Source: a virus. From it: 64,000 bases of DNA. The stretch spans positions 62,001 through 126,000 of the IMG/VR virus record IMGVR_UViG_3300027736_000020, one strand, 5' to 3'. This document shows, piece by piece, positions 1 through 64,000 of this stretch. Numbering within the stretch: position 1 is the stretch's first letter; every line of letters starts with the position of its first letter. The translations under genes and the position numbers were made by a program. The notes under the pieces were generated by a model. The model made no database searches and was not told the DNA's origin. It worked only from the letters and a program-made list of their open reading frames with translations.

Positions 1-3000
1 CTGGCAGGCCCAGTTGTCGAAACAACAGTTAGTGTCGTTCCCGAAAGGGTGATTGTTCCATAAGCGGCTACCGAATCAAAATACAGCGCTGTTGACAATT
101 GAGGATTGTCTGTTCTGCGCTTCATTTGCAATCCGGCGAAACCAGTTCCGGCTATTTCCAAAGTGGTTGCGGGAGTCGTGGTCCCAATGCCGACGTTGCC
201 ACCAGATTTGAATGTCACCAAGTCGGCAGTGTTAATGCGTATTCGTATATCGTCGGTACTTGCCGTTTCAACACGCAGAACGTTATCTGTTCCTAATCCA
301 ATGTATGCTTTTGCCACGTCCGCAGCCGAAAATTGCATTAATCGGTTTGTTCCGGCCGCTGCGTTTATTGTCAACAGTTGCCCCGGACTTGTGGTCCCAA
401 TGCCGACGTTGCCTCCTGTAAAAAGCGCGGAATACGTGGAATTAGAAAACGTCTGTGTCGCTGTCCATGTATTTGCGGTGGAAAGCGAAGCCCCTCCTCC
501 TCCGCCACTGCCTACTAAAGTCTCTGCTCCAGTCCCTGATTTGTAATACAAGGATCCAGACTTGCTATATAGCGTGAATTTTCCAGTTCCCGGAGCATTT
601 GGCGCGACAGAAAGATCTGTCAATGTCAACTGGTTGATATTGGAAATCTGTCCGGTAGTACTATCCGGTGCAGGAACTCCAAGGCTAAGACCATCGCTGG
701 TGATGGAAAAAGAACTTCCGGCCGCAGAAAGACTTCCTCCTGTGATGATCGGCAAATCCGTCCCAAAGATCGTGGCAAACGCCAATGAGGAAGAGCTTCC
801 TCCCCCGCCTCCACTTCCGCTGCTGAATACCGACTCCGCCCCAGTATCCGTACGCTTGTAGAGGAATCCGTCGTCCTTGAAATACATCTTGATGTACCCA
901 GTAGAAGGATTGGTAAGAGCCAGTGCTTCCGCTGTCGTATTCAGTTTGTAGGAAATGGACGTGAAAATCTGGTTTGCTGTCCATGTATTTTGTGTTGCCA
1001 ACATCAGGGTGCTTCCTGCACCCCAGCTCAAGTTTCCTGAACCATCAGTGGTTAAAGTCTGCCCATTGCTTCCCGCAGTAGGGGGAAATATATATGTCGT
1101 TGCAGAGGCAGTTGCAGAACCTTGGAAAATTGTGGCTACGGAGTTGCTCAGGAGACCAATGCTCGTCAATCCCGCTATGGTTGCGGAAGTGGCACCCAGA
1201 GCCACCGATGTCGATCCGTATTGCACTGTAGAGCTGACAAGCTTGGCATTCGCTATGGAACCAGCAAGCATGGTGTTTGTTACTGTTGCGCTATCGCCAG
1301 TTCCAATCAATGTTCCCGCAAGAAGAGGCAGTGAAAATGCTCGTGCTGCTGTTTGACTTGCATTTGCCACCAAGGTTGAGGTGTAGGCATTTCCGATCAA
1401 TGACAAAGTAGAACTGCTCAGAACATTTGCCGCGCCAATTTTATATGTTTTTCCGGCCGCAAGATCAAAATTCTCACTCGATGTCCACGAAGCACCTGTA
1501 CTAACCCAATTAAGTGTCTTGTCTGATGCTCCTTTTACGGTTATTCCTGCGCCATCAGCGGTGGTGTCAGTAGGAGACGCAATGCTTGCCAATTCAATAT
1601 TTTTGTCATCTACAGACAAGGTTGTGGAATTTATGGTTGTGGTTGTGCCATTTACCGTCAAGTCTCCGGTTACCGTAAGCGAACTGTTTACGGTAACTAA
1701 TCCACCAGCTGCACTTCCAATATTGACATTTGTCGTTGATGAGGCCGCTCCCCCAGTGCCAATGTTTACGGTCTTTATCGTTGAAGCAGCAACGGCTCCC
1801 GTTGATATGTTTGTCGTACTTGCGGCAGTTCCAGTGTATCCAACGGTCAATGTTGTTGCGCTTGCAAATGCGCCAAAGGTTGCGCCTGAATCCATCGTAG
1901 TCGCGAACGTCGGTGAGGTGGAAAACACCAACGTTCCGCTTCCCGTTTCGTCCGTGACAGCAGAAAGCAAATTTGCACTACTTGGTGTACCAAGGAATGT
2001 GGCAATTCCTGTTCCGAGGGAGGTGATGCCCGTTCCCCCGTTCGCCACAGGCAATGTGCCAGTAACTCCGGTTGACAGGGGCAACCCTGTTGCGTTCGTC
2101 AACAATCCGCTTGCGGGAGTACCAAGCGCGGGAGTGACGAGTGTCGGGCTTGTCGCAAACACCAATGCGCCGCTTCCCGTTTCGTCACTGATAACTCCAG
2201 CCAGTTCGGCAGACGTGGTTGCTGCAAAAGTACTCAACTTGTTTGCGACATAGGCAGCGGTTCCTCCCGTTCCAAAGGCCACGGAAGCAGCATTTGTGGC
2301 CGAGAAGGTGAGCGTCTCGCTTATCGTGAGGGTCTTGCCATCAGCAACGGTGAGTGTTGAGCCTGATGCCGGTGTAGTAATCGTTACTTTGTTGATGGTG
2401 GTGGCTGTGGCAACGCCGAGCGTTGGAGTCGTCAACGTGGGAGACGTGAGCGTCTTGTTCGTCAATGTTTGGGTAAATGTTCTTAGTACTATTTCATCAC
2501 TTGCCGCACCCGGTAATGTAAATGTCAATGCATCTGTCGTTGCAGAAAGCGTTATGGAGTTATTAACCGAGAGCGTTTTGGCATTGGTAATGGTTAACGT
2601 TCCGGTGGTGCTCGTAACTGTCAACCCGTTAACGGTCTTGCCCGTGAGGGATTCCGTACCAGCTAGCGTCGCAAGCGTCCCTGTTGTCGGAAGAGTGACC
2701 GTTGTGGCGGCTCCAAGCGTCAAGGTAAGTGCATACGCTCCACTCGTTGTAAGATTTCCGCCAAGGGTAATGGTTTTTCCTGTATTGGCAACTCCCGTGC
2801 CACCGTATGTCGGAGAAACGATAGTTCCCTGCCATTGTCCGGCGGAAATGATTCCCGTCGAGGCAAGGGAAAAATTTGGCGCAACACTACTATTGCCAAC
2901 TTTTATCGACCCGCCCGTATACCAATTGCCGCTTGTGCTATTTAGGTCAGATACTGTTTGCGCAGCGGTCCAGTTGTTGGATACTGTGAGAAGACCAACG

Positions 3001-3269
3001 GGATCGAGAGGATATTCAGATGTTGATGTTCCGACGCGGTAATAGAGAACGCCAGTCTTGTTATAGATGACAATCCTGTTTGCTCCGGGAGCGTAGGAGC
3101 CAGCAGGAGAGATGGTTGAAAAAAGCAATGACCCCGCATTGACAGCGAGGTCTCCGGAGTTTAATGTAACTCCTCCTTCTGCGGTTATTCCTCCGGATGC
3201 TACTGTCAGGCCTCCTGCAACCGTTGCCATGCCAGAGGATGCAATTCGTAACCTTGGAATGTTTGCCAT
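1..3269 (-). CDS. Tail fibre protein, C-terminus missing at left edge
   Basis: This frame stays open from the ATG at 3269 to position 1, giving at least 1089 codons, and the stop lies outside the window. An AAAGGA site lies 9 bases before the ATG. The protein is low in charge and rich in Thr, Ser, Gly and Ala, with repeated beta-type segments. These include [26 protein letters not shown] and three copies of a short 'YxxxGxLYYxxGTxxE' module, two of them followed by a Gly-rich linker. Two GGNVGIGTT(S/T)P motifs occur near the distal end (178-200 and 391-413, identical over 23 bases). In known fibres such motifs often come before a C-terminal intramolecular chaperone domain, so one may lie beyond the left edge (inference). 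The gene is related to the fibre genes at 11593 and 12565. It is the last minus-strand gene visible and probably a distal, receptor-facing fibre. Confidence 0.85.
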
Positions 3270-3293
3270 GAATTACAATCCTTTTGTGTTTAG

Positions 3294-3303
3294 AGTATAC
3301 AAT
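3294..3303 (-). promoter_or_regulatory. Candidate -10 box upstream of fibre gene
   Basis: On the minus strand the ten bases read ATTGTATACT, and the same ten bases recur at 8806-8815, also just upstream of a fibre gene. TATACT resembles a sigma70-type -10 element and lies 24 bases before the ATG at 3269. No convincing -35 element is visible. A phage-specific late promoter is possible. GTATAC also occurs inside genes in this window, so chance is not excluded. Confidence 0.3.
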
Positions 3304-3336
3304 ATTGATGACAACGGGGCGAATAAAAAAAATATA

Positions 3337-3612
3337 TTAGCAATTCTTTGATTGAGAGAATGCAGAAAGCTCCTTGAGTTTTTCATACAGATGCGCAAAT
3401 AACATCGAATTCTCTATGTTCCCTATGGGGAACGTAAAATTACGTGTTTGCAAAGGTGAACACCCGTTGCGTCTCTGTTCTTCCGACGCATAGGTGTTCA
3501 CTTGCACTTCAATGGTTGTCCCCGGAGCCGCACACGATGCCCAAGAAATCTTGTGATATCCATTGACAAGGGTTATTCCATGAACGGTGAGAAATTTCTG
3601 CTCAAGAGCCAT
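3337..3612 (-). CDS. Small virion-region protein of unknown function
   Basis: A 91-aa protein beginning MALEQKFLTVHG. Its start overlaps the end of the upstream gene by 11 bases, a translational-coupling arrangement. The N-terminal half reads like a small beta domain ('VHGITLVNGYHKISW', 'TTIEVQVNTY'). The C-terminal part is probably helical ('FAHLYEKLKELSAF'). No catalytic motif is seen. Its place among fibre genes suggests a minor baseplate or fibre-attachment protein, but this is inferred from position only. Confidence 0.65.
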   Translation of the reverse strand: MALEQKFLTVHGITLVNGYHKISWASCAAPGTTIEVQVNTYASEEQRRNGCSPLQTRNFTFPIGNIENSMLFAHLYEKLKELSAFSQSKNC

Positions 3613-3928
3613 TGGGCGTACCTGAAGGCAACACAGCCGGAATCTTGCTCATTTCCTCAATATATGCATCATACGCAGCGGTTGAAGCAAAATCGCCGGG
3701 AAGAAATACATCTTCATCCGGCACATACCTATATCCAATACCAGCATACATCTTTCTGAAGTTGTTGTTATAGCTGGTCTGTACCCAGTTGCCACCGAGA
3801 AGGCTTTCACAGAAAGCCTTCCCTAGTGCTTCATTTTCTTGTCCGGTCGCATCCTTGAGGACATCGTTTGCCACGACGATGACTCGCTGGACAATATTAT
3901 TGTTATCTAATTCTGCAAAATGTGCCAT
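3602..3928 (-). CDS. Conserved phage virion protein, MAHFAELD family
   Basis: 108 aa from the ATG at 3928, beginning MAHFAELDNNNIVQRVIVV. The frame is open further upstream, to 3970, but that extension would overlap the preceding gene. The ATG at 3928 lies 4 bases after the preceding stop and has a GGAGAAG site at useful spacing. The pattern 'IVQRVIVVANDVL...GE/EN...FC..LLGG.WVQTSYNNNFRKMYAGIGYRY' is familiar from many T4-like and cyanophage virion-region proteins of unknown role. It is therefore a recognisable phage family without an assigned biochemical function. It is encoded with fibre genes and coupled to the 91-aa gene that follows. Confidence 0.75.
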   Translation of the reverse strand: MAHFAELDNNNIVQRVIVVANDVLKDATGQENEALGKAFCESLLGGNWVQTSYNNNFRKMYAGIGYRYVPDEDVFLPGDFASTAAYDAYIEEMSKIPAVLPSGTPNGS

Positions 3929-3932
3929 TGTA

Positions 3933-4169
3933 CTATTTCTTCTCCGCCGGAATTTCAACAATTTCTTCAACGACAGGTTCTGGCACCGGAGGAAGCGGAC
4001 GGATGATCTCTACGTGCTTCCATTTCTCGATTTGCACGGGAACACCGACATACCATCCGTCTCCAAGTTCGACCATGCGGTGGTTGACCATGATGTCTTG
4101 CACATCTGCACTGGACAATGGGCCATAGATGTACGGATCATCAAATCGTTCGAATAATGTTGGCATCAT
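3933..4169 (-). CDS. Small hypothetical protein
   Basis: Up to 78 aa, beginning MMPTLFERFDDPY. The AAAGGAG site lies 3 bases before the first ATG (4169) and 6 bases before the second (4166), so the second ATG is the likelier start. It contains a compact region around 'MVELGDGWYVGVPVQIEKW' and ends in a Pro/Glu-rich tail (PLPPVPEPVVEEIVEIPAEKK). It stops with TAG 4 bases before the next gene. I do not recognise the family. Its position between two fibre-type genes suggests a small virion or assembly accessory. Confidence 0.6.
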   Translation of the reverse strand: MMPTLFERFDDPYIYGPLSSADVQDIMVNHRMVELGDGWYVGVPVQIEKWKHVEIIRPLPPVPEPVVEEIVEIPAEKK

Positions 4170-4180
4170 GCGCTCCTTTT

Positions 4181-5725
4181 TTAGCTCCAGAATACATAGG
4201 ACACAACAATTCCGCTTGTCCGTATATTCTTTGTGAATGTATTTGAGTTTATCACAATCAAGACCTGTTTGTCCGCTGCCATTGGATCATAATATAGCTG
4301 GAGGTACTTCCATCGGGGAAGAAGTGATGAGGGGCTTGTCAATAATTTTGGATTGGCCGAAATTGCATTGACATTTCCGGCGCGAGAAAAGAAATTCCTG
4401 AATCCCGGCGACGAAACAAGTGACCAAGGCTTCTGTGTCACGGGCGAAGCAGAAATTGCTACTGGATATTTTGCACTGCCAAAATTCGGCACTGCATAGA
4501 TTTTATTGTAAATGATTGAATTTGCAGTCAAGACAACGATTTGCGCACGATTGACGGTGTTCAAATTCTGTTGAATAACCTGTGCGTATTTGTATCGGGG
4601 AATCAATCCCGAGGGAAGCACGATTGGTTCAGCAGACACAATGAACGCATTGCTCTTGTATCGTCCAAAGGGATACCCGAATTTCGTGAAATTGTAGGCA
4701 GTCGATCTGGCGAGGGGCACGGGCAATCGTGCATACGAAGGAGGATTGCTGATTGCCTTGTACAAGGAAAGACTCGGGGCAATATTCTTGTAGACAACCG
4801 AATTGGTGGTCAAGGCAATGATTTGTTGCTTGTCAATGGAAGCGGAGTCATTTGTGATAACCTGTGCGTATTTGTATCGGGGCAGTGCAGAAAAACTCAA
4901 TGGTTGCTGCCAAGGTCGATAATAATAAAATTTTATTTTTAATGACACAAAAGCTTTAGAAATTGAAGGAAATTTTTGCAGACGCGAAAAACTATATGAC
5001 GAAGTGATGTTGTTTCCACCAAATGTTGCGTCATTTGATTGCACGACAAGTCCAGCAAGAAGATAGCGATACAAGTTCATGTCGGTTCCTCCCGTGGAAA
5101 CCGTCCATGACATTGTTGTCGCTACCGAGCTTGTTACCTTTGCGCTTCCCGCTGCCTCCCATGCTCCGTCTGCCGAGGTAGCCCATGGAGTCACAAGTGC
5201 ATTCTGACCTGATCCATATCCAGTGTTTGAAAATGTATTCCATCCCGCAATCGTGTTCACCGCAATGGAACCTGTGGAACTTGCGAGAGAGACTGAAGCC
5301 GTCTGACTTCCTGCCGGATAGATCAATCCTGAAGTAGACGCAAATGAGGCAAGCGGAGTGGTGGCATTGACACCCGAGAACGACCATGCCGCAGCTTGAA
5401 TGTAGTTTGCGGAAGCAAACGTCACGACAACGTTGTAGGAAGCTCCTGTGGGTGGATTCAAGTAATACCAGTACTCAATCCGTGGATAATCACCAGAAGC
5501 TTGAGAGACGCCACCGCCTGATGAACCAGACAGGGAAATGCGCGTCATTCCTACACCGTTGTAGGTAATGTTCGTGGGTGTTACCGAGTTGTCAATGAAT
5601 GTGACAACAACAAGGAGCAGCTTGGTTCCCGCTGCATATTGCGTCGAGCTTACTGTGTGGGCAAATGTCACCGAAGAGACATTTTGCCCACTTGTACTTG
5701 TCAATGCCCCAAATTGTACGGGCAT
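4181..5725 (-). CDS. Fibre or surface protein with three C-terminal repeats
   Basis: 514 aa, beginning MPVQFGALTSTSG. The first about 240 residues look like a beta-sandwich surface domain rich in Ser, Thr, Gly and Asn, with segments such as 'LLLVVVTFIDNS', 'RIEYWYYLNPPTG' and 'YNVVVTFASANY'. The C-terminal half holds three degenerate repeats about 96 residues apart, each starting with LPRYKYAQVI, IPRYKYAQVI or LPRWKYLQLY. Each of these is followed by a Lys/Arg-Gln-x-x-I-hydrophobic stretch and an Asn-Ser-x-x-(Y/T)-x-K-x-I motif. No enzyme motif is seen. It lies 3 bases downstream of the 1019-aa adhesin gene, so the two are probably co-translated. A host-binding or decoration protein is likely by composition and context only. 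Confidence 0.75.
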   Translation of the reverse strand: MPVQFGALTSTSGQNVSSVTFAHTVSSTQYAAGTKLLLVVVTFIDNSVTPTNITYNGVGMTRISLSGSSGGGVSQASGDYPRIEYWYYLNPPTGASYNVVVTFASANYIQAAAWSFSGVNATTPLASFASTSGLIYPAGSQTASVSLASSTGSIAVNTIAGWNTFSNTGYGSGQNALVTPWATSADGAWEAAGSAKVTSSVATTMSWTVSTGGTDMNLYRYLLAGLVVQSNDATFGGNNITSSYSFSRLQKFPSISKAFVSLKIKFYYYRPWQQPLSFSALPRYKYAQVITNDSASIDKQQIIALTTNSVVYKNIAPSLSLYKAISNPPSYARLPVPLARSTAYNFTKFGYPFGRYKSNAFIVSAEPIVLPSGLIPRYKYAQVIQQNLNTVNRAQIVVLTANSIIYNKIYAVPNFGSAKYPVAISASPVTQKPWSLVSSPGFRNFFSRAGNVNAISANPKLLTSPSSLLPRWKYLQLYYDPMAADKQVLIVINSNTFTKNIRTSGIVVSYVFWS

Positions 5726-5728
5726 TGA

Positions 5729-8700
5729 TTATGCCCTCAATAACAGTCTGCCTGCATTACCTGCCTGAACATTCTGGAGCGTGTAGGCATTGTTTGAATA
5801 ATAGATATTCGCGCCATAAGAGAAAATAACACGAGGCCCATTCGTCACCAAATTGTTGAATGAATCACCCATGACGTTGGCATTGATGGCTTGTCCAGTA
5901 GATTGCTGCAAATACGTCGGATTCCCTGCTGTGGCATGTGTAGGATCATTCAAGAGCACTCGTGAATTATAGGTTGTTGTTGTTGACCGTCCCTTTGGAT
6001 AGATGTAAAACAATCCACGGAAAGGAACAACACCGAGATCTCCCAAGTAATCCGCATTATTTGCAACACGGTAGGACTGACAGCTGGTTGTCGATGCAGA
6101 AGTGTAGGAACTGCTTGCTGCGGACACCAATGCAGTAGTAACGCGATAGATGGTTCCGGTAGAAGCCGCAGAAATAATGCAGTAAATTGTTCCCGCAGTA
6201 GGGTCAATGTAGAAAGAAGTGGGATTGTATGATGTTGATGATGTGGTTGTGACAACAAGGTTTGCAACGTTGTACACGGAAGTTGCATTATCTGCAGTAT
6301 ACGAAACAAGACGCATGGTTTGTGCTGATGACGCAGTGCCGTTTTGCGTAGCTGCATACGTTGTTCCATTATAGTCAGGAATTGGAGTTCCAAATGCGGA
6401 TGCAAACGCCAGTGCAGTGGGACTCGTATACAATGCTGGCAACGCAACCGTTGCAACAGCGGTCAGGGAACCTGAATAGCCATATCCGCCCGAAATGATG
6501 ACTGGCGTTCCCGTCACCACGCCGCTGGTAACCGCTGCGGAGGCAATGGCAAGTCCCGTTCCTCCTGCAATCTGGAAAAACAGCGTCCCTGTCGTTGCGC
6601 CCAGATATCCCACACCACCGACGTTGATAGCAGCGGCAGTAACCACACCGGATGCAACCGTGGTGTTGACGGTAAACGACGCGCCGTAATTGAACGAACT
6701 ACCCATCGTTGCTGCCATCACGACACCAGATGCAACCGTTGAGGACTGACTCAAGGTATATGTTCCTGTGCCACCAGTGCCGGTACCAAACGCAGTAATC
6801 ACCGAACTTGCTGTCACCCCAGAGCCGGTGATCGTCTGCCCAATTGCAAGGTTGCCAATGGCTACCGCAGAGACAGTCATGGTGGTTGTTGAAATGGTGG
6901 CAGTAAAGGAACAATTCATGATGGCAAGTGAACAGACGGTTGGCTGCAGTGCAGCCTGTCTCTGTGTCACGTACAGGTATTTGTTATCAAGATTCAGATA
7001 GCCCCCGCCCATCATGACGGACGTTGCCAGCGCCGTCCCCGCGGTGTAGCCAGTTCCGCCATACACCACCGTTGCTGCACCAGTGGTGGCACCTGCTGTG
7101 GTCAGCGCGATGGAACACAGTGCGGGAAATCCCGTCTGTCCCGGTATGGTGAAAAACATCGTTCCAGTGATCTGATTGAGATATCCAGTTCCCGCAGCAG
7201 TTACCGTTGCTACAGTAACCGCGCCACCCACCACGGTTGTGGTAACGGTCAATCCTGATCCTGCACCATTTGGAAACGTGTAGCTTGTTGCTGCCAATGT
7301 TTCCGTATCGATCTTTACCACGCCGAAATATGTCGATGCATAAATGCTTCTCGCGCCGTCAAAGACAATATCAATGACCCCGAGGCTTACGCTGTTCGCG
7401 TACACCAGAGTGGGAGAAACCGTTCCCGCACTCATTGGCCACGTATAGACGCCTTCCTGAGCACAAGCCCAGACGTTATCACCGATCACGATCATCTTGG
7501 AGACGTTGGTGGTCATCGCATTCGTTGCTACGGGAGCGGACATCTTGTTCGCTCCATAGGTAATCGATCCGATTTCTGTTCCGCCATTCATCGGCAGGAT
7601 CACGCAATCAGCCGAAGTGCCCGTCGATGCAACCCAACCTCCCGTGGTATCGAGTGTCAGTGTGGTGGTATCGAGGAATGATCCGATCTGCTTGGTGGTG
7701 CTCAAGTTGTACGTCCGCCCAAACGGAATGGACTTGGAAATCGCGTCAATGGAGATCGGAGAAGCAAATGCCTTGGCCGTCGAAGTATCCCATCCATACG
7801 TCAGATTGTAATAACTGGCAAGATGCAAGAGATTGGTATCCACCGAGATGGCAAGGGTTCCTTGTGGATACGAAGGCGGGAACATACCACGGTTTGTCAC
7901 TGGCGCGTAAATCTGCGCTGCCGCAGCACCCGTGAACCCGTCCTGTGTCCTTGGGAATGCATACATGATCCTGCTGATGGTACCCGTCGTCTTTCCGTAG
8001 GGAGTGCCGATCATGACACTGTTTGTCCACGCAAAACACGGTGCACCGTTTCCAACGGTATCTTCAGGGACAACCCGTTCAAACTCGAACACTCCAGTCC
8101 ACATTCCCGGCTCTGACTTGATGAACGGCCACAGGACAAGATGCCTTGCCGTTGCGCCCACCCAGATGAAACAATCCTTGAGATCGTATTGCTGGGGAAA
8201 TGATCCCGCTCCGTTCCACGTCTCATTGGTTGCCACATGTGTCACACTGTTCCAATACTCGCAAACGGATGTGAAGAACTGCACCTTCGCAACATCCCAG
8301 CGCAAAATGAAATACTTCCATGTATACGGATAGGTAGCAACAGCGGTATTCGCAGTATAATTTGTGCCGCCAGAAACAATCGTGATCGTTCCCGCTGGCA
8401 CACCACTCGTCACGCCAATCGTGGCAATTGCCGGAACACCGCCACCAGCAATGGTGAATGTCAGCGTACCTGTTCCAGAGCTCAGGTATGCTGATCCGGC
8501 AGCGTTCAAGGTAGCCGCAGTGACCACACCGCTCGACACCGTCGTGTTGACCGTCAAGCCTGTACCCGTGCCATCATTATTCGGAGCACGATACACATAC
8601 GTGTAGATGGGAGAAAACGCACTGCTTGTCCCAGCACCCGGCACCGCATTCGTGACCGTATCGTAACTTGTCCACCCCAAGGCAGTAATTGCCGTGTTGA

Positions 8701-8788
8701 CGCCGGAAAGAATATTTGCCGACGACAGTTCATTCGTGATGTTCACACGGTAACTATTCGTGCTATATGAAGTGTTTGTTACGGTCAT
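5729..8788 (-). CDS. Large tail adhesin, paralogue of the 923-aa gene, with inserted beta modules
   Basis: 1019 aa, beginning MTVTNTSYSTNSYRVNI, with a strong GGGAG site. It is clearly paralogous to the gene at 8818-11589. They share the N-terminus (NIL.G.NTAITALGW), the block 'DLKDCFIWVGATARHLVLWPFI', 'GVFEFERVVPEDTV', 'MYAFPRTQDG' and 'SIYASTYFGVVKIDTETLAA'. Compared with its paralogue it carries three extra copies of a roughly 80-residue module ('LTVNTTV..GVVTAA', 'GYL...TGTLFF.I', 'IVSGGTNYTA') at about residues 73-153, 508-590 and 703-780. It also has one 'FTATISTTTMTVSAVA' module at about 624-690. It is probably a fibre or adhesin at the tail tip. The conserved core is of unknown fold to me. 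Confidence 0.8.
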   Translation of the reverse strand: MTVTNTSYSTNSYRVNITNELSSANILSGVNTAITALGWTSYDTVTNAVPGAGTSSAFSPIYTYVYRAPNNDGTGTGLTVNTTVSSGVVTAATLNAAGSAYLSSGTGTLTFTIAGGGVPAIATIGVTSGVPAGTITIVSGGTNYTANTAVATYPYTWKYFILRWDVAKVQFFTSVCEYWNSVTHVATNETWNGAGSFPQQYDLKDCFIWVGATARHLVLWPFIKSEPGMWTGVFEFERVVPEDTVGNGAPCFAWTNSVMIGTPYGKTTGTISRIMYAFPRTQDGFTGAAAAQIYAPVTNRGMFPPSYPQGTLAISVDTNLLHLASYYNLTYGWDTSTAKAFASPISIDAISKSIPFGRTYNLSTTKQIGSFLDTTTLTLDTTGGWVASTGTSADCVILPMNGGTEIGSITYGANKMSAPVATNAMTTNVSKMIVIGDNVWACAQEGVYTWPMSAGTVSPTLVYANSVSLGVIDIVFDGARSIYASTYFGVVKIDTETLAATSYTFPNGAGSGLTVTTTVVGGAVTVATVTAAGTGYLNQITGTMFFTIPGQTGFPALCSIALTTAGATTGAATVVYGGTGYTAGTALATSVMMGGGYLNLDNKYLYVTQRQAALQPTVCSLAIMNCSFTATISTTTMTVSAVAIGNLAIGQTITGSGVTASSVITAFGTGTGGTGTYTLSQSSTVASGVVMAATMGSSFNYGASFTVNTTVASGVVTAAAINVGGVGYLGATTGTLFFQIAGGTGLAIASAAVTSGVVTGTPVIISGGYGYSGSLTAVATVALPALYTSPTALAFASAFGTPIPDYNGTTYAATQNGTASSAQTMRLVSYTADNATSVYNVANLVVTTTSSTSYNPTSFYIDPTAGTIYCIISAASTGTIYRVTTALVSAASSSYTSASTTSCQSYRVANNADYLGDLGVVPFRGLFYIYPKGRSTTTTYNSRVLLNDPTHATAGNPTYLQQSTGQAINANVMGDSFNNLVTNGPRVIFSYGANIYYSNNAYTLQNVQAGNAGRLLLRA

Positions 8789-8805
8789 GTTTTTCTCCCT
8801 TGTTC

Positions 8806-8815
8806 AGTATACAAT
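8806..8815 (-). promoter_or_regulatory. Candidate -10 box upstream of adhesin gene
   Basis: On the minus strand this reads ATTGTATACT, identical to the ten bases at 3294-3303. It lies in the 29-base gap between the two adhesin genes, 17 bases before the ATG at 8788. A related TTGTATACAA lies at 11601-11610 before the next adhesin start. No -35 box is apparent, so only a weak promoter call is possible. Confidence 0.3.
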
Positions 8816-8817
8816 TT

Positions 8818-11589
8818 TTACGCCTTAACGAGTAGTCTTGCGGTAACTTCACCTTCAGTGCTGTGCATGCTGTAGATATTTTTTATGAGATGAATGGCAG
8901 TATACGATGATCCGGTTACACACATTCTTGGGCCATTAGTAAACATTCCAAAAAGGCTATACTGCTCCAACCAAAACTGGGACATTCCGGCACTAAAACT
9001 TGTGTGTAAATGTAAACCTGAAGTTGAAGCGCCAGCCGTAGCATTATTTGGATCCGAAAAAATTACTCGTGTAAACTGCGTAATTCCTTCATATACTCCC
9101 TTGAAATAAAAACGTCCTTTTATAAATCCTTGAAACCAACTTTGACCACCGTAGTTACCAGTAGAATCCAAAATCGTACCTTGATTTATACTCAAGTCAA
9201 ATGTCACGTAAGATATCGTTAAAACAGCGGTGGGATTTGCTGAGGAACTTACACGAGAAATTATTCCAGATGGATAATAACTAGCAGTAGTTGAAGATTT
9301 AAAATAATATATTGAACTTGTGCATGAATCCATATACAAACCATGAACACCAGATTGATAGGCATTTCCTGGATAATACGCTCCATTAATTGCAGTTATA
9401 TTACTATATGAAGTATTGCTGTTGGTTGTATGAGGAATTGGTGTTCCCGTGGCAGAAGAAATTGTGTGCACATAACTTGCTGAATACGATGGTGGAGTAA
9501 CATTATAACCCAATTGCAACGCATATACATGACCAGAATAATTAGTCATCATACTTAATCCAGAATTACCTGCATCTCCTCTCTGAACTGATGAGGTAAA
9601 TGAGCTTATTTGAGTAAAAGAAGCAAGATCAATTATTGCAATCATTGGGTACACTAATGTATTGGATGACGTTACATAAAGATATTTATTGTCAATTACC
9701 GGCATCTGAGACACGCTTGTAATTGTCGATGTAATAGTAGAAGCAGCCAAAGTTTCTGTATCAATTTTTATAACAGTTTGACCGGTAATTGTTGTTGCAT
9801 AAATACTTCTTTCGCCATCAAAAAGCATTTCTCCCACACCAGTAGTGTTTGCATAAATTTGTGTCCACGTTGGTGCTATTGGACTAATAAACGCGGCTGG
9901 AGTAAAAAAGGTGTTTAAAACGGTCGGAGTAATCTGGGAAGAAACATTCAATCTCCAAATTCCTCCGTTTGCCCCGGAAGCAAAACACGATGCGTATATA
10001 TAGTCTCCAAGTAAAAAAGATCGATAAAATTTAGCAGGAATGTTGATTCTTATGTTATGTAGCCTGTTATTTTGCGCTTGATGCGTGGAAGTAAATCCAC
10101 TAAAAAATGGCGGAAATACAGATCCGCCATTCATTGGAAGAATTACTGTATCGCCAGCACTTCCCGTGCTGCTGGCCCATCCTCCGGAGTTGTCAAGGGT
10201 TGTCTGTGTAACTTCCAATGCTGATCCAATAGGTTTTGTTACTGAAACGTTATACATTCGACCGAACGGCATGTTCTTGCCAATGGCATCGACAGAGATT
10301 GGAGACACAAATGATCGCTCAACCGGGCGGAAACTTGTATCACTGGCTGCTCCCGCCCATGCGTACTGTGAATTATATGCGGATGCAAGATGCAACAGAT
10401 GTGGATCCGCTCCCGAGGTCATTGGCACGTATAGATTACTGTTGTTGGCACTAACAATAAAATTTCCACATTGTTGAGAAATATTTAGATTGTACGTTCC
10501 CGTTTGTCCTGTTCCCGATCCAAAGGAAACAATTCTCGTTCCCGGTACTACTCCGGGACCGCGAATCAAACTTCCAACCGTTATTGTTCCTGCGTTCATG
10601 GTTTGCACGGTAAGAACAGTTGATGGAACACTTTCATTGTTGATCGTACCAATATAGCCCAAAAACGATGCACTACCGTGTGTCAACGTACCACTTGGAT
10701 ACGAGGGAGGAAACGACCCCCTGTTGGTAACGGGAGCATATGCTCCCGCTGCAGCTGCGCCTGTCAATCCATCTTGTGTTCGAGGAAATGCAAACATGGT
10801 CTTGCTTGGCGAAACATGCTGGGCAATAGCCCCGTCGGAAAACTGCGTTCCAATTATTACCGAGTTTGTCCATGCCCAACACGGTGCAGCGTTCGCGACG
10901 GTATCTTCCGGCGCAGAACGCTCAAATTCAAAGACCCCAGTCCACAATCCGGGTTCTCCGAGGATGAATGGCCAAATCACGATATGTCTTGCAGTGGCAC
11001 TGACCCAGATATAGGAATCCTTGATATCGTAGTTCTGAACGAATGATCCGTTATTGTTCCACGCAAGATTGGTCGCCACGTGATTGGTTGCATCCCACGA
11101 CTCGCATGTTCCTGTCCAGAATGCCTGCTTGCGAATGTCATACCAGATAATGCAATACTTGTAGGTAGACGCATCCGCGTTGATTGCACGGTAGACACGC
11201 AGGAACATTGGGGATGCGTTACTGGATACCACGGACATGGCCGTCGCAGAACCCACGGTGGAGGACTGGCTCAGGGTATATGCGCCAGTCAACTGGCTTG
11301 TGGGAGCCACGGTAATGACCGAGTTGCTGGTCACTCCCGATCCGACAACGGTCTGTCCTACCGCAAGTGCTCCTGCGGATACTGCCGAGACAGTCATGGC
11401 AGTTCCGGAAATCGTGGCCGTAAATGAAATTGGGCTACCCGGAATCCAGTTATCCACCGAATCCCACAGCGTCCATCCAAGCCCCGTAATGGCCGTATTC
11501 ATTTTTGTCAGGATATTCGTATACGTAACCTCATTGCTGATGACTACCCGGACACTATTGGTGGTATACGGAATGTTTGTTACTGACAT
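8818..11589 (-). CDS. Large tail adhesin, paralogue of the 1019-aa gene
   Basis: 923 aa, beginning MSVTNIPYTTNSVRVVI, with AAGGA upstream. It shares the conserved core of the 5729-8788 protein (YDIKDSYIWVSATARHIVIW, 'GVFEFERSAPEDTV', 'MFAFPRTQDGLTGAAAA', 'VIKIDTETLAAS'). It lacks that protein's three 80-residue insertions. Instead it has a 'FTATISGTAMTVSAVS' module at about residues 53-118 and a related 'LTVQTMNAGTITVG...GTGQTGTYNL' module at about 323-378. The N-terminal half is noticeably richer in G and C than the C-terminal half (about 8820-10150), suggesting mosaic origin. The likely role is a tail fibre or adhesin. The pair may offer alternative receptor specificities (inference). Confidence 0.8.
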   Translation of the reverse strand: MSVTNIPYTTNSVRVVISNEVTYTNILTKMNTAITGLGWTLWDSVDNWIPGSPISFTATISGTAMTVSAVSAGALAVGQTVVGSGVTSNSVITVAPTSQLTGAYTLSQSSTVGSATAMSVVSSNASPMFLRVYRAINADASTYKYCIIWYDIRKQAFWTGTCESWDATNHVATNLAWNNNGSFVQNYDIKDSYIWVSATARHIVIWPFILGEPGLWTGVFEFERSAPEDTVANAAPCWAWTNSVIIGTQFSDGAIAQHVSPSKTMFAFPRTQDGLTGAAAAGAYAPVTNRGSFPPSYPSGTLTHGSASFLGYIGTINNESVPSTVLTVQTMNAGTITVGSLIRGPGVVPGTRIVSFGSGTGQTGTYNLNISQQCGNFIVSANNSNLYVPMTSGADPHLLHLASAYNSQYAWAGAASDTSFRPVERSFVSPISVDAIGKNMPFGRMYNVSVTKPIGSALEVTQTTLDNSGGWASSTGSAGDTVILPMNGGSVFPPFFSGFTSTHQAQNNRLHNIRINIPAKFYRSFLLGDYIYASCFASGANGGIWRLNVSSQITPTVLNTFFTPAAFISPIAPTWTQIYANTTGVGEMLFDGERSIYATTITGQTVIKIDTETLAASTITSTITSVSQMPVIDNKYLYVTSSNTLVYPMIAIIDLASFTQISSFTSSVQRGDAGNSGLSMMTNYSGHVYALQLGYNVTPPSYSASYVHTISSATGTPIPHTTNSNTSYSNITAINGAYYPGNAYQSGVHGLYMDSCTSSIYYFKSSTTASYYPSGIISRVSSSANPTAVLTISYVTFDLSINQGTILDSTGNYGGQSWFQGFIKGRFYFKGVYEGITQFTRVIFSDPNNATAGASTSGLHLHTSFSAGMSQFWLEQYSLFGMFTNGPRMCVTGSSYTAIHLIKNIYSMHSTEGEVTARLLVKA

Positions 11590-11592
11590 GCA

Positions 11593-12564
11593 TTACGTCC
11601 TTGTATACAAAAGAATGACTGCAGCATCGGCTGCGCCATTTGAAGCAGTTACGTCTATTGTAACATAGTCACTTGAAGTAAAGGCAACGTTGACTGCGGT
11701 GACACTTGAGGTATAGGAGCCTGCGGAAAGACTTGCAGTTGCTATTGTCGCGCCATTTTTTTCTACCGCAATTGAAAACGGTCCCGAAGTTGGCGCAGTA
11801 GAAGCATTGATATAGACACTCGTCACCGTGATTGATTGATCGGGATACCAACGCAATGTTCCGTTCTGTACACTAATCGGGCCGACAAAGTTGCATGTCT
11901 TTGTATACGTGGAACTTCCACCTCCACCACCGCTTGATCCGTTTGCCGCTCCGGTGATTCTTCCCTGCGCATCAATCGTGATATTTGCGCTTGTGTAATA
12001 TCCGGCAGTGACGGCAGTGTTTGCCAAGGCGATGGTTACTGCTGAAGAGCCATTGAAGCTTGTTCCCGACAGTCCTGTACCTATGGTGAGCGCGTTGGTG
12101 GTGGTGCCTCCACCGCCACTGCCGCTTGAGGCTGCAGTAATCCTTCCTTGTTGGTCTACGGTAATGCTTGCATTGGTGTATGATGCAGGAGTAACCGCAG
12201 TATTCGCCAATGCAATCGTGACTGCTGAAGAGCCATTGAAACTGCTGCCCGAAAGACCTGTTCCTATTGTAAGCGAATTTGTTGTCGTCCCTCCACCACC
12301 ACCAAAGGCAGTTTCCGCTCCAGATGCTCCATTCCTGTAATAGAATGATCCTGCGCGAGAATAAAAAATGGAAAGACCAGCTCCCGGTGCAGAAGGAGTT
12401 GATCCAAGATCACTTAACTTGAGAGAACCACTGGAAACGGTAACGTCTCCAGTGGCAACCATCAGTCCGCTTGTTACTTCCGTGGTTTGACCAATGGCCA
12501 ACCCACCAGTAATGACTTGGCTTCCAACAACATCCATGCTGTTGGAAGCTGTGAAACTAGGCAT
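11593..12564 (-). CDS. Short tail fibre protein with duplicated modules
   Basis: 323 aa, beginning MPSFTASNSMDVVG. The ATG follows the preceding stop codon by one base. Near residues 50-90 it carries the 'APGAGLSIFYSRAGSFYYRNGASGAE' type module also seen in the fibre at 1-3269. Two tandem copies of a roughly 58-residue unit follow, each with 'TIGTGLSGxSFNGSSAVTIALANTAV', 'ITVDQQGRITAA' and a Gly-rich linker. The C-terminal about 100 residues form a distinct beta domain (PISVQNGTLRWYPDQSITVTSVYI...) with a pattern like small fibre head domains. The 'NGSSAVTIAL...QGRITAASSG' unit is common in phage tail fibres. Confidence 0.8.
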   Translation of the reverse strand: MPSFTASNSMDVVGSQVITGGLAIGQTTEVTSGLMVATGDVTVSSGSLKLSDLGSTPSAPGAGLSIFYSRAGSFYYRNGASGAETAFGGGGGTTTNSLTIGTGLSGSSFNGSSAVTIALANTAVTPASYTNASITVDQQGRITAASSGSGGGGTTTNALTIGTGLSGTSFNGSSAVTIALANTAVTAGYYTSANITIDAQGRITGAANGSSGGGGGSSTYTKTCNFVGPISVQNGTLRWYPDQSITVTSVYINASTAPTSGPFSIAVEKNGATIATASLSAGSYTSSVTAVNVAFTSSDYVTIDVTASNGAADAAVILLYTRT

Positions 12565-15045
12565 TTAGTTTGATCCTGACTCCGTTGTCTCAACTGAGGC
12601 TGTCCAGTTGATTGTGGTAGATGTCAACCCGGTAACCTTCAGTTCAATAGCGTCATTTGCAGTGTCTGCGGCAATCGAAACGGAACATGTTGCCAATCCG
12701 GATTCTGCCGAAGCAAGAACCATTGGATCACCAACGAGGACAGTTCCTCCTGCACTCTTGTTCTTCCTGAATATTCCGACAATTTGCCAAGCTGCTCCAA
12801 TATTATTCGTGCAATCATAGGCAGATATCTTTACCGTGACCCACCATGTCGCTCCCTTGGTTGATTGAGGAAGCTTCACAATATTCGATGCTGTCGCTGA
12901 TCCACCATCTGTGGTCAACGTTGTCTGTGCGTTTCCTGTAGTCTGGACATAAAGCATGTAATATCCAAGACGATGATAATTGGCAGTTGCCGCTGGATAC
13001 GCGAGCGCACTTGTTTGCGATCCGGCCACAAAGGAAAGTCCTGATGCGTCAGTCAGCAATGTTCCACTCGTCGGCAATGTAACTGATGTTGTTCCACTGG
13101 AAACAAACGTGATGGAATTCGCTCCACTGGTGATAAGGGATCCTCCGTTCGCAATGTTGAGCGTTGCAGTTCCGCCTGTTGTAACGGTCAATCCATTGAT
13201 GGTTTTGTTGGTAAGGGATTCCGTACCAGCCACAGTAGCCAGTGTTCCAGACGTAGGCAATGTGACACTCGTCGCTGCGGTAGATGTCAATGTCGTGCTG
13301 TACGCACCAGCCGTTACCAGCGAACCTCCGCTGACAATGGTTAACGTTCCCGTGGTGCTCGTAACTGTCAATCCATTGACGGTTTTGTTGGTAAGGGATT
13401 CCGTACCAGCCAGAGTAGCCAGTGTTCCTGATGTCGGAAGCGTGACACTCGTCGCTGCGGTAGATGTCAATGTCGTGCTGTACGCACCAGCCGTTACCAG
13501 CGAACCTCCGTTGACAACGGTCAACGTTCCCGTGGTGCTTGTAACTGTCAATCCATTTATGCTTTTATTGGTAAGGGCTTGTGATCCTGTCAGTGTGGCA
13601 ACAGTGGAGTCAATCGCAAGGGTGTTTCCGGTCTTGGTTAGACCTGTTCCAGCAAGAATTGATCCTGCACCGGAAAACTGTGTGAACGACAAGCCTGTTG
13701 TTCCTACAGTAATCGTTCCATTGGTTGTCAGCACCCATCCTGTATCCGCAGAAACGGTTCCTTCTTCAACGAAAGCAAACGCACCCGGCGTCACTTCCTG
13801 ACTGCTGTCAAAATCCGTTGCGCGAGTCCATGCGCCTCCTGAAACAACAACGTAAATACCGTTGTCTGCAGTGACAGTTTGATCCTTGACAAGAACACGA
13901 TCTCCAGCAATAACGGCAACACCGTCAATGGTCATTGTTGAATTAAGAGAGGCAATGTTTGCTGTTGTCGTGACGCGGACGGAATCCTTGACATCCAATC
14001 CTACTTTTACGGCATCAACATAGGCTTGAGTGGCAAGTGTTCCACTTGTCGGCAAGGTAACACTTGTTGTTCCGGTGGATACAAAAGTGATTGAATTTCC
14101 GCCCGAAGTAACAATTGAGCTTCCACTTGCCAGAGTCAATGTTCCATTTGTAGAAGTGATAGTCAATCCATTGACGGTCTTGTTCGTGAGAGCTTCCGTC
14201 CCAGCCAAGGTAGCCAGTGTTCCCGATGTAGGAAGCGTGACACTTGTCGCTGCGGTAGAAGTCAATGTAATGCTGTTTGCACCAGCCGTTACCAAGGAAC
14301 TGCTATTTGCCAGTGTCAGTGTTCCCGTGGTACTCGTAACTGTCAATCCATTGATGGTCTTGTTCGTGAGGGATTCCGTGCCAGCCAGAGTAGCAAGCGT
14401 TCCCGATGTTGGAAGCGTGACACTCGTCGCTGCTGTGGATGTCAATGTCGTGCTGTACGCACCAGCCGTTATCAGCGAACCTCCGTTGACAACGGTCAAC
14501 GTTCCCGTGGTGCTCGTAACTGTCAATCCATTGATGGTCTTGTTCGTGAGGGATTCCGTGCCAGCAAGCGTCGCAAGCGTTCCTGATGTAGGCAGCGTGA
14601 CACTTGTCGTGTTGGTAGAGGTAAGAGTCAGTGCAAAATTTCCGGAAGTCGTGAATGCATTGGCAGTGCTAACATTTCCACCAACGGTGATTGTGTTCGA
14701 ACCGTTGTTGATTCCTGTACCACCATAGGTAGCACCAATGACCGTGCCATTCCATGTACCGGCACTGATTGTGCCTAGTGATACGGCCCCAGTGGTATAC
14801 AGGGCATAATTGTTTGTTGCGCCGGTTGGTGCAGCAAGCACCAATCCATATGCAGCAGCAGGACTGCCTGTTACTGCATATGTCTTTACGGTTGCAACGG
14901 CATGACCAGTTCCAGAGAGTGAAGTGCCCCCCTGTCCGTCACGCTTCAGGATCAGTCCATCTTTGTAAGACCCATCAACTGTTGCGTCCATGCCTTCAAG
15001 TGGCACGCTGAAAAGAGATTTATTTGTGCCAACAAATGTAACCAT
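12565..15045 (-). CDS. Tail fibre protein built from 60-residue tandem repeats
   Basis: 826 aa, beginning MVTFVGTNKSLFSVPLEG, with GGGAG upstream. The central part consists of two arrays of a 60-residue (180-base) unit containing '[19 protein letters not shown]', 'TLTSTAATSVTLPTSG' and 'TLATLAGTE'. The arrays are separated by a non-repeat module ('GLDVKDSVRVTTTANI', 'GDRVLVKDQT', 'NGIYVVVSGGAWTRATDFDS') that is common in phage fibres. The C-terminal about 160 residues ('WWVTVKISAYD..., AAWQIVGIFRKNK, LKVTGLTSTTINWTASVET') resemble two modules at the end of the spike protein encoded just upstream. That module type is frequent at fibre ends. A long trimeric fibre is likely. Confidence 0.85.
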   Translation of the reverse strand: MVTFVGTNKSLFSVPLEGMDATVDGSYKDGLILKRDGQGGTSLSGTGHAVATVKTYAVTGSPAAAYGLVLAAPTGATNNYALYTTGAVSLGTISAGTWNGTVIGATYGGTGINNGSNTITVGGNVSTANAFTTSGNFALTLTSTNTTSVTLPTSGTLATLAGTESLTNKTINGLTVTSTTGTLTVVNGGSLITAGAYSTTLTSTAATSVTLPTSGTLATLAGTESLTNKTINGLTVTSTTGTLTLANSSSLVTAGANSITLTSTAATSVTLPTSGTLATLAGTEALTNKTVNGLTITSTNGTLTLASGSSIVTSGGNSITFVSTGTTSVTLPTSGTLATQAYVDAVKVGLDVKDSVRVTTTANIASLNSTMTIDGVAVIAGDRVLVKDQTVTADNGIYVVVSGGAWTRATDFDSSQEVTPGAFAFVEEGTVSADTGWVLTTNGTITVGTTGLSFTQFSGAGSILAGTGLTKTGNTLAIDSTVATLTGSQALTNKSINGLTVTSTTGTLTVVNGGSLVTAGAYSTTLTSTAATSVTLPTSGTLATLAGTESLTNKTVNGLTVTSTTGTLTIVSGGSLVTAGAYSTTLTSTAATSVTLPTSGTLATVAGTESLTNKTINGLTVTTGGTATLNIANGGSLITSGANSITFVSSGTTSVTLPTSGTLLTDASGLSFVAGSQTSALAYPAATANYHRLGYYMLYVQTTGNAQTTLTTDGGSATASNIVKLPQSTKGATWWVTVKISAYDCTNNIGAAWQIVGIFRKNKSAGGTVLVGDPMVLASAESGLATCSVSIAADTANDAIELKVTGLTSTTINWTASVETTESGSN
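13021..13620 (-). repeat. 180-base tandem repeat array A within fibre gene
   Basis: Equivalent sequence recurs at exact 180-base steps, for example from 13201, 13381 and 13561. Adjacent copies are nearly identical over long stretches. The repeats are in frame and encode the 60-residue fibre unit, so they are protein repeats and not a CRISPR. Close DNA identity suggests recent expansion or gene conversion. Confidence 0.85.
14041..14660 (-). repeat. 180-base tandem repeat array B within fibre gene
   Basis: The second array of the same unit. Matching segments start near 14161, 14341 and 14521, again 180 bases apart. It is separated from array A by the non-repeat module at about 13620-14030. Such arrays allow fibre length to change by recombination (inference). 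Confidence 0.85.
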
Positions 15046-15056
15046 TTCTTTCTCCC

Positions 15057-15062
15057 ATTATA
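15057..15062 (-). promoter_or_regulatory. Candidate -10 box TATAAT upstream of fibre gene
   Basis: On the minus strand a perfect TATAAT lies in the 40-base gap between the spike and fibre genes. It sits directly before the GGGAG ribosome site and 11 bases before the ATG at 15045. No -35 match is seen 16-18 bases upstream. The very short leader makes this a weak candidate. Confidence 0.25.
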
Positions 15063-15085
15063 GTGTTTGTTTTATTTTACCTTAG

Positions 15086-17494
15086 CTAGCTTATTTCTGT
15101 TGCCTCAATAATTGAAAGCCATTTTATTGCAGTGTTTGTCACACCAAGAACGGTGATGGATACTGCACCCAAGCTAGTGTTTGTGTCAACACTGACGTTT
15201 GCATTATCCAATGCAGTATCAGTCAGTTGTTCATACGTCAATGGACCAACAAAGGTGATTGTGCTTGGACCCAACGCGCGACGATAGATGCCTGAAATGA
15301 TAAATGCTCCAGCAGAAATACCTGCCGCATTTGCAATAATGGTCATTTTTACAAACCATGCAGTATTATTTGTCAAGATTGGCATGTTTGCAGAAGATGC
15401 GGTCAATCCATCCATGGTCATTGTGGCAATTTCATTTGAAGTGGTTGAAGTTTGAAGCATGTATGTGGTGAAATCGTACGAAGTTGATGCGGATACTGGA
15501 GGTACTGATTGGATGGGATAGGAGGAATATGCTGTAGAACTTGCATTATTGTATGCACCCTTTATGGTTACCACAGCTCCCCATGTTATTGATGTGGACG
15601 CAAGACCAATGACTGAAACGACCAATGATCCAAAAGCGGAATTTTCTATGTTGACATAGACTGCTGCACCTGCAAATGCGGAATCAACCGAAACAGTTGT
15701 GGCCATTGGAGTGCCAATGAATTGCGTCGAGGCAATGGTATTTCCTTTCTTGAGCAATCCATTGATTGTCCATCTGCCTCCGCTTGTTCCGGATTGCGCA
15801 TTTGCCACGACATCAACGACGAATGCCCAGACTTGATTGGAAGAAACCACTACATGATTTGTTCCAGACAAGACGCTTGTTGCATATGTTCCTCCGCTTG
15901 TCGTAAGATATGTCGTGTTTGTGTTGTCATTTGTTGTGGCAAAAAGAAGATAACTCTGGTCAGTTTGATTTGCGCGAATGATATTCTGAAGAGAAGTTCC
16001 ATTGATGTTCAATGTACCGGTAAGATTGATTGAAGAACCTGTAAGGTCCATTGTTCCGTCGGAATTCAAATTTATTGATGTTGAGGTATTTGATAATCCG
16101 GCATGAGTATGTGTTGCGGGTGTCCATGTACTTGGAGTGCCGTGTATATGATCCGCTCGCGCAAATGCCGTGGTTGATGATCCAGTGCCTGCTGTTGCAC
16201 CTATGGTGATATTTCCGGGTGTTGCAGACAAAGAAACAATATTCAATCCATGCGCATGATCTCCTCTGGCGACATTATTTGCTGTTCCTGCCACATTTGA
16301 TGTTGAGGAAACCGAAAGGATAGTTGATCCATACGTTACTGAACCAGCTGTGCTCAAGGCATCATGTGTATGGTCTCCATACGCCGCTGTTGTATGACTT
16401 GTACCAAGTTGCAAGTGTATGGTGGTATCAGCAATATGCGTGGAAAGATTTGTAGATACCGTATTGATGTTTGTTTGCAAGGAATTTGTTGCGGTAGTAA
16501 GATTTGCTGCAGTGTTTGTCTGCAATGTGTTAATGCTGGTATATATTGTGGCACTAGTGGAAAGAAGCTGGGCATATGTCGCCACTGTTGTGTCAAGTTT
16601 TGTAAGGGGAAGTGATCCATCTGCAATACTTGTTCCCGGAACAGTCAAGTTGACTGGCGGCGAAGTGGATCCAGACAATGATGGTAATGCTCCATTGTTG
16701 AAAACCGAAGAAATGGAATTGTTTATTTGTGATTGTGTGACATCAGAAAGGGAAACGCCATTAAAATATAGCGTTCCTGATGTGCGTATTCCATATGAAT
16801 CAAACACGGTCGTCTGGAATGCACTATCCTGATCATTTGATTTTGTCGTAACAGAAAACCCCTTGTTTCCCAGCGACAACGTATTCCCTTGTGAGGTGCC
16901 AAAAACTATTTTTCTTTCTCTGTCAAAGGGAATATTCCAAGGATTCGTGACATTGTAGGCATTCTTTGCTTCAAGATCATCGGGGATGTCGAGGCCATCA
17001 GCATCAGTGACGAGAAAATACGTCTTGTCTGGAAACACCATTTCGTATTTCCCAGTTGCGGTAAGTCGTTCGTAGACATTGCTGTAATGTCTATCTATCC
17101 GTGAGCCAGCTTCATTAAATGTTAATTCATTTAAACCCGGGGAAATGAATCCTACGCAAATTGGTATTGAAGAATTTCCTTCAACAAAACAAAGCATTGC
17201 GTATGCATCACGCGTTCCCGTGGGTTTTGCAAGCAAATTATCAGTTACCTGTTTGCTTGGATCAACAAGGGGAAGCCAATTTCTTCCTTCTTTTTGTGAA
17301 TAGACGGTGTTGAGGACAGGAACATTTTGCCATTGAATACCTTGCTGTGTGCCTTCTCCCACACAGTTTATTGTTGCCGTTTGCGTGTTTATGGAAACAA
17401 TTCTTGCAATGATGAAATTTGAGATAGGAGGTCTTGCAGTGATGTCAATATTTTGTATTGCAGATTGCCCATAATATGTTTCTAAAACAGACAT
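15086..17494 (-). CDS. Baseplate spike (gpV/gp5-like OB domain) fused to fibre with HxH motifs
   Basis: 802 aa, beginning MSVLETYYGQSAIQNIDI. Residues about 25-135 read as the OB-fold domain of baseplate spike proteins ('ARIVSINTQTATINCVG', 'NVPVLNTVYSQKEGRNWLPLVDP', 'AYAMLCFVEGNSSIPICVGFISPG'). The middle is a beta/coiled fibre region with four H-x-H motifs in close series (GDHTHD, GDHAHG, ADHIHG, ATHTHA). In T4-type spikes and fibres such motifs bind iron along a trimer axis. The C-terminal about 290 residues hold two copies of a roughly 120-residue module ('WAFVVDVVANAQ...RWTINGLLKKG' and 'WFVKMTIIANA...AFIISGIYRRA'). The same module type ends the next fibre. The gene follows the hub gene by 5 bases, as expected for a baseplate hub-spike pair. 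Confidence 0.75.
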   Translation of the reverse strand: MSVLETYYGQSAIQNIDITARPPISNFIIARIVSINTQTATINCVGEGTQQGIQWQNVPVLNTVYSQKEGRNWLPLVDPSKQVTDNLLAKPTGTRDAYAMLCFVEGNSSIPICVGFISPGLNELTFNEAGSRIDRHYSNVYERLTATGKYEMVFPDKTYFLVTDADGLDIPDDLEAKNAYNVTNPWNIPFDRERKIVFGTSQGNTLSLGNKGFSVTTKSNDQDSAFQTTVFDSYGIRTSGTLYFNGVSLSDVTQSQINNSISSVFNNGALPSLSGSTSPPVNLTVPGTSIADGSLPLTKLDTTVATYAQLLSTSATIYTSINTLQTNTAANLTTATNSLQTNINTVSTNLSTHIADTTIHLQLGTSHTTAAYGDHTHDALSTAGSVTYGSTILSVSSTSNVAGTANNVARGDHAHGLNIVSLSATPGNITIGATAGTGSSTTAFARADHIHGTPSTWTPATHTHAGLSNTSTSINLNSDGTMDLTGSSINLTGTLNINGTSLQNIIRANQTDQSYLLFATTNDNTNTTYLTTSGGTYATSVLSGTNHVVVSSNQVWAFVVDVVANAQSGTSGGRWTINGLLKKGNTIASTQFIGTPMATTVSVDSAFAGAAVYVNIENSAFGSLVVSVIGLASTSITWGAVVTIKGAYNNASSTAYSSYPIQSVPPVSASTSYDFTTYMLQTSTTSNEIATMTMDGLTASSANMPILTNNTAWFVKMTIIANAAGISAGAFIISGIYRRALGPSTITFVGPLTYEQLTDTALDNANVSVDTNTSLGAVSITVLGVTNTAIKWLSIIEATEIS

Positions 17495-17499
17495 GTCAG

Positions 17500-19449
17500 T
17501 TATACAATTTCTTCATTATTATTTGCCTTGAATTCATACTCATCAACGACACTATTGTCATATTGAATTTCTGCAACAACGGTGGTTTCTTCTTCTGGGC
17601 TTGAGGCTGTTTCGTCTGAAACAGTAGCGGGAGATGTCATGTACAAGTCAGCAAGCAAGGATTCTGCAGATGGAAGTGTAGTGACAAGACTTGTTCCGGC
17701 GATGGGAAGCCCTTCCCATGCCATACCCGGATCTGTTGTGATATCCTGAGACAATCCAGTCAAGGCATATGGAATTTTTGATCCTCTTGAAACCTTTACT
17801 GAAGTTTGAAAAGCTACTGATGGATGAAAAGTCCATGAATGGGAAACTGTCTCAACGTAATACATTTCATAGTCATCTTTTGTTGAACGCGCTTCGGCAT
17901 TTTTTCCTGCATCAGGCACAATGAATAATTCTTGACCAATGCGTATGTATGGATTTCCAATCATGGAAATCTCTCCTGCAAAGATGTTATGCTGCTGCGT
18001 AAACACATCATACATCCATTGATTTATATTATCAAGTATTCTTGTTATGGTATTTTTTTCGTCAATTTTTTCTGAATCTTTATAGAATCCTTGATTCCAA
18101 AATGGAACTGCAACAATCATTGGCTTGAATCCAAATCTTGACATCCCAAGAACATCATAGAGAGGATTAAACGCATCATTTCCATTGTTTAATGAACAAT
18201 TCAACAAACCGTAATTATCAGGGCCACTGGCATTTGTGAATTGAGGAGAACTACGGCAATCGAATTTTTTGCTTTCAGTTGGAAATTGACTTCCCGAAGA
18301 TGGATTTTCTTCAACAGCGTAATCCCTCCATTTTGTAAAGAAAAAAGTTCTTGTGTCATTGTCATGACGAACCAGTATTTTTGAGAGTATTTCATTCCTT
18401 CCAATGAATGCTCTGTTTCCTGCTTCAACAAATTTTGTCTCATTAAAAAATTTTGCATTGCTAGAATCTAAAGGGATGCTATTTGATGCTTCCACGTTGA
18501 CATTGTTTTCTGAAAGAGAGTCCGCAATGAATCTTCCTTTTGGTGGATAAATACCCCATTTGTTTCTGAATGGTGCCCATCGTAAATGAAAAAATGTTTT
18601 TCCCCTGTATTTTTCCGCAACGGTTGGATCATTCTTGTCGTAGTCAACGACAAGAAACTCAAACATGGGAGCGGGTATGAATGCGGATAACCATGTCCAG
18701 AGTGATCCTTGTGCTTGCAGAATGGTATATTGAGAATTTATTATGTATTCTTCTTGTCCGTCACTCATGGGAATGTTTATTTCGTATTGAATATCTCCAG
18801 CGGAAATTAATTGATTGATTGCATCAAATCCAAGAAATTTATCTGTCAAAACTTCTTTGAACATTTTACTCATAAACTCTGTATACCCAACAAGCGCTTT
18901 GACTGTCCCCTTTGTGTTAGACATTGACACGGGTGTCACAGTGGCATTTTCTGTTGATCGTATGATTGATTGAACACCAACATTTATGAACATTCTTTGT
19001 CTTGCCCTTGAAATCTCATTGATAAATTCAACGGGAGGAACAATGTTCTTTTCAGTAAATATTTTTCCAAAATCTCTTCCAGAGATTGTCACGGATCGCA
19101 CTGGAGATCCTCTTTGAATTGTTTCCGTAACTCTTACGGCATCAACAAGACCTCGCATGATTACGGGAGGATCTTTGATATCATCCCTGATTACGCCTAC
19201 TCGGATTTCACAAAGGTCATTGATATTGATGTCTCCAAGATTCACTACCGTGCCATTGAGAATCGAAGGACGCAGTTCAATCTCCCATTGCCCTGCAGGA
19301 TCAGCAACGGATTTTGTCGTTTTGCCTCGAAGAACAAATTCGGAAACATCATATTTGCCAATCGTGATGCGTTGAGATATTGTTCGAACCTTTTTGGAAG
19401 AATCAAATGAAGAGACTTCTTCTGTGGGACTCTTTCGAAAAGAAATCAT
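17500..19449 (-). CDS. Baseplate hub protein (gp27/gpD-like)
   Basis: 649 aa, beginning MISFRKSPTEEVSSF. The early segment shows the usual layout of phage hub proteins: 'QRITIGKYDVSEFVLRGKTT', 'WEIELRPSI', 'LGDININDLCEIRVG', 'RGLVDAVRVTE' and 'VRSVTISGRDFGKIF'. Later parts contain aromatic-rich segments ('FFHLRWAPFRNKWG', 'EMYYVETVSHSWTFHPSVAFQTSVKVSRG') that match the end of such proteins. The last about 60 residues are acidic and low in complexity. The ATG overlaps the stop of the tape-measure gene (ATGA type). The order tape measure, hub, spike is the standard one. No other baseplate proteins (gp25-like, gpJ/gp6-like) follow. Confidence 0.75.
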   Translation of the reverse strand: MISFRKSPTEEVSSFDSSKKVRTISQRITIGKYDVSEFVLRGKTTKSVADPAGQWEIELRPSILNGTVVNLGDININDLCEIRVGVIRDDIKDPPVIMRGLVDAVRVTETIQRGSPVRSVTISGRDFGKIFTEKNIVPPVEFINEISRARQRMFINVGVQSIIRSTENATVTPVSMSNTKGTVKALVGYTEFMSKMFKEVLTDKFLGFDAINQLISAGDIQYEINIPMSDGQEEYIINSQYTILQAQGSLWTWLSAFIPAPMFEFLVVDYDKNDPTVAEKYRGKTFFHLRWAPFRNKWGIYPPKGRFIADSLSENNVNVEASNSIPLDSSNAKFFNETKFVEAGNRAFIGRNEILSKILVRHDNDTRTFFFTKWRDYAVEENPSSGSQFPTESKKFDCRSSPQFTNASGPDNYGLLNCSLNNGNDAFNPLYDVLGMSRFGFKPMIVAVPFWNQGFYKDSEKIDEKNTITRILDNINQWMYDVFTQQHNIFAGEISMIGNPYIRIGQELFIVPDAGKNAEARSTKDDYEMYYVETVSHSWTFHPSVAFQTSVKVSRGSKIPYALTGLSQDITTDPGMAWEGLPIAGTSLVTTLPSAESLLADLYMTSPATVSDETASSPEEETTVVAEIQYDNSVVDEYEFKANNNEEIV

Positions 19450-22400
19450 GTGGCTCTCACAATCTGCTTTGATGGATTCAATATTGCATAGTGACTGATT
19501 GCGGCCATGAGATCAACCTCAGTGCTTCCAAGAGAATCACCAGAGGAATTGACAAACTCTATGGTCATCTTGTGAGAGATGGATTGCTGTGACTGTCCTC
19601 TGTCATTGTTGAGACTATTCAAGAAATCATTGGGAAGTATGCGTCCGTTTCCACCCGGCACATAGACTTCCGGACCTTTCTCTCCAACAATGACAGGAGA
19701 GCGGCCAAGGACTTCTCCTCCAGCCGCTTTTTGAGCTAAATCTGAAATGACGTACAGATCATCTTTTGTCACAGAAGTGCCAGTGAAGTCTCTTGGCTTG
19801 CCACCTTCAAGCGTATATGCTTCTCGTACTCTGTCAAGCCAATCAAGTGTTGATTCTGGATTCTCATCGCTGAATCCCGGTGTACCCGACTTTGCGTATG
19901 ATCCATGCCAAAGAAGCAGCGTCTTGTCAATGGCATCGAACGACCGTTGTTTTCCGGAAATCATGCCTTGATTGTAGACAGTTGATCTGATAAGTTGTTC
20001 GTTTCCGTTTTCATCATAGGTGACTTTGTCAAACATGTTGATTTTTTCTGCAATCATTTTGCCTGCAATATCGGCACTGAAAACTGGATTATGGAATGGA
20101 TTCCGATCTTCCTTGGATTTGGAAGGCGCAAGAATTTGAAATAATCCAGTAGCTGATGAGACTGGATTTTCTGCATTGACATCAAAATGACTTTCTTCTT
20201 TCATGAGAGCAAACAGCAAGCGAGGGTCAACAGTGCCGGGGCCATATTTCCCTGAAGCGGCTGATGCTTGCATTGCGCGTTCCTTGAAGAACTCTATGCC
20301 TTCCGGATGACGATTGACAAAATCCACCTCATTGCTCTGCAATGGAACTTTGCTCATGCTATCCTTGAGATCTTTTGCGCTCACTACATAGGAATCGTAT
20401 TGAGGAATAAACGGATGTTCCTGATCAAGCGTGGAAGTCATGCCCCAAGAATTATCCTTTGAGACAAGTGCCTCGCCTGTTTGCATGGATGCCCGCATGC
20501 CTCGATACACAGGTCCACCAAAAGCACGTGCTTCTATGGGCTGAGCAATCATTGCTGTCCTTGCCTGAGGGATCGCGCCTGTATCGAATGCTCTTGCTCC
20601 TCCTGTTATCGCTGCATTTGCAATATCAGTAATCGCTTTTGTAGGTGCGACAATATTTCCTATGACTGCAGATCCAGCATCTGTTATTCCTTTTCCTAAA
20701 ATAATTGGACCTGTAATTGCAGTATTGACTGCAGCTCCTGCAAGCGAAGCAATAGGTTTGTCAATTGGCTGACCGAGCGAGATTGCTGTATATAATTTTG
20801 CAATTGCAGAAGAAAGACTATCTGCTCCAGTTTGAAAAGTGCTTGTAATGCTTGTTATGGCGGATCCAAGCATTTCATTTGCTCTTGTCAATTCTCCGCC
20901 TTCAACCATTGGAGACGTAAGCTGGTTTTTCCCTACCCTATCGGAAAAAATCTCTTGATCAGCCCCCGTTCGTTGATTGCCAGATGGATCAATTACTCTG
21001 CTTCGAATAAATTCATGAATTTTTCCGGCTTGCGCTTGTCGAATCGTATCTTCGTCTTGTCCCGCTTTCACTCCTGCGGAGCGAACATCTCCGAGTTGTG
21101 TGATTAATTCATCCTGAACTTTTTGATTCTTGAATATTCCTTGATTGTTTACCCATCCTGCCAATTCTTCGTCAAACGCTTTGCCTTCATTTGAAGAACT
21201 CAATATGGGAATAAGGGATTTCTGAAGCTGCATTCCCTTTTCTCTTTGTTCTTGCGTATTGGTATCGTTACTTTCAAAAACGCGGGTAAATTGATTCGGA
21301 TTATTATTGAGCGTTCTTTGCCTCGCTCTCTGCGCTTCAGGACTGTTGGTAGCCGCCCTTGCCTTGAGTATCTGCTCTACTCCTGCCGCTCCTGTCTCCA
21401 CTCCCATCTGTTGGGCAACAATACCGTAAACCATGTCATTTTCAAGACTGTCATCAATGATTCCCTTATCATCCTTGCCTGTAAATGATTTCACCATGGT
21501 TGCAATCATTTCATTTCGAAGGTTTGGATCTCCTCCTCGTAATGCACGATTGATTGACATGGGAGAAGTTGGTGCAGAATACGTTTTTTGTTGATCAATA
21601 AGTTTGGATTGTCGAGCTTCCAATTCTTCTTTTGCCGCTTGATCTTCTGCGCTGTTACTAAATTTAGTACCTTGCAATTGTTTTTCAACAGATTCCAATT
21701 CGCTATTTGTACGCTGAAGTAATCCTTGACGTGCTGAATCATATCCAGCAACCATCATCCCCGGAAGTTGTGTTGACCCTATGGCTCCACGAGACACAAG
21801 CGAAGCGTCAAATTTCTGGATTGCTTGTGTGCCAAAACCAATCATTGAGGCATCTCGTTGATTATTAAGCTGACCCATTCCCTGTGAAGCTTGGAATATT
21901 GACGTTTGTGTATCGATTGCATTTCCAATGGAAATATTGCGTCCACCTGATGCCACTTGACCAAGCGCACTGCTTGCTGCATTTTGCAGTGCTTGATCGC
22001 GAAGGGCACCAAATTGACCTTGGCCAATCGCTGCACCAAAATTCCTGTTGAAGCCTATCTCAGTGGCTCCATATCCCTGCCCTCTGCCAAATGTTCCAAC
22101 CAAACCTGAACCACGAAGAGCGTCAACAACTTGACCGTATTGGTTCAAGTTCATTCCAGTCATTCGCGCAGAAGCAATGGTGTCTCCTGCGGAAACTTGA
22201 GAACGAACAACTCTTGTTGATGCACTTATCGAATCAGTAAATCCTTGCAATTCGCGCATGGAAGAAGTCATGAATCGCGTATGTTCAGCAACACTGGTTC
22301 CCAAACCAGTGGATACTTGCTGCACCTTGGTCCTGAAATCAGTCAAGGACATGCCTATATCACGAATTTGCCTGCTGAATTGTCCAAGTTCGTAGTCATT

Positions 22401-22580
22401 ACCCTTTGAGTTAATGACTCCTTCACGAACTTGTCTTTCAAGCCCTTCTGGGGTAAGACCTGCAGTTGTTGCTTGCCATGATCCAAAAACAGAAGCACTG
22501 GAGAGCCCAGCTCCCAGCACTCCCTTCATGACCCCTGTACCCAAGCTTCCTAGATACGGTAAAAGACTCGGTCCGCCCAT
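19446..22580 (-). CDS. Tape-measure protein with transglycosylase domain
   Basis: 1044 aa, beginning MGGPSLLPYLGSLGTGV. Gly/Ala/Gln-rich helical sequence fills the first about 600 residues, followed by a hydrophobic stretch (about 600-660, 'AAVNTAITGPIILGKGITDAG'). A lytic-transglycosylase-like domain lies at about 765-920. It has the signature 'LMKEESHFDVNAE', the Glu near residue 794 being the likely catalytic acid, and then 'SSATGLFQI'. The end has the usual tape-measure motif 'GRSPVIVGEKGPEVYVPGGNGRILPN'. The protein sets tail length, and the domain probably opens the peptidoglycan during DNA entry. It follows the chaperone frames and overlaps the hub gene. If about 0.15 nm per residue holds, the tail would be roughly 150 nm, less if the C-terminal domain does not span it. 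Confidence 0.9.
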   Translation of the reverse strand: MGGPSLLPYLGSLGTGVMKGVLGAGLSSASVFGSWQATTAGLTPEGLERQVREGVINSKGNDYELGQFSRQIRDIGMSLTDFRTKVQQVSTGLGTSVAEHTRFMTSSMRELQGFTDSISASTRVVRSQVSAGDTIASARMTGMNLNQYGQVVDALRGSGLVGTFGRGQGYGATEIGFNRNFGAAIGQGQFGALRDQALQNAASSALGQVASGGRNISIGNAIDTQTSIFQASQGMGQLNNQRDASMIGFGTQAIQKFDASLVSRGAIGSTQLPGMMVAGYDSARQGLLQRTNSELESVEKQLQGTKFSNSAEDQAAKEELEARQSKLIDQQKTYSAPTSPMSINRALRGGDPNLRNEMIATMVKSFTGKDDKGIIDDSLENDMVYGIVAQQMGVETGAAGVEQILKARAATNSPEAQRARQRTLNNNPNQFTRVFESNDTNTQEQREKGMQLQKSLIPILSSSNEGKAFDEELAGWVNNQGIFKNQKVQDELITQLGDVRSAGVKAGQDEDTIRQAQAGKIHEFIRSRVIDPSGNQRTGADQEIFSDRVGKNQLTSPMVEGGELTRANEMLGSAITSITSTFQTGADSLSSAIAKLYTAISLGQPIDKPIASLAGAAVNTAITGPIILGKGITDAGSAVIGNIVAPTKAITDIANAAITGGARAFDTGAIPQARTAMIAQPIEARAFGGPVYRGMRASMQTGEALVSKDNSWGMTSTLDQEHPFIPQYDSYVVSAKDLKDSMSKVPLQSNEVDFVNRHPEGIEFFKERAMQASAASGKYGPGTVDPRLLFALMKEESHFDVNAENPVSSATGLFQILAPSKSKEDRNPFHNPVFSADIAGKMIAEKINMFDKVTYDENGNEQLIRSTVYNQGMISGKQRSFDAIDKTLLLWHGSYAKSGTPGFSDENPESTLDWLDRVREAYTLEGGKPRDFTGTSVTKDDLYVISDLAQKAAGGEVLGRSPVIVGEKGPEVYVPGGNGRILPNDFLNSLNNDRGQSQQSISHKMTIEFVNSSGDSLGSTEVDLMAAISHYAILNPSKQIVRAT

Positions 22581-22586
22581 GTTTTT

Positions 22587-23550
22587 CTAGCCTTCGTCGG
22601 TTTTTTCTTCTTCTTCCTTGACCCACTTCCAGAAGTCTTCATCATCAAGACCGAATTCGCTTTCCTCGTTCTTTACCATGCCTCCTTGTGATTTTCGTAT
22701 TGGTGTCTTGAGATGTGGAGGGATGTTTGGATTTATACTTTCTTCTGGAACAGAAAGTTCCTCTGAATCTTCTTCTTCAAATTCTTCTTGATTTCTTCTC
22801 TTTCCACTCTTCAGATCCGAATTGCTTACGGTGTTTGAATCAGTATACTGAAATCCATTCGGAGCAGGAAGAGCGCCTCCAAATTGTTTCAATAATATGA
22901 ACGATGGCATATTGAATTTTATATCTTTGTTTTTAAAATCACGTAATCCATATTGAATTTCATGATAATATTGTCTTCGGTAAAAATCCCTCATTGCCTC
23001 CTCTTCAGAAACTTGGGTAAACCGAGGATCATTTATTGAAAAATTGTATTGAATTCTATACCACTCAAGGATGTCCGAAGATAGAACATCAAGAAGTGCT
23101 TGTTTCTTGATGAATTCCTCACTTGCTGGGTCTGGAAACTCGAAAAGATCCCCTCCATGATTCCCACTCACGATAATAATGAGAAAGATCATCAAATTCG
23201 TAAATGTTTTCCAAGAACTTGTCAATATTTCCATTACAATACGCAGGAAGATATCCCGGAGCTTGTGTAACCATCTGAAGCATGATAGACATCCATGTCA
23301 TTTCATAAGTGCGTTGATCAACGGTGGATCCTTGCAACGCCAAAGCAACCGCTTTTCCTGCGGTTCTTTGAAGATTGAGATGTCCCCTGACCACACCAAT
23401 TGTTCCACATGGGCCGTCAATCTCGTGACACTTTGAAGGATCGTATGACACAGAGTCTTTTGTATACGCAGGCTTCGGAGGTTCTGATGCCTTTGCAATG
23501 ACAGCCGTAATGCTTTCCTTTTCAACGATGGATGTTGTTTCTTCGCTCAA
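22587..23550 (-). CDS. Tail assembly chaperone, frameshift fusion (G-T type)
   Basis: The frame 22587-23234 has no good ribosome site of its own. It overlaps the end of the upstream chaperone gene, immediately before the tape-measure gene, as in lambda gpG-gpGT and P2/Mu equivalents. The two frames are related by +1 (or -2). The proposed fusion reads frame one to the Phe codon TTT at 23145-23143, shifts +1 onto TTC, and continues with GAG at 23141, giving about 320 aa (136 + 184). The T part has 'EFPDPASEEFIKKQALLDVL', an acidic Glu-rich stretch ('EEFEEEDSEELSVPEES'), and 'DDEDFWKWVKEEEEKTDEG' at the end. T domains recruit the tape measure while the G domain recruits tube protein (established for lambda). 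Confidence 0.75.
23119..23550 (-). CDS. Tail assembly chaperone, short form (G type)
   Basis: 143 aa when started at TTG 23550. An ATG exists 8 codons upstream (23574). However, the AAGGAG sequence sits within that extension and 7 bases before the TTG, so the TTG start (SEETTSIVEKESI...) is preferred. The protein is mostly helical after residue 60 ('GVVRGHLNLQRTAGKAVALALQG', 'MTWMSIMLQMVTQ', 'FLENIYEFDDLSHYYREW'). It ends 8 codons after the proposed shift site. Its position between tube and tape-measure genes and the overlapping second frame identify it, since sequence identity in this family is always low. Confidence 0.75.
   Translation of the reverse strand: MSEETTSIVEKESITAVIAKASEPPKPAYTKDSVSYDPSKCHEIDGPCGTIGVVRGHLNLQRTAGKAVALALQGSTVDQRTYEMTWMSIMLQMVTQAPGYLPAYCNGNIDKFLENIYEFDDLSHYYREWESWRGSFRVSRPSK
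23139..23156 (-). promoter_or_regulatory. Programmed +1 frameshift site with SD-like stimulator
   Basis: In the upstream frame the minus strand reads AGG GGA TCT TTT CGA G. Phe-tRNA on TTT can shift +1 to TTC with better pairing while the A site holds CGA, a slow Arg codon in many bacteria. GGAGGGG lies just upstream. The distance from AGGGG to the P-site codon is 4 bases, the same as in the prfB (release factor 2) +1 site. An alternative is a -2 slip of the Gly codon GGA onto GGG. Confidence 0.65.
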
Positions 23551-23578
23551 TGTATTTCTCCTTGTGAAATGCATGCTC

Positions 23579-23587
23579 AGTATAACA
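23579..23587 (-). promoter_or_regulatory. Candidate extended -10 promoter before chaperone gene
   Basis: On the minus strand this reads TGTTATACT, matching an extended -10 (TG-N-TATAAT with one mismatch). It lies directly after the tube-gene terminator and about 28 bases before the TTG start at 23550. A promoter placed right after a terminator would let chaperones and tape measure be made separately from the abundant tube protein. The -35 region would fall in the hairpin arm and has no good match. Confidence 0.3.
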
Positions 23588-23588
23588 T

Positions 23589-23618
23589 AAAAACCACCCG
23601 TAAATCCGAGTGGTTTTT
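23589..23618 (-). terminator. Rho-independent terminator after tail tube gene
   Basis: A perfect 9-bp stem (23589-23597 with 23610-23618, AAAAACCAC/GTGGTTTTT) with a 12-base loop lies 26 bases past the tube gene stop. On the minus strand the stem ends in a T run. It probably limits read-through from tube into chaperone and tape-measure genes. Confidence 0.8.
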
Positions 23619-23643
23619 ATTTGCGTTTGCCACAAGAAAACTT

Positions 23644-24408
23644 CTATCCTCTGGAATACAAAGAGCTTTCCGCAGAATCCTTGTCTCTTGCATAAAATGT
23701 CACATTGTGCATGAGCACACGATTCGCATCAATGTTGAGATCTCCACCAGCAAAGAAACAATCCTTGTACTTGACAATGGTTCTTGGCCATCTGTTGACA
23801 GCCGGTGTGGAACCCGCTGCATCGACGTGAGAGACTGTTCCTCCTGCAGCGTTCTTAGTGGCTTCGTTACCAGTGTACAGCTGGGCATCCTTGACCTCTA
23901 TATCAAAAACCTTGGAATGGATCACTCTCCAGACTTGAGAAAAGTCTTTGGTTGCGTCCGGACCATTGATTACGTTTCTTGCGCTATTATCTGATGTGGG
24001 GAGCAAATCAAGATTGTCCGCCGCTGTGTCGGTACTAGATCCATATGGCTGAGCCTGCTTATTGTACATTGCGGCACCCGGATCCATTTCCATGTATCCA
24101 TCACCCAATGCATCCCTGCCTCCCCCTGACTTCAGCAGGCCAAAGGATCCAGCTCCCGTAGGCTCAAGTCCCAGCTTTGAAAGACTGATGTTGCGCAACA
24201 CAAGAACAGAAATGGTAATTTCGTGTCGTGCATGCATGGGAACATATTCAATGGTCTGGAGTTGACCAATCACGTTGACGGGTTCAAGTCCATAATCGTC
24301 ACGGAAACGTGCGGATTGTGCAAAGGCAATGGGAAAACCATCCATGTAGATGACGACCTTTCCTCCTGTCCGTACGCCTGTATTCCAAAGCTTCGCTGTT
24401 GTTGTCAT
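23644..24408 (-). CDS. Tail tube protein
   Basis: 254 aa, beginning MTTTAKLWNTGVRTGGKV, with AAAGGAAG upstream. The N-terminus ('VVIYMDGFPIAFAQSARFRDDYGLEPVNVIGQLQTIEYVP', 'HEITISVLVLRN') and the C-terminus ('IVKYKDCFFAGGDLNIDANRVLMHNVTFYARD') show the beta pattern of myovirus tube proteins. The middle (residues about 95-150) is a Gly/Ser/Asp-rich insertion. It lies directly downstream of the sheath gene, with its own terminator, and upstream of the chaperones, which is the standard sheath-tube-chaperone-tape measure order. It forms the inner tube through which DNA passes. Confidence 0.85.
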   Translation of the reverse strand: MTTTAKLWNTGVRTGGKVVIYMDGFPIAFAQSARFRDDYGLEPVNVIGQLQTIEYVPMHARHEITISVLVLRNISLSKLGLEPTGAGSFGLLKSGGGRDALGDGYMEMDPGAAMYNKQAQPYGSSTDTAADNLDLLPTSDNSARNVINGPDATKDFSQVWRVIHSKVFDIEVKDAQLYTGNEATKNAAGGTVSHVDAAGSTPAVNRWPRTIVKYKDCFFAGGDLNIDANRVLMHNVTFYARDKDSAESSLYSRG

Positions 24409-24427
24409 GTCATTTTCTTCCTTTTCT

Positions 24428-27400
24428 TTACAAGATATGTGCGGTGATAAGCAGGTAATTTGCGGGAATTGCCGGACTTATGGAGAAGTCCACATAGATT
24501 GCATCACCAACGGTGCGCACATCAAGATCTTTGTACGCCGGATTGAATGCATTTCCCACAATCAGTCCTGCGCTATCTGCATAGATAAGAGTCGTATTGA
24601 CCCTTCTTGTAATCTCCTGAATGAGCGCTCCATCCAATCTCGACCCAACAAGATCTCGTACGGAATTCCTGACTCGTTTCATGACAATATCTGCACAACG
24701 CATCGTGCTGATTTCGCGTCTGACATAACGTGTATCACCGGTCCATGTCGTCAATGACTGGGCAACGACAAATCCGCGAGAAGCCTCATATTTTATTGCA
24801 AGAACTCCATTGGCCGCAAGATCGTCAATATCGGACGGTTTGGCAATTGTTTCCAAAGCCAACAGGTTGACAGTCTTGTTTGTAAGCGGAATTGATGGAT
24901 CCCTCTGCGCATAGAGAAGTCCGGCAATATATGGGGCAAGATAAACAGGAGACCATGTAATAAGGTTTCCATCTTCGTCATAATCCTTGATTCCCGGCCA
25001 GACAACAACGGCTCGTTTGTCATTGAATGAAGAGGCAAGCGTCTTGACATCTGTAACGCTCTGCCCTGAAGGACCACCAAAGACCGCAAAGCGTTCCTTC
25101 TTTCCAGTTGGAAGCGCCATGTTCTTGCAATGCTCAAGCACTGCAGACTGAATGACCGAGTTAGCGGTCATTGGACAGATAACTTCGACTGTTTCTGCGC
25201 TTTCCAGTTGCGTCAATGCATAGTCCCAGTGATAGGCAGTAACGGCACTCTGTACCGCACCAGAAAATCCATATGATCCGTTGGCGATGGATGATGCAGT
25301 GCCTGTTTTCACAACAGAGAAATGCGGAGAGTACACATCACCGAGGAGTGTCTGATAAATGCGATAGATGTTTCCCCGTAGAATAGTATTCGCAGTAGAG
25401 GAAGCCACAGCAATGGCAGAAGAACTTGGAACTGTTGTTTCAGCAAGAATGTCAAGATTTGTCGAAGAAAATCCAGCGTCTGTATTGCCAGATGCAAGAG
25501 ACAATTTCCAGCCAGTTCCGTTTGCAATATAGCCTTGATTTACTTTTTGAATGATTGAAGAAAGCTGAGGATATTTTGCCCACGTCAACTGGTCTGTTGT
25601 ATTATCAAGTCTGAAGTTTGACCCGGAAATGTCTGTGGGAACACTTGTGTAAGTAACCGTTCCTGTTCCCTTTCCTCCGGCAGCTGATGCGGTAAAACTA
25701 GTGCCTACTGCGTTAGGTGTTGTTCCGGAAGAACCCAACAGTCTGAAATCTGTTGCAAATGCGGTAGTGAATGTTACCTTGTCTGTAACCGCAGCAATGG
25801 GAGCAACAGGCGCAGTCGGAACTCCATATCCTGTTTGTCCAGCAACAGTGACAGTGATCGTGTACGCTGTACCGTTATCTGACACCGATGCAATGACAGG
25901 ATTTAGACCGAGGGAAGAAACAGGAGTTGCCGTTCCTGCCGTAGCAACTGCTGCGACAGTACTGGTATTTGCAATAGTAAACGATGTTCCTGAAATGCTT
26001 GTATTGACTACATGCGTACCGTTATACTCAGTAGGACTAAGACCAGCTAACTTTACCAACGTTCCCGGAGGAAACTGATATCCTGCACCATGAGTAACAG
26101 TCCAAATCGTTCCGTTTGTCGTAATTGCCCCTGTAGCAACAGTTGCAGGAGTGGTTGCTGCTACAGTTATGACAGAAGTCGGATTGATTATTCCATTGGA
26201 AACCAATGCGCCAGTAAGAGCATACGTCCATCCATAGGCTATGGAATACTGGCAGGATGCAATGGTGCCCGTTGAGTCTGTAAGAAGAGTCTGTGCATCT
26301 GTGACGCTGACAATTTTCGCAACAGTTGAAAAAGCTACCATTGTTGTTGAGACAACGGTCTGGCTTGTTGCAGCACCGTTTACTTGCACGGTGTAGGTGC
26401 CAACACCAGTTGTGCCTGTTCCCAATGCGCTGATTTTTGTTCCGGGAAGGACTCCAGTTCCGCCAATCGCCACATTGACGCCAAGAGTAGCTGTTGCAGC
26501 GGTGACGGTCAATGTTGTTCCAGAAATTGATCCAGTAAATACACCCCCATCTCCAAAGGTAATTGTTCCTTCGGTCATGATTCCAGAAAATCCAGTTCCT
26601 GTTACCGTATATCCAGCTCGCGATACAGTATTCACTGCTGTCGCAGGAATCACGCTTGTTCCTGCGGTGACTGTTCCAACGGTCATCGCTGAGTTGGCAT
26701 TTAATGCATTGCTGGTTAATGTTGCTGTTTTGACAACGTTAGCGGGAGCGGTGTTTTGCGAGATTGTGTAGTATCTTCCCTGTACAAGATTCCCTGCGGT
26801 TACCGTAGATGTCTCTGAAGGATTTCCCGATGTTGCTGTCAGCTCAATTCCTGTTCCTGTTATTCTTACCTTGGGAATAATCGATGCAAGGTTTGCCGCT
26901 GCATTGACATTACTAGCGCCATCATTGTTGATATACTCAACCTTGAGCAAATCCAATCCGACATTATCCGTGACAAAAGTCGCACCTCCATCACGAGTCA
27001 ATGTGATTTTCTTGTATCCGGTTTTTCCATTGGAGGCATTTGCAAGTGACAATAGCCAAGAATTTCCGTAGTAGCCATATTCCTTCGCTGTCAAGGTAAA
27101 AGGGGAAAATGAAGTGGTTGCTTGCGAAGCAGTCGCAGCAATTGACGAACCTGCTGCAGTGGTTGTGGTAATAGGACTTCCGATTCGTACGGCAATGACT
27201 CTTGGAGCGCCAGCATTGAACGCCTTCCTGAGACCAAAAACCAAAGGATTGGTTACGGGATCTGGGTCTCCATAATAGGCAAGTGCGGTATTGTAATTGC
27301 TGAAAGCCAACGGCTTGCCGGGTTCTCCTCGCACAGCTTCACCCATGATGACCATCTCTGGTCCAGTGCTTGGCGCTGCTGCGAATGATGCATTATTGTC

Positions 27401-27460
27401 ATCAATGTAGGATGCTACTCCCGGAGCGATCAATGTTACTCCATTAAATGAAACTGCCAT
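24428..27460 (-). CDS. Contractile tail sheath protein with a large inserted region
   Basis: 1010 aa, beginning MAVSFNGVTLIAPGVASYI, with AAAGGAG upstream. The N-terminal about 110 residues ('VIMGEAVRGEPGKPLAFSNYNTALAYYGDPD', 'FNAGAPRVIAVRIG') and the C-terminal about 250 ('KERFAVFGGPSGQSVTDVKTLASSF', 'VYLAPYIAGLLYAQRDPSIPLTNKTV', 'RFVVAQSLTTW'-like segment, 'RISTMRCADIVMKRVRNSVRDLVG'-like segment, 'DAIYVDFSISPAIPANYLLITAHIL') match sheath proteins. Sheaths are usually 350-700 residues. Here about 500 extra residues in the middle form repeated beta modules. One of them (about 300-375, 'FTGSISGTTLTVTAATATLG...GTGTTGVGTYTV') is related to modules in the adhesin genes. The inserted region is probably exposed on the outside of the tail. 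Confidence 0.88.
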   Translation of the reverse strand: MAVSFNGVTLIAPGVASYIDDNNASFAAAPSTGPEMVIMGEAVRGEPGKPLAFSNYNTALAYYGDPDPVTNPLVFGLRKAFNAGAPRVIAVRIGSPITTTTAAGSSIAATASQATTSFSPFTLTAKEYGYYGNSWLLSLANASNGKTGYKKITLTRDGGATFVTDNVGLDLLKVEYINNDGASNVNAAANLASIIPKVRITGTGIELTATSGNPSETSTVTAGNLVQGRYYTISQNTAPANVVKTATLTSNALNANSAMTVGTVTAGTSVIPATAVNTVSRAGYTVTGTGFSGIMTEGTITFGDGGVFTGSISGTTLTVTAATATLGVNVAIGGTGVLPGTKISALGTGTTGVGTYTVQVNGAATSQTVVSTTMVAFSTVAKIVSVTDAQTLLTDSTGTIASCQYSIAYGWTYALTGALVSNGIINPTSVITVAATTPATVATGAITTNGTIWTVTHGAGYQFPPGTLVKLAGLSPTEYNGTHVVNTSISGTSFTIANTSTVAAVATAGTATPVSSLGLNPVIASVSDNGTAYTITVTVAGQTGYGVPTAPVAPIAAVTDKVTFTTAFATDFRLLGSSGTTPNAVGTSFTASAAGGKGTGTVTYTSVPTDISGSNFRLDNTTDQLTWAKYPQLSSIIQKVNQGYIANGTGWKLSLASGNTDAGFSSTNLDILAETTVPSSSAIAVASSTANTILRGNIYRIYQTLLGDVYSPHFSVVKTGTASSIANGSYGFSGAVQSAVTAYHWDYALTQLESAETVEVICPMTANSVIQSAVLEHCKNMALPTGKKERFAVFGGPSGQSVTDVKTLASSFNDKRAVVVWPGIKDYDEDGNLITWSPVYLAPYIAGLLYAQRDPSIPLTNKTVNLLALETIAKPSDIDDLAANGVLAIKYEASRGFVVAQSLTTWTGDTRYVRREISTMRCADIVMKRVRNSVRDLVGSRLDGALIQEITRRVNTTLIYADSAGLIVGNAFNPAYKDLDVRTVGDAIYVDFSISPAIPANYLLITAHIL

Positions 27461-27503
27461 ATCGTTCTCCTTTTATCGTTGTTTCTTTTTACTATTTTCT
27501 CAT

Positions 27504-27929
27504 TTATATGGGTTCATGCATCCAGCTTGTGAATTGATGCTCCCAAAATGAAGGGGGCGCGTAATACCATCCATTTCTTGCGGCTATGATCCTGAATCCA
27601 GCAAGCAAAGGGCGGGAATGATATTTCAATTCCTCTATCCATTCATCATATGAACAGGCTCTTTCTGCTTCCGGCTCCGGAGGAGGATCACCAACCCACT
27701 CAGCTAATGGCTGCACAGGAACAGGAACTCTTCCTCTTGTGAGGAAGAAGATGTGTTCGCGTAATGCTTCCTCTTCCTCTGCTTGCTGCAATGCAAGCGC
27801 TTCTGCGCTTGGTTCGACAACCGCTTCGGCCACTGGTTCTTCAGCTACAACTTCCTCAACAGGCGCATCTTCCACGATTGTCTCCTCGCTTGTCTCACCA
27901 ACAACTGGTGTTTTTCTGGACCTTGCCAT
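27504..27929 (-). CDS. Hypothetical protein with acidic N-terminus
   Basis: 141 aa, beginning MARSRKTPVVGETSEETI, with GGAG 7 bases upstream. Residues about 12-60 are a low-complexity Glu/Val/Ala stretch, probably disordered or helical. The rest ('HIFFLTRGRVPVPVQPLAEWVGDPPPEPEAERACSYDEWIEELKYH', 'FRIIAARNGWYYAPPSFWEHQF') is compact and Trp/Pro-rich. It lies immediately upstream of the sheath gene in transcription order. I do not recognise the family. A head-tail joining or sheath-terminator role would fit only by position. Confidence 0.65.
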   Translation of the reverse strand: MARSRKTPVVGETSEETIVEDAPVEEVVAEEPVAEAVVEPSAEALALQQAEEEEALREHIFFLTRGRVPVPVQPLAEWVGDPPPEPEAERACSYDEWIEELKYHSRPLLAGFRIIAARNGWYYAPPSFWEHQFTSWMHEPI

Positions 27930-27949
27930 TTTTGTTCTCCAATTTTATT

Positions 27950-28600
27950 TTATGTGTTTACCGTACCCAATTCAATGCTTGAGGCAAATCCATATTTACC
28001 AAAGGAGCTTCCTCTCCATTGATGAATGTAACTACACGTAACACTAAGTGTTCTGGCAAATGCAACATTAGGAAGAAAGTTTTGATCAGGACGAAGGTCT
28101 CCACCGGAATACGATAGATCCGTGATTCCCATTTGTTCATAGGGCACAATGTATGGCTCGTTGCTTGTGGGAGTTTCTCCCTCAGCAAGAGCCCGTTGAA
28201 TAACCAGATACATTGCGGTGATCATGTCTGAATTTGGAGCGACAAGAAAAAAATTGAATCTTGCCGTCTTTATCCTTCCATGCAAGTCATAGTGAGCAGT
28301 CTCAATACCCTTGGCATCATAGGAGGTATCCTGACCCATGTAATTGCCAAGTACCTGCTGCCTGTCCGATTCAATATCCATTGTCTGCGCAACGATGGGA
28401 GGAGTCTGGGTAAGCAGACTCCATCCCTTGCCAATCGTCCACTCGAATCGATCATCCATGAGCCATTTCTTGGTCATGACCTTGCTTTTCTCGTCAAGGA
28501 AGTAGAAGATCTCATCGAGTTTTTCGGGAAATTCCCCAGCACGCATTCGCTTGTAGAAATCATTGATCCTGTTGATGAACACGTACTCGGCAACAGACAT
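27950..28600 (-). CDS. Head-tail completion protein candidate
   Basis: 216 aa, beginning MSVAEYVFINRINDFYKRM. It contains 'FLDEKSKVMTKKWLMDDRFEWTIGKGWSLLTQTPPIVAQT', 'RIKTARFNFFLVAPNSDMITAMYLVIQRAL' and 'FARTLSVTCSYIHQWRG'. There is no enzyme motif. Length and place, between capsid and sheath, match those of tail-terminator or neck proteins in myoviruses. This is positional inference. The ribosome site before the ATG is weak, and the start lies 4 bases after the preceding gene's stop, suggesting coupling. Confidence 0.65.
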   Translation of the reverse strand: MSVAEYVFINRINDFYKRMRAGEFPEKLDEIFYFLDEKSKVMTKKWLMDDRFEWTIGKGWSLLTQTPPIVAQTMDIESDRQQVLGNYMGQDTSYDAKGIETAHYDLHGRIKTARFNFFLVAPNSDMITAMYLVIQRALAEGETPTSNEPYIVPYEQMGITDLSYSGGDLRPDQNFLPNVAFARTLSVTCSYIHQWRGSSFGKYGFASSIELGTVNT

Positions 28601-28604
28601 GATA

Positions 28605-28985
28605 TTAGCTTCGCACCGCAGAGAAATGAGCAGTTACATTCGATGCTGCAGTCAATCGGTAATACCTGAACGCAGTTGCCGTATTGAAATTAAATGTCTG
28701 TACCGTTGCTGCCGCAGTTGTACTGCAAATGGTTAGAAATGTCGATCCATCAAGAGATCCTTGCACATTAATTATTGTTGCTGTCTTACTGTCAACAACA
28801 AAACTATTTCGGCCCGGAAGATCATAAATATCACTTGCCTGCGACGCATTCAAGGCATTCAAGATAACCGTTGGTACTACAGACAAATACCAATACCTCA
28901 TTGCATCATTGACATCATCAATTACAAAGGATCCACTTGGCAATGTGGTAAGTTTTGCCAGTCTTGCTTGTCCTAGTGTAGCCAT
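28605..28985 (-). CDS. Small beta-rich virion protein
   Basis: 126 aa, beginning MATLGQARLAKLTTLPSG. The C-terminal 90 residues have a beta-sandwich pattern ('NSFVVDSKTATIINVQGSLDGSTFLTIC', 'ATAFRYYRLTAASNVTAHFSAV') reminiscent of discoidin-like or capsid-decoration domains. The ATG overlaps the previous stop by one base (TGATG). A decoration or completion protein is plausible, but no family can be named. Confidence 0.65.
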   Translation of the reverse strand: MATLGQARLAKLTTLPSGSFVIDDVNDAMRYWYLSVVPTVILNALNASQASDIYDLPGRNSFVVDSKTATIINVQGSLDGSTFLTICSTTAAATVQTFNFNTATAFRYYRLTAASNVTAHFSAVRS

Positions 28986-29431
28986 CAGTTTTCCTCAACT
29001 CTCGCGAAATGATCCGGATACTTTTCAACCATGTAATCCACAGCATATTTGGGAAGCGCAATTGGTTCATGATTCCTGACAACAAAACTCATGATTTCAC
29101 CATTGGGATGACGTTCAAGAACGTCAAATTCAATCGACGATGAAGCTGAATACGCAGGAATCTCTTCGGGAATCCAACGAATGTGATGCATCATTTTTTC
29201 TTCCGGCAATATCTCTGGAGGACGCTGATCTGATTGATCAGAAAGTTGCACGGCAGATCGTGAAGATACGGACTTTGCCGCTTCTTCCGCAATCATGATT
29301 GCAAGTTTTGGATCAGCACCATTTTCTATGGATTGAATTGCCTGAAGAGCAATCTCCTGCTGCTTCTCACTTGAAATTCTCAATCTCTCCCTTGCTTCCT
29401 CTGCAAGCTGTTCTGCACTTTTTCTGGCCAT
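28985..29431 (-). CDS. Hypothetical capsid-region protein
   Basis: 148 aa, beginning MARKSAEQLAEEARERLRI, with AGGAAAGAGGA upstream. The first about 50 residues are charged and helical. The second half ('HIRWIPEEIPAYSASSSIEFDVLERHPNGEIMSFVVRNHEPIALPKYAVDYMVEKYPDHF') looks like a small folded domain. It is the first gene after the capsid terminator. Structural or assembly role inferred from position. Confidence 0.65.
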   Translation of the reverse strand: MARKSAEQLAEEARERLRISSEKQQEIALQAIQSIENGADPKLAIMIAEEAAKSVSSRSAVQLSDQSDQRPPEILPEEKMMHHIRWIPEEIPAYSASSSIEFDVLERHPNGEIMSFVVRNHEPIALPKYAVDYMVEKYPDHFARVEEN

Positions 29432-29456
29432 GAAAATCCTCTTTCCTGAAAAAGAA

Positions 29457-29494
29457 AAACCGCCGGGAATGGTTACCCGTTTCCCCGGCGGTTT
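29457..29494 (-). terminator. Rho-independent terminator after major capsid gene
   Basis: An 11-bp perfect GC-rich stem (29457-29467 with 29484-29494) encloses a 16-base loop. On the minus strand it is followed by TTTTTCTTTTT-like sequence. It lies 27 bases past the capsid stop and about 26 bases before the next start. No clear promoter follows, so partial termination that raises capsid over downstream transcripts is likely. Confidence 0.88.
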
Positions 29495-29520
29495 CTCAAC
29501 GCTATTGAAGTATAGCAGTA

Positions 29521-31266
29521 TTAGTTGAGCGCACCAACGTTCTTGAAGATGAACTGGCGCTCAGGCGACTTGAGAACAAGTGTATGATACAGAAGCAGCA
29601 AGTACTCAAACGTGGTGTTCGTCGGAGCGAGCGGCATCTTGAGCAGTGGCGACATCTGCGCGATACAGAGGTCAGCCGAATTGCGGCAGATCAGCGGCGC
29701 AATGTTCGTGCCACCACGGAAGTTGTTGTACAACTCCGGCGTGCCATTGCGATCCGTGAACGTACCAGCCGTTCCCGGAAGATGTCCGACATACTGCCAG
29801 CGATTGGCACCACTGCTGTCAGTAGCACCAAATCCCGGAGTCGCTTCTCCGGAAGCATTCAACTTGCAACGATAGATTCGGAAAGACTTCGCCTTATCAA
29901 CCGCAGGAACAGTAAGAATGACCGAATCTCCAGCAGCAACGCTCACCTCAGTTCGCGAAACTGTCGAAGTTACATTGGCAACACTATTCAGTGCAAGATC
30001 AGTAAGACCTGTAGCAGAAGCGATATTGGTGCCGGTAGTGCCAGATACTGCTACGCCATATATAACAGCCGTAGGTGCACTTTCACCTGCATCACTTACT
30101 GCCGAGATGCCATAGGCATAGTAGCCAACTTCCATGTTGGAAACAAAGCCAGATGAAGCATTATGCGCCGCAGTGATGACCAATTGACCACCAGACGCAG
30201 GAGCAGCAGGAACACCAGTTCCAGAATCACCAGTGGTAAGCGGGGCTCCACCTTCCACCGGCTCGGTGAAGATCGACCACTCGAAAGGAATGACTCCGAA
30301 CGATGTGGACTGTCCGACAATCGACAAACCGGCGAGAAGATTGGTTCGAGCCGAAGTCGAAAGATCAGAGCGATCAACACTGGTGCCCGGTCCAAACGGA
30401 ACGTTGGCAACGTTATTGATGCTTCCCAACTGTGTAGAGTAGCGCAGCTTGCCAAAATCCTCGATGTTCTGCGGGCTCATGAACAATGTGACATCCTGAA
30501 ACGAAAGAAGCTTGCCTTCCGTCACGAGACGGGAAGCAGTATTCGCCAGAACATCCATCGTGAGCGGCTTGCCCTTCATGTCAATGATGTTCTTCTTGCG
30601 TTTGGTTGTAAGCTGCTTGAGAAGACCATCATAGTTCGAATCCGAACCCGAAGCATCCAGAATCGCTTCGTCACCATACATGACGGCTCTTTCGATTCTT
30701 TGCATGAAATCCATGGTGCGGCCAAGCTGATCCTCAGCAACCGGATCGACGGACATTCCGCCAAGGATGTTGGTCAGCACTGCCGGATGAGTCACACCAC
30801 CGCGAGTTCCGAGGAACTTCACGTATGCCCCATTACGGCTCCACTGACCAGCTCCACCCGTAGGAGCGCCACCTTCGGCAAATCCGAAATGTCCTCTGGT
30901 CGAACCATAGGAATCACGACGGTTCCACTGATAGAATGGCTGCTTCGACGGCTCCTTGTGAAGGAAGCGAAAAATCTTGAGATGCTCGGCAGTCGCAAGA
31001 ACGCTTGTCATCGTGTTGTCAAGGTTCTCAAGACGCAATGCACTGCCTTGTCCAGCTCCCTGACCACCCGAGTTTGGGTAGACAGGACCATACTGATTCG
31101 ATCCAGCCGTGGTGACAATACCCGTGTTGAGAGCCTTGCGAATCTCGTCAACGATGTCATCTCCTCCGAACTGCTGACGGCTCCAGTCCCGGACAGTCAT
31201 ATCGAAGCTTTTGTTCAGGGGCTCCGGCCTGCGGTACCCCGAAGGGAATTCTGTTAAAAGCGACAT
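29521..31266 (-). CDS. Major capsid protein, HK97 fold, with Ig/FN3-like insertion
   Basis: 581 aa, beginning MSLLTEFPSGYRRPEPLNKSF, with AAAAGGAG upstream. Typical capsid segments are present: 'TMTSVLATAEHLKIFRFLHKEPSKQPFYQWNRRDSYG', 'MQRIERAVMYGDEAIL', 'FQDVTLFMSPQNIEDFG' and 'RSDLSTSARTNLLAG'. The end has 'LAPTNTTFEYLLLLYHTLVLKSPERQFIFKNVG'. Between residues about 350 and 500 sits an extra domain with an FN3-like pattern ('VGYYAYGISAVSDAGESAPTA', 'RIYRCKLNASGEA', 'QYVGHLPGTAGTFTDRNG'), probably displayed on the shell. The gene order protease, scaffold, capsid and its own terminator support the call. This is the main shell protein. Confidence 0.88.
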   Translation of the reverse strand: MSLLTEFPSGYRRPEPLNKSFDMTVRDWSRQQFGGDDIVDEIRKALNTGIVTTAGSNQYGPVYPNSGGQGAGQGSALRLENLDNTMTSVLATAEHLKIFRFLHKEPSKQPFYQWNRRDSYGSTRGHFGFAEGGAPTGGAGQWSRNGAYVKFLGTRGGVTHPAVLTNILGGMSVDPVAEDQLGRTMDFMQRIERAVMYGDEAILDASGSDSNYDGLLKQLTTKRKKNIIDMKGKPLTMDVLANTASRLVTEGKLLSFQDVTLFMSPQNIEDFGKLRYSTQLGSINNVANVPFGPGTSVDRSDLSTSARTNLLAGLSIVGQSTSFGVIPFEWSIFTEPVEGGAPLTTGDSGTGVPAAPASGGQLVITAAHNASSGFVSNMEVGYYAYGISAVSDAGESAPTAVIYGVAVSGTTGTNIASATGLTDLALNSVANVTSTVSRTEVSVAAGDSVILTVPAVDKAKSFRIYRCKLNASGEATPGFGATDSSGANRWQYVGHLPGTAGTFTDRNGTPELYNNFRGGTNIAPLICRNSADLCIAQMSPLLKMPLAPTNTTFEYLLLLYHTLVLKSPERQFIFKNVGALN

Positions 31267-31287
31267 AGTAGTTCTCCTTTTTCCTTT

Positions 31288-32886
31288 TTAGTAAGACTGC
31301 GCCTTGTTCAAGATCCGCTCTTGCAACTTCGGAGGAAGCTGCTTGAACACTCCCACTGGACCAGTAGTCGGACTATCAGTCTCAGTTAACCACCGCAGGG
31401 CTTCTTTCGGCGAAAATTCGCCATCAAGAACAGATTGTTGAATGATGGAACCAACCAACGACTTGGTAAGACGTTGCTCAGTGTCCGTTCCATCGACAAT
31501 TGCACGACCTGTGTCATCGATCATGACGTTTGCCTTGCGAAGGGCCTGACCCTCAACAAGAACCCTGCCATTCATGAGCACTCCGGGGTTCATTTCGCGC
31601 ATGTCTTCGCCGCCATTGGCAAAGGACTTGTTCAATGTTCCACCGTTTTGTGCAAGCGCAGCTGTGGATTTCGCCATTCTTTCAAGACCCAAGGCAAGTG
31701 CGGCTTGAGACTTGACAACAGTGCTTACCGCATTGGCAAGCATTGCCGTGGACTGATACTGCTCTTCGCGAACTGCCTCCACCTGCTCGGAAATGTCAGA
31801 GAGGAAACGTCCGAAAACATTCACCATCTGAGCAAGTTCCTTGCTGGCTTCGACAACTTCGGCGACTCGGGCACCGTCAGGACCATCAACGAGAGCCTTG
31901 TGAATATCACCGAGTTGAACAGGCGAAAAGCTCTTCTTGGTCATCTTCTTCTTCGCTCTGGCACGGGCCATTGCTCGAAGACGTGAATCCTGCTCTTCAT
32001 CCTCTTCCTCGTCCTCATCATCTATGCCATCGCCATCCGCATCGTCCTCGTCGTCTTCTTCGTCATCGTCGTCTTCTTCGTCGTATTCGTCGTCTTCGTC
32101 GTCGTCATCGTCATCGTCATCGTCGTTACGACCGTATGCCTTACCCATGGGCATACCCTTGCCATCTTCTTCTTCTTCTGGGTCCATGTCATCATCGGCA
32201 CCCTGAGCACCATCACCGGCACCCATTCCGCCCGGACCACCCGGACCACCCGGACCACCCGGACCACCCGGACCACCCTGTTGGGATTGCATTCGGCGCT
32301 GCAGTTCCTGCATCACCATCTGCTTCTGTTCTGGGGTGAGCTTGGCCCACATGGCGGGATCAATGCCCGGAGGACAAGGAATGTCTCCGCCCTCGTCATC
32401 CTCGCCACCCGGAGGAGGTCCACCTTGAGGAGGTCCACCCATCGGTCCACCCGGAGGAGGCCCACCCATCGGTCCACCCGGAGGAGGTCCACCCATCGGT
32501 CCACCCGGAGGAGGTCCACCCGGCATGGCCTTGCCCATCTTGGGAAGAGCAGTGCTCTGCTGATTCTTGGCATGCTTGCCCCTGCGCTTGTTGCTGCTTC
32601 CTTCGACATTCTGCGCATTGGAATAGACACCCGCAAACTTCTCGGGATTGATCAGTCCACGCTTGCCCATTCTCAGGATGTCAGGCGATCCGCCATCGAT
32701 TTCCTTTCCAAAAGGCGAAGTCAGAATCTTACCCTGAAGATTTCCCTTGTCGGTGATCGTGCCACTCTTGGCCAGATCGATCAACCCGGAAACAGCTTTG
32801 TCCAAAACGGACAACGCATCAGGGATGTTATGCTGATTCAATTCCCTTTCTAACTTGGCACGAGCCGCGTTCATTTCATTAGCCAT
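31288..32886 (-). CDS. Candidate scaffold protein, Gly/Pro-rich and strongly acidic
   Basis: 532 aa, beginning MANEMNAARAKLERELNQ, with AAGGAG upstream. Layout: a helical N-terminus (1-110); repeats of P-P-G-G-P-M-G-G (about 120-165); a helical segment 'PAMWAKLTPEQKQMVMQEL'; a collagen-like G-G-P array (about 203-218); a long Asp/Glu tract (about 250-300, with nine Asp in a row); then a basic patch 'ARARAKKKMTKKSF'; and a helical C-terminal half ending in 'PTTGPVGVFKQLPPKLQERIL'. Lying between protease and capsid genes, it occupies the usual scaffold slot. Removal by the protease at maturation is expected but not shown. Three 'xxKS(F/L)' motifs occur in its C-terminal half. Confidence 0.65.
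   Translation of the reverse strand: MANEMNAARAKLERELNQHNIPDALSVLDKAVSGLIDLAKSGTITDKGNLQGKILTSPFGKEIDGGSPDILRMGKRGLINPEKFAGVYSNAQNVEGSSNKRRGKHAKNQQSTALPKMGKAMPGGPPPGGPMGGPPPGGPMGGPPPGGPMGGPPQGGPPPGGEDDEGGDIPCPPGIDPAMWAKLTPEQKQMVMQELQRRMQSQQGGPGGPGGPGGPGGPGGMGAGDGAQGADDDMDPEEEEDGKGMPMGKAYGRNDDDDDDDDDEDDEYDEEDDDDEEDDEDDADGDGIDDEDEEEDEEQDSRLRAMARARAKKKMTKKSFSPVQLGDIHKALVDGPDGARVAEVVEASKELAQMVNVFGRFLSDISEQVEAVREEQYQSTAMLANAVSTVVKSQAALALGLERMAKSTAALAQNGGTLNKSFANGGEDMREMNPGVLMNGRVLVEGQALRKANVMIDDTGRAIVDGTDTEQRLTKSLVGSIIQQSVLDGEFSPKEALRWLTETDSPTTGPVGVFKQLPPKLQERILNKAQSY
32231..32275 (-). repeat. Five 9-base tandem repeats coding Gly-Gly-Pro
   Basis: Five exact copies of CCCGGACCA (plus strand) in tandem encode the (G-G-P)n part of the scaffold candidate. 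Exact copies at DNA level suggest recent slippage-type expansion. Confidence 0.9.
32402..32524 (-). repeat. 27-base tandem repeats coding Pro-Gly-Gly-Pro-Met-Gly
   Basis: Three nearly exact 27-base units (32444-32470, 32471-32497, 32498-32524) with a diverged fourth to the left. They encode the P-P-G-G-P-M-G-G repeats of the scaffold candidate. Confidence 0.9.
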
Positions 32887-32897
32887 AAATTTTCTCC

Positions 32898-33944
32898 TTA
32901 ATGGATAGTTTGAGCCTTGAATAATCTGGAGTTCTTGGCAAGAACTTCAGCAGCCAACATTGGCTGTATTCCACAACAGTACACAAGATGATCTAATGCT
33001 CCTTGATATCCTTTCTTGAATTGTTCATTCATTTTGCAGTTATTATCATCCATGCAATCATCATACAACATGGAGATAATTTCTGTAAAATCGTCCATGG
33101 AATACAGCGATTTCTTAAGACGGGAGTTACCCACTGCTGCATCCATTTTCTTCCTCTGGGCAGTTTGAGAAACAAGATTTTCTGTTGTCAAAACAGCAGG
33201 CCCAGTTGATCCGGGCCCCATGTTTCCTGTATTGCCAAGCCCAAACGTTTTTTCAAAATACAAGGACTTCACAAGTTCGCCAAAGCTCTTGAAAATGAAA
33301 TGAGGAACATTATTGTCAAGGGTGTCAATCATCACTGAGTCCTGAACCTTGAATCCTTGGCTTTTCGCCATGACACAACGGGCTACCGCTTGGGCATTGA
33401 CAGGTTCATGTGTTGCCGCCATGTGACGAACCACTGTTTCAGCAAGAACCGTTCCCTGACGGACCCGAACTCCGCCTTCGACGGAGAACCCTAGGAAACG
33501 GTCTTCTCCAATCCCTGATGCATCCTCCAGAGCCTTGGAAAGACCCCAGACTGCTTCGGATCTTGGCATGCTTTCGAAAAGGAGTGCGCGGAAAAATGTG
33601 GCAGGAAGTCCATTTGGTGTATTTGGGCCACCCGGAAGCTTGATGACTTCAAGGGGCTTTCCAATCTGGTCTTCTGGAGCGTGACTATGATTCCAATTCA
33701 AATATCCTTTTTCGAGCAAATACGAGCAATCCATTTTGTCCTGAATGACAACCTCCCCTTGTTGATCCTTGTCTTCAGTAGACGCAATACCCTCGATGAT
33801 GCGACCTGTCTTGATATCACCGGTCTTGTTCGTATATTGACCAACAAATGCCTTGCTAAACATGAGCGGAACCTGAAATGTCGCAGTGACGCCCTCGCTT
33901 ACCAAACTTTGCCGATGTTGTTTCAGAGATTCAAGCTGATTCAT
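32898..33944 (-). CDS. Prohead maturation protease
   Basis: 348 aa, beginning MNQLESLKQHRQSLVSEG. The core matches phage prohead serine proteases (HK97/S78-like or related herpes-type fold). 'IIEGIASTEDKDQQGEVV' is an early strand. 'YLNWNHSHAPEDQIG' has the candidate catalytic His (H86 or H88). 'FLGFSVEGGVR' has the candidate nucleophile Ser154. A third catalytic residue could not be assigned. The C-terminal 150 residues are outside the protease domain and include 'RLKKSLYSMDDF'. The order protease, scaffold, capsid is standard. It would remove scaffold and trim capsid-associated proteins in the prohead. A hairpin terminator precedes it. Confidence 0.82.
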   Translation of the reverse strand: MNQLESLKQHRQSLVSEGVTATFQVPLMFSKAFVGQYTNKTGDIKTGRIIEGIASTEDKDQQGEVVIQDKMDCSYLLEKGYLNWNHSHAPEDQIGKPLEVIKLPGGPNTPNGLPATFFRALLFESMPRSEAVWGLSKALEDASGIGEDRFLGFSVEGGVRVRQGTVLAETVVRHMAATHEPVNAQAVARCVMAKSQGFKVQDSVMIDTLDNNVPHFIFKSFGELVKSLYFEKTFGLGNTGNMGPGSTGPAVLTTENLVSQTAQRKKMDAAVGNSRLKKSLYSMDDFTEIISMLYDDCMDDNNCKMNEQFKKGYQGALDHLVYCCGIQPMLAAEVLAKNSRLFKAQTIH

Positions 33945-33961
33945 TGTTTTTGGCCATCCTC

Positions 33962-34022
33962 AAAAAAAACAGACCATCTTTATCACCGAGAATGCAATAC
34001 ATTCCTAGCGACGAAGATGGTC
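33962..34022 (-). terminator. Hairpin terminator upstream of protease gene
   Basis: A 9-bp stem (33972-33980 with 34014-34022, GACCATCTT/AAGATGGTC) is followed on the minus strand by a run of eight T. The large loop can form an inner GAATG/CATTC stem. It lies in the 164-base gap between the 201-aa gene and the protease gene. The rest of that gap (34023-34108) holds no gene. It contains a TATTATATG sequence (minus) that could be a -10 box but lacks a matching -35. Confidence 0.7.
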
Positions 34023-34108
34023 CTTTTGCAATCTGCAATAACCCTATTTCGTACTACTCATATAATACCTTTTTCATAACCGACAAAAGGCCTTGATGTT
34101 TTTGAAAA

Positions 34109-34714
34109 TTAGAAAGGGTTATCTTCCGTGTTCTTTGGCTGGGTCATGCTCTTGATCTTCGTGACAGCAGCTGCAGCCTCTTCACGGGACATGTTCTTTG
34201 CCTCGTCAAACGGAATGTCAAGTGCTGTGCTGATCTTTGTTGCGGCATCATCAGACATCCGCCACGTTACAGGAAGGGCAGGAACAACGTTTGCGCGGCT
34301 GATGGTTGCATTACGCTCCGCAAACACCTCCTCCCGGATATTTTCCTCAAGACCATCATTGCGGCCGAGTGCATCCATCCATGCACGCTTCTTTGCCCTT
34401 GACTCGGCAATGTGCATGTAGAAAGAAGGATTGGATACGCCATGAATGACATTGGCCCCGTTCTTGCGAGGGTACGCTGCTCCCATGGATGTGTAACGAC
34501 GATTAGGATCGCCTTCGCGCAATGGAGGCATGACCACCTCGGCCTTGATCACGCAAAGATACTCATTCGCGGGAGTTGGGGGCACTTCCATGGAAGTGTC
34601 GGTAGAAATCATTCCTGCGTTGCGGATTTCCTGAAGTACCTGATTGTACGATGGCCCGGAATCCCTTCCTCCGCCTGAGGAACGAAACCCACTGGATTGT
34701 GCGTATGCTGACAT
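34109..34714 (-). CDS. Hypothetical protein, possible ssDNA-binding or annealing type
   Basis: 201 aa, beginning MSAYAQSSGFRSSGGG, with AGGAG upstream. The N-terminus is Ser/Gly-rich. The core 'NEYLCVIKAEVVMPPLREGD' is followed by 'FYMHIAESRAKKRAWMDALGRND', which has the rhythm of the 'AE.RA..RAL..LG' helix of Rad52/Erf-type annealing proteins. The last residues, TEDNPF, resemble the acidic-Pro-Phe tip of SSB proteins. Both hints are weak, and a structural role is equally possible given its place between neck and protease genes. A terminator follows it. Confidence 0.55.
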   Translation of the reverse strand: MSAYAQSSGFRSSGGGRDSGPSYNQVLQEIRNAGMISTDTSMEVPPTPANEYLCVIKAEVVMPPLREGDPNRRYTSMGAAYPRKNGANVIHGVSNPSFYMHIAESRAKKRAWMDALGRNDGLEENIREEVFAERNATISRANVVPALPVTWRMSDDAATKISTALDIPFDEAKNMSREEAAAAVTKIKSMTQPKNTEDNPF

Positions 34715-34737
34715 CGCCTATCTCCTAAGTAGTGCGC

Positions 34738-35418
34738 TTACCCCCAGTTGCTGGACGGCCATGGGAGGTGCGCCTTCCTCAATAATACACGAAGTCCGAG
34801 ATCCCTGCCTTTTTCCCACCGGGGAGCTGGGGGAGTCCATGACACGAACTCGAATCTTGGCTCATAGACAACGGCGTAGACTGTCTCGAATGCAGGAGAT
34901 GTTTCGTTGGAATTCCATAGCAAGGTTTTTCCCTCAGCTCCTCCAAGCACGTAATCTACATCCTGTTCCCATGTTGTTTCCGTTCCTGTCTCTGAGTTTA
35001 TTTGAGAAACACGAAGTATTTTTTTTACCGGAGTGTAAATCAGTTTGTCTTTTTTGCCGCGAATAAGCAATTCCCCCGGATACGGAAATCCTCTGCTCCA
35101 TGTAGGGATAATCTTGTCATAATCCTTGAATCTTCTTTGGCTATTAGGCAAGGGAGAACAGGACATGTCTTCAGGAAGCGCCATTCCAGTCTGCAACCAC
35201 ATCCTTCCTGTCCTGTCAGAATCAAGTCCAGTGATGATGGCAACAATCTTCTTGGGATTTATCCAGTACATTCCTAGACCATTGCAACGAACACAAGTGA
35301 TATTGGCATCTTCTGGTTTGCCCGTTGGGGAACAGGTACACAGTTGCCCTTGATAATGAGTAATGACTTCGCCATGCGACAATATCATCCGAGTGTGAAA
35401 GGGAATATGGATTGGCAT
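34738..35418 (-). CDS. Zinc-binding neck-region protein
   Basis: 226 aa, beginning MPIHIPFHTRMILSHGEV. Near residues 27-50 it has C-x-C ... C-x-x-C ('LCTCSPTG' and 'ITCVRCNGLG'), a likely zinc site. The rest is beta-rich ('ELLIRGKKDKLIYTPVKKILRVSQI', 'TVYAVVYEPRFEFVSWTPPAPRWEKG'). The ATG directly follows the previous stop (TAAATG), so it is coupled to the 484-aa gene. Position suggests a head-completion or neck protein. The family is not recognised. Confidence 0.7.
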   Translation of the reverse strand: MPIHIPFHTRMILSHGEVITHYQGQLCTCSPTGKPEDANITCVRCNGLGMYWINPKKIVAIITGLDSDRTGRMWLQTGMALPEDMSCSPLPNSQRRFKDYDKIIPTWSRGFPYPGELLIRGKKDKLIYTPVKKILRVSQINSETGTETTWEQDVDYVLGGAEGKTLLWNSNETSPAFETVYAVVYEPRFEFVSWTPPAPRWEKGRDLGLRVLLRKAHLPWPSSNWG

Positions 35419-36873
35419 TTACGCTCCTATGACACCCATGAGGAAACCACCCAGTTTGGATTTGATTCTCGGAATCTCCATCTGTATCCATTGCTCATGT
35501 GCCTGAATGGTTGTCGCATAGGGGCCACCCGGATTATAGGAAAGGCTGCTTGACAGGCCATCCCTTGACGCGGATTCTCCACCCACACCACCCTGATAGG
35601 CTCTTCCTGCCTCAGTAAGTATCGCACTCGTGGCAACCCGTGCAACAAGCTCCAGAACAACCGCACGGTCATTTTGCTCAAGATCAGGCAAGCCGAATGT
35701 TGCGGTGTAATTCCAGAATGAAGGCAGATCATTCCTCATGTAAAAAGGAGATAGCATTGGATTTGCAAATACTGTCCAGCTTACAAAACTACGTATTGAA
35801 GGGACAAGCGTGACAAAACTGCTCATCCTGTCAACCGTGTTGTTGTACCAGTCTCCATCAACCTCCACAAGTTTGTTTACCCCGAAATAGCCAACAAGAC
35901 GATGAATCTTGAGGCACCATTGCTGCGGGAATCGGAATCCCGGCCAATTGTTTGCGTTCCCACTGACGCGATAATCAACGGGCCTTCCGATCCTATCCCA
36001 ATGAAGTTCCTGTCGCATCTGACCCATGTGGTCATCTGCGTAACTGGGTGTTGCAGGAAGCGTCGTGTATATGTATGGCTCAATAGGAAACCCTAATTTT
36101 GATTCAACCGATCTTATTGAGTTTCTTATTCTTTCTTGTATCATTTCATCGTTCATCATTGACTCAGTGATGAGAATGTTTTCTGTCTTGTTAACGGTTG
36201 GCAGCAGAGATGAATCCACTGTAACAAGCATGTAATTTATTGTTGACTGATCAGTCATTATATATTGAGTATTGGTATTTGGTTCAATGATTATTGGATC
36301 ATCGTCTGACCATTCAAGTTTCCAATTGGGATTCAGATATGTCAATGTGAATAATTTTACGCCGGGAATGATTCCATAGGAAACTTCATCGATGGTCAAT
36401 CCAGTTATGACCTTTGGTTGAAATTTCGGCGCAAGAATTTCCTTTGCCTTGAGTGAAACACCAAACAACCATGATTCCTTTAATTTTTTTGTTGTCAACA
36501 AGGTAATGGTAACCTTGGATGTCATTTCCCAGTATTGAGATGCATCGACGGAATTTTCTACTGATACCCTGTATTTTCCAGAAATTGCCCGATTTATTGC
36601 ATCCTTGTCCAAGTCATCAGAACCGAGAAGAAAAGATACGGAGAATTTTCTGTCTGTCACAATTCCTGAAGTAACTATGACAGGCTTGCTCATTACGGTG
36701 CAAAATTGCTCGGGATAATTCAACGACGCAATTTTCTTTATTTTTACGGTAAATGATTCACCTGCCGTCACTGTTCCAGTAAATGATACAGAAACAACAA
36801 TGGTGTTCCTGTTTTCTTCGTACCTGCTATATTCAGTTGCATTGGCGCTTATTGACATAGCAGATATTTGCAT
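35419..36873 (-). CDS. Structural protein of neck or adaptor type
   Basis: 484 aa, beginning MQISAMSISANATEYSRY. The first about 150 residues look like an Ig-like beta domain ('NTIVVSVSFTGTVTAGESFTVKIKKIAS', 'GKYRVSVENSVDASQYWEMTSKVTITLL'). The second part is helical and aromatic ('MIQERIRNSIRSVESKLGFPIEPYIYTTLP', 'WPGFRFPQQWCLKIHRLVGYFGVNK'). It ends with 'VVLELVARVATSAILTEAGRAYQGGVGGESASRDG', as often seen in head-tail connector proteins of large phages. No portal-like hallmark is clear. A virion protein near the portal vertex is the best guess. Confidence 0.65.
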   Translation of the reverse strand: MQISAMSISANATEYSRYEENRNTIVVSVSFTGTVTAGESFTVKIKKIASLNYPEQFCTVMSKPVIVTSGIVTDRKFSVSFLLGSDDLDKDAINRAISGKYRVSVENSVDASQYWEMTSKVTITLLTTKKLKESWLFGVSLKAKEILAPKFQPKVITGLTIDEVSYGIIPGVKLFTLTYLNPNWKLEWSDDDPIIIEPNTNTQYIMTDQSTINYMLVTVDSSLLPTVNKTENILITESMMNDEMIQERIRNSIRSVESKLGFPIEPYIYTTLPATPSYADDHMGQMRQELHWDRIGRPVDYRVSGNANNWPGFRFPQQWCLKIHRLVGYFGVNKLVEVDGDWYNNTVDRMSSFVTLVPSIRSFVSWTVFANPMLSPFYMRNDLPSFWNYTATFGLPDLEQNDRAVVLELVARVATSAILTEAGRAYQGGVGGESASRDGLSSSLSYNPGGPYATTIQAHEQWIQMEIPRIKSKLGGFLMGVIGA

Positions 36874-36874
36874 T

Positions 36875-37180
36875 TTATTTTTCCTGTTCTTTTTGATTAT
36901 CTATGCTATATCGTGTTCCACAAACACATTCTAGAACAAGTGATTTTCCAAGAATAAATACTTTTGTTTTTGAATTAATCATTACCGCTTTGTGAACAAC
37001 AGAATTTACCTCAAGAGTTGCGTTTGATTTTACCATTCTTGTCTTGCATTGCGGATTGGTGCAAACAAAATTTCCAGAGACAGACACATGTGGTTTTTGC
37101 AGGCTTTTTTGAAGTTTTTCAATGAGGGCAGATTGTTTTTCATCTTCTTGTGATCCATCGTTCATATTCTTCATCTTCAT
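36875..37180 (-). CDS. Small zinc-ribbon protein
   Basis: Up to 101 aa, beginning MKMKNMNDGSQEDEKQSA. A later ATG at 37165 (MNDGSQ...) is also possible. Two cysteine pairs ('FVCTNPQCKTRM' and 'LECVCGTRY') about 45 residues apart form a likely zinc ribbon. It overlaps the nuclease gene upstream by 41 bases, so the two are probably co-expressed. Possible nucleic-acid or protein contact is an inference. No family is named. Confidence 0.65.
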   Translation of the reverse strand: MKMKNMNDGSQEDEKQSALIEKLQKSLQKPHVSVSGNFVCTNPQCKTRMVKSNATLEVNSVVHKAVMINSKTKVFILGKSLVLECVCGTRYSIDNQKEQEK

Positions 37181-37688
37181 TGTTATCTTCTAAGGTCTTA
37201 ATTTCTTCATTATCTTGTTGATCCTGCTCTTCCACCACAATTGCTTGAAAGGACTTTATCACTTTTTCAACACAGGCGTTGGCATCATCAGTAATTTGCT
37301 TTCCCTCAAAATGAAAAACCTTATATCCTTTTGCCATTAACCATGAATCTTTGCGTCTGTCTTTCATCCTCGTTTTCATGTTGTTGTGCCAAAATTCTCC
37401 ATCGGCCTCAATGACGACATTGTGTTCTGGCAGAAAAAAATCAATTGACCATGGTCCTATGTCTGCTTGTTCAATAAAATTTATTCCTTTTCTTAGCAAT
37501 GCATATCGAAGTTGATTTTCTATGTTTGTTGCTTTTGCCGAAGAAGGAGAAGATGATATTTTTTTCTGGATATTCTTGGGAGGATCACCATAGTACCTTG
37601 ACCCTCTTTGACCGGGCAAAGAACTTATTGTTGTTTTCATGCCTGAATTTTTAATTGGCAATGATGAACTTGGTCCAACCCTTTTCAT
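37140..37688 (-). CDS. DUF559/Vsr-like nuclease
   Basis: 182 aa, beginning MKRVGPSSSLPIKNSG. Residues about 55-145 match the DUF559/very-short-patch-repair-like PD-(D/E)xK fold. They show 'NIENQLRYALLRKGINFIEQ' with E57, 'GPWSIDFFLPEHNVVIEADG' with D83 and E94, then 'EFWH' (E98, H101), and 'WLMAKGYKVFHFEGKQI'. These proteins are single-strand or mismatch-type DNA nucleases, and related ones act as free-standing homing endonucleases in phages. The last 30 residues are acidic (QDQQDNEEIKTLEDNNEDEE). Encoded among structural genes, it could be a homing gene, a packaging-linked nuclease or a virion-borne enzyme. The data do not decide. Confidence 0.75.
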   Translation of the reverse strand: MKRVGPSSSLPIKNSGMKTTISSLPGQRGSRYYGDPPKNIQKKISSSPSSAKATNIENQLRYALLRKGINFIEQADIGPWSIDFFLPEHNVVIEADGEFWHNNMKTRMKDRRKDSWLMAKGYKVFHFEGKQITDDANACVEKVIKSFQAIVVEEQDQQDNEEIKTLEDNNEDEEYERWITRR

Positions 37689-37691
37689 GAA

Positions 37692-38318
37692 TTATTTCCA
37701 TTTATCTAAGGCTTTTTCCAAACGGTTACGTCTTTCATGAGCAGTCTGTTCAGATTGAGACATTTTGAGTCTTTTCATCTTCCGTACCGACGAAGGTGCC
37801 AATCCTCTGGCATGTCCTCCTCCGGGAGAATTAGTCATGTATGTTCTAGAATATGCCGCAGCTCTGTTGGCTTTCTCAATGCGTTCTTTATCAAGATCTG
37901 TGTTGGCAATTTTACGCTTTTTTTCCTCCATTTTTTTCTCCTCTTCTTCTGACATTTCTTTACGGTGTTCTTTTTTGGCAATTCTGTACAGTCCATTGCC
38001 CATTTTTTCAAGAACGACAAATCTTCCATGAAGAGACGATTTCTTGTTATTTATTGGAACAATGACAAAAGTATTTTCTTTTGGCGCATCCCAATCAAAA
38101 CCTCCACCACCCATGATCATGGGCATGGGAATTGCTGTCTCAAATGAATTTCCGCTTTTTTCCAAACGGGCAAGACTATTTTCAATTTTATTTGTCAGAC
38201 TTCTTTCCATTGGATTCCTTGTCATCTTGTTTTTTTCATTATGGAGATTCAACAAAGCTCTTCTTTGTGCTTTGGCTTTTAATTTGGCTTCATATCTTTT
38301 TTGCGCTGATGTTTCCAT
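37692..38318 (-). CDS. Basic hypothetical protein with SH3-like segment
   Basis: 208 aa, beginning METSAQKRYEAKLKAKAQ, with AGGAG upstream. Lys/Arg-rich helical ends flank a compact centre ('NTFVIVPINNKKSSLHGRFVVLEKMGNGLYRIAKKEH'). The centre is clearly similar to the centre of the 121-aa protein at 63382-63747 ('LKNSPLYGKTLLLQKLKNGFYKLV'). The C-terminus is basic ('SSVRKMKRLKMSQSEQTAHERRNRLEKAL'). High charge suggests nucleic-acid or scaffold contact. It lies 3 bases before the nuclease gene. Confidence 0.65.
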   Translation of the reverse strand: METSAQKRYEAKLKAKAQRRALLNLHNEKNKMTRNPMERSLTNKIENSLARLEKSGNSFETAIPMPMIMGGGGFDWDAPKENTFVIVPINNKKSSLHGRFVVLEKMGNGLYRIAKKEHRKEMSEEEEKKMEEKKRKIANTDLDKERIEKANRAAAYSRTYMTNSPGGGHARGLAPSSVRKMKRLKMSQSEQTAHERRNRLEKALDKWK

Positions 38319-38344
38319 GATTGTCTCCTAAGTAAAAATTAATA

Positions 38345-39919
38345 TCAAGGAATTGGCTTTGGATTTGGAATAAAATTAACTCCATAAGTATTTTCATATG
38401 CATAATGCCAATGTGGATCTTTTGTTATTACTGACGGAGATTTCAATGATTCTGAAAACTTATTATTTACTCCTGTTGCAAATTGTCCTCTTGGATTTGC
38501 AGATTGAACTCGGCGTCCATTTCTGTCTAAAAACAGATTAGCAGGAACCATTTTTTCACCTGATGCGCTTGTTATGCCACGTCTAGCAGGATCATAATTG
38601 GACATCCAAAGTTTTTTTGCTTTGTCTATTTGTGCATCTATCAACTTTTGTTTATATAATTCTTCATTAGCGTCTTGGTGATGCCAATTATCAAGTGCAT
38701 TCATATTCCAAGTCATTCCCGAATTTGATGCTTCCCATATTTTTCTTTTTTCTTGCAAATTATTTGTCATGTCGTTCCATACAGGAGTATAACTTTGATC
38801 ATGATTTTGCATCTCATTTCCATATGTAGATCTTGCCCTGTCAATGAGAGAACCTAAATGTTGAGCGTAAGATGCCTGATATTTGTCAAATTCATTTTCG
38901 TGATTTTTCATTGCTCTCATTTGAGACTTTATTCTTGAGCCGGGAGTGTAAACTTGAGTTAGTGGATCAATATCGTCATAATAATTTTGCACTTGTGCAG
39001 TGGGAGCATTTCCATACGCAGATCTTTCCCATCCTGTTTGCTCGTATCCTCCGGTACTTGGATCGTACTTGCTTGTAGGCCTTGCCGCTCCCATGACATT
39101 GCTTGCTATGGCCCCTTTGCCTTGTGCAAAATTCTTAAAAGAATTAATAGGCAAAACGCCTCTTCCATAATGATTTGTTCCAAGCATTCCGGAAAGACCA
39201 TGATTGATAATATCGGCTCCATAAATACCAGCAAACGTCGTTGCATTTCCGATGGCCTGCAAGATGTTCCATCCAGCAGCGCTTCCTTTTCCTGAATAGT
39301 TGATTTTTTCAGGATTATCTGGATCAACCGTTCCTCCCCAAGAAGGGACAATACGCGGAAGTATTCCAAGTTGTTTTCTGTTAAGAAGATCCAGTGAATT
39401 TTGAGGCAAAACATTCCAAGAAGATCTTCCTCTTCCTGCATATCCTGCTTTTCTTTTGGCTTTGCTTAATGACTCATCAATGTTTTTTTTTGATTGAAAA
39501 GATTTTTTCAATGAATTGTCTTCAAGCAAAAATTCATCAGGGAGTCCTGCTCTTGCTATGGCTTTTTGTAGTGCCAACATTCTTCCTGATAATGCAATTT
39601 GCATTGCAGCATTGTATTTTTTGTTGTCGCCATTTTTTGCGCCAAATGCTGATTCGATTGTGTGATCTTCTACGGATGGAGAAAGAAGTTTCTCAAAATC
39701 CTCAGTTGTTACAAGTTTCCCAATGACGGTTTTGCCGCTCAATTTCTTTTTGGCATCATTGATCAGTTTTTCAGTATTTTCTGCAATTTTTTTGTCATTA
39801 TCTAGAGTAGTAGTATTTTCAACGATCTTATCGCTGAGCAACGAAAAATCCTTGTCATCTTTAGGCCAATACCAATTAATTGGCAGTATATCTTTTTGGG
39901 ATTTTTTTAACTTTTTCAT
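38345..39919 (-). CDS. Hypothetical 524-aa protein of the pre-capsid block
   Basis: It begins MKKLKKSQKDILPINWYWP. The N-terminal 180 residues are Lys-rich and helical, with 'SLKKSFQSKKNIDESLSKAKRKAGYAGRG'-type sequence. A hydrophobic/Gly stretch follows ('GSAAGWNILQAIGNATTFAGIYGADIINHGLSGMLG', about residues 215-250) and might touch a membrane. The C-terminal half is polar, with many Asn, Gln, Trp and Tyr. No domain is recognised. By size it could be a portal, but none of the usual portal motifs are visible. An ejected inner protein is another option (inference). Confidence 0.65.
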   Translation of the reverse strand: MKKLKKSQKDILPINWYWPKDDKDFSLLSDKIVENTTTLDNDKKIAENTEKLINDAKKKLSGKTVIGKLVTTEDFEKLLSPSVEDHTIESAFGAKNGDNKKYNAAMQIALSGRMLALQKAIARAGLPDEFLLEDNSLKKSFQSKKNIDESLSKAKRKAGYAGRGRSSWNVLPQNSLDLLNRKQLGILPRIVPSWGGTVDPDNPEKINYSGKGSAAGWNILQAIGNATTFAGIYGADIINHGLSGMLGTNHYGRGVLPINSFKNFAQGKGAIASNVMGAARPTSKYDPSTGGYEQTGWERSAYGNAPTAQVQNYYDDIDPLTQVYTPGSRIKSQMRAMKNHENEFDKYQASYAQHLGSLIDRARSTYGNEMQNHDQSYTPVWNDMTNNLQEKRKIWEASNSGMTWNMNALDNWHHQDANEELYKQKLIDAQIDKAKKLWMSNYDPARRGITSASGEKMVPANLFLDRNGRRVQSANPRGQFATGVNNKFSESLKSPSVITKDPHWHYAYENTYGVNFIPNPKPIP

Positions 39920-39921
39920 AG

Positions 39922-40695
39922 TTACATCACCACTCCGGATTGTACGACATTTGTATCAAAATTTTCGGCTTTTATGACTGGAAGATTTTCCAAAGGCATA
40001 GAACTCATATCTTCATCATCTATTTTGTGTCCCGCTTGATTCAAATAATACAATTGTAAATAATTATAAATAATTTTATTATGAAGATCTGTTGCATGAA
40101 TGACTTCCGGAGTTGCTCGTAAAATCTGTGGTATTCCTACCATGGGCAACAACAAATGAGAAGGTTTGTCGCAAATACCCAATGCGACTAATGACGCCCA
40201 TATGTATGCTGACTCATTCATTCCCATGGATTTCTGTTCTTCAATGAGATTTTCATCATATCCTGCTCGCCAATGAGGACACGTATCCATGCTTGAGGCA
40301 TACACAAGAAACTGAAAGTTTTTTATTTTTGGATTTAGGCATTTGCGTTTCAATGGATCCTTGCTGTTTTTTTCAGAAAGATATATGCATCCAATGCATG
40401 ATTTAAATTGTAAAAAATACCACCAAACGACGTGTTTGCCATTTGGCATTTTTGGAAGATCTACTCTTTCAACACCCAAGCATGCCATCATGTCAACAAC
40501 TTGTTCTGGACGAGACAGTATGTTCTGAGGAAGAGGTGAACGGTATGGTTCCAATTTTTTGGATAAGTCATCCATGAAAAATTTTGCCCAATCCCTATTT
40601 GCCGTATCAGACAATCTTGATCCAAATTGATTTTCGACGATGGATGGCACAGGTATTTTTACGGAAAAATTACTTGAGACTGTAGGATTATTCAT
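39922..40695 (-). CDS. Cysteine-motif protein of unknown function
   Basis: 257 aa from the ATG at 40695, whose ATGA overlaps the stop of the 1363-aa gene. The frame is open 16 codons further upstream, but that start would lie inside the preceding gene. It contains 'FKSCIGCIYLSEKNSKDPLKRKCLNPK' type sequence with C-x-x-C, then single Cys residues, and later 'DTCPHW', a possible zinc or Fe-S site of four cysteines. The C-terminal half is helical ('YIWASLVALGICDKPSHLLLPMVGIPQILRATPEVIHATDLHNKIIYNYLQLYYLNQAG'). No family is recognised. Confidence 0.65.
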   Translation of the reverse strand: MNNPTVSSNFSVKIPVPSIVENQFGSRLSDTANRDWAKFFMDDLSKKLEPYRSPLPQNILSRPEQVVDMMACLGVERVDLPKMPNGKHVVWWYFLQFKSCIGCIYLSEKNSKDPLKRKCLNPKIKNFQFLVYASSMDTCPHWRAGYDENLIEEQKSMGMNESAYIWASLVALGICDKPSHLLLPMVGIPQILRATPEVIHATDLHNKIIYNYLQLYYLNQAGHKIDDEDMSSMPLENLPVIKAENFDTNVVQSGVVM

Positions 40696-43600
40696 CTGGA
40701 CATATTCTTTTCTGGTTGTTCTTCCATTGGTTTGGCATTCCACACATTGTTTGACAAAAAGTGTGTGTGATTATTTGAAATGAATATTTCCGAATGATCA
40801 AGTTTTGGCAATAATACTTTTTCCTTGTTGCCCATAGGCAACAAGACAGAAATAGTTGCCGGATTATCTCCGTAATATTTTTCAGATGCCATGTCACTTG
40901 GAGCAACTTCTGAAGTATTTGCTCGAACCTCATACGCACCAATGATCGCTATTCTGCTTGAATCTGCACAAACTATTGTTCCATCATTATTGATAATAGT
41001 GGAATACCCCATGTGCAATGCTACTTTTTCCATGTCAAACATATCGTTGTTTGTCAATGTCAAAGAAAAAAGTGAACTTCCATTTTTTGATTGTTTCCAT
41101 TTTTTCCACGCCAAATATGTTTCTTCCAAATCTTTTTGCATTATTACTTTTCCCATATGATAATCAAATACAATCATGTATTTATCATCAACGATTTTTT
41201 CGTAATTATTTATTGAAGACATGATAGAAGCAATTGATTCTTTGTTTTTTATTGGAGAGTTCACCAGAGCATGCAATCCCGAATAAGACAATCCAAGATA
41301 ATTTTTCATACCAAGAAAAAACATGTTATTTACAGAATTTTTGTTTGTCCAGACAAAACATCGAGCAATTGAGCCTGTTGCTCCATCATAACTCATTCCC
41401 AAATCGCGAGCATAGGAAATTGCCGGATTTGTTTTTATCTGATTGATAACTGTTTTCATTTTTTTGAAGTATTGAGGATTATAAGAATGTAAAACAGACT
41501 CTCCATAAAACAATGGGATTCCATCATTAAAATCATTGACTTTTTGAACAAATTCACCCGAAAGTATTGTTTTCCTGTTTTGTGTAGGTATTTTTTTCCC
41601 AGCCATCATTGATTTTTCTGATTCCCAAATTTGTTCAATATTTACAGGAAAGAACTTATTTATTTGCATGTATTCACAAATCATTTGAAGAAGAATTTCA
41701 GGAGAAACAAAAGTATGTTCAGAAATTTCTTCAGAAACATTTTTCCCTTCTATTCCAAATTCCGGAATACTATCAACATCACAACGATAAACGTGATAAA
41801 GCATTTGCGCAGTGTGTTGATCGCCAGCAATTTTTGCAAGATGTGAAATCGCATCATCTACCGATCCTAATTTTCCTGTCTGAGCCTTGCCAAAAGCATC
41901 ATGATAACGAATTATTTTCATGAACATTTTTTTTTCTTCGGGATTGAAGAAAAATTCCGACGCAAATGATTCAGCAAGGATTGAAGAATATTTTGCATGC
42001 TCCTCTGAAACGCCGCCAACTCCTCCATCTTCACGAGAAGCTTTGCCAATGTCATGAAGTAGCGCTGCAACACGCAGGACGCGTATTGAGCGATCATTTT
42101 GAATCTCCTTGGCAGGACAATAGCCATTTGGTCTTGTGACATCAACAAGAGTGGCGCAATTTAACGAATGAGTCAATACGTCAATATTCTTGTGTCCCGG
42201 TCCTTGTTGCATTCCTTTCAATGAAGGAAACTGACGTGTCAGCCAAGATTTTACTGTCTCATATTGAGCAGACATCATGGTGTTATCTGGCAAGAATGGC
42301 ATTTCCCACTCAATGGTGTCTGTTTTGCTGGCAGAAAATAATTTTTCTGATGTTTTTGCGTAGCTTCCAGAAGAAATTCTCATATTTTTTTGAGCATTTA
42401 TTCCTTCAGTGTTAACCCAAAAAATAAAATCTGGAAGATATCCACAAACAATCATTTGCAGGCTTGAAAAAATGCTTACATTTCCAAATGCAAATTGCCT
42501 TTCTGGTTTGTATAAGAATATTGGATTTCCGTTATTGTCTGTGCAGGAAATTGAAAATGAATATATTTTTGAAAAGTCACTAGGAACGACTTTCTTTGTT
42601 TTGCTTGGAGAAGGAGTTTCTTTTGAGATTCTTTCAGCATGTAACCGCACGGAATACGAAAAATTAAATTTTTGATTATCAACTTTGATGAAGTCAAAAT
42701 ATGTTTTTTTGTCTGAAGCATTTGCCGGAATATCAAATTCGGTAACTTTGATCAAGCTTGGAACAAGCATCTTGTCCTTGGCGTTCATGGCAGTTGTATG
42801 CACTGCATGAATAATTGGAACAAAATTGATAAGTTTTACTGCAGATTCCTGATCTTTTATTTTTGATGATATTATTTGAGATTCATAAAAATTGGAAACT
42901 ATGGAAAAAAATTCTTTATAGTCTTGTATTGTATTGTTTTCAGGAGAAAGACTCAATAGTTCATTTTTCTCAAAAATACTTACATAATCAGTAAGATTTC
43001 CGTTTACTCTTTCCATGTTTCCATATTTAACAATGATAGAACTTGCATCATTTATCGAATACGATATGGGAACTGATGGAATGGTAATGGTTGCCGGAGC
43101 AACTCTTTTCCCAAGTATTGATTCTGATTTCATGTTTTCCAAAGAGGCTTCAAAAAGAATTTCATTGTTAACGGTATATTCAAAATCAGTAAAATCTGGA
43201 GCATTTTTAATTTTCATTGCTTTTGCCAATGCGACAAGACCAATGATATTTTCTCGATCTTCTTCTTCGGCAGCAATGAATATCTCTTGCACTTGCTCAA
43301 AAAAATTGTTAAAGAGCGTAACAATATGTCCTTTAGAAATATGTTGCCAATGAACATCTACATGAAAATTACTTCCCGGATATTCCACCCTGTAGGAATT
43401 TTCTGAAATCGCCTTGACAATTGCGCCTGTTAAAAATGTATGCCACCATATATTAGGGTTGAGCAACTCGTTTTTCATCTCGTGTGATTGCTTGTCCAAA
43501 ATATTTGCAATAGGATTCATGGATCTTGTGGGAAAATATGATGGAGCAATAATTGATACCTTGGAAGCAACTTGTCCTATTGAAGAAGAAGGAACATACG

Positions 43601-44783
43601 AAATATACCCCGAAAACCTCATCGCGCTCCAAGGATTTGCATTTGGAGCACAAACTGCTTTATGTGGCAAGGCCATGTTTCTTGCTGCAGAATACACATA
43701 CATTGCCAGTTCTGACATCATGTATGTAGAAATAAATGACGCACAAGGTCGTGCGACATGTTTAATAAAATGCATTTCTTGAAAATTTGTGGATATTTGA
43801 CCTATTTTTTTCCCATTCTTGTCGTATATTTCAATGATCCAGCTTTCATCAAGCCCTGTAATGCCCCTGAATGTTCTGCAAGCTATTGAAAAAATTTTTC
43901 TTTTTTGATTATTCTTTATCTCACATCGAAGCGTATGCATGTCTTTATTGACATATTTTTGCCAATTTGAAGATTCTTTTACTTGCTCAAACACATACAA
44001 AAATGAATTTTTCCTGTTTTTCTTTCTTTCGTCCTCAGAAATGAATCCATTTGAATCAAAAATTATGGCTTTTTCCAGAAATTCTGCTTCAGCAATAATG
44101 GTGCTTGTTGACATGTCATTTGCAAGAGACATTTCAAAGTCATGATGGGGATGACGCATTTTTTGCGAAAATGTTGCCCTCATGTTTGGCAAAAAATCCA
44201 TATCCTGCTTTTCATACGACCATACGCCTGTTGAAAGATATGAGCCATCACCCCAATGTTCAGAAGTCTCATTCTCATCTCTGGATGTCATATCGGGATT
44301 TTTTACATAAAAATTGAATTTTCCTTTCTTTTGATAGGAAGAAAGAATATTCATCAGAAGTTTGTATTTTTCTGATATTGCTTTTCCAAATTTCAATATT
44401 TGATCTTTTGTGTAAATGTTTGATATAAGAGAAAGAAGCAATTGAACATCTCCGCTTGGAATATTTTTTTTGTTGCAATATGCGTACAGTTTCATGTAGG
44501 AAAATAATTTTCTTGATATTTCCAACAAATCATTTTCGGAAAAAACCTGAGGAGGAAAAATATTTTTTAGTTCATGCGCAAAAATTAATTCTTGATTCAC
44601 AATTTGCGGATCCTTGTTCAGGAAAGAAGGCAAAACGGAATCAATCGGCAAATTAAAAAATACAGGATCAAGTTTCTTGAACACAGAAATACTGGGAGAT
44701 TGAGCCTTATGCAAAATCTCAGAAAAACTTTTTAATTTGTCTGGAATGGAAAAAAATGGAATTAATGATTGCTTGTTTTCCAT
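40692..44783 (-). CDS. Giant protein with HD phosphohydrolase domain
   Basis: 1363 aa, beginning MENKQSLIPFFSIPDKLKS. The only recognised domain is an HD metal-dependent phosphohydrolase at about residues 850-1020. 'GPGHKNIDVLTHSLNCATL' supplies the first His and 'VAALLHDIGKA' the HD pair near residue 908. 'EEHAKYSSILAESFA' and 'IIRYHDAFG' supply later His/Asp ligands. HD domains cleave phosphodiesters or nucleotides, sometimes as cyclic-nucleotide or dNTP hydrolases. About 850 residues before it and 340 after it are unassigned. It sits in the same strand and block as the DprA-like and helicase giants, so a packaged, injected multidomain protein is likely (inference). Confidence 0.75.
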   Translation of the reverse strand: MENKQSLIPFFSIPDKLKSFSEILHKAQSPSISVFKKLDPVFFNLPIDSVLPSFLNKDPQIVNQELIFAHELKNIFPPQVFSENDLLEISRKLFSYMKLYAYCNKKNIPSGDVQLLLSLISNIYTKDQILKFGKAISEKYKLLMNILSSYQKKGKFNFYVKNPDMTSRDENETSEHWGDGSYLSTGVWSYEKQDMDFLPNMRATFSQKMRHPHHDFEMSLANDMSTSTIIAEAEFLEKAIIFDSNGFISEDERKKNRKNSFLYVFEQVKESSNWQKYVNKDMHTLRCEIKNNQKRKIFSIACRTFRGITGLDESWIIEIYDKNGKKIGQISTNFQEMHFIKHVARPCASFISTYMMSELAMYVYSAARNMALPHKAVCAPNANPWSAMRFSGYISYVPSSSIGQVASKVSIIAPSYFPTRSMNPIANILDKQSHEMKNELLNPNIWWHTFLTGAIVKAISENSYRVEYPGSNFHVDVHWQHISKGHIVTLFNNFFEQVQEIFIAAEEEDRENIIGLVALAKAMKIKNAPDFTDFEYTVNNEILFEASLENMKSESILGKRVAPATITIPSVPISYSINDASSIIVKYGNMERVNGNLTDYVSIFEKNELLSLSPENNTIQDYKEFFSIVSNFYESQIISSKIKDQESAVKLINFVPIIHAVHTTAMNAKDKMLVPSLIKVTEFDIPANASDKKTYFDFIKVDNQKFNFSYSVRLHAERISKETPSPSKTKKVVPSDFSKIYSFSISCTDNNGNPIFLYKPERQFAFGNVSIFSSLQMIVCGYLPDFIFWVNTEGINAQKNMRISSGSYAKTSEKLFSASKTDTIEWEMPFLPDNTMMSAQYETVKSWLTRQFPSLKGMQQGPGHKNIDVLTHSLNCATLVDVTRPNGYCPAKEIQNDRSIRVLRVAALLHDIGKASREDGGVGGVSEEHAKYSSILAESFASEFFFNPEEKKMFMKIIRYHDAFGKAQTGKLGSVDDAISHLAKIAGDQHTAQMLYHVYRCDVDSIPEFGIEGKNVSEEISEHTFVSPEILLQMICEYMQINKFFPVNIEQIWESEKSMMAGKKIPTQNRKTILSGEFVQKVNDFNDGIPLFYGESVLHSYNPQYFKKMKTVINQIKTNPAISYARDLGMSYDGATGSIARCFVWTNKNSVNNMFFLGMKNYLGLSYSGLHALVNSPIKNKESIASIMSSINNYEKIVDDKYMIVFDYHMGKVIMQKDLEETYLAWKKWKQSKNGSSLFSLTLTNNDMFDMEKVALHMGYSTIINNDGTIVCADSSRIAIIGAYEVRANTSEVAPSDMASEKYYGDNPATISVLLPMGNKEKVLLPKLDHSEIFISNNHTHFLSNNVWNAKPMEEQPEKNMSR

Positions 44784-44791
44784 TTGTAGTT

Positions 44792-45457
44792 TTACTCTTT
44801 CGTGTGTTCAAGAAATGCTAGGTTAGGAGAATTAAAAAATATATTGCTTTCATATACTGGCCAATACTCCAATGGACTTGCGTTAAACATGATATGATCA
44901 GGAGCATGCGTTATTATACCATTACCATGAATTGCCAACGAAGCTCTGTGATGTTCATGCGCCAGATATTCACCGGCAATTCGTAATGCTTCTTCTTTTG
45001 TGTCTTTTCCATATTTGGCAATTTCACACACTACAGGATGATGATTTGCTTCCCTCAGAATAATTAACGTTGTTCCATCATCATTGATAATTTGTACTTT
45101 TAAATTTGATGATCCAAATGTAAAAGTTTTGCAAGGAAGGTTGCCCATTGCAGAAGTTGATGATTCGTGATCTTGGTGTAATTTTTCTGTCATCTGTTTT
45201 GCAAGATCGTGTAATTTTCCGTGCTTTATTTTTTCATTGGATATTCTGTAGGATCCGTCATCATAATGTTCGGATTCCAATCCGTGAACAAGTACTTTTT
45301 TCAAATCTTTTATGTTTGATGTTGTTTCATGCAATTTTTTATGAGGATGAGAATCATGAAATGATCCAATCATGTAGCTAATTTTTCCGGAGGGCAGAAG
45401 ATTCCAATGTCCAAGAGCAGGACTCAATATGTTGGAAAAATTCATTATGGATTTCAT
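44792..45457 (-). CDS. Histidine-rich hypothetical protein
   Basis: 221 aa, beginning MKSIMNFSNILSPALGHW, with AAGGA 7 bases upstream. It has about 20 His residues, several in pairs ('FHDSHPHKKLHE', 'EANHHPVVCEIAKYG', 'LAHEHHRASLAIHGNG'), which might bind metal. The segment 'FGSSNLKVQIINDDGTTLIILREANHHPVVCEIAK' reads like a small beta domain. No family is recognised. It is encoded between the DprA-like and HD giants and may work with them. Confidence 0.65.
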   Translation of the reverse strand: MKSIMNFSNILSPALGHWNLLPSGKISYMIGSFHDSHPHKKLHETTSNIKDLKKVLVHGLESEHYDDGSYRISNEKIKHGKLHDLAKQMTEKLHQDHESSTSAMGNLPCKTFTFGSSNLKVQIINDDGTTLIILREANHHPVVCEIAKYGKDTKEEALRIAGEYLAHEHHRASLAIHGNGIITHAPDHIMFNASPLEYWPVYESNIFFNSPNLAFLEHTKE

Positions 45458-45470
45458 TTTTTTTCCTTGA

Positions 45471-48400
45471 TCACGAATTTGCGGAACTTATTTGAGTGCA
45501 AGCGTTAAAAAATGGTTCACTTTGGTCGCCATTGATATGTCCAAGTATTTTTTTTGTCCATTCCGTAAAAGACAAAGTTACTCTTGCTGGATCTTTAAAT
45601 ACATCGTCGGGTATTTGGTCAGTATTTTTGCCATAATTTGAAAACCCTCCCCTAAATATGTATTTTACTTTTCCTGTTTGAGTATCCATGTGTTCTTGAA
45701 GCTCTTGACTTATTTGTTGAGGCATTGAAATGCCCATGTTTTCTAAATATTTTTTGTAAACATCTCCTCCTGTTGATCCATCATATTCTGAAGTAAGAAA
45801 AGTTCTCCAAAACATTGCTTTCATCATGCGATTTTGTTCGTTTTCGTCATCTGTTTCTTCCCGAATTCTTGCAACCACATCTGCTCTTGTGATGGGTGAA
45901 TCCGGACTATCAGTTTCCAGTTTTTTTTCTTTTATTCCATCAAAAAGTTTTCTTCTTATTCCTTCAAAGTCAGAATTATTTGCCCAATTCTCATACATTT
46001 CTTTTTCTTTGCTGTACACGCCATAGAGAGCAAGTACTTTGGATGATTCATCGTCAAAAGTTCCTATTCCCGCAGGACGAGTGCCAGTATTGGGAGTAAT
46101 TCCAAAATTATCAAAAAGTGAATTTACCTTGGCATTTCTTTCATCTTGCATATCAAGAATAAAATTCCATGTGTTTCTGCCATTGAAATTCAGTGGATTG
46201 AATTGAATTTGACTTTGTCCTGCTGCTTCAGATAGTTTATCAATCCATTGATATTTTTGTTTTTTATTCAAGTCACTAAATTTTTTTCCTTCAACAGTAA
46301 TTATCTTGAAATCGGTTAATTGCAGTCTTTGTGACGATCCATTTGTGTAACTGGAAATTACTTTTTCTATTACACTACGCCTTGGCGTATAACCAATAGC
46401 GTCTCGCGTCAATGTCGAGTCTCTTTCGATTTTTTCTTTCGAAACATCCTCTTTCAATGATTTTCCCTGTATTGATGTTTGATTATTTGGACTATACGAA
46501 GCTTCACAATGTTTGTCAACAATAGCTTTGATTGATTTTATTACAGTATTATACGAACCTCGTTCAGTAACCGGAATATTAGTCGCGAAGTCATCAACTT
46601 CAGGAAAAGGAGCACTACCATTTGGATTTGTTTTTAGATAAACATATCTCATGTATGCTTTTGCAAAGAAAATTGCTTTTTTCTGTTTCAACAATAGTGA
46701 TGGATCTGAAGATGCTAGATCTGAATCCTGTATCCCTGCAACGGCGTCTACATATTTTTTCCCGTAAAGTTGGTCAGTAGCCAATGTCATCAAACCGTCT
46801 ATTTGTTCACTAAGTGGAACGACAGGTGAGGTTCTGTTATTTCCTATATTGTTTGCAAACCCAACATTTGCTGCCATTCCCATTGCCAGATACATATGTT
46901 CCATATCTTTACTGCGATTGCCTGTGGTGGTTGTTCCAATTACAACAAATGTAGAAGGCCTACGTTGTGTTGCCGTCTCAAAATCTTTTCCTTGAAAATT
47001 TACACTGGAAGAAAAACCCAATTCTTTGCTTTTGTCTATTGTTCCACTTTTCCCATTCAAAAGTTTTGTTTTCCATCCATCATCGGTATCAGTATCTTTT
47101 GTTTTAACTGTTGTGTCTTGAGAAGCTCGGGCTTGCGGCAAGAATAAAATGTCATTGGCATCCTTGCTACTTGAAAAAGTTACTGCTGGGACAACCATTG
47201 AAAGATCCTTGCCTGTTGTTGTAAGTGATCTGGTCGGTATGGGAGCAAACATCAATGGACTTTGAGGAACAAAGTAAAGCATTACATTGGATTTGGCAAG
47301 ATTTTTAAACCATTGTTCTGCAAGTCGTGATATTTGTTGCGGTTGGCCAAGAAGACCTGTTATTTCTCTTGCTCTTTGCACTCTTCCGGAATTTATTCCC
47401 GAAAAATCTTCAGAACCATATCCATTATTTCTTCCAAATAAAGTTTGCATGGGAGTAATAAAATTATTTGCTTTTAGTCCCCAAACATGGTTTTTGTTTT
47501 CGTCGAATATTTTCGACAAAAAATTTGATCCGGGAAATACAACCTTTGGTTTTCCCTTGTCGTCACTTATTAATGATTTTACTTGTCTTACGCTGGAATC
47601 TACGGCGTCATCTGTCCAAGGACAATTTATATGTACTTCATCTCCTTTTGAAACAACATTGCTTGTAGATGCAGAATAATCTTCAAATGCATCTTGCGGA
47701 ATATTTTTCTGTGAATCATCATAAGTAAATTCAGGATATTGATCATGAGCATATCCGTCAATGTGACGAGGGTCTAGAGGGCTTCCATTTGGTTCGATAA
47801 CAGGCCCTGTTGATTCCATCAATCCCCTTGCAGACCCATTTATTTTTACTTTGCTAGCAAGGATTTTTTTTCCTCCGGCAATATTTGCACTTGCCTGTTC
47901 TTTGGCAATTGATTGAAATCTTTGTCTTCTTGCCGTATATTCGGCAAGAATAATCATTGATTGCACTTTTCCTGTACTGTCAACATAATTATTGAATTTT
48001 TTTATACCATTTCCGCTTGACACATTTGAAGGATAATAATACGTGTGTTTTGAAATTACAAATTTTTTGCCACCTAATCCTTCTCGAAACATCATTATTT
48101 GCTGGAGCATTACTGGCACTGTTGTTTGACCACCTGTTCTGTTCGTAGTTGTGTATGCTCTTGTTTGTCTTTTTACTTCAATACGAATAGGACTTGATGG
48201 TGCGCCAAGAACATACGTTGAAGATTTTATTCTTGGATCAAATCTCATTCTTTTTAACGATGCAATTCCTATCTGTTTTCTGTCAGATACATTTTCTTCT
48301 TCAGACAAACTTATTCCGTTGTTAAAATCATGAATTTGCTTGTTGCCGCCATATTCCGTAGAATAATTTAAATCATCAACATTCCATTTCCAGTAATTTT

Positions 48401-51400
48401 TTGGTCCGTTTTGCAGCCAAATCCCATTATTGCTTCTTTTTGGAATCACGCCTTTTGCTAGTGCCAAAACTCCTGAATTTCCCGGAGAAGTATCATTTGT
48501 ATCGGCATATATTTTTTTGCCAATTGCCATGGCTCGAACAATTGCTGACATTTTTCTTGAAGAAAAATGCGTTTGAAAAAGAACCAACACATTTGAAAGA
48601 CTTTGCTGAAGCTGCATTGATGGACTGAAACCATTTCTTTTTGTTTCGTTTGAACTTGATGCGTATTGCCAGTCAATTTTAGGTTTCTGAAAGTTTCCGG
48701 GAATTGTTTGCGTTTGTGTTACGTAATCAAACGCTCTTCGAAGAACTTCTGGAGGATATGGTGAAATAACCAAGCTTGATCCATCTCGTTCTATGCCTCG
48801 TTGATAATAATTGTGTTCCCATGATTGACGGACATCTTCTTTCCTGTACGGCGCAATAAATTTTTCTAGAATTGTTCCTCCTTGTCTTGCCTCCTCAAGT
48901 TTTGGTTTTAAATCCATCATCCTTGAGACAAGATCATTGAAAGAAGCGGAAAAATCTCTTTTTCCATCTTCACCTACAGAATATTTTATGCCATATGCTC
49001 CGTTTTCCAGAATAATTCTTTTATTACCGGAAATCAAGATATCTGCAAGCTCTCTTTGTTCATCAGAATAACTGCTTGAGTTTTTATGCCAGCTTTCAGG
49101 ATCGATTGTTGCAAGAATTCTTCCTTGATGAGTGGTGCTTCCTGCTGTTCTCATTGTGCCGGTATCGTAAGTTTTTCCAATTCTTGTTTCCGGTGTCTCA
49201 AACGCAATTGTTCCCAACGACATTCCTGACTGAAGCCTGTTTCTTTTAAGAAGATAATCAGCTGACGGAGATTCTCCGGGAAGCCTTTCTGATATGATCA
49301 ATCCTCCATTTGCAAGTATTTCATTCATGAGAGTAGTTCTCGCAACATCTTTTGTTTGCGAAGCATTAAACAAAACAGGAACATTTTCTGCGTCAGAATT
49401 TAACCCTTCTCCAAGAATTGCAACGGTTTTTCCGTATCCTGAAGGAGTTTTTCCGTCTGGAGACATTGCAAATTTGTGACATATTGAATCTGTTCCGTGA
49501 GCTAATCCACTTATCATCACCCAATTGTTTTGAGCAAATTTTGCTGCAAGTGATGCGGCAAAAACAAATCCATTCCCAATTAATTGCGTACCTTTTTTGA
49601 GATTTGCACCACTCCAACTGCCCGGTTTGTCAGTCCCCATATTTCGCGTACCAACTCCTCCAACAGTTAATGCCTGCCCACTTGCAAGCGAATAAAGAAG
49701 ATTTTGGCCACTTGCTTCCTGTTCCGCATTCAAACCGTTATGACGGATAAATAATAGTTGCGGGGCATCTTCGCCAATGTTTCTCAAAAGCGCGGGATAT
49801 TTTTCCATTGATAATGGAGTGACTATTTCAGTGTTGGTTCTTGCAGCCCAAGCTTTGCAACTTTCTGCAAGATTTTTCAAAATTCCATCTCTTGCCATCG
49901 GTTGCAATGAATAATCTCGAATCATGGACTCAATACCATCATCTGTGATAGAAGAATTTACCTGTTTGATAAATTTTCTTACATCATTTCCCCCATCTTT
50001 AAAAAGTTTTGTTATTTTAGTGTTTAATGCGGTGTCAATCAATCTTTTTTCAAAATCATCCAATGATTCACCGTTAACAAAATTCATTTCTTTTGTTCCG
50101 TTGGTGTAATCCTCCGGGTCTCTATTGAAATCAAATGATTTTTGAGAATCTGGAATAAACAAAACAGGATTGTCAAATTCATTTCTGTTTTCATATATCA
50201 TTTCACTGGGATCAAATCCTGAATATCCTCCATCATACACTTTTGAGGTATTTTCAGGAATTATTGAACACAATAAGAACTGTTGTCCAAATTCTTTTGC
50301 TTTCTGAATTGCATCTAATTCTTTTTTTTCTATTGCCGGAACAATGTGTTCTTCAAATAACTGTTCTATTGTGTCTGCGTTGACATCTTTTACAGTTTGA
50401 TCTGCAGAAATTTCTCTTCTATTGTCTGTAGAGTTTCTAGATATTCTTTCTTTTTCAGCCGTATTATCATCAAGTATCTTGGAGCCTTCACTCCATATTT
50501 GTGTCCATCGAGGATTCGTCCAATGAAGTCCCAGTTTATCCAATGTCATTGCAAGGTTTGTCGCTGCAATTCTTCTTTCCATCTGGCTTTGCGTCAAGGG
50601 TTTTTCCTTGGAGAGAAATGTTCGGGTTCCTTGTTGAGAAGTATTGTCTCTTGAATTTCCGGACGTTACGGTGACCCTTTGCCCTGCGGGTCGAGGAAAA
50701 TCTTCTCCAAGGAATCCTCTTTCGTCGGCAAGCATGCTTTTTAGAACTTCGACTTGATTTTTTCGAAAAGAAGGAATGGGATCTCCAAGAACTGAAGCTA
50801 CACTTTTGGTCGAGGTTATTGCTCCTTTGTTTCCTTTCATGAAATAAACAAGCGGAGAACCTCCCTGTATTCCCTCGTTGTCTTTAACAGGACCAAGTCC
50901 GGGAATCAATCCAGTTATTGCATCAGGCAAATCGATTGAATTTGCAGGCACTATTTGAAAACCGAGCATGTCTGCTGTAATAGCCATTTGATGGGCTTTT
51001 TCAACATGGTTTGATAGTGCTTCTTCGGGATTTTTTTCGCCAAAATATGAAACTCCATTATTTGAAACATGAAGTTTGTGCTCTAATACAATTTTTAAAA
51101 AATCATCAAGTGTGATTGACTTTTCTTCTATTTTTGCACTTTCTCTCGAATCAGCATTTTCATTATATGTTAAGCCATTCAATTCCTGATGTTTTTTGGC
51201 CAATGTATCCATTAAAGCAAACAGTTTTGTTCCTTCTTTGTTTTCATTCAACCAATGGTTATCTTTTATAATATCAGGTCGTTCTATTGTATCTGTTGTT
51301 TGCAGCGGATCTTGTTCTGAATTATATGTATTTCTATTTATGTTATCTTGATCATTAATAAATGATTCTGGAGTCAGGCTTCTTATGTCATCATCTGGAT

Positions 51401-52139
51401 TTTCTTCATCTGCTTGTTTTTGTTCCAGCTCAAGAGTTTCAGGAACATACGGATCTTGTTCGTCTCGTTCATATGATGATGCAGGATCATCTCTTATAAA
51501 TACGGTTTTTGGAACAAGAGACATTATCTCCATTCTCATTTGCTGTATAACAAGCGCCTGTAAAGCCATAGGAATGTATGCTATTCCATCCTTGATTTGC
51601 AATCTTGCTGTTGTTGAGGGTGCATCTTCATTCTTTGGCGAATATTGGAGTTTTTCAGACAATGATCTTACAAAGTCTTCAATATTTCCATGAGTTTCTC
51701 CATTGAGGCCTACTGATTTCAAGTAGTCAAAATTACCTGAAGCGGCTGTTTCAACAGCGGACTTTGCGTTTATTTTTCCTGAACTGGTGACATGAGAATC
51801 TAATCCTCCAACGGTTATCTGTCCATCGTCGTGATAATACGTTGGAACTCCATAATGAAATGCTTCCTCTTCATCTCCGTCAAACTCTTGATCTTGTCTG
51901 TCTTCATGAATGTCAGGCGTGGTTGCATCTCCATGCATATCCGCAACAATTGCAGAGGATTTTCCTCTCTCCGTTGTGACGGATTCATTTTTGGTAATTG
52001 ATCCCGAACTTCTTCCATATACCCATTCCCATGCTTCTGATCCATCCTCATGACGTACGCGTTTCCAAAACCCTACTCCTCCCCTGCTTCCGGGATTTTG
52101 AATTCTTCTGTATGGCTGAGGAAACTGAGGGTTAATCAT
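45471..52139 (-). CDS. Giant polyvalent-type protein with DprA/Smf-like domain
   Basis: 2222 aa, beginning MINPQFPQPYRRIQNPG. Residues about 775-1060 match the DprA Rossmann fold. They show 'KYPALLRNIGEDAPQLLFI', 'LTVGGVGTRNMGT', 'WVMISGLAHGTDSICHKFAM', 'KTVAILGEGLN', 'GGLIISERLPGESPSADYLLKRNRLQSGMS' and 'LISGNKRIILENGAYGI'. A second, partial copy follows at about 1116-1240 ('SLVISPYPPE', 'NVLVLFQTHFSSRKMS', 'AIGKKIYADTNDTSPGN'). DprA binds ssDNA and loads RecA in natural transformation. About 750 residues before and 1000 after are unassigned; one segment is 'IRIEVKRQTRAYTTTNRTGG'. It carries the VTVTSG segment shared with the helicase giant. It is probably a virion-packaged, multifunctional protein (inference from size, place and domain mix). 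Confidence 0.82.
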   Translation of the reverse strand: MINPQFPQPYRRIQNPGSRGGVGFWKRVRHEDGSEAWEWVYGRSSGSITKNESVTTERGKSSAIVADMHGDATTPDIHEDRQDQEFDGDEEEAFHYGVPTYYHDDGQITVGGLDSHVTSSGKINAKSAVETAASGNFDYLKSVGLNGETHGNIEDFVRSLSEKLQYSPKNEDAPSTTARLQIKDGIAYIPMALQALVIQQMRMEIMSLVPKTVFIRDDPASSYERDEQDPYVPETLELEQKQADEENPDDDIRSLTPESFINDQDNINRNTYNSEQDPLQTTDTIERPDIIKDNHWLNENKEGTKLFALMDTLAKKHQELNGLTYNENADSRESAKIEEKSITLDDFLKIVLEHKLHVSNNGVSYFGEKNPEEALSNHVEKAHQMAITADMLGFQIVPANSIDLPDAITGLIPGLGPVKDNEGIQGGSPLVYFMKGNKGAITSTKSVASVLGDPIPSFRKNQVEVLKSMLADERGFLGEDFPRPAGQRVTVTSGNSRDNTSQQGTRTFLSKEKPLTQSQMERRIAATNLAMTLDKLGLHWTNPRWTQIWSEGSKILDDNTAEKERISRNSTDNRREISADQTVKDVNADTIEQLFEEHIVPAIEKKELDAIQKAKEFGQQFLLCSIIPENTSKVYDGGYSGFDPSEMIYENRNEFDNPVLFIPDSQKSFDFNRDPEDYTNGTKEMNFVNGESLDDFEKRLIDTALNTKITKLFKDGGNDVRKFIKQVNSSITDDGIESMIRDYSLQPMARDGILKNLAESCKAWAARTNTEIVTPLSMEKYPALLRNIGEDAPQLLFIRHNGLNAEQEASGQNLLYSLASGQALTVGGVGTRNMGTDKPGSWSGANLKKGTQLIGNGFVFAASLAAKFAQNNWVMISGLAHGTDSICHKFAMSPDGKTPSGYGKTVAILGEGLNSDAENVPVLFNASQTKDVARTTLMNEILANGGLIISERLPGESPSADYLLKRNRLQSGMSLGTIAFETPETRIGKTYDTGTMRTAGSTTHQGRILATIDPESWHKNSSSYSDEQRELADILISGNKRIILENGAYGIKYSVGEDGKRDFSASFNDLVSRMMDLKPKLEEARQGGTILEKFIAPYRKEDVRQSWEHNYYQRGIERDGSSLVISPYPPEVLRRAFDYVTQTQTIPGNFQKPKIDWQYASSSNETKRNGFSPSMQLQQSLSNVLVLFQTHFSSRKMSAIVRAMAIGKKIYADTNDTSPGNSGVLALAKGVIPKRSNNGIWLQNGPKNYWKWNVDDLNYSTEYGGNKQIHDFNNGISLSEEENVSDRKQIGIASLKRMRFDPRIKSSTYVLGAPSSPIRIEVKRQTRAYTTTNRTGGQTTVPVMLQQIMMFREGLGGKKFVISKHTYYYPSNVSSGNGIKKFNNYVDSTGKVQSMIILAEYTARRQRFQSIAKEQASANIAGGKKILASKVKINGSARGLMESTGPVIEPNGSPLDPRHIDGYAHDQYPEFTYDDSQKNIPQDAFEDYSASTSNVVSKGDEVHINCPWTDDAVDSSVRQVKSLISDDKGKPKVVFPGSNFLSKIFDENKNHVWGLKANNFITPMQTLFGRNNGYGSEDFSGINSGRVQRAREITGLLGQPQQISRLAEQWFKNLAKSNVMLYFVPQSPLMFAPIPTRSLTTTGKDLSMVVPAVTFSSSKDANDILFLPQARASQDTTVKTKDTDTDDGWKTKLLNGKSGTIDKSKELGFSSSVNFQGKDFETATQRRPSTFVVIGTTTTGNRSKDMEHMYLAMGMAANVGFANNIGNNRTSPVVPLSEQIDGLMTLATDQLYGKKYVDAVAGIQDSDLASSDPSLLLKQKKAIFFAKAYMRYVYLKTNPNGSAPFPEVDDFATNIPVTERGSYNTVIKSIKAIVDKHCEASYSPNNQTSIQGKSLKEDVSKEKIERDSTLTRDAIGYTPRRSVIEKVISSYTNGSSQRLQLTDFKIITVEGKKFSDLNKKQKYQWIDKLSEAAGQSQIQFNPLNFNGRNTWNFILDMQDERNAKVNSLFDNFGITPNTGTRPAGIGTFDDESSKVLALYGVYSKEKEMYENWANNSDFEGIRRKLFDGIKEKKLETDSPDSPITRADVVARIREETDDENEQNRMMKAMFWRTFLTSEYDGSTGGDVYKKYLENMGISMPQQISQELQEHMDTQTGKVKYIFRGGFSNYGKNTDQIPDDVFKDPARVTLSFTEWTKKILGHINGDQSEPFFNACTQISSANS
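50657..50686 (-). repeat. 30-base segment shared by two giant genes, copy 1
   Basis: Identical to 58975-59004 at 29 of 30 positions, and in the same reading frame (G-Q/R-R-V-T-V-T-S-G). It falls at about residues 485-494 of the DprA-like giant. Flanking DNA is not similar to that of copy 2. Confidence 0.85.
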
Positions 52140-52143
52140 TTTT

Positions 52144-52395
52144 TCATTCCTGATCTTCTAACATTTTCTCTTTTTTTATGGAATTTTTTGCATGATCAAT
52201 CTCTTCTTGTGAAGCATTTATTTTAAACAGATATTTTAAATAATTTTCAGCTTCTTCTAGATAAATATTTTTGTTATTTTGATAAAATAATTTTTTATGA
52301 AGTTTTTTCTTCTTGTTGTCCCTGTTTTTTCCTTCAAAATCTTCTTCAGTTTTCTTGGTGTTTTTCTTGCTAGAAATATTTTTTTGAAAAGACAT
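52144..52395 (-). CDS. Small Lys/Glu-rich hypothetical protein
   Basis: 83 aa from the ATG at 52395 (MSFQKNISSKKNTKKTEED). This start is chosen because GGAG lies 6 bases before it; an ATG four codons upstream has no ribosome site. The protein is very rich in Lys, Asn and Glu and probably helical at the C-terminus ('LEEAENYLKYLFKINASQEEIDHAKNSIKKEK'). It lies 4 bases before the DprA-like giant gene. The function is unknown. Confidence 0.6.
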   Translation of the reverse strand: MSFQKNISSKKNTKKTEEDFEGKNRDNKKKKLHKKLFYQNNKNIYLEEAENYLKYLFKINASQEEIDHAKNSIKKEKMLEDQE

Positions 52396-52429
52396 TTTAT
52401 TCTCCATTTAATTTATGAGCAAACATGCA

Positions 52430-53110
52430 TTAGTCATCGTCTTCAGGATAATTTTGGTCGTCTATTCCGTCTTCATCTTGAATTGACCCAACTGCTGGCG
52501 GTCTGTAATGATCCGCAGAAAGAGTATACCCTTCTGGAATTTTTGGTGTTACATCAAAACCAGTGTATGGGTTCAGTTCATTTGGATGAAAATGCTCCAG
52601 AGGATGTATTCCAAGAGGGTTCGATCTCTTTATCTTACCCCGTCTATCTGAGTGCCTACCTGCTGGAGTTCCTTCTATTCCGGGATATTCAGTGTGAACT
52701 CCAAAAAATCCCAATATTGAGTGAGGTTTTGTCTTTTCAGCTTCTGGTGTTATTCTAAGTCCTCTTGTTTGTATCTCTTGCAATTTCTTGTATTCCTCTG
52801 GACTTGGAACGACATTTTGCGAATTGCCAGATAACCGTGCACTTAATCTGGAAAATATTGAAAATTCTCCGGGTGACAATCCCAACAATTCTGGATTCAT
52901 TTCTCCTTTTTTCGCTTCCGTCGATGATGGATAATAAGGATTTATTGGACGGATTGTTCCAGTATCTATTGTACCAGTATCAATTACATTTTCTTCTACT
53001 GAATCGTTAAGAGCGTCGGAAGGTAGTGTTCGGCCTTGGCCTAAATCTTCATCATCATCGTAGTCGTCGTCTATATCTTCAGTAACTGATGATTTTTTAA
53101 AAAAGAGCAT
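52430..53110 (-). CDS. Acidic hypothetical protein with MLFFKKS start
   Basis: 226 aa, beginning MLFFKKSSVTEDIDDDYDDDED, with AGGA 8 bases upstream. Both ends are Asp/Glu-rich, and the middle is Pro/Gly-rich and probably flexible ('GRHSDRRGKIKRSNPLGIHPLEHFHPNELNPYTG'). Its first residues match the start of the helicase giant next door (MLIFKKS), suggesting a shared N-terminal signal or contact site. No family is recognised. Confidence 0.65.
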   Translation of the reverse strand: MLFFKKSSVTEDIDDDYDDDEDLGQGRTLPSDALNDSVEENVIDTGTIDTGTIRPINPYYPSSTEAKKGEMNPELLGLSPGEFSIFSRLSARLSGNSQNVVPSPEEYKKLQEIQTRGLRITPEAEKTKPHSILGFFGVHTEYPGIEGTPAGRHSDRRGKIKRSNPLGIHPLEHFHPNELNPYTGFDVTPKIPEGYTLSADHYRPPAVGSIQDEDGIDDQNYPEDDD

Positions 53111-53128
53111 TTTTTAATCCTAGTCTTT

Positions 53129-56100
53129 TCATGAATTTTCTGTATACATAGATCTTTTTAGATTTATTTTTTCCAATAATTCCTCAAGAAAAGGAGACCT
53201 TCCGTTTGAAGCAGTGCATATATGCAATTCATTTTCCGCTCTTGTCATTGCAACGTAAAAAAGATTTTTTTCTTGTTCTCGTGCAATTTCGTAATCTTTT
53301 TCATCTTTGCTTTCTGAAATGCGACTGTGCGGCCACCTATCATCCGTTACATTGTACAAAAATACTGTTTCAAATTCAGATCCTTTTGATTGATGTGCGT
53401 TTATTACTACTACTCCGCTTTTCTGTTCTTCATCGTGAGGTTCACCCCCAAAGTCTTCTTGCATTTCTTGATACAAGGTCATATCTTTGGAAGATGGAGC
53501 AACTTCTATTTTTAAATTGTAAAGTCTTTTCCTGAGGTCTGCAGCTTCTTTATTGGTTCTGCAAATAATTGCCATTGGAGGAACAAACACCCCTGCTCCC
53601 TTGTCTGTCCAAGGTATACGAACTCGATCATCTGGCCGGGCTTCGGATCCAAATTTTTTTCTAATGATGCTTGCCATGTAATTATCTTGCTCATTCATGG
53701 ATGCTTTTCCACTTTTGCTTTTGGCATTGAAAATATTTACTGTCCCTGACGCAGATCCAATTGTATCCCCCATTTTTCCAGAAATCCAATTTCTGCCGTC
53801 AAAAATAGTTGCCAATTGTGCCAATATGTATCTTGCTCGATAATTTACGCCAAGCATGACATTTTTTACTTTTCCTCTTGTGGAACCATTAAATAATCCA
53901 TGCCATTTTTCAAAATTTGTCGCATCAGAGAATTCTGTATTTGCGCCTCTGAATCCATATATAGCTTGATGTTCGTCGCCAACAACGGTGAGATTTGCTC
54001 CGTTTGATGCTGTTACTGCCTTAATAAGTCTTCTTTGCATTAAATTTATATCTTGAAATTCATCAACCATTACATGACGATATCTCGCTCGTACGTTATT
54101 CCTATCGTGATTGTTGTTTTCAAGATGTTTTGCTACTTTTGATATTAAGTCAGAATAATCCAGTTGATTATTGCTAGAAAGCATTTCATTGTATTTATGC
54201 CATATTCTTTCCAAAACAGGATTTTCCTTAATTTCTGACATGTTTTCAGTATCTTTTGCAGCCTGTATCTTTGTTGCAATTGTGGAGGAAAGACTTCCTT
54301 CTCCGGTATTTAATGCTCTCAACGCTACTTGTTGAGGCAAAGTAAATTGATTTATTATTGCAGTAATCATCTCTTCTTGTTTGTTTGTTCCTACCAATTG
54401 CAAATCTGGATCAAATGCTTTCTTTGTTCCTGTTTTTGCATTGTAATTTATTCCATCTATATTTAAAGCATCTACACCAGTAATTAATGAAAGGGCAAAA
54501 GAATGTGTTGTTGCTATTGTTGGATTTGCTCTGTCATCATTTATGTTGCCTGTTTTGAACGATAAAATACCGTCTTGCTTGCTTTTGTCTCTTAATTCGT
54601 TGTCAGTAAGACCTTCTTGTGTCAAAAATGTTGCAAATTTTCCCTTTTCTGCCGTGAATGAATCTTTGACTCTTCTTCTTGCGTCCCGAGAAAAAGTCAA
54701 CATGAGTATTTGTTCTTGGGAAACTCCGTATAATGACGACAACATGAGCATCAAAGCAACCAATGATTTTGTTTTTCCTGATCCCGGAATTCCCTTAACA
54801 ATTGTAGGTCCTGTGTTGTCTTGTTTTATTGCTGCCAATTGCGTGTCATTAAGCATGTCTTCAAAATATTTCGTTATTGCAACTTCTCTTGTGGCCCCAT
54901 TTCTTCCCCTTATGGTTTGAGCAGCTGTAGTCAATGTCGGACTTTGTCTGTCTCCTGAATCTCTAACAGTATTAACGGGAATTCTTTCGTGATCTTCAAT
55001 TTTGGATCCATTAGTATTTTCTTGCATGAGATCCTCATATCCATCAGGATATCTTCCATTCTCAAAAGCATTTGTCCAATTTATTCTGTTTTTTGCTTCT
55101 CCTTGTTTTGCTATCCAAAACAGCCTTAAAACTTCTCTTGTCCTTTCTTCATCGTCTGCACTATCATCATTTATTGCTTTTAGTTTTTGTATCAATGGAA
55201 TAGATGTGTCAGTTTCCTTCAGTGCAATTTTAAGAATGTCTAAAGCGTCTTTTTTTGTATCATCATCTTGCATTGATTTTTCAACATAACTGTCGCACAA
55301 CTGCCAATACAAATCTGACAAAGGATTCTTTGATCGTGATCCCCAGAATATTGTTCCATCTGATGCTTTCCATGTTGTTTCTGCTCCATCTACAGCAGAA
55401 GAGCTTAATCCTTGACCGCCCGGAAGAGATTCTATTGAATTTTTGTTTCCTGAATGAATAACAATGTTTATTTTCAAAGATTTTAATATGTCAAGCAATT
55501 CCTTGCTAAAAGATCCAATGGTTTTTCTCATGTCTTGAGGAGAAATAGTCCAATAATCAGGTATGTCTGTTGTTGTTGCGCGAGAATAATGTTCTGGAAT
55601 AGTAAAAACATGATTTTTTAGAAACTCACCATGTTCAGGAAATTTGTCAAATATTCCATCTTCATTAATTCCTGCCCTCAATGGTGATGGACTTGATGTG
55701 ACATCATCAGCAATATTTTTTAGAATCCGCATTGAAGGAATTGTTGCTGCTTCAGAATTTATGATTGCTTGATGATTTCGAAGTAATTGATCCTGTGATC
55801 CGTTATTCAAAGAAGAAATAATTTTGAAAATATCCGTAATAGCATCTGTATATGAAGATTGTTCAGATTGCGGTGGAATTCTATATATAACATCACTTGG
55901 TGAAATCTTGTGAATTGCAAATTGTTTTTCAGTTTTTTCTATGCGGTCTTTTTCTTTTTGAGATTTATCAAACGCTTCATTTATTGCCGCTGTTCTTGTT
56001 TCCGGATCTTTATCATAGCTTCCATTGAACAATTGTTCGTTTTTACTAAATTCTTCAAATTCTGTTTTCAATGATAAAAGTGTAGTGGCTGCATCACTTA

Positions 56101-59100
56101 TTTCTTTTTTATCACTTCTTGCTAATTGTTCTAAATTTCCTTTTGAAAATGAGAATCCAAGACTATAGCCTTTTCTTTCGTCAAGAGCATACAATGTTCC
56201 TTCTGCCCTGTCTATGTCTTTTACTAGTGTCCATTTTTCGACATCTCTGGCATTTGTAAACGAATTTGTTGACTGATAAGGAAATCTCATGTTATCATCA
56301 TCAGGTTTTGCGTCTGTTTTAATTGCTATTTTAGATCCCGGCAATAACGATGCTCCATTCAAGATGGTGTTTGCGTTATGAGTATCTATAATTACAAAAT
56401 GAACAGCAGTTCGTCTTAATTTTTTTTCTTCGTCTTTTTTTAATTTTCTTCTCTGATCATAACTATTCGGATCTGCATCGTCCAATGCTTTTGGAGCGCT
56501 GAATCTACCAAACAACTCTTGTGCTCCACTCCATAATTTAGAAATTCTTCCTTGTTCTACTTCTTTGTCAAGATTTAATTTTTCGTTATTTTTTTTGCTG
56601 AAAAGTCCACTCATATCAAGATAAAGGCTTTTGGGGTCTGCAAGTCTTCCAAACATTTTTGAAAAAAATAGTGACGCATAATTTTTGTCTTTTTTGTCAA
56701 GAAGGGTTTGTTGATGCTGACTGTTTGGTTTGATTGCATCATCAGTATGATTGTCTTCGGATTCATAATCTGTATCTGAAACAACAGGTAACATTACAAC
56801 AGCAAAATTTCCTCTTGTCGCTACTATTCTCCCTATAGCACTAGGATTAACTCCTTCAGCTGCTAAGCTAGCCAAACCTTTTGTAAAAAATTCTTTTATT
56901 TCAGGATCAATGTTCCATCCAGTAAAGCTTTGCAACCTTTCAAGTTGTTGATTATTTGATAAATTAGCATTAATATTTCCATGATCTGCAATTTCTGAAA
57001 TTTGAGTTATTTCTGATGGCCGGAAAACGCCTAAATCTAACTGGGGAACATTTGTATTGCCCAATACTGCATCCAGCGTATTGTTTGCAGCACTTTTTAC
57101 ACTTGAAAAATTACTACTAAAAAGATTATTATCTGCTTTCATTTTATGCGACAGCAATTGCGCTTGATGTCTTATGGGTGTCATGTCAACCCAATATTTA
57201 GTATTGCCGTTGGCATCTTTTCCAGATATTACTTTCAATGAAATGCTTATTGAATTACCAGTGTTTGTGGTTGCCTGATTGCCATTTGCTGGATTTTCTT
57301 GATCTATCCTTTTTGTTCCAGAAAACGTCAATCCATTTATTGTAATAAATTTACCATTTGCCGAAAGACTAAACCCAAGATTTTGTCCTTCAGTCATTAT
57401 GACTCTGTCACCTACCTGTGCATCTGCATTGTCTGCAATAATTAATCCTTTCTTATTATTTATTTTATTTTTCAATCCATTTGTTACTATTTTCAAGAGC
57501 TCTGCTTTGCTGGTTATTGGTGTTTTTTCAGGTTGCTCGACCCCAAAAAAAGCAAGTGACCCATATTCGTCATTTACCAATGAATGTGGAAACACCCATT
57601 CATGTGCCAAGCTTGGCTTTTCTCCATAAATTTTTCTCTCATCATCGGTTACGGGAGAAACATTTAGAGCAGTTATTACGGATGCTACTTCAGCTGGCGG
57701 AACATCCTTGGGAAGAGCGGCAGGATGTGTAAATCCTGTTTGCAAAATTGTATTATCTTTTTCGGCTTCATTGATTTTGACCAAAATATCATCATTGTCA
57801 ATAAGCCTTCTTATGGTGACAGATGGATGTTCTCCGGCAGGAGAAACAATAGGACTAGCACTAATTTTTGCTTGTTTTGCGATAATCATTGAGGGACTAT
57901 CTGCTGGACCTACCGCGCCATTGAGCATCATTCCGTCTGCAGGTTCTTGTTGTATTAGATTTCCATTTACGTCAAGCATTTTAGGGGTTTCTGAATTTTT
58001 CAATGCAATTGCTGCAACAAAATGTTGATTAGCTGCATGTTGAGCCATCGTGTCTTCAACAATTGATAATGCATAATTATAAAGTGCTCTTTTTTGAGCA
58101 CTATCGCCGCCACGTGAAGCGATTTTTATTTTTTGTTCTGCGTTATACTCCTGTTTTGTTTTAGAAAGTGAATCAAGAATATTTTGTGAACTAATTGATG
58201 TTGAATCGAGCAATTCAATAAAATCTTTTTCTGATGGATTTTTTGGCTTTCCTCTTTTAAAAACTGTATATTTTGAATTTTCTCTTGTTTCTTTTATCCA
58301 TTTCTCAATTTTTTCTTGTAATTCTCCTGCAAGATTTCCTTCTTCGATTTTTCTTTTTAAAAGAACATACTTGTCACCATCACTATTGTGCTTTTCCCAA
58401 GCACTTATTTTTTTTCTATCTTCTATTTGATCTTTAAGTGCTCCATGATTTGTCCCTGAATTTGAGCGCAAAAATGACGCAATATATTCGTCATCGGTTG
58501 GTTCGTCATTCTTGAGTTCAAAATCAGGATTTTTTATTTCATCCGCTACTTCATATGTGACTTGCGATATGGGAGTTGGCGGAGCTTTTTTCCAAAATGG
58601 ACTAGTGGCAAAAAAACTTTTTTTCTGATCAGGATTCAGGCCATTAAGAGTATCGTCGAAATTTTTCGTTGATTTGTACAGTGATCCATCTGGATTTTCT
58701 TTGTATATGAGAACGTGCATTTTAGTAAAATCATTTTCAAATTTTACATGAGCAAACATTGTTTCAACACCTGTTGTTGGTGGCCTAAGTCTAAAGAATA
58801 AGCTGCCATTTTCCATTCGAATAGGGTCAGTTCCTAATTCCGGCGGTTCTGCAACGGAGAATTTTGACACATCAGAGGGAATGTCTCTATGAATATCTTG
58901 AAAAGCTCCTGCTGTTCCAATTGGTTCAGAACCATCTGGAAAATATTCGCGATCATTGCCTGCTATAGTGGTTATTCCGGACGTTACGGTGACCCTTCGC
59001 CCTGTTGCATCAACAGGAGCAACTATTCCGGGCTGCTCCCTCATGTATTGAAGTGCTTTCTTTTTGATTGTTTCAATATCTGCTTGTCCATTTCCATTAA

Positions 59101-60829
59101 AAGTCAAAAAATCTACAAGTTTTCTAGCATTTAATGTCCAAGTTCCACCTTTATGTCCAGACAAATTTCTGTTTTGAAAATCGCTCAAAGACTCCTGTTC
59201 TGTTCCCGGAGCAAAGATTCCATTATCTTCTGCATTTCCAAAAGCTTTTAATATGTCATTCCTTGTCTTGTCAGGAAGACTTGAAAATGCATCTTTCCAC
59301 TTTTGTTTTTCTTCGTCAGTTTCAAATAGTTTTCCAGGGGTAGTTTTCCATTTCGTATATAGTTCTCCAAAAGAAAGACTGCTGTTTCTTCGAGCAGCAC
59401 CTAGTTTTTTTATTACTTCTTGATGCCATCTTTCAATGTTTTTCTTAGCATTAGGCCATCCAAAAACCCCTCCAAATGGCAGTGCAACGCCAATGTTTCC
59501 ATTTAATCTTGTATCGGCTTCCGTTGCCATCATTGATTTGCTTACTGCTTGATTCCTTAATATTGATGCATTGCTCCAAGCTTCAGTAACTTTTCTTGCA
59601 AGATTAGATATGTCTTCTGAATCGCTATCCTTTGCCGGAATTAAATTGTCAAGTATTTCATTGAGATGTTCCTTTCTTAGAGACCCTTGTACCCATATAC
59701 CATCTTCGTTTTTTTCAAATCTATCAGCGTGAGAAAGTATTTTGTCCTTATTGTCATCAGTTAATGCTGCTGAGTCCAGCAATCTCTTAAAGTCTTCGTG
59801 CTTATACAGATCAGCAAGGTGCTCGCGAACGGTATTCGGGTCAATATTCGACCCTTCGGTTGCTTCTGGAAGAGGAGCCAACAAACTGTCATCATGCCCT
59901 ATAAAATGATGCAAAGGAATTCCCAACAGGCTTGTTGGTTTATACAAATGATCAGTTAACTTTTGATGGTTTAAACTTAATAAACCACCTTTACGTCCAT
60001 TTCCTTTTTCCCAACCAAAAAAAGTCTTGAGAAGTTTTTTGGTTCCATCAGTCATCGAATGCCAATAAATATGTTTTTCAACCTTGTCTTGATCGGTTCG
60101 TACTTGGGTTTTTTCTGGATCAAAGCCGTTAATTGGACTAAACCCAATAAGACCAGATGCAGAAACAAAAACACGTTCTAAAATGCCTTGACTTATTGTT
60201 TTCTTTCCAAGATCAATTATTTTTGTTGGGAAACCTTCCGAATGAATGAACTTCATTGGTTGTACTTCCATTAGTACGCTTCCACCAGCATGAGCAATGG
60301 ACTTGTCTGATTCTGGTCCGTGTGTGTCAATTGTTCCATCTTCAATCGGAGGATATGTTGTCTTGGGAAATTTTACAAATCTTTCAACTAGTCTTTTTCC
60401 TGTGTTAGTTATCCTGTTCCATATGCCACGTTGTTCCGCTTGTTCTGGATGAGCAAGTCCTATTTGATCTCTGGTTAGCTGTACTCCATCTGCGGAAATT
60501 TTAGTAACTTTTGGATGTAGTATTCTAGTCATAACATCGGTTTGTTGTGGCTCAGAAGCCAAATGAGTAACATGAATTCCAACTGTTTCTCCAGCAATGT
60601 TTACATGATTACCAATATGCGTTAGTAGTCCTTTGTTGGTATCAAGAGGATGAACAGGACCTGATAATTCAACGTTATGAATTGGAGCATCACTTTTACT
60701 AAGGTCATCTGCGTTCAGTTCCAAATCACTTGCTCTGTTAGGTATACTTTGTGATTTGAAAAATAATCCAAATTTTATTTTTTTTGAAGAGAAAAAATCT
60801 TCGTAGATGCTTTTCTTAAAAATCAGCAT
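53129..60829 (-). CDS. Giant polyvalent-type protein with C-terminal UvrD/Rep-like SF1 helicase
   Basis: 2566 aa, beginning MLIFKKSIYEDFFSSKK. The C-terminal about 580 residues are an SF1A helicase. 'LNDTQLAAI' is a Q-like motif and 'IVKGIPGSGKTKS' the Walker A (about residue 2013). 'ILMLTFSRDARRRVKD' is Ia and 'ATTHSFA' follows. 'HVMVDEFQDIN' is Walker B (about 2255), 'LTVVGDEHQAIYGFRGA' is III and 'LGVNYRA' is IV. 'VVVINAHQSKGSEFETVFLYNV' is V and 'NLFYVAMTRAENELHI' is VI. All key residues are present, so ATPase activity is expected. The first about 1980 residues show no named domain to me. The VTVTSG segment shared with the DprA-like giant lies near residue 610. The ATG overlaps the stop of the 164-aa gene. 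The polarity of UvrD/Rep family members is 3' to 5'. Confidence 0.85.
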   Translation of the reverse strand: MLIFKKSIYEDFFSSKKIKFGLFFKSQSIPNRASDLELNADDLSKSDAPIHNVELSGPVHPLDTNKGLLTHIGNHVNIAGETVGIHVTHLASEPQQTDVMTRILHPKVTKISADGVQLTRDQIGLAHPEQAEQRGIWNRITNTGKRLVERFVKFPKTTYPPIEDGTIDTHGPESDKSIAHAGGSVLMEVQPMKFIHSEGFPTKIIDLGKKTISQGILERVFVSASGLIGFSPINGFDPEKTQVRTDQDKVEKHIYWHSMTDGTKKLLKTFFGWEKGNGRKGGLLSLNHQKLTDHLYKPTSLLGIPLHHFIGHDDSLLAPLPEATEGSNIDPNTVREHLADLYKHEDFKRLLDSAALTDDNKDKILSHADRFEKNEDGIWVQGSLRKEHLNEILDNLIPAKDSDSEDISNLARKVTEAWSNASILRNQAVSKSMMATEADTRLNGNIGVALPFGGVFGWPNAKKNIERWHQEVIKKLGAARRNSSLSFGELYTKWKTTPGKLFETDEEKQKWKDAFSSLPDKTRNDILKAFGNAEDNGIFAPGTEQESLSDFQNRNLSGHKGGTWTLNARKLVDFLTFNGNGQADIETIKKKALQYMREQPGIVAPVDATGRRVTVTSGITTIAGNDREYFPDGSEPIGTAGAFQDIHRDIPSDVSKFSVAEPPELGTDPIRMENGSLFFRLRPPTTGVETMFAHVKFENDFTKMHVLIYKENPDGSLYKSTKNFDDTLNGLNPDQKKSFFATSPFWKKAPPTPISQVTYEVADEIKNPDFELKNDEPTDDEYIASFLRSNSGTNHGALKDQIEDRKKISAWEKHNSDGDKYVLLKRKIEEGNLAGELQEKIEKWIKETRENSKYTVFKRGKPKNPSEKDFIELLDSTSISSQNILDSLSKTKQEYNAEQKIKIASRGGDSAQKRALYNYALSIVEDTMAQHAANQHFVAAIALKNSETPKMLDVNGNLIQQEPADGMMLNGAVGPADSPSMIIAKQAKISASPIVSPAGEHPSVTIRRLIDNDDILVKINEAEKDNTILQTGFTHPAALPKDVPPAEVASVITALNVSPVTDDERKIYGEKPSLAHEWVFPHSLVNDEYGSLAFFGVEQPEKTPITSKAELLKIVTNGLKNKINNKKGLIIADNADAQVGDRVIMTEGQNLGFSLSANGKFITINGLTFSGTKRIDQENPANGNQATTNTGNSISISLKVISGKDANGNTKYWVDMTPIRHQAQLLSHKMKADNNLFSSNFSSVKSAANNTLDAVLGNTNVPQLDLGVFRPSEITQISEIADHGNINANLSNNQQLERLQSFTGWNIDPEIKEFFTKGLASLAAEGVNPSAIGRIVATRGNFAVVMLPVVSDTDYESEDNHTDDAIKPNSQHQQTLLDKKDKNYASLFFSKMFGRLADPKSLYLDMSGLFSKKNNEKLNLDKEVEQGRISKLWSGAQELFGRFSAPKALDDADPNSYDQRRKLKKDEEKKLRRTAVHFVIIDTHNANTILNGASLLPGSKIAIKTDAKPDDDNMRFPYQSTNSFTNARDVEKWTLVKDIDRAEGTLYALDERKGYSLGFSFSKGNLEQLARSDKKEISDAATTLLSLKTEFEEFSKNEQLFNGSYDKDPETRTAAINEAFDKSQKEKDRIEKTEKQFAIHKISPSDVIYRIPPQSEQSSYTDAITDIFKIISSLNNGSQDQLLRNHQAIINSEAATIPSMRILKNIADDVTSSPSPLRAGINEDGIFDKFPEHGEFLKNHVFTIPEHYSRATTTDIPDYWTISPQDMRKTIGSFSKELLDILKSLKINIVIHSGNKNSIESLPGGQGLSSSAVDGAETTWKASDGTIFWGSRSKNPLSDLYWQLCDSYVEKSMQDDDTKKDALDILKIALKETDTSIPLIQKLKAINDDSADDEERTREVLRLFWIAKQGEAKNRINWTNAFENGRYPDGYEDLMQENTNGSKIEDHERIPVNTVRDSGDRQSPTLTTAAQTIRGRNGATREVAITKYFEDMLNDTQLAAIKQDNTGPTIVKGIPGSGKTKSLVALMLMLSSLYGVSQEQILMLTFSRDARRRVKDSFTAEKGKFATFLTQEGLTDNELRDKSKQDGILSFKTGNINDDRANPTIATTHSFALSLITGVDALNIDGINYNAKTGTKKAFDPDLQLVGTNKQEEMITAIINQFTLPQQVALRALNTGEGSLSSTIATKIQAAKDTENMSEIKENPVLERIWHKYNEMLSSNNQLDYSDLISKVAKHLENNNHDRNNVRARYRHVMVDEFQDINLMQRRLIKAVTASNGANLTVVGDEHQAIYGFRGANTEFSDATNFEKWHGLFNGSTRGKVKNVMLGVNYRARYILAQLATIFDGRNWISGKMGDTIGSASGTVNIFNAKSKSGKASMNEQDNYMASIIRKKFGSEARPDDRVRIPWTDKGAGVFVPPMAIICRTNKEAADLRKRLYNLKIEVAPSSKDMTLYQEMQEDFGGEPHDEEQKSGVVVINAHQSKGSEFETVFLYNVTDDRWPHSRISESKDEKDYEIAREQEKNLFYVAMTRAENELHICTASNGRSPFLEELLEKINLKRSMYTENS
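58975..59004 (-). repeat. 30-base segment shared by two giant genes, copy 2
   Basis: The partner of 50657-50686, with a single base difference that changes Gln to Arg. It lies at about residues 608-618 of the helicase giant. Matching codon choice across nine codons goes beyond what protein-level similarity would require. Confidence 0.85.
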
Positions 60830-61317
60830 TTTCCACCTTCTTCAGGGACTTTCCCTTTGACTACTGCCCAATCAGGAATTTGAATGTTTTCTTCTTTTAA
60901 TATTCTATGAAGCATGCTATTTTCTTTTCTATATTCAACAAGCATTGTTCCCATTTCTTCTATTTGTTTCTTGAGTTCTTTTATTTCTTTTTCATAATCG
61001 TTTTTCATTAAATCCATTTTTACTTCGTAATGCAATGTCAATAATTGCATTTCTTTCTTTAAGTTCTCTAAATCCTTGCGTATTTCGTCTCTATAAGAAG
61101 TGTTTGCGTCAACAATGAAATTGATTTGATCATTAAAATTTTTATTTGATTCTTGTTCCTTTTTTTGAGAAATAATTAAATCAAGAGCATCTTTTTGTTT
61201 TGATTTTTTGAAGTATTCTCGAATCACATTCACCATAATTGTGATTAAGATTCCAGAAACCGCTGAAACAATTGAAACAATTTGTTGAGAATTAAAAGAA
61301 AAATCTTCATCAATCAT
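60823..61317 (-). CDS. Membrane-anchored coiled-coil protein
   Basis: 164 aa, beginning MIDEDFSFNSQQIVSIVSAV. One membrane segment at about residues 11-33 ('IVSIVSAVSGILITIMVNVI') is followed by a basic stretch and a long charged coiled coil to about residue 145 ('IRKDLENLKKEMQLLTLHYEVKMDLMKNDYEKEIKELKKQIEEMG' type heptads). It ends in 'IPDWAVVKGKVPEEGGKC'. This layout resembles inner-membrane spanins, though the basic residues after the membrane segment suggest the coil could face the cytoplasm. It overlaps both neighbours by a few bases. Lysis or membrane-tethering role is inference. Confidence 0.65.
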   Translation of the reverse strand: MIDEDFSFNSQQIVSIVSAVSGILITIMVNVIREYFKKSKQKDALDLIISQKKEQESNKNFNDQINFIVDANTSYRDEIRKDLENLKKEMQLLTLHYEVKMDLMKNDYEKEIKELKKQIEEMGTMLVEYRKENSMLHRILKEENIQIPDWAVVKGKVPEEGGKC

Positions 61318-61703
61318 GTGGGATTTTCATCTTTCAGCCTCATATTTTCATAACTAACTGGTTCTGATACATTTGACAGTCCTAATCGTTGCACCAATGG
61401 ATTTTTTTCAATTTCATTTGATCTTGTCGGAGCCCAAATATCTCCTCGACAAGGCATAGGCAAAGGGAACATTGCTTGTTCTTGTTGCGGTACAATTTGT
61501 CCAGCACTATTTCTTATAATAGAAGAAGGTTTCACTGGCATAGGCATCAATATGGATAATGATCGTATTGCGGACATAAGTATTGTACAATTATTTTTCT
61601 TGGCGCAATTTCCGCAAGACTTTTCTGGCATTTTTGGCTTTGATCCATGAATTATTATGTCAGGATCATCTTCTGGTTGGGAATAATTTGTCAGTTGAAT
61701 TCT
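61314..61703 (-). CDS. Cys-motif hypothetical protein, first gene of the minus-strand block
   Basis: 129 aa if started at the ATG at 61703 (MRIQLTNYSQPEDDPD), which has GGTG 6 bases upstream. The frame is open back to 61829, but starts there lack ribosome sites, and the earliest would overlap the divergent plus-strand gene. An ATG at 61751 is an alternative. It contains 'SCGNCAKKNNCTIL' (C-x2-C-x5-C), a possible metal site, and a Pro/Met-rich C-terminal half ('SILMPMPVKPSSIIRNSAGQIVPQQEQAMFPLPMPCRGDIWAPTRSNEIEKNP' region). Its stop overlaps the next ATG (ATGA). The family is not recognised. Confidence 0.55.
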   Translation of the reverse strand, partial: RIQLTNYSQPEDDPDIIIHGSKPKMPEKSCGNCAKKNNCTILMSAIRSLSILMPMPVKPSSIIRNSAGQIVPQQEQAMFPLPMPCRGDIWAPTRSNEIEKNPLVQRLGLSNVSEPVSYENMRLKDENPT

Positions 61704-61706
61704 CAT

Positions 61707-61798
61707 TTGTTTCACCACTCGGCATGATGTATCATCATAACACAGGAACATGTCAAACTCATGGCTTTCAAAAGATTCAGTGATATTCGGAGACAAAA
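61707..61798. promoter_or_regulatory. Divergent gene start region
   Basis: Minus-strand genes start to the left and plus-strand genes to the right of this stretch. For the plus strand, TTGTTT (61707-61712) and TATCAT (61730-61735) are 17 bases apart, a weak sigma70-like pair. GGAG near 61789 is the ribosome site for the ATG at 61799. The start of the minus operon is uncertain, so its promoter cannot be placed. Confidence 0.3.
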
Positions 61799-62737
61799 AT
61801 GCCACAATCTTTACGATTAAAAAAAGCATTAAAAAATTTAAATCACAGTAATTTGTTGCTTGAAAACATTAATGAGCATTTAACAATTTCTGTTTCTGGT
61901 GAAGAAGATCTTGAAAAAAGCCTTGGCAAGAACAGGGCTCCACAAAAACGTCCGACAAAAATCACTTCTTCTGCAGCATTTGAGGGGCACATAGGAACTG
62001 GAGTTCGCCCTTCGGCAAAATCAACCATGGCGAACAAAATCATTTCCTCCCTTATGGGAGGATCATCCTCACCTGCCAACGGTTCCTCGCCATTTCCTGC
62101 GATCACTTTTTCTGGACCATCAAAATCCCTTGGAGAATCCAAGGAAGACTGGCAATCTCATCCTAACTGTTCCGTTGGATCATTTGCTTTTATTCAACAT
62201 CCATACAAGCATCAACAACCCGTTTGGACACGAATCATTTCAATAGGAAAGCATGGAATACAAGCAAATGAAACCAGTGGACATACGCACAATGTGCGAT
62301 GGCCACACATTCTGGATATTCAGCCTGTTATTGGTCATGGCATTCATCCTGCTGAAGACAAAGAAGTAGTCATTGATTTACACAAGATGGGGGCACCACT
62401 TGAGCACGATAGCAAATTGTCTCATGCAGATTTGATGCATGCTGAAGAATATCTTCGTCAATTGAATCTTCCAATAATATCAGATCTCATTCATGGAGAA
62501 TTGGAAGATTCAGGTTCGGCATACGATGAGTTAAGAAATATTCATGCTCCACTTGATCCAGTTTCCATGACTGAAGATACTAGTGGCAAGAACAGCGTAT
62601 TGCCTGCGCATTTGCAGGAACTCATTGATGAGCTTTCTTCCATGGGCAAACCCATTGACGTTGAAAAACTTTCCAAGCTTCCCAAAAAAGATATTTTAAA
62701 AGTTCTTGAATATTATTTTAAGGATTCAAATATATGA
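61799..62737 (+). CDS. Hypothetical protein, first gene of the plus-strand operon
   Basis: 312 aa, beginning MPQSLRLKKALKNLNHSN, with GGAG upstream. The N-terminal 110 residues are polar and Ser-rich, including 'EEDLEKSLGKNRAPQKR'. A compact part at about 120-190 ('SFAFIQHPYKHQQPVWTRIISIGKHGIQANETSGHTHNVRWPHILDIQPVIG') has an SH3-like beta pattern. It is followed by a His/Asp-rich segment and a helical end ('LSKLPKKDILKVLEYYFKDSNI'). No enzyme motif or family is recognised. It is coupled to the next gene by a 4-base overlap. Confidence 0.7.
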   Translation: MPQSLRLKKALKNLNHSNLLLENINEHLTISVSGEEDLEKSLGKNRAPQKRPTKITSSAAFEGHIGTGVRPSAKSTMANKIISSLMGGSSSPANGSSPFPAITFSGPSKSLGESKEDWQSHPNCSVGSFAFIQHPYKHQQPVWTRIISIGKHGIQANETSGHTHNVRWPHILDIQPVIGHGIHPAEDKEVVIDLHKMGAPLEHDSKLSHADLMHAEEYLRQLNLPIISDLIHGELEDSGSAYDELRNIHAPLDPVSMTEDTSGKNSVLPAHLQELIDELSSMGKPIDVEKLSKLPKKDILKVLEYYFKDSNI

Positions 62738-63156
62738 CATTTCAATCATTTATTGAAGAATGGGAAATAATGCTCCCTGATGGAACAATTATACGCGACG
62801 AAATACAATATTCCTATGCGATGAGTCCAATAGGAGTTGAGATTGTTCCTCAAAAAAATCGCAGAATAATAACTAGTCCTGAAGGAGAAGAGGAATATGT
62901 TCCTGTTCCTGAGGATTATGAACAAAATCGCGTTGATCTTTGTGAGATTAATGATAAATGGAAAAAGCAAAATGAAAAATATTTTGAAAAACATGAACAC
63001 AGAGAAAAGGATTATCTTGAATACAGCAAATGGATAAGTAATAATCTTAAAGATTCGTCTTTGACAAGTCTTTTGATGACATTTGCTCCAAAATCTTCAA
63101 GCGTTTCAGGAATTAGTGGATTATTGCTGCGTCACACACAGAAGGAACAAAAATGA
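62734..63156 (+). CDS. Hypothetical protein
   Basis: 140 aa, beginning MTFQSFIEEWEIMLPDGT; its ATGA overlaps the previous stop. A small beta region ('EWEIMLPDGTIIRDEIQYSYAMSPIGVEIVPQ') is followed by a charged helical part ('NDKWKKQNEKYFEKHEHREKDYLEYSKWISNNL'). The end 'TSLLMTFAPKSSSVSGISGLLLRHTQKEQK' is less polar. The function is unknown. It is translationally coupled on both sides. Confidence 0.65.
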   Translation: MTFQSFIEEWEIMLPDGTIIRDEIQYSYAMSPIGVEIVPQKNRRIITSPEGEEEYVPVPEDYEQNRVDLCEINDKWKKQNEKYFEKHEHREKDYLEYSKWISNNLKDSSLTSLLMTFAPKSSSVSGISGLLLRHTQKEQK

Positions 63157-63323
63157 ACTGCTCACACTGCGGCGCAAAAGCACACACCCATGTTTTGTGG
63201 ATTATTCCCAAGGAAAATATTCTCCTGAAAGACAAAAGACTTATTTGTGAGGATTGCATTCCAGCCTTGAGAAGCATCTACGGAAAAAGAAGCGACAGGC
63301 AAATAGAAATTGAAAAATCTTGA
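63153..63323 (+). CDS. Very small zinc-finger-like protein
   Basis: 56 aa, beginning MNCSHCGAKAHTHVLWIIP. The start overlaps the previous stop (ATGA), and AAGGA lies 7 bases upstream. Cys3, Cys6, Cys32 and Cys35 ('NCSHC' and 'LICEDCIPAL') form two C-x-x-C pairs, a classic zinc ribbon. The short basic tail (RSIYGKRSDRQ) would suit nucleic-acid binding. Coding is supported by the ribosome site, the coupling and the intact metal motif. Confidence 0.65.
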   Translation: MNCSHCGAKAHTHVLWIIPKENILLKDKRLICEDCIPALRSIYGKRSDRQIEIEKS

Positions 63324-63339
63324 TCATGGCAAAGACATA

Positions 63340-63369
63340 GTTTATCTATAAAAAATTGCTATGATAAAC
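63340..63369 (+). promoter_or_regulatory. Inverted repeat and possible -10 box before the 121-aa gene
   Basis: GTTTATC (63340-63346) and GATAAAC (63363-63369) form an inverted repeat around an AT-rich centre with TATAAAAAA. TATGAT (63360-63365) resembles a -10 box 16 bases before the ATG at 63382. It could be a promoter with an operator, or a weak hairpin in the 58-base gap. No -35 box is seen. Confidence 0.3.
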
Positions 63370-63381
63370 AAAAGGTAGAAT

Positions 63382-63747
63382 ATGAACAGAGAAATAAGAA
63401 ATCTTGTTGAAAAATTGGCAAAATCCAATTTGAAAAAAGAACACGAAAAATCATTCGTACCAAAAGGAAGTATTCCTCGTGTCATGCACGTGGATTCATT
63501 TTCTGATAACACTCCTGATGTTTCTCATGTTCGCCATGGTTCCATGTTCATGATTACTGTTCATTTAAAAAATTCTCCTCTTTATGGAAAAACCTTGTTG
63601 CTTCAAAAATTAAAAAATGGATTTTACAAGTTAGTCACCGAAGACGGAGAAAAAGATTCACATGGTCCACAAAAAATTATTGTAGACATGGAAAAATCTC
63701 TTGTCAAGTATATGAATAAAAAAGGTGCAAAAAAATGGCAAGAATAA
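63382..63747 (+). CDS. Hypothetical protein, related to the centre of the 208-aa protein
   Basis: 121 aa, beginning MNREIRNLVEKLAKSNLKK, with AAAGG 7 bases upstream. After a basic helical start, the middle ('HGSMFMITVHLKNSPLYGKTLLLQKLKNGFYKLVTEDGE') matches the SH3-like centre of the protein at 37692-38318. The end is basic ('MEKSLVKYMNKKGAKKWQE'). The shared module suggests both contact the same partner. The gene overlaps the next one by 13 bases. Confidence 0.65.
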   Translation: MNREIRNLVEKLAKSNLKKEHEKSFVPKGSIPRVMHVDSFSDNTPDVSHVRHGSMFMITVHLKNSPLYGKTLLLQKLKNGFYKLVTEDGEKDSHGPQKIIVDMEKSLVKYMNKKGAKKWQE

Positions 63748-64000
63748 AACACGTAAAAATTCATGGAAAAACTCAACTAGTTAAATCTGAACCCAGTCTT
63801 CTTGATGTATATTTTTTCGATGGACAAGAAATCTTGACGAAAGCACAGGACCGTCCTCATGTATCTCCATCTGCAATGCAGATAGCGCAAACTCCCGCCT
63901 TTTTTCGAGGCAAAAAATCTTCACAGTCAAGAAAAACAAAATCTGTAAAAAAATCCATTGATGAAATCAGCCTTCTTGAAGTATTTTCCGGAGATGTCAT
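63735..64000 (+). CDS. Hypothetical protein, cut by right edge
   Basis: 88 codons visible from the ATG at 63735 (MARIKHVKIHGKTQLVKS) with no stop before the window ends. The start overlaps the previous gene by 13 bases. The sequence is basic, with 'LLDVYFFDGQEILTKAQDRPH' early and 'TKSVKKSIDEISLLEVFSGDV' at the edge. The latter includes the 'KKSI' type motif seen in several virion-region proteins here. The function is unknown. Confidence 0.55.
   Translation, partial: MARIKHVKIHGKTQLVKSEPSLLDVYFFDGQEILTKAQDRPHVSPSAMQIAQTPAFFRGKKSSQSRKTKSVKKSIDEISLLEVFSGDV

Follow-up and report, generated by a model that had tools for sequence, protein, structure and literature searches.

Analysis of the window, a stretch of 64,000 nucleotides covering positions 62001-126000 of a 184,088-bp virus record, revealed a giant open reading frame (ORF) of 2222 aa within a long block of minus-strand genes (Table 1). 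An ORF with a UvrD-type helicase domain precedes the giant ORF in this block, and an ORF with an HD domain and then the genes for the head protease, probable scaffold, major head protein and tail sheath follow it; the tail sheath gene indicates that the phage is contractile-tailed. The phage head protein bears a distant resemblance to the head proteins of SPO1-like phages and Bacteroides DAC phages. DNA_processg_A was the sole Pfam family above the cut-off in the giant ORF, and the number of recognised domains in its product was one. The first ~1960 residues of the UvrD protein, ahead of the helicase, belong to no recognised family, and the HD protein, which is conserved beside the giant gene in three related contigs, has many invariant residues outside the HD domain. 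No toxin gene (PRTase/HAD) was recognised beside the giant ORF among the large flanking ORFs (by Pfam) or the small ones (by PHROGs), and a search of the 184-kb record for RecA-family genes found none. The record also contains a gene for a class II (B12-dependent) ribonucleotide reductase (L048:7266-9818).

Table 1 Coordinates of the giant ORF, its domains and motifs, neighbouring genes and related proteins
Feature	Position	Strand	Basis
Giant ORF, 2222 aa, housing the DprA-type domain	45471..52139	-	ORF listing, Pfam
Complete DprA-type Rossmann domain (copy 1), aa 770-1089	48873..49832	-	Pfam, HHalign, AlphaFold2, Foldseek, PADLOC
GVGTRN motif, aa 828-833; R832 aligns with SpDprA R115	49641..49658	-	
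SGLAHGTD motif, aa 877-884	49488..49511	-	
AILGEGLN motif, aa 907-914	49398..49421	-	
ISERLPGE motif, aa 949-956	49272..49295	-	
KRNRLQSG motif, aa 965-972	49224..49247	-	
Claimed second partial copy, aa 1116-1240; weakly resembles the C-terminal half of DprA, its status as a domain not being established	48420..48794	-	HHalign, BLAST, AlphaFold2
C-terminal region, aa 1753-2202, common to the nearest relative G001 at 24% identity	45534..46883	-	Sequence comparison
2566-aa ORF upstream of the giant ORF; UvrD-type helicase at aa 1993-2541	53129..60829	-	Pfam
1363-aa ORF downstream of the giant ORF, HD domain	40692..44783	-	Pfam
Head genes, same strand as the giant ORF	29521..34000	-	Including PHROGs
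Head protease	32898-33944	-	Head gene block
Probable scaffold	31288-32886	-	Head gene block
Major head protein	29521-31266	-	Head gene block
849-aa protein of the window phage, outside the window; DarG/macro-like region, then NADAR	G000:C1:146598-149144 (L049:1598-4144)	-	DarG, phrog_335 matches
4278-aa phage ORF of G006 (L015); DprA, NADAR and YspA-type SLOG	L015:3050-15883		
Phage ORF of G004 (L017), at least 3907 aa; DprA, NADAR and YspA-type SLOG	L017:1-11721		

The giant phage protein carries one real, complete DprA-type domain. A preliminary description of this DNA had placed a DprA-like Rossmann domain in the ORF; the ORF and the quoted motifs were all recovered in place, and Pfam, HHalign, the AlphaFold2 model and Foldseek agreed on the domain (copy 1). 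The Pfam family (PF02481) matched copy 1 with an E-value of 4.1e-22 (78.9 bits against a cut-off of 29.6), and HHalign comparison with 31 bacterial DprAs gave a probability of 99.4%. In an AlphaFold2 model of aa 770-1290, generated from an alignment of 61 sequences, the pLDDT of copy 1 was mostly 80-97, with a few loops lower, and the whole Rossmann sheet was present, with strands at aa 824-829, 873-878, 905-909, 947-950, 976-979 and 1008-1012 and a terminal helix reaching aa 1087. The top Foldseek matches of copy 1 were DprA (3maj), ShosA (8zva), SpDprA (3uqz) and HpDprA (4ljk), the solved DprA and ShosA structures matching with E-values of 7.5e-13 and 5e-11, respectively; a molybdenum-cofactor carrier, ThsA and LOG proteins came next.

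The preliminary description had also proposed a second, partial copy at aa 1116-1240. On a tandem reading, this segment would be a degenerate duplicate of the DprA C-terminal half, acting as a partner or regulator of copy 1. The motif strings quoted for the segment do follow one another in the stated order at aa 1122-1227, but a BLAST comparison between the two copies returned no match. HHalign comparison of the segment with a profile of the DprA C-terminal half under default gap settings gave a score of 19.65 (probability 3%), which was equalled by none of 150 shuffles and by one of 178 real windows of phage proteins. Loosened gap settings, picked after two separate weak matches had been seen, raised the score of the same segment to 26.6 (probability 26%; 0/150 shuffles and 0/178 real windows as high), and this post hoc result is exploratory. 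Copy 1 is complete without the segment, which thus does not complete the first fold, and in the AlphaFold2 model the segment had a pLDDT of 31-57 and was mostly helical, with no second Rossmann unit; hardly any related sequences span the segment, so that this low-confidence model cannot exclude such a fold. Profile comparison did not detect the segment in the giant proteins of two relatives, G006 and G004 (see below). Taken together, the ordered strings and the scores above the shuffles and nearly all real windows speak for a tandem DprA, but the low HHalign probabilities, the BLAST result, the model and the relatives make it unlikely. A proposed correspondence between the segment and the strand-helix-strand element that follows DprA in the relatives was not supported by profile comparison (score 11.8). 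Residues 1501-1543 (window 47511-47639) resembled this DprA-NADAR element somewhat better, in a weak match with an HHalign probability of 3%.

When viral contigs were searched directly, neither the whole protein nor the domain pair yielded any relatives. Related contigs were reached via a search with the major head protein, and the HD protein as query led to the same contigs. The giant ORFs of G006 and G004 both encode DprA, NADAR and YspA-type SLOG domains in one polypeptide and sit in the slot of the window ORF, upstream of the HD gene; homologues of the HD ORF come after the giant gene in G001, G004 and G006, and the UvrD-helicase ORF occupies the equivalent position, upstream of the giant ORF, in G006. 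The YspA-type assignment was based on sequence motifs (GITGSR, HGGA.G.D and a strand with AIWDGKS); the SLOG domain of G006 matched phrog_289 (E = 3e-17), and that of G004 gave weak Pfam SLOG matches. No domain was recognised over most of the length of the two relatives' ORFs. Their proteins are homologous to each other over about 3300 aa (25.6%), and the DprA region alone, at about 23%, was detectably shared with the window protein; because of this distance, the fusions in the relatives may not describe the window protein. Between the window phage and G001, the HD proteins are 61% and the head proteins 88% identical compared with 24% for the C-terminal part of the giant proteins, indicating that the giant protein evolves fast.

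The 80 other DprA-type genes detected in viral contigs all lay in ORFs of 567 aa or less, the search behind this count being weighted towards typical DprA motifs, so that giant proteins of this kind would escape it. Scanning genomes for similar domains turned up four bacterial DprAs and nothing else. The isolated phage DAC16, whose head protein is distantly related, contained no giant ORF within 20 kb on either side of the head gene, save an ORF of ~1170 aa cut by the edge. We found no description of a DprA-NADAR-SLOG fusion in the literature examined.

DprA homologues act as antitoxins in shosTA, syrTA and rqlHI (PMC9122126), and the best defence-library match of the window domain was PADLOC ShosA (PDLC03961), with an E-value of 4.3e-28 and 96.5 bits versus 78.9 bits for Pfam DprA; the G006 protein matched the same model at 8.1e-36. 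Inspection of 10 plasmid relatives revealed that nine lay beside or were fused to phosphoribosyltransferase, HAD, ComF or RecQ-type genes, in a sample that is not unbiased, as plasmid DprAs may often have such neighbours or fusions. A plasmid of Sinorhizobium alkalisoli contained two DprA-type genes close by (L186:2761-3729 and L186:5642-6492), one adjoining a phosphoribosyltransferase-family gene. Phylogenetic analysis placed the giant-protein domains in one clade of their own with support of 94/92, on long branches that may attract each other. A second tree separated the housekeeping DprAs on one side at 99/99, and grouping of the giants with the housekeeping proteins was not rejected (p-AU 0.45); membership of the window domain in ShosA is unproven by these sequence comparisons.

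Comparison with SpDprA (residue numbering from PMC4066776) revealed that the GTR arginine R115, an ssDNA-contact residue, is kept in the window protein as R832 and is lost in both relatives (A in L015, G in L017). The basic ssDNA patch K144, K175 and K202 is replaced by H, V and A, with an uncertain alignment at 175, and the RecA-contact residues E235 and D243 are replaced by G and I at positions that vary in other viral DprAs too. The missing contact residues, together with the lack of a RecA gene in the record, lower the likelihood of RecA loading, for which host RecA could serve. The domain might mediate recombination or DNA protection by binding incoming or replicating ssDNA and handing it to host RecA, together with the neighbouring UvrD-type helicase; the complete fold, the retained R832, the adjoining helicase gene here and in G006, and the proposal of jumbo-phage DprA/Smf as an ssDNA-binding protein (PMC7824862) are consistent with such a role, but the five substitutions, the loss of the arginine in both relatives and the 184-kb record free of a RecA-family gene render it rather unlikely. 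Loading of RecA onto injected ssDNA, as suggested in the preliminary description, is thus weakly supported at best, and the nucleotide-sensing or -hydrolysing function named there as an alternative accords with the context no less well, since the relatives join the domain with NADAR and a YspA-type SLOG.

The window phage itself encodes a NADAR in a separate 849-aa protein. The region ahead of this NADAR matched DarG (E = 4e-6) and also a phage phosphatase family (phrog_335); Pfam Macro (PF01661) gave no match to the protein, and the PDB search for a macro domain gave weak matches and nothing stronger. We read this region as a putative macro-type domain. In the NADARs of G006 and G004, inspection by eye revealed a histidine in the strand where phage NADARs carry histidine, which in these proteins replaces glutamate (PMC11125620). 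NADARs are antitoxins of DarT (PMC11125620), and combinations of SLOG and NADAR in viruses are predicted counter-defence parts (PMC9503650).

We tentatively favour a counter-defence role of the DprA-type domain, antitoxin-like or ligand-binding, over classical RecA loading, as a possible rather than a probable function, because ShosA is the best library match, nine of the 10 plasmid relatives adjoin or are fused to phosphoribosyltransferase, HAD, ComF or RecQ-type genes, the relatives carry NADAR and SLOG fusions, a separate NADAR protein is encoded in the window phage, and most ssDNA- and RecA-contact residues are missing. The giant protein would be produced from the virion-morphogenesis gene block and perhaps packaged and delivered along with the DNA. 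Its DprA-type domain would bind a host toxin, in the way that phosphoribosyltransferase/HAD toxins are neutralised by DprA proteins of the ShosA type, or alternatively would bind the nucleotide or ssDNA signal by which such a system is set off. The domain in the relatives would act in one polypeptide with NADAR, which takes ADP-ribose off guanine, and with the YspA-type SLOG, and ADP-ribose removal in the window phage would fall to the separate protein with its DarG/macro-like region and NADAR. The segment at aa 1116-1240 would play no necessary part in this role. Several findings argue against the counter-defence role: the tree leaves ShosA membership unsettled, the genes beside the ORF include no recognised toxin gene, a single domain is recognised in 2222 aa, and the relatives are far.

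If, like other SLOG proteins such as the ThsA sensor or the LOG hydrolase, the domain bound or degraded an NAD-derived signal, this would agree with the ThsA, LOG and molybdenum-cofactor carrier structures ranking next after DprA in Foldseek, with the fusions in the relatives, and with the role proposed for viral SLOG domains (PMC9503650). However, DprA and ShosA were far better matches than any LOG/YpsA-type protein and the analysis of the domain revealed neither a ligand nor a catalytic site, so that we consider such an activity quite unlikely. A broader form of the counter-defence proposal is that the giant proteins of these phages bundle antitoxin-type domains of several unrelated defence systems (ShosA-like DprA, NADAR and YspA-type SLOG) as a delivered multi-antidote, with the DarG/macro-like region and NADAR encoded separately in the window phage; this form is doubtful. 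If counter-defence proves true, phages would neutralise toxin-antitoxin defences with their own antidote domains joined in giant proteins, and phage DprA-like domains would gain a use beyond recombination, with ShosT/PsyrT-type toxins and DarT as testable pairs. Even if it is wrong, the DprA-NADAR-SLOG fusion is documented.

Earlier publications describe antitoxins that are DprA homologues (PMC9122126), jumbo phages with DprA/Smf (PMC7824862) and viral SLOG-NADAR combinations (PMC9503650). ShosA, the antitoxin of ShosTA (PDB 8zva, 9vzo), is both the best defence-library and the best PDB sequence match of the window domain and has the same Rossmann fold, and ShosA-type proteins occur in phages too; however, ShosA stands alone at ~300 aa beside its toxin, whereas the window domain forms part of a 2222-aa protein, beside which no toxin gene was recognised. 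The DprA/Smf mediators (SpDprA 3uqz, HpDprA 4ljk) have their fold and most of their sequence motifs in common with the window domain, the GTR arginine among them, but their basic-patch and RecA-contact residues are mostly unconserved in the window protein, which also lacks the classical DprA size and domain arrangement. As in the viral SLOG-NADAR-Macro proteins (PMC9503650, PMC7824862), the relatives combine a SLOG-superfamily domain and NADAR in a single phage protein, and the window phage genome encodes a NADAR with a macro-like region. Whereas viral SLOG domains belong mainly to the YpsA-like clade (PMC9503650, PMC7824862), the NADAR-fused SLOG member in the relatives belongs to the DprA type and sits in far larger proteins.

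Polyvalent proteins (PMC5512222), multidomain proteins of mobile elements for which co-delivery with DNA has been proposed, are likewise very large, and one such giant protein is known to contain a UvrD helicase. DprA is absent from the domains listed in PMC5512222, which mentions it once as a functionally coupled protein; one domain was recognised in the window polypeptide and three in each of the G006 and G004 polypeptides, and the gene position near the head genes would fit delivery of the window protein with DNA. On the counter-defence reading, the window protein would be a variation on the known theme of multidomain conflict proteins.
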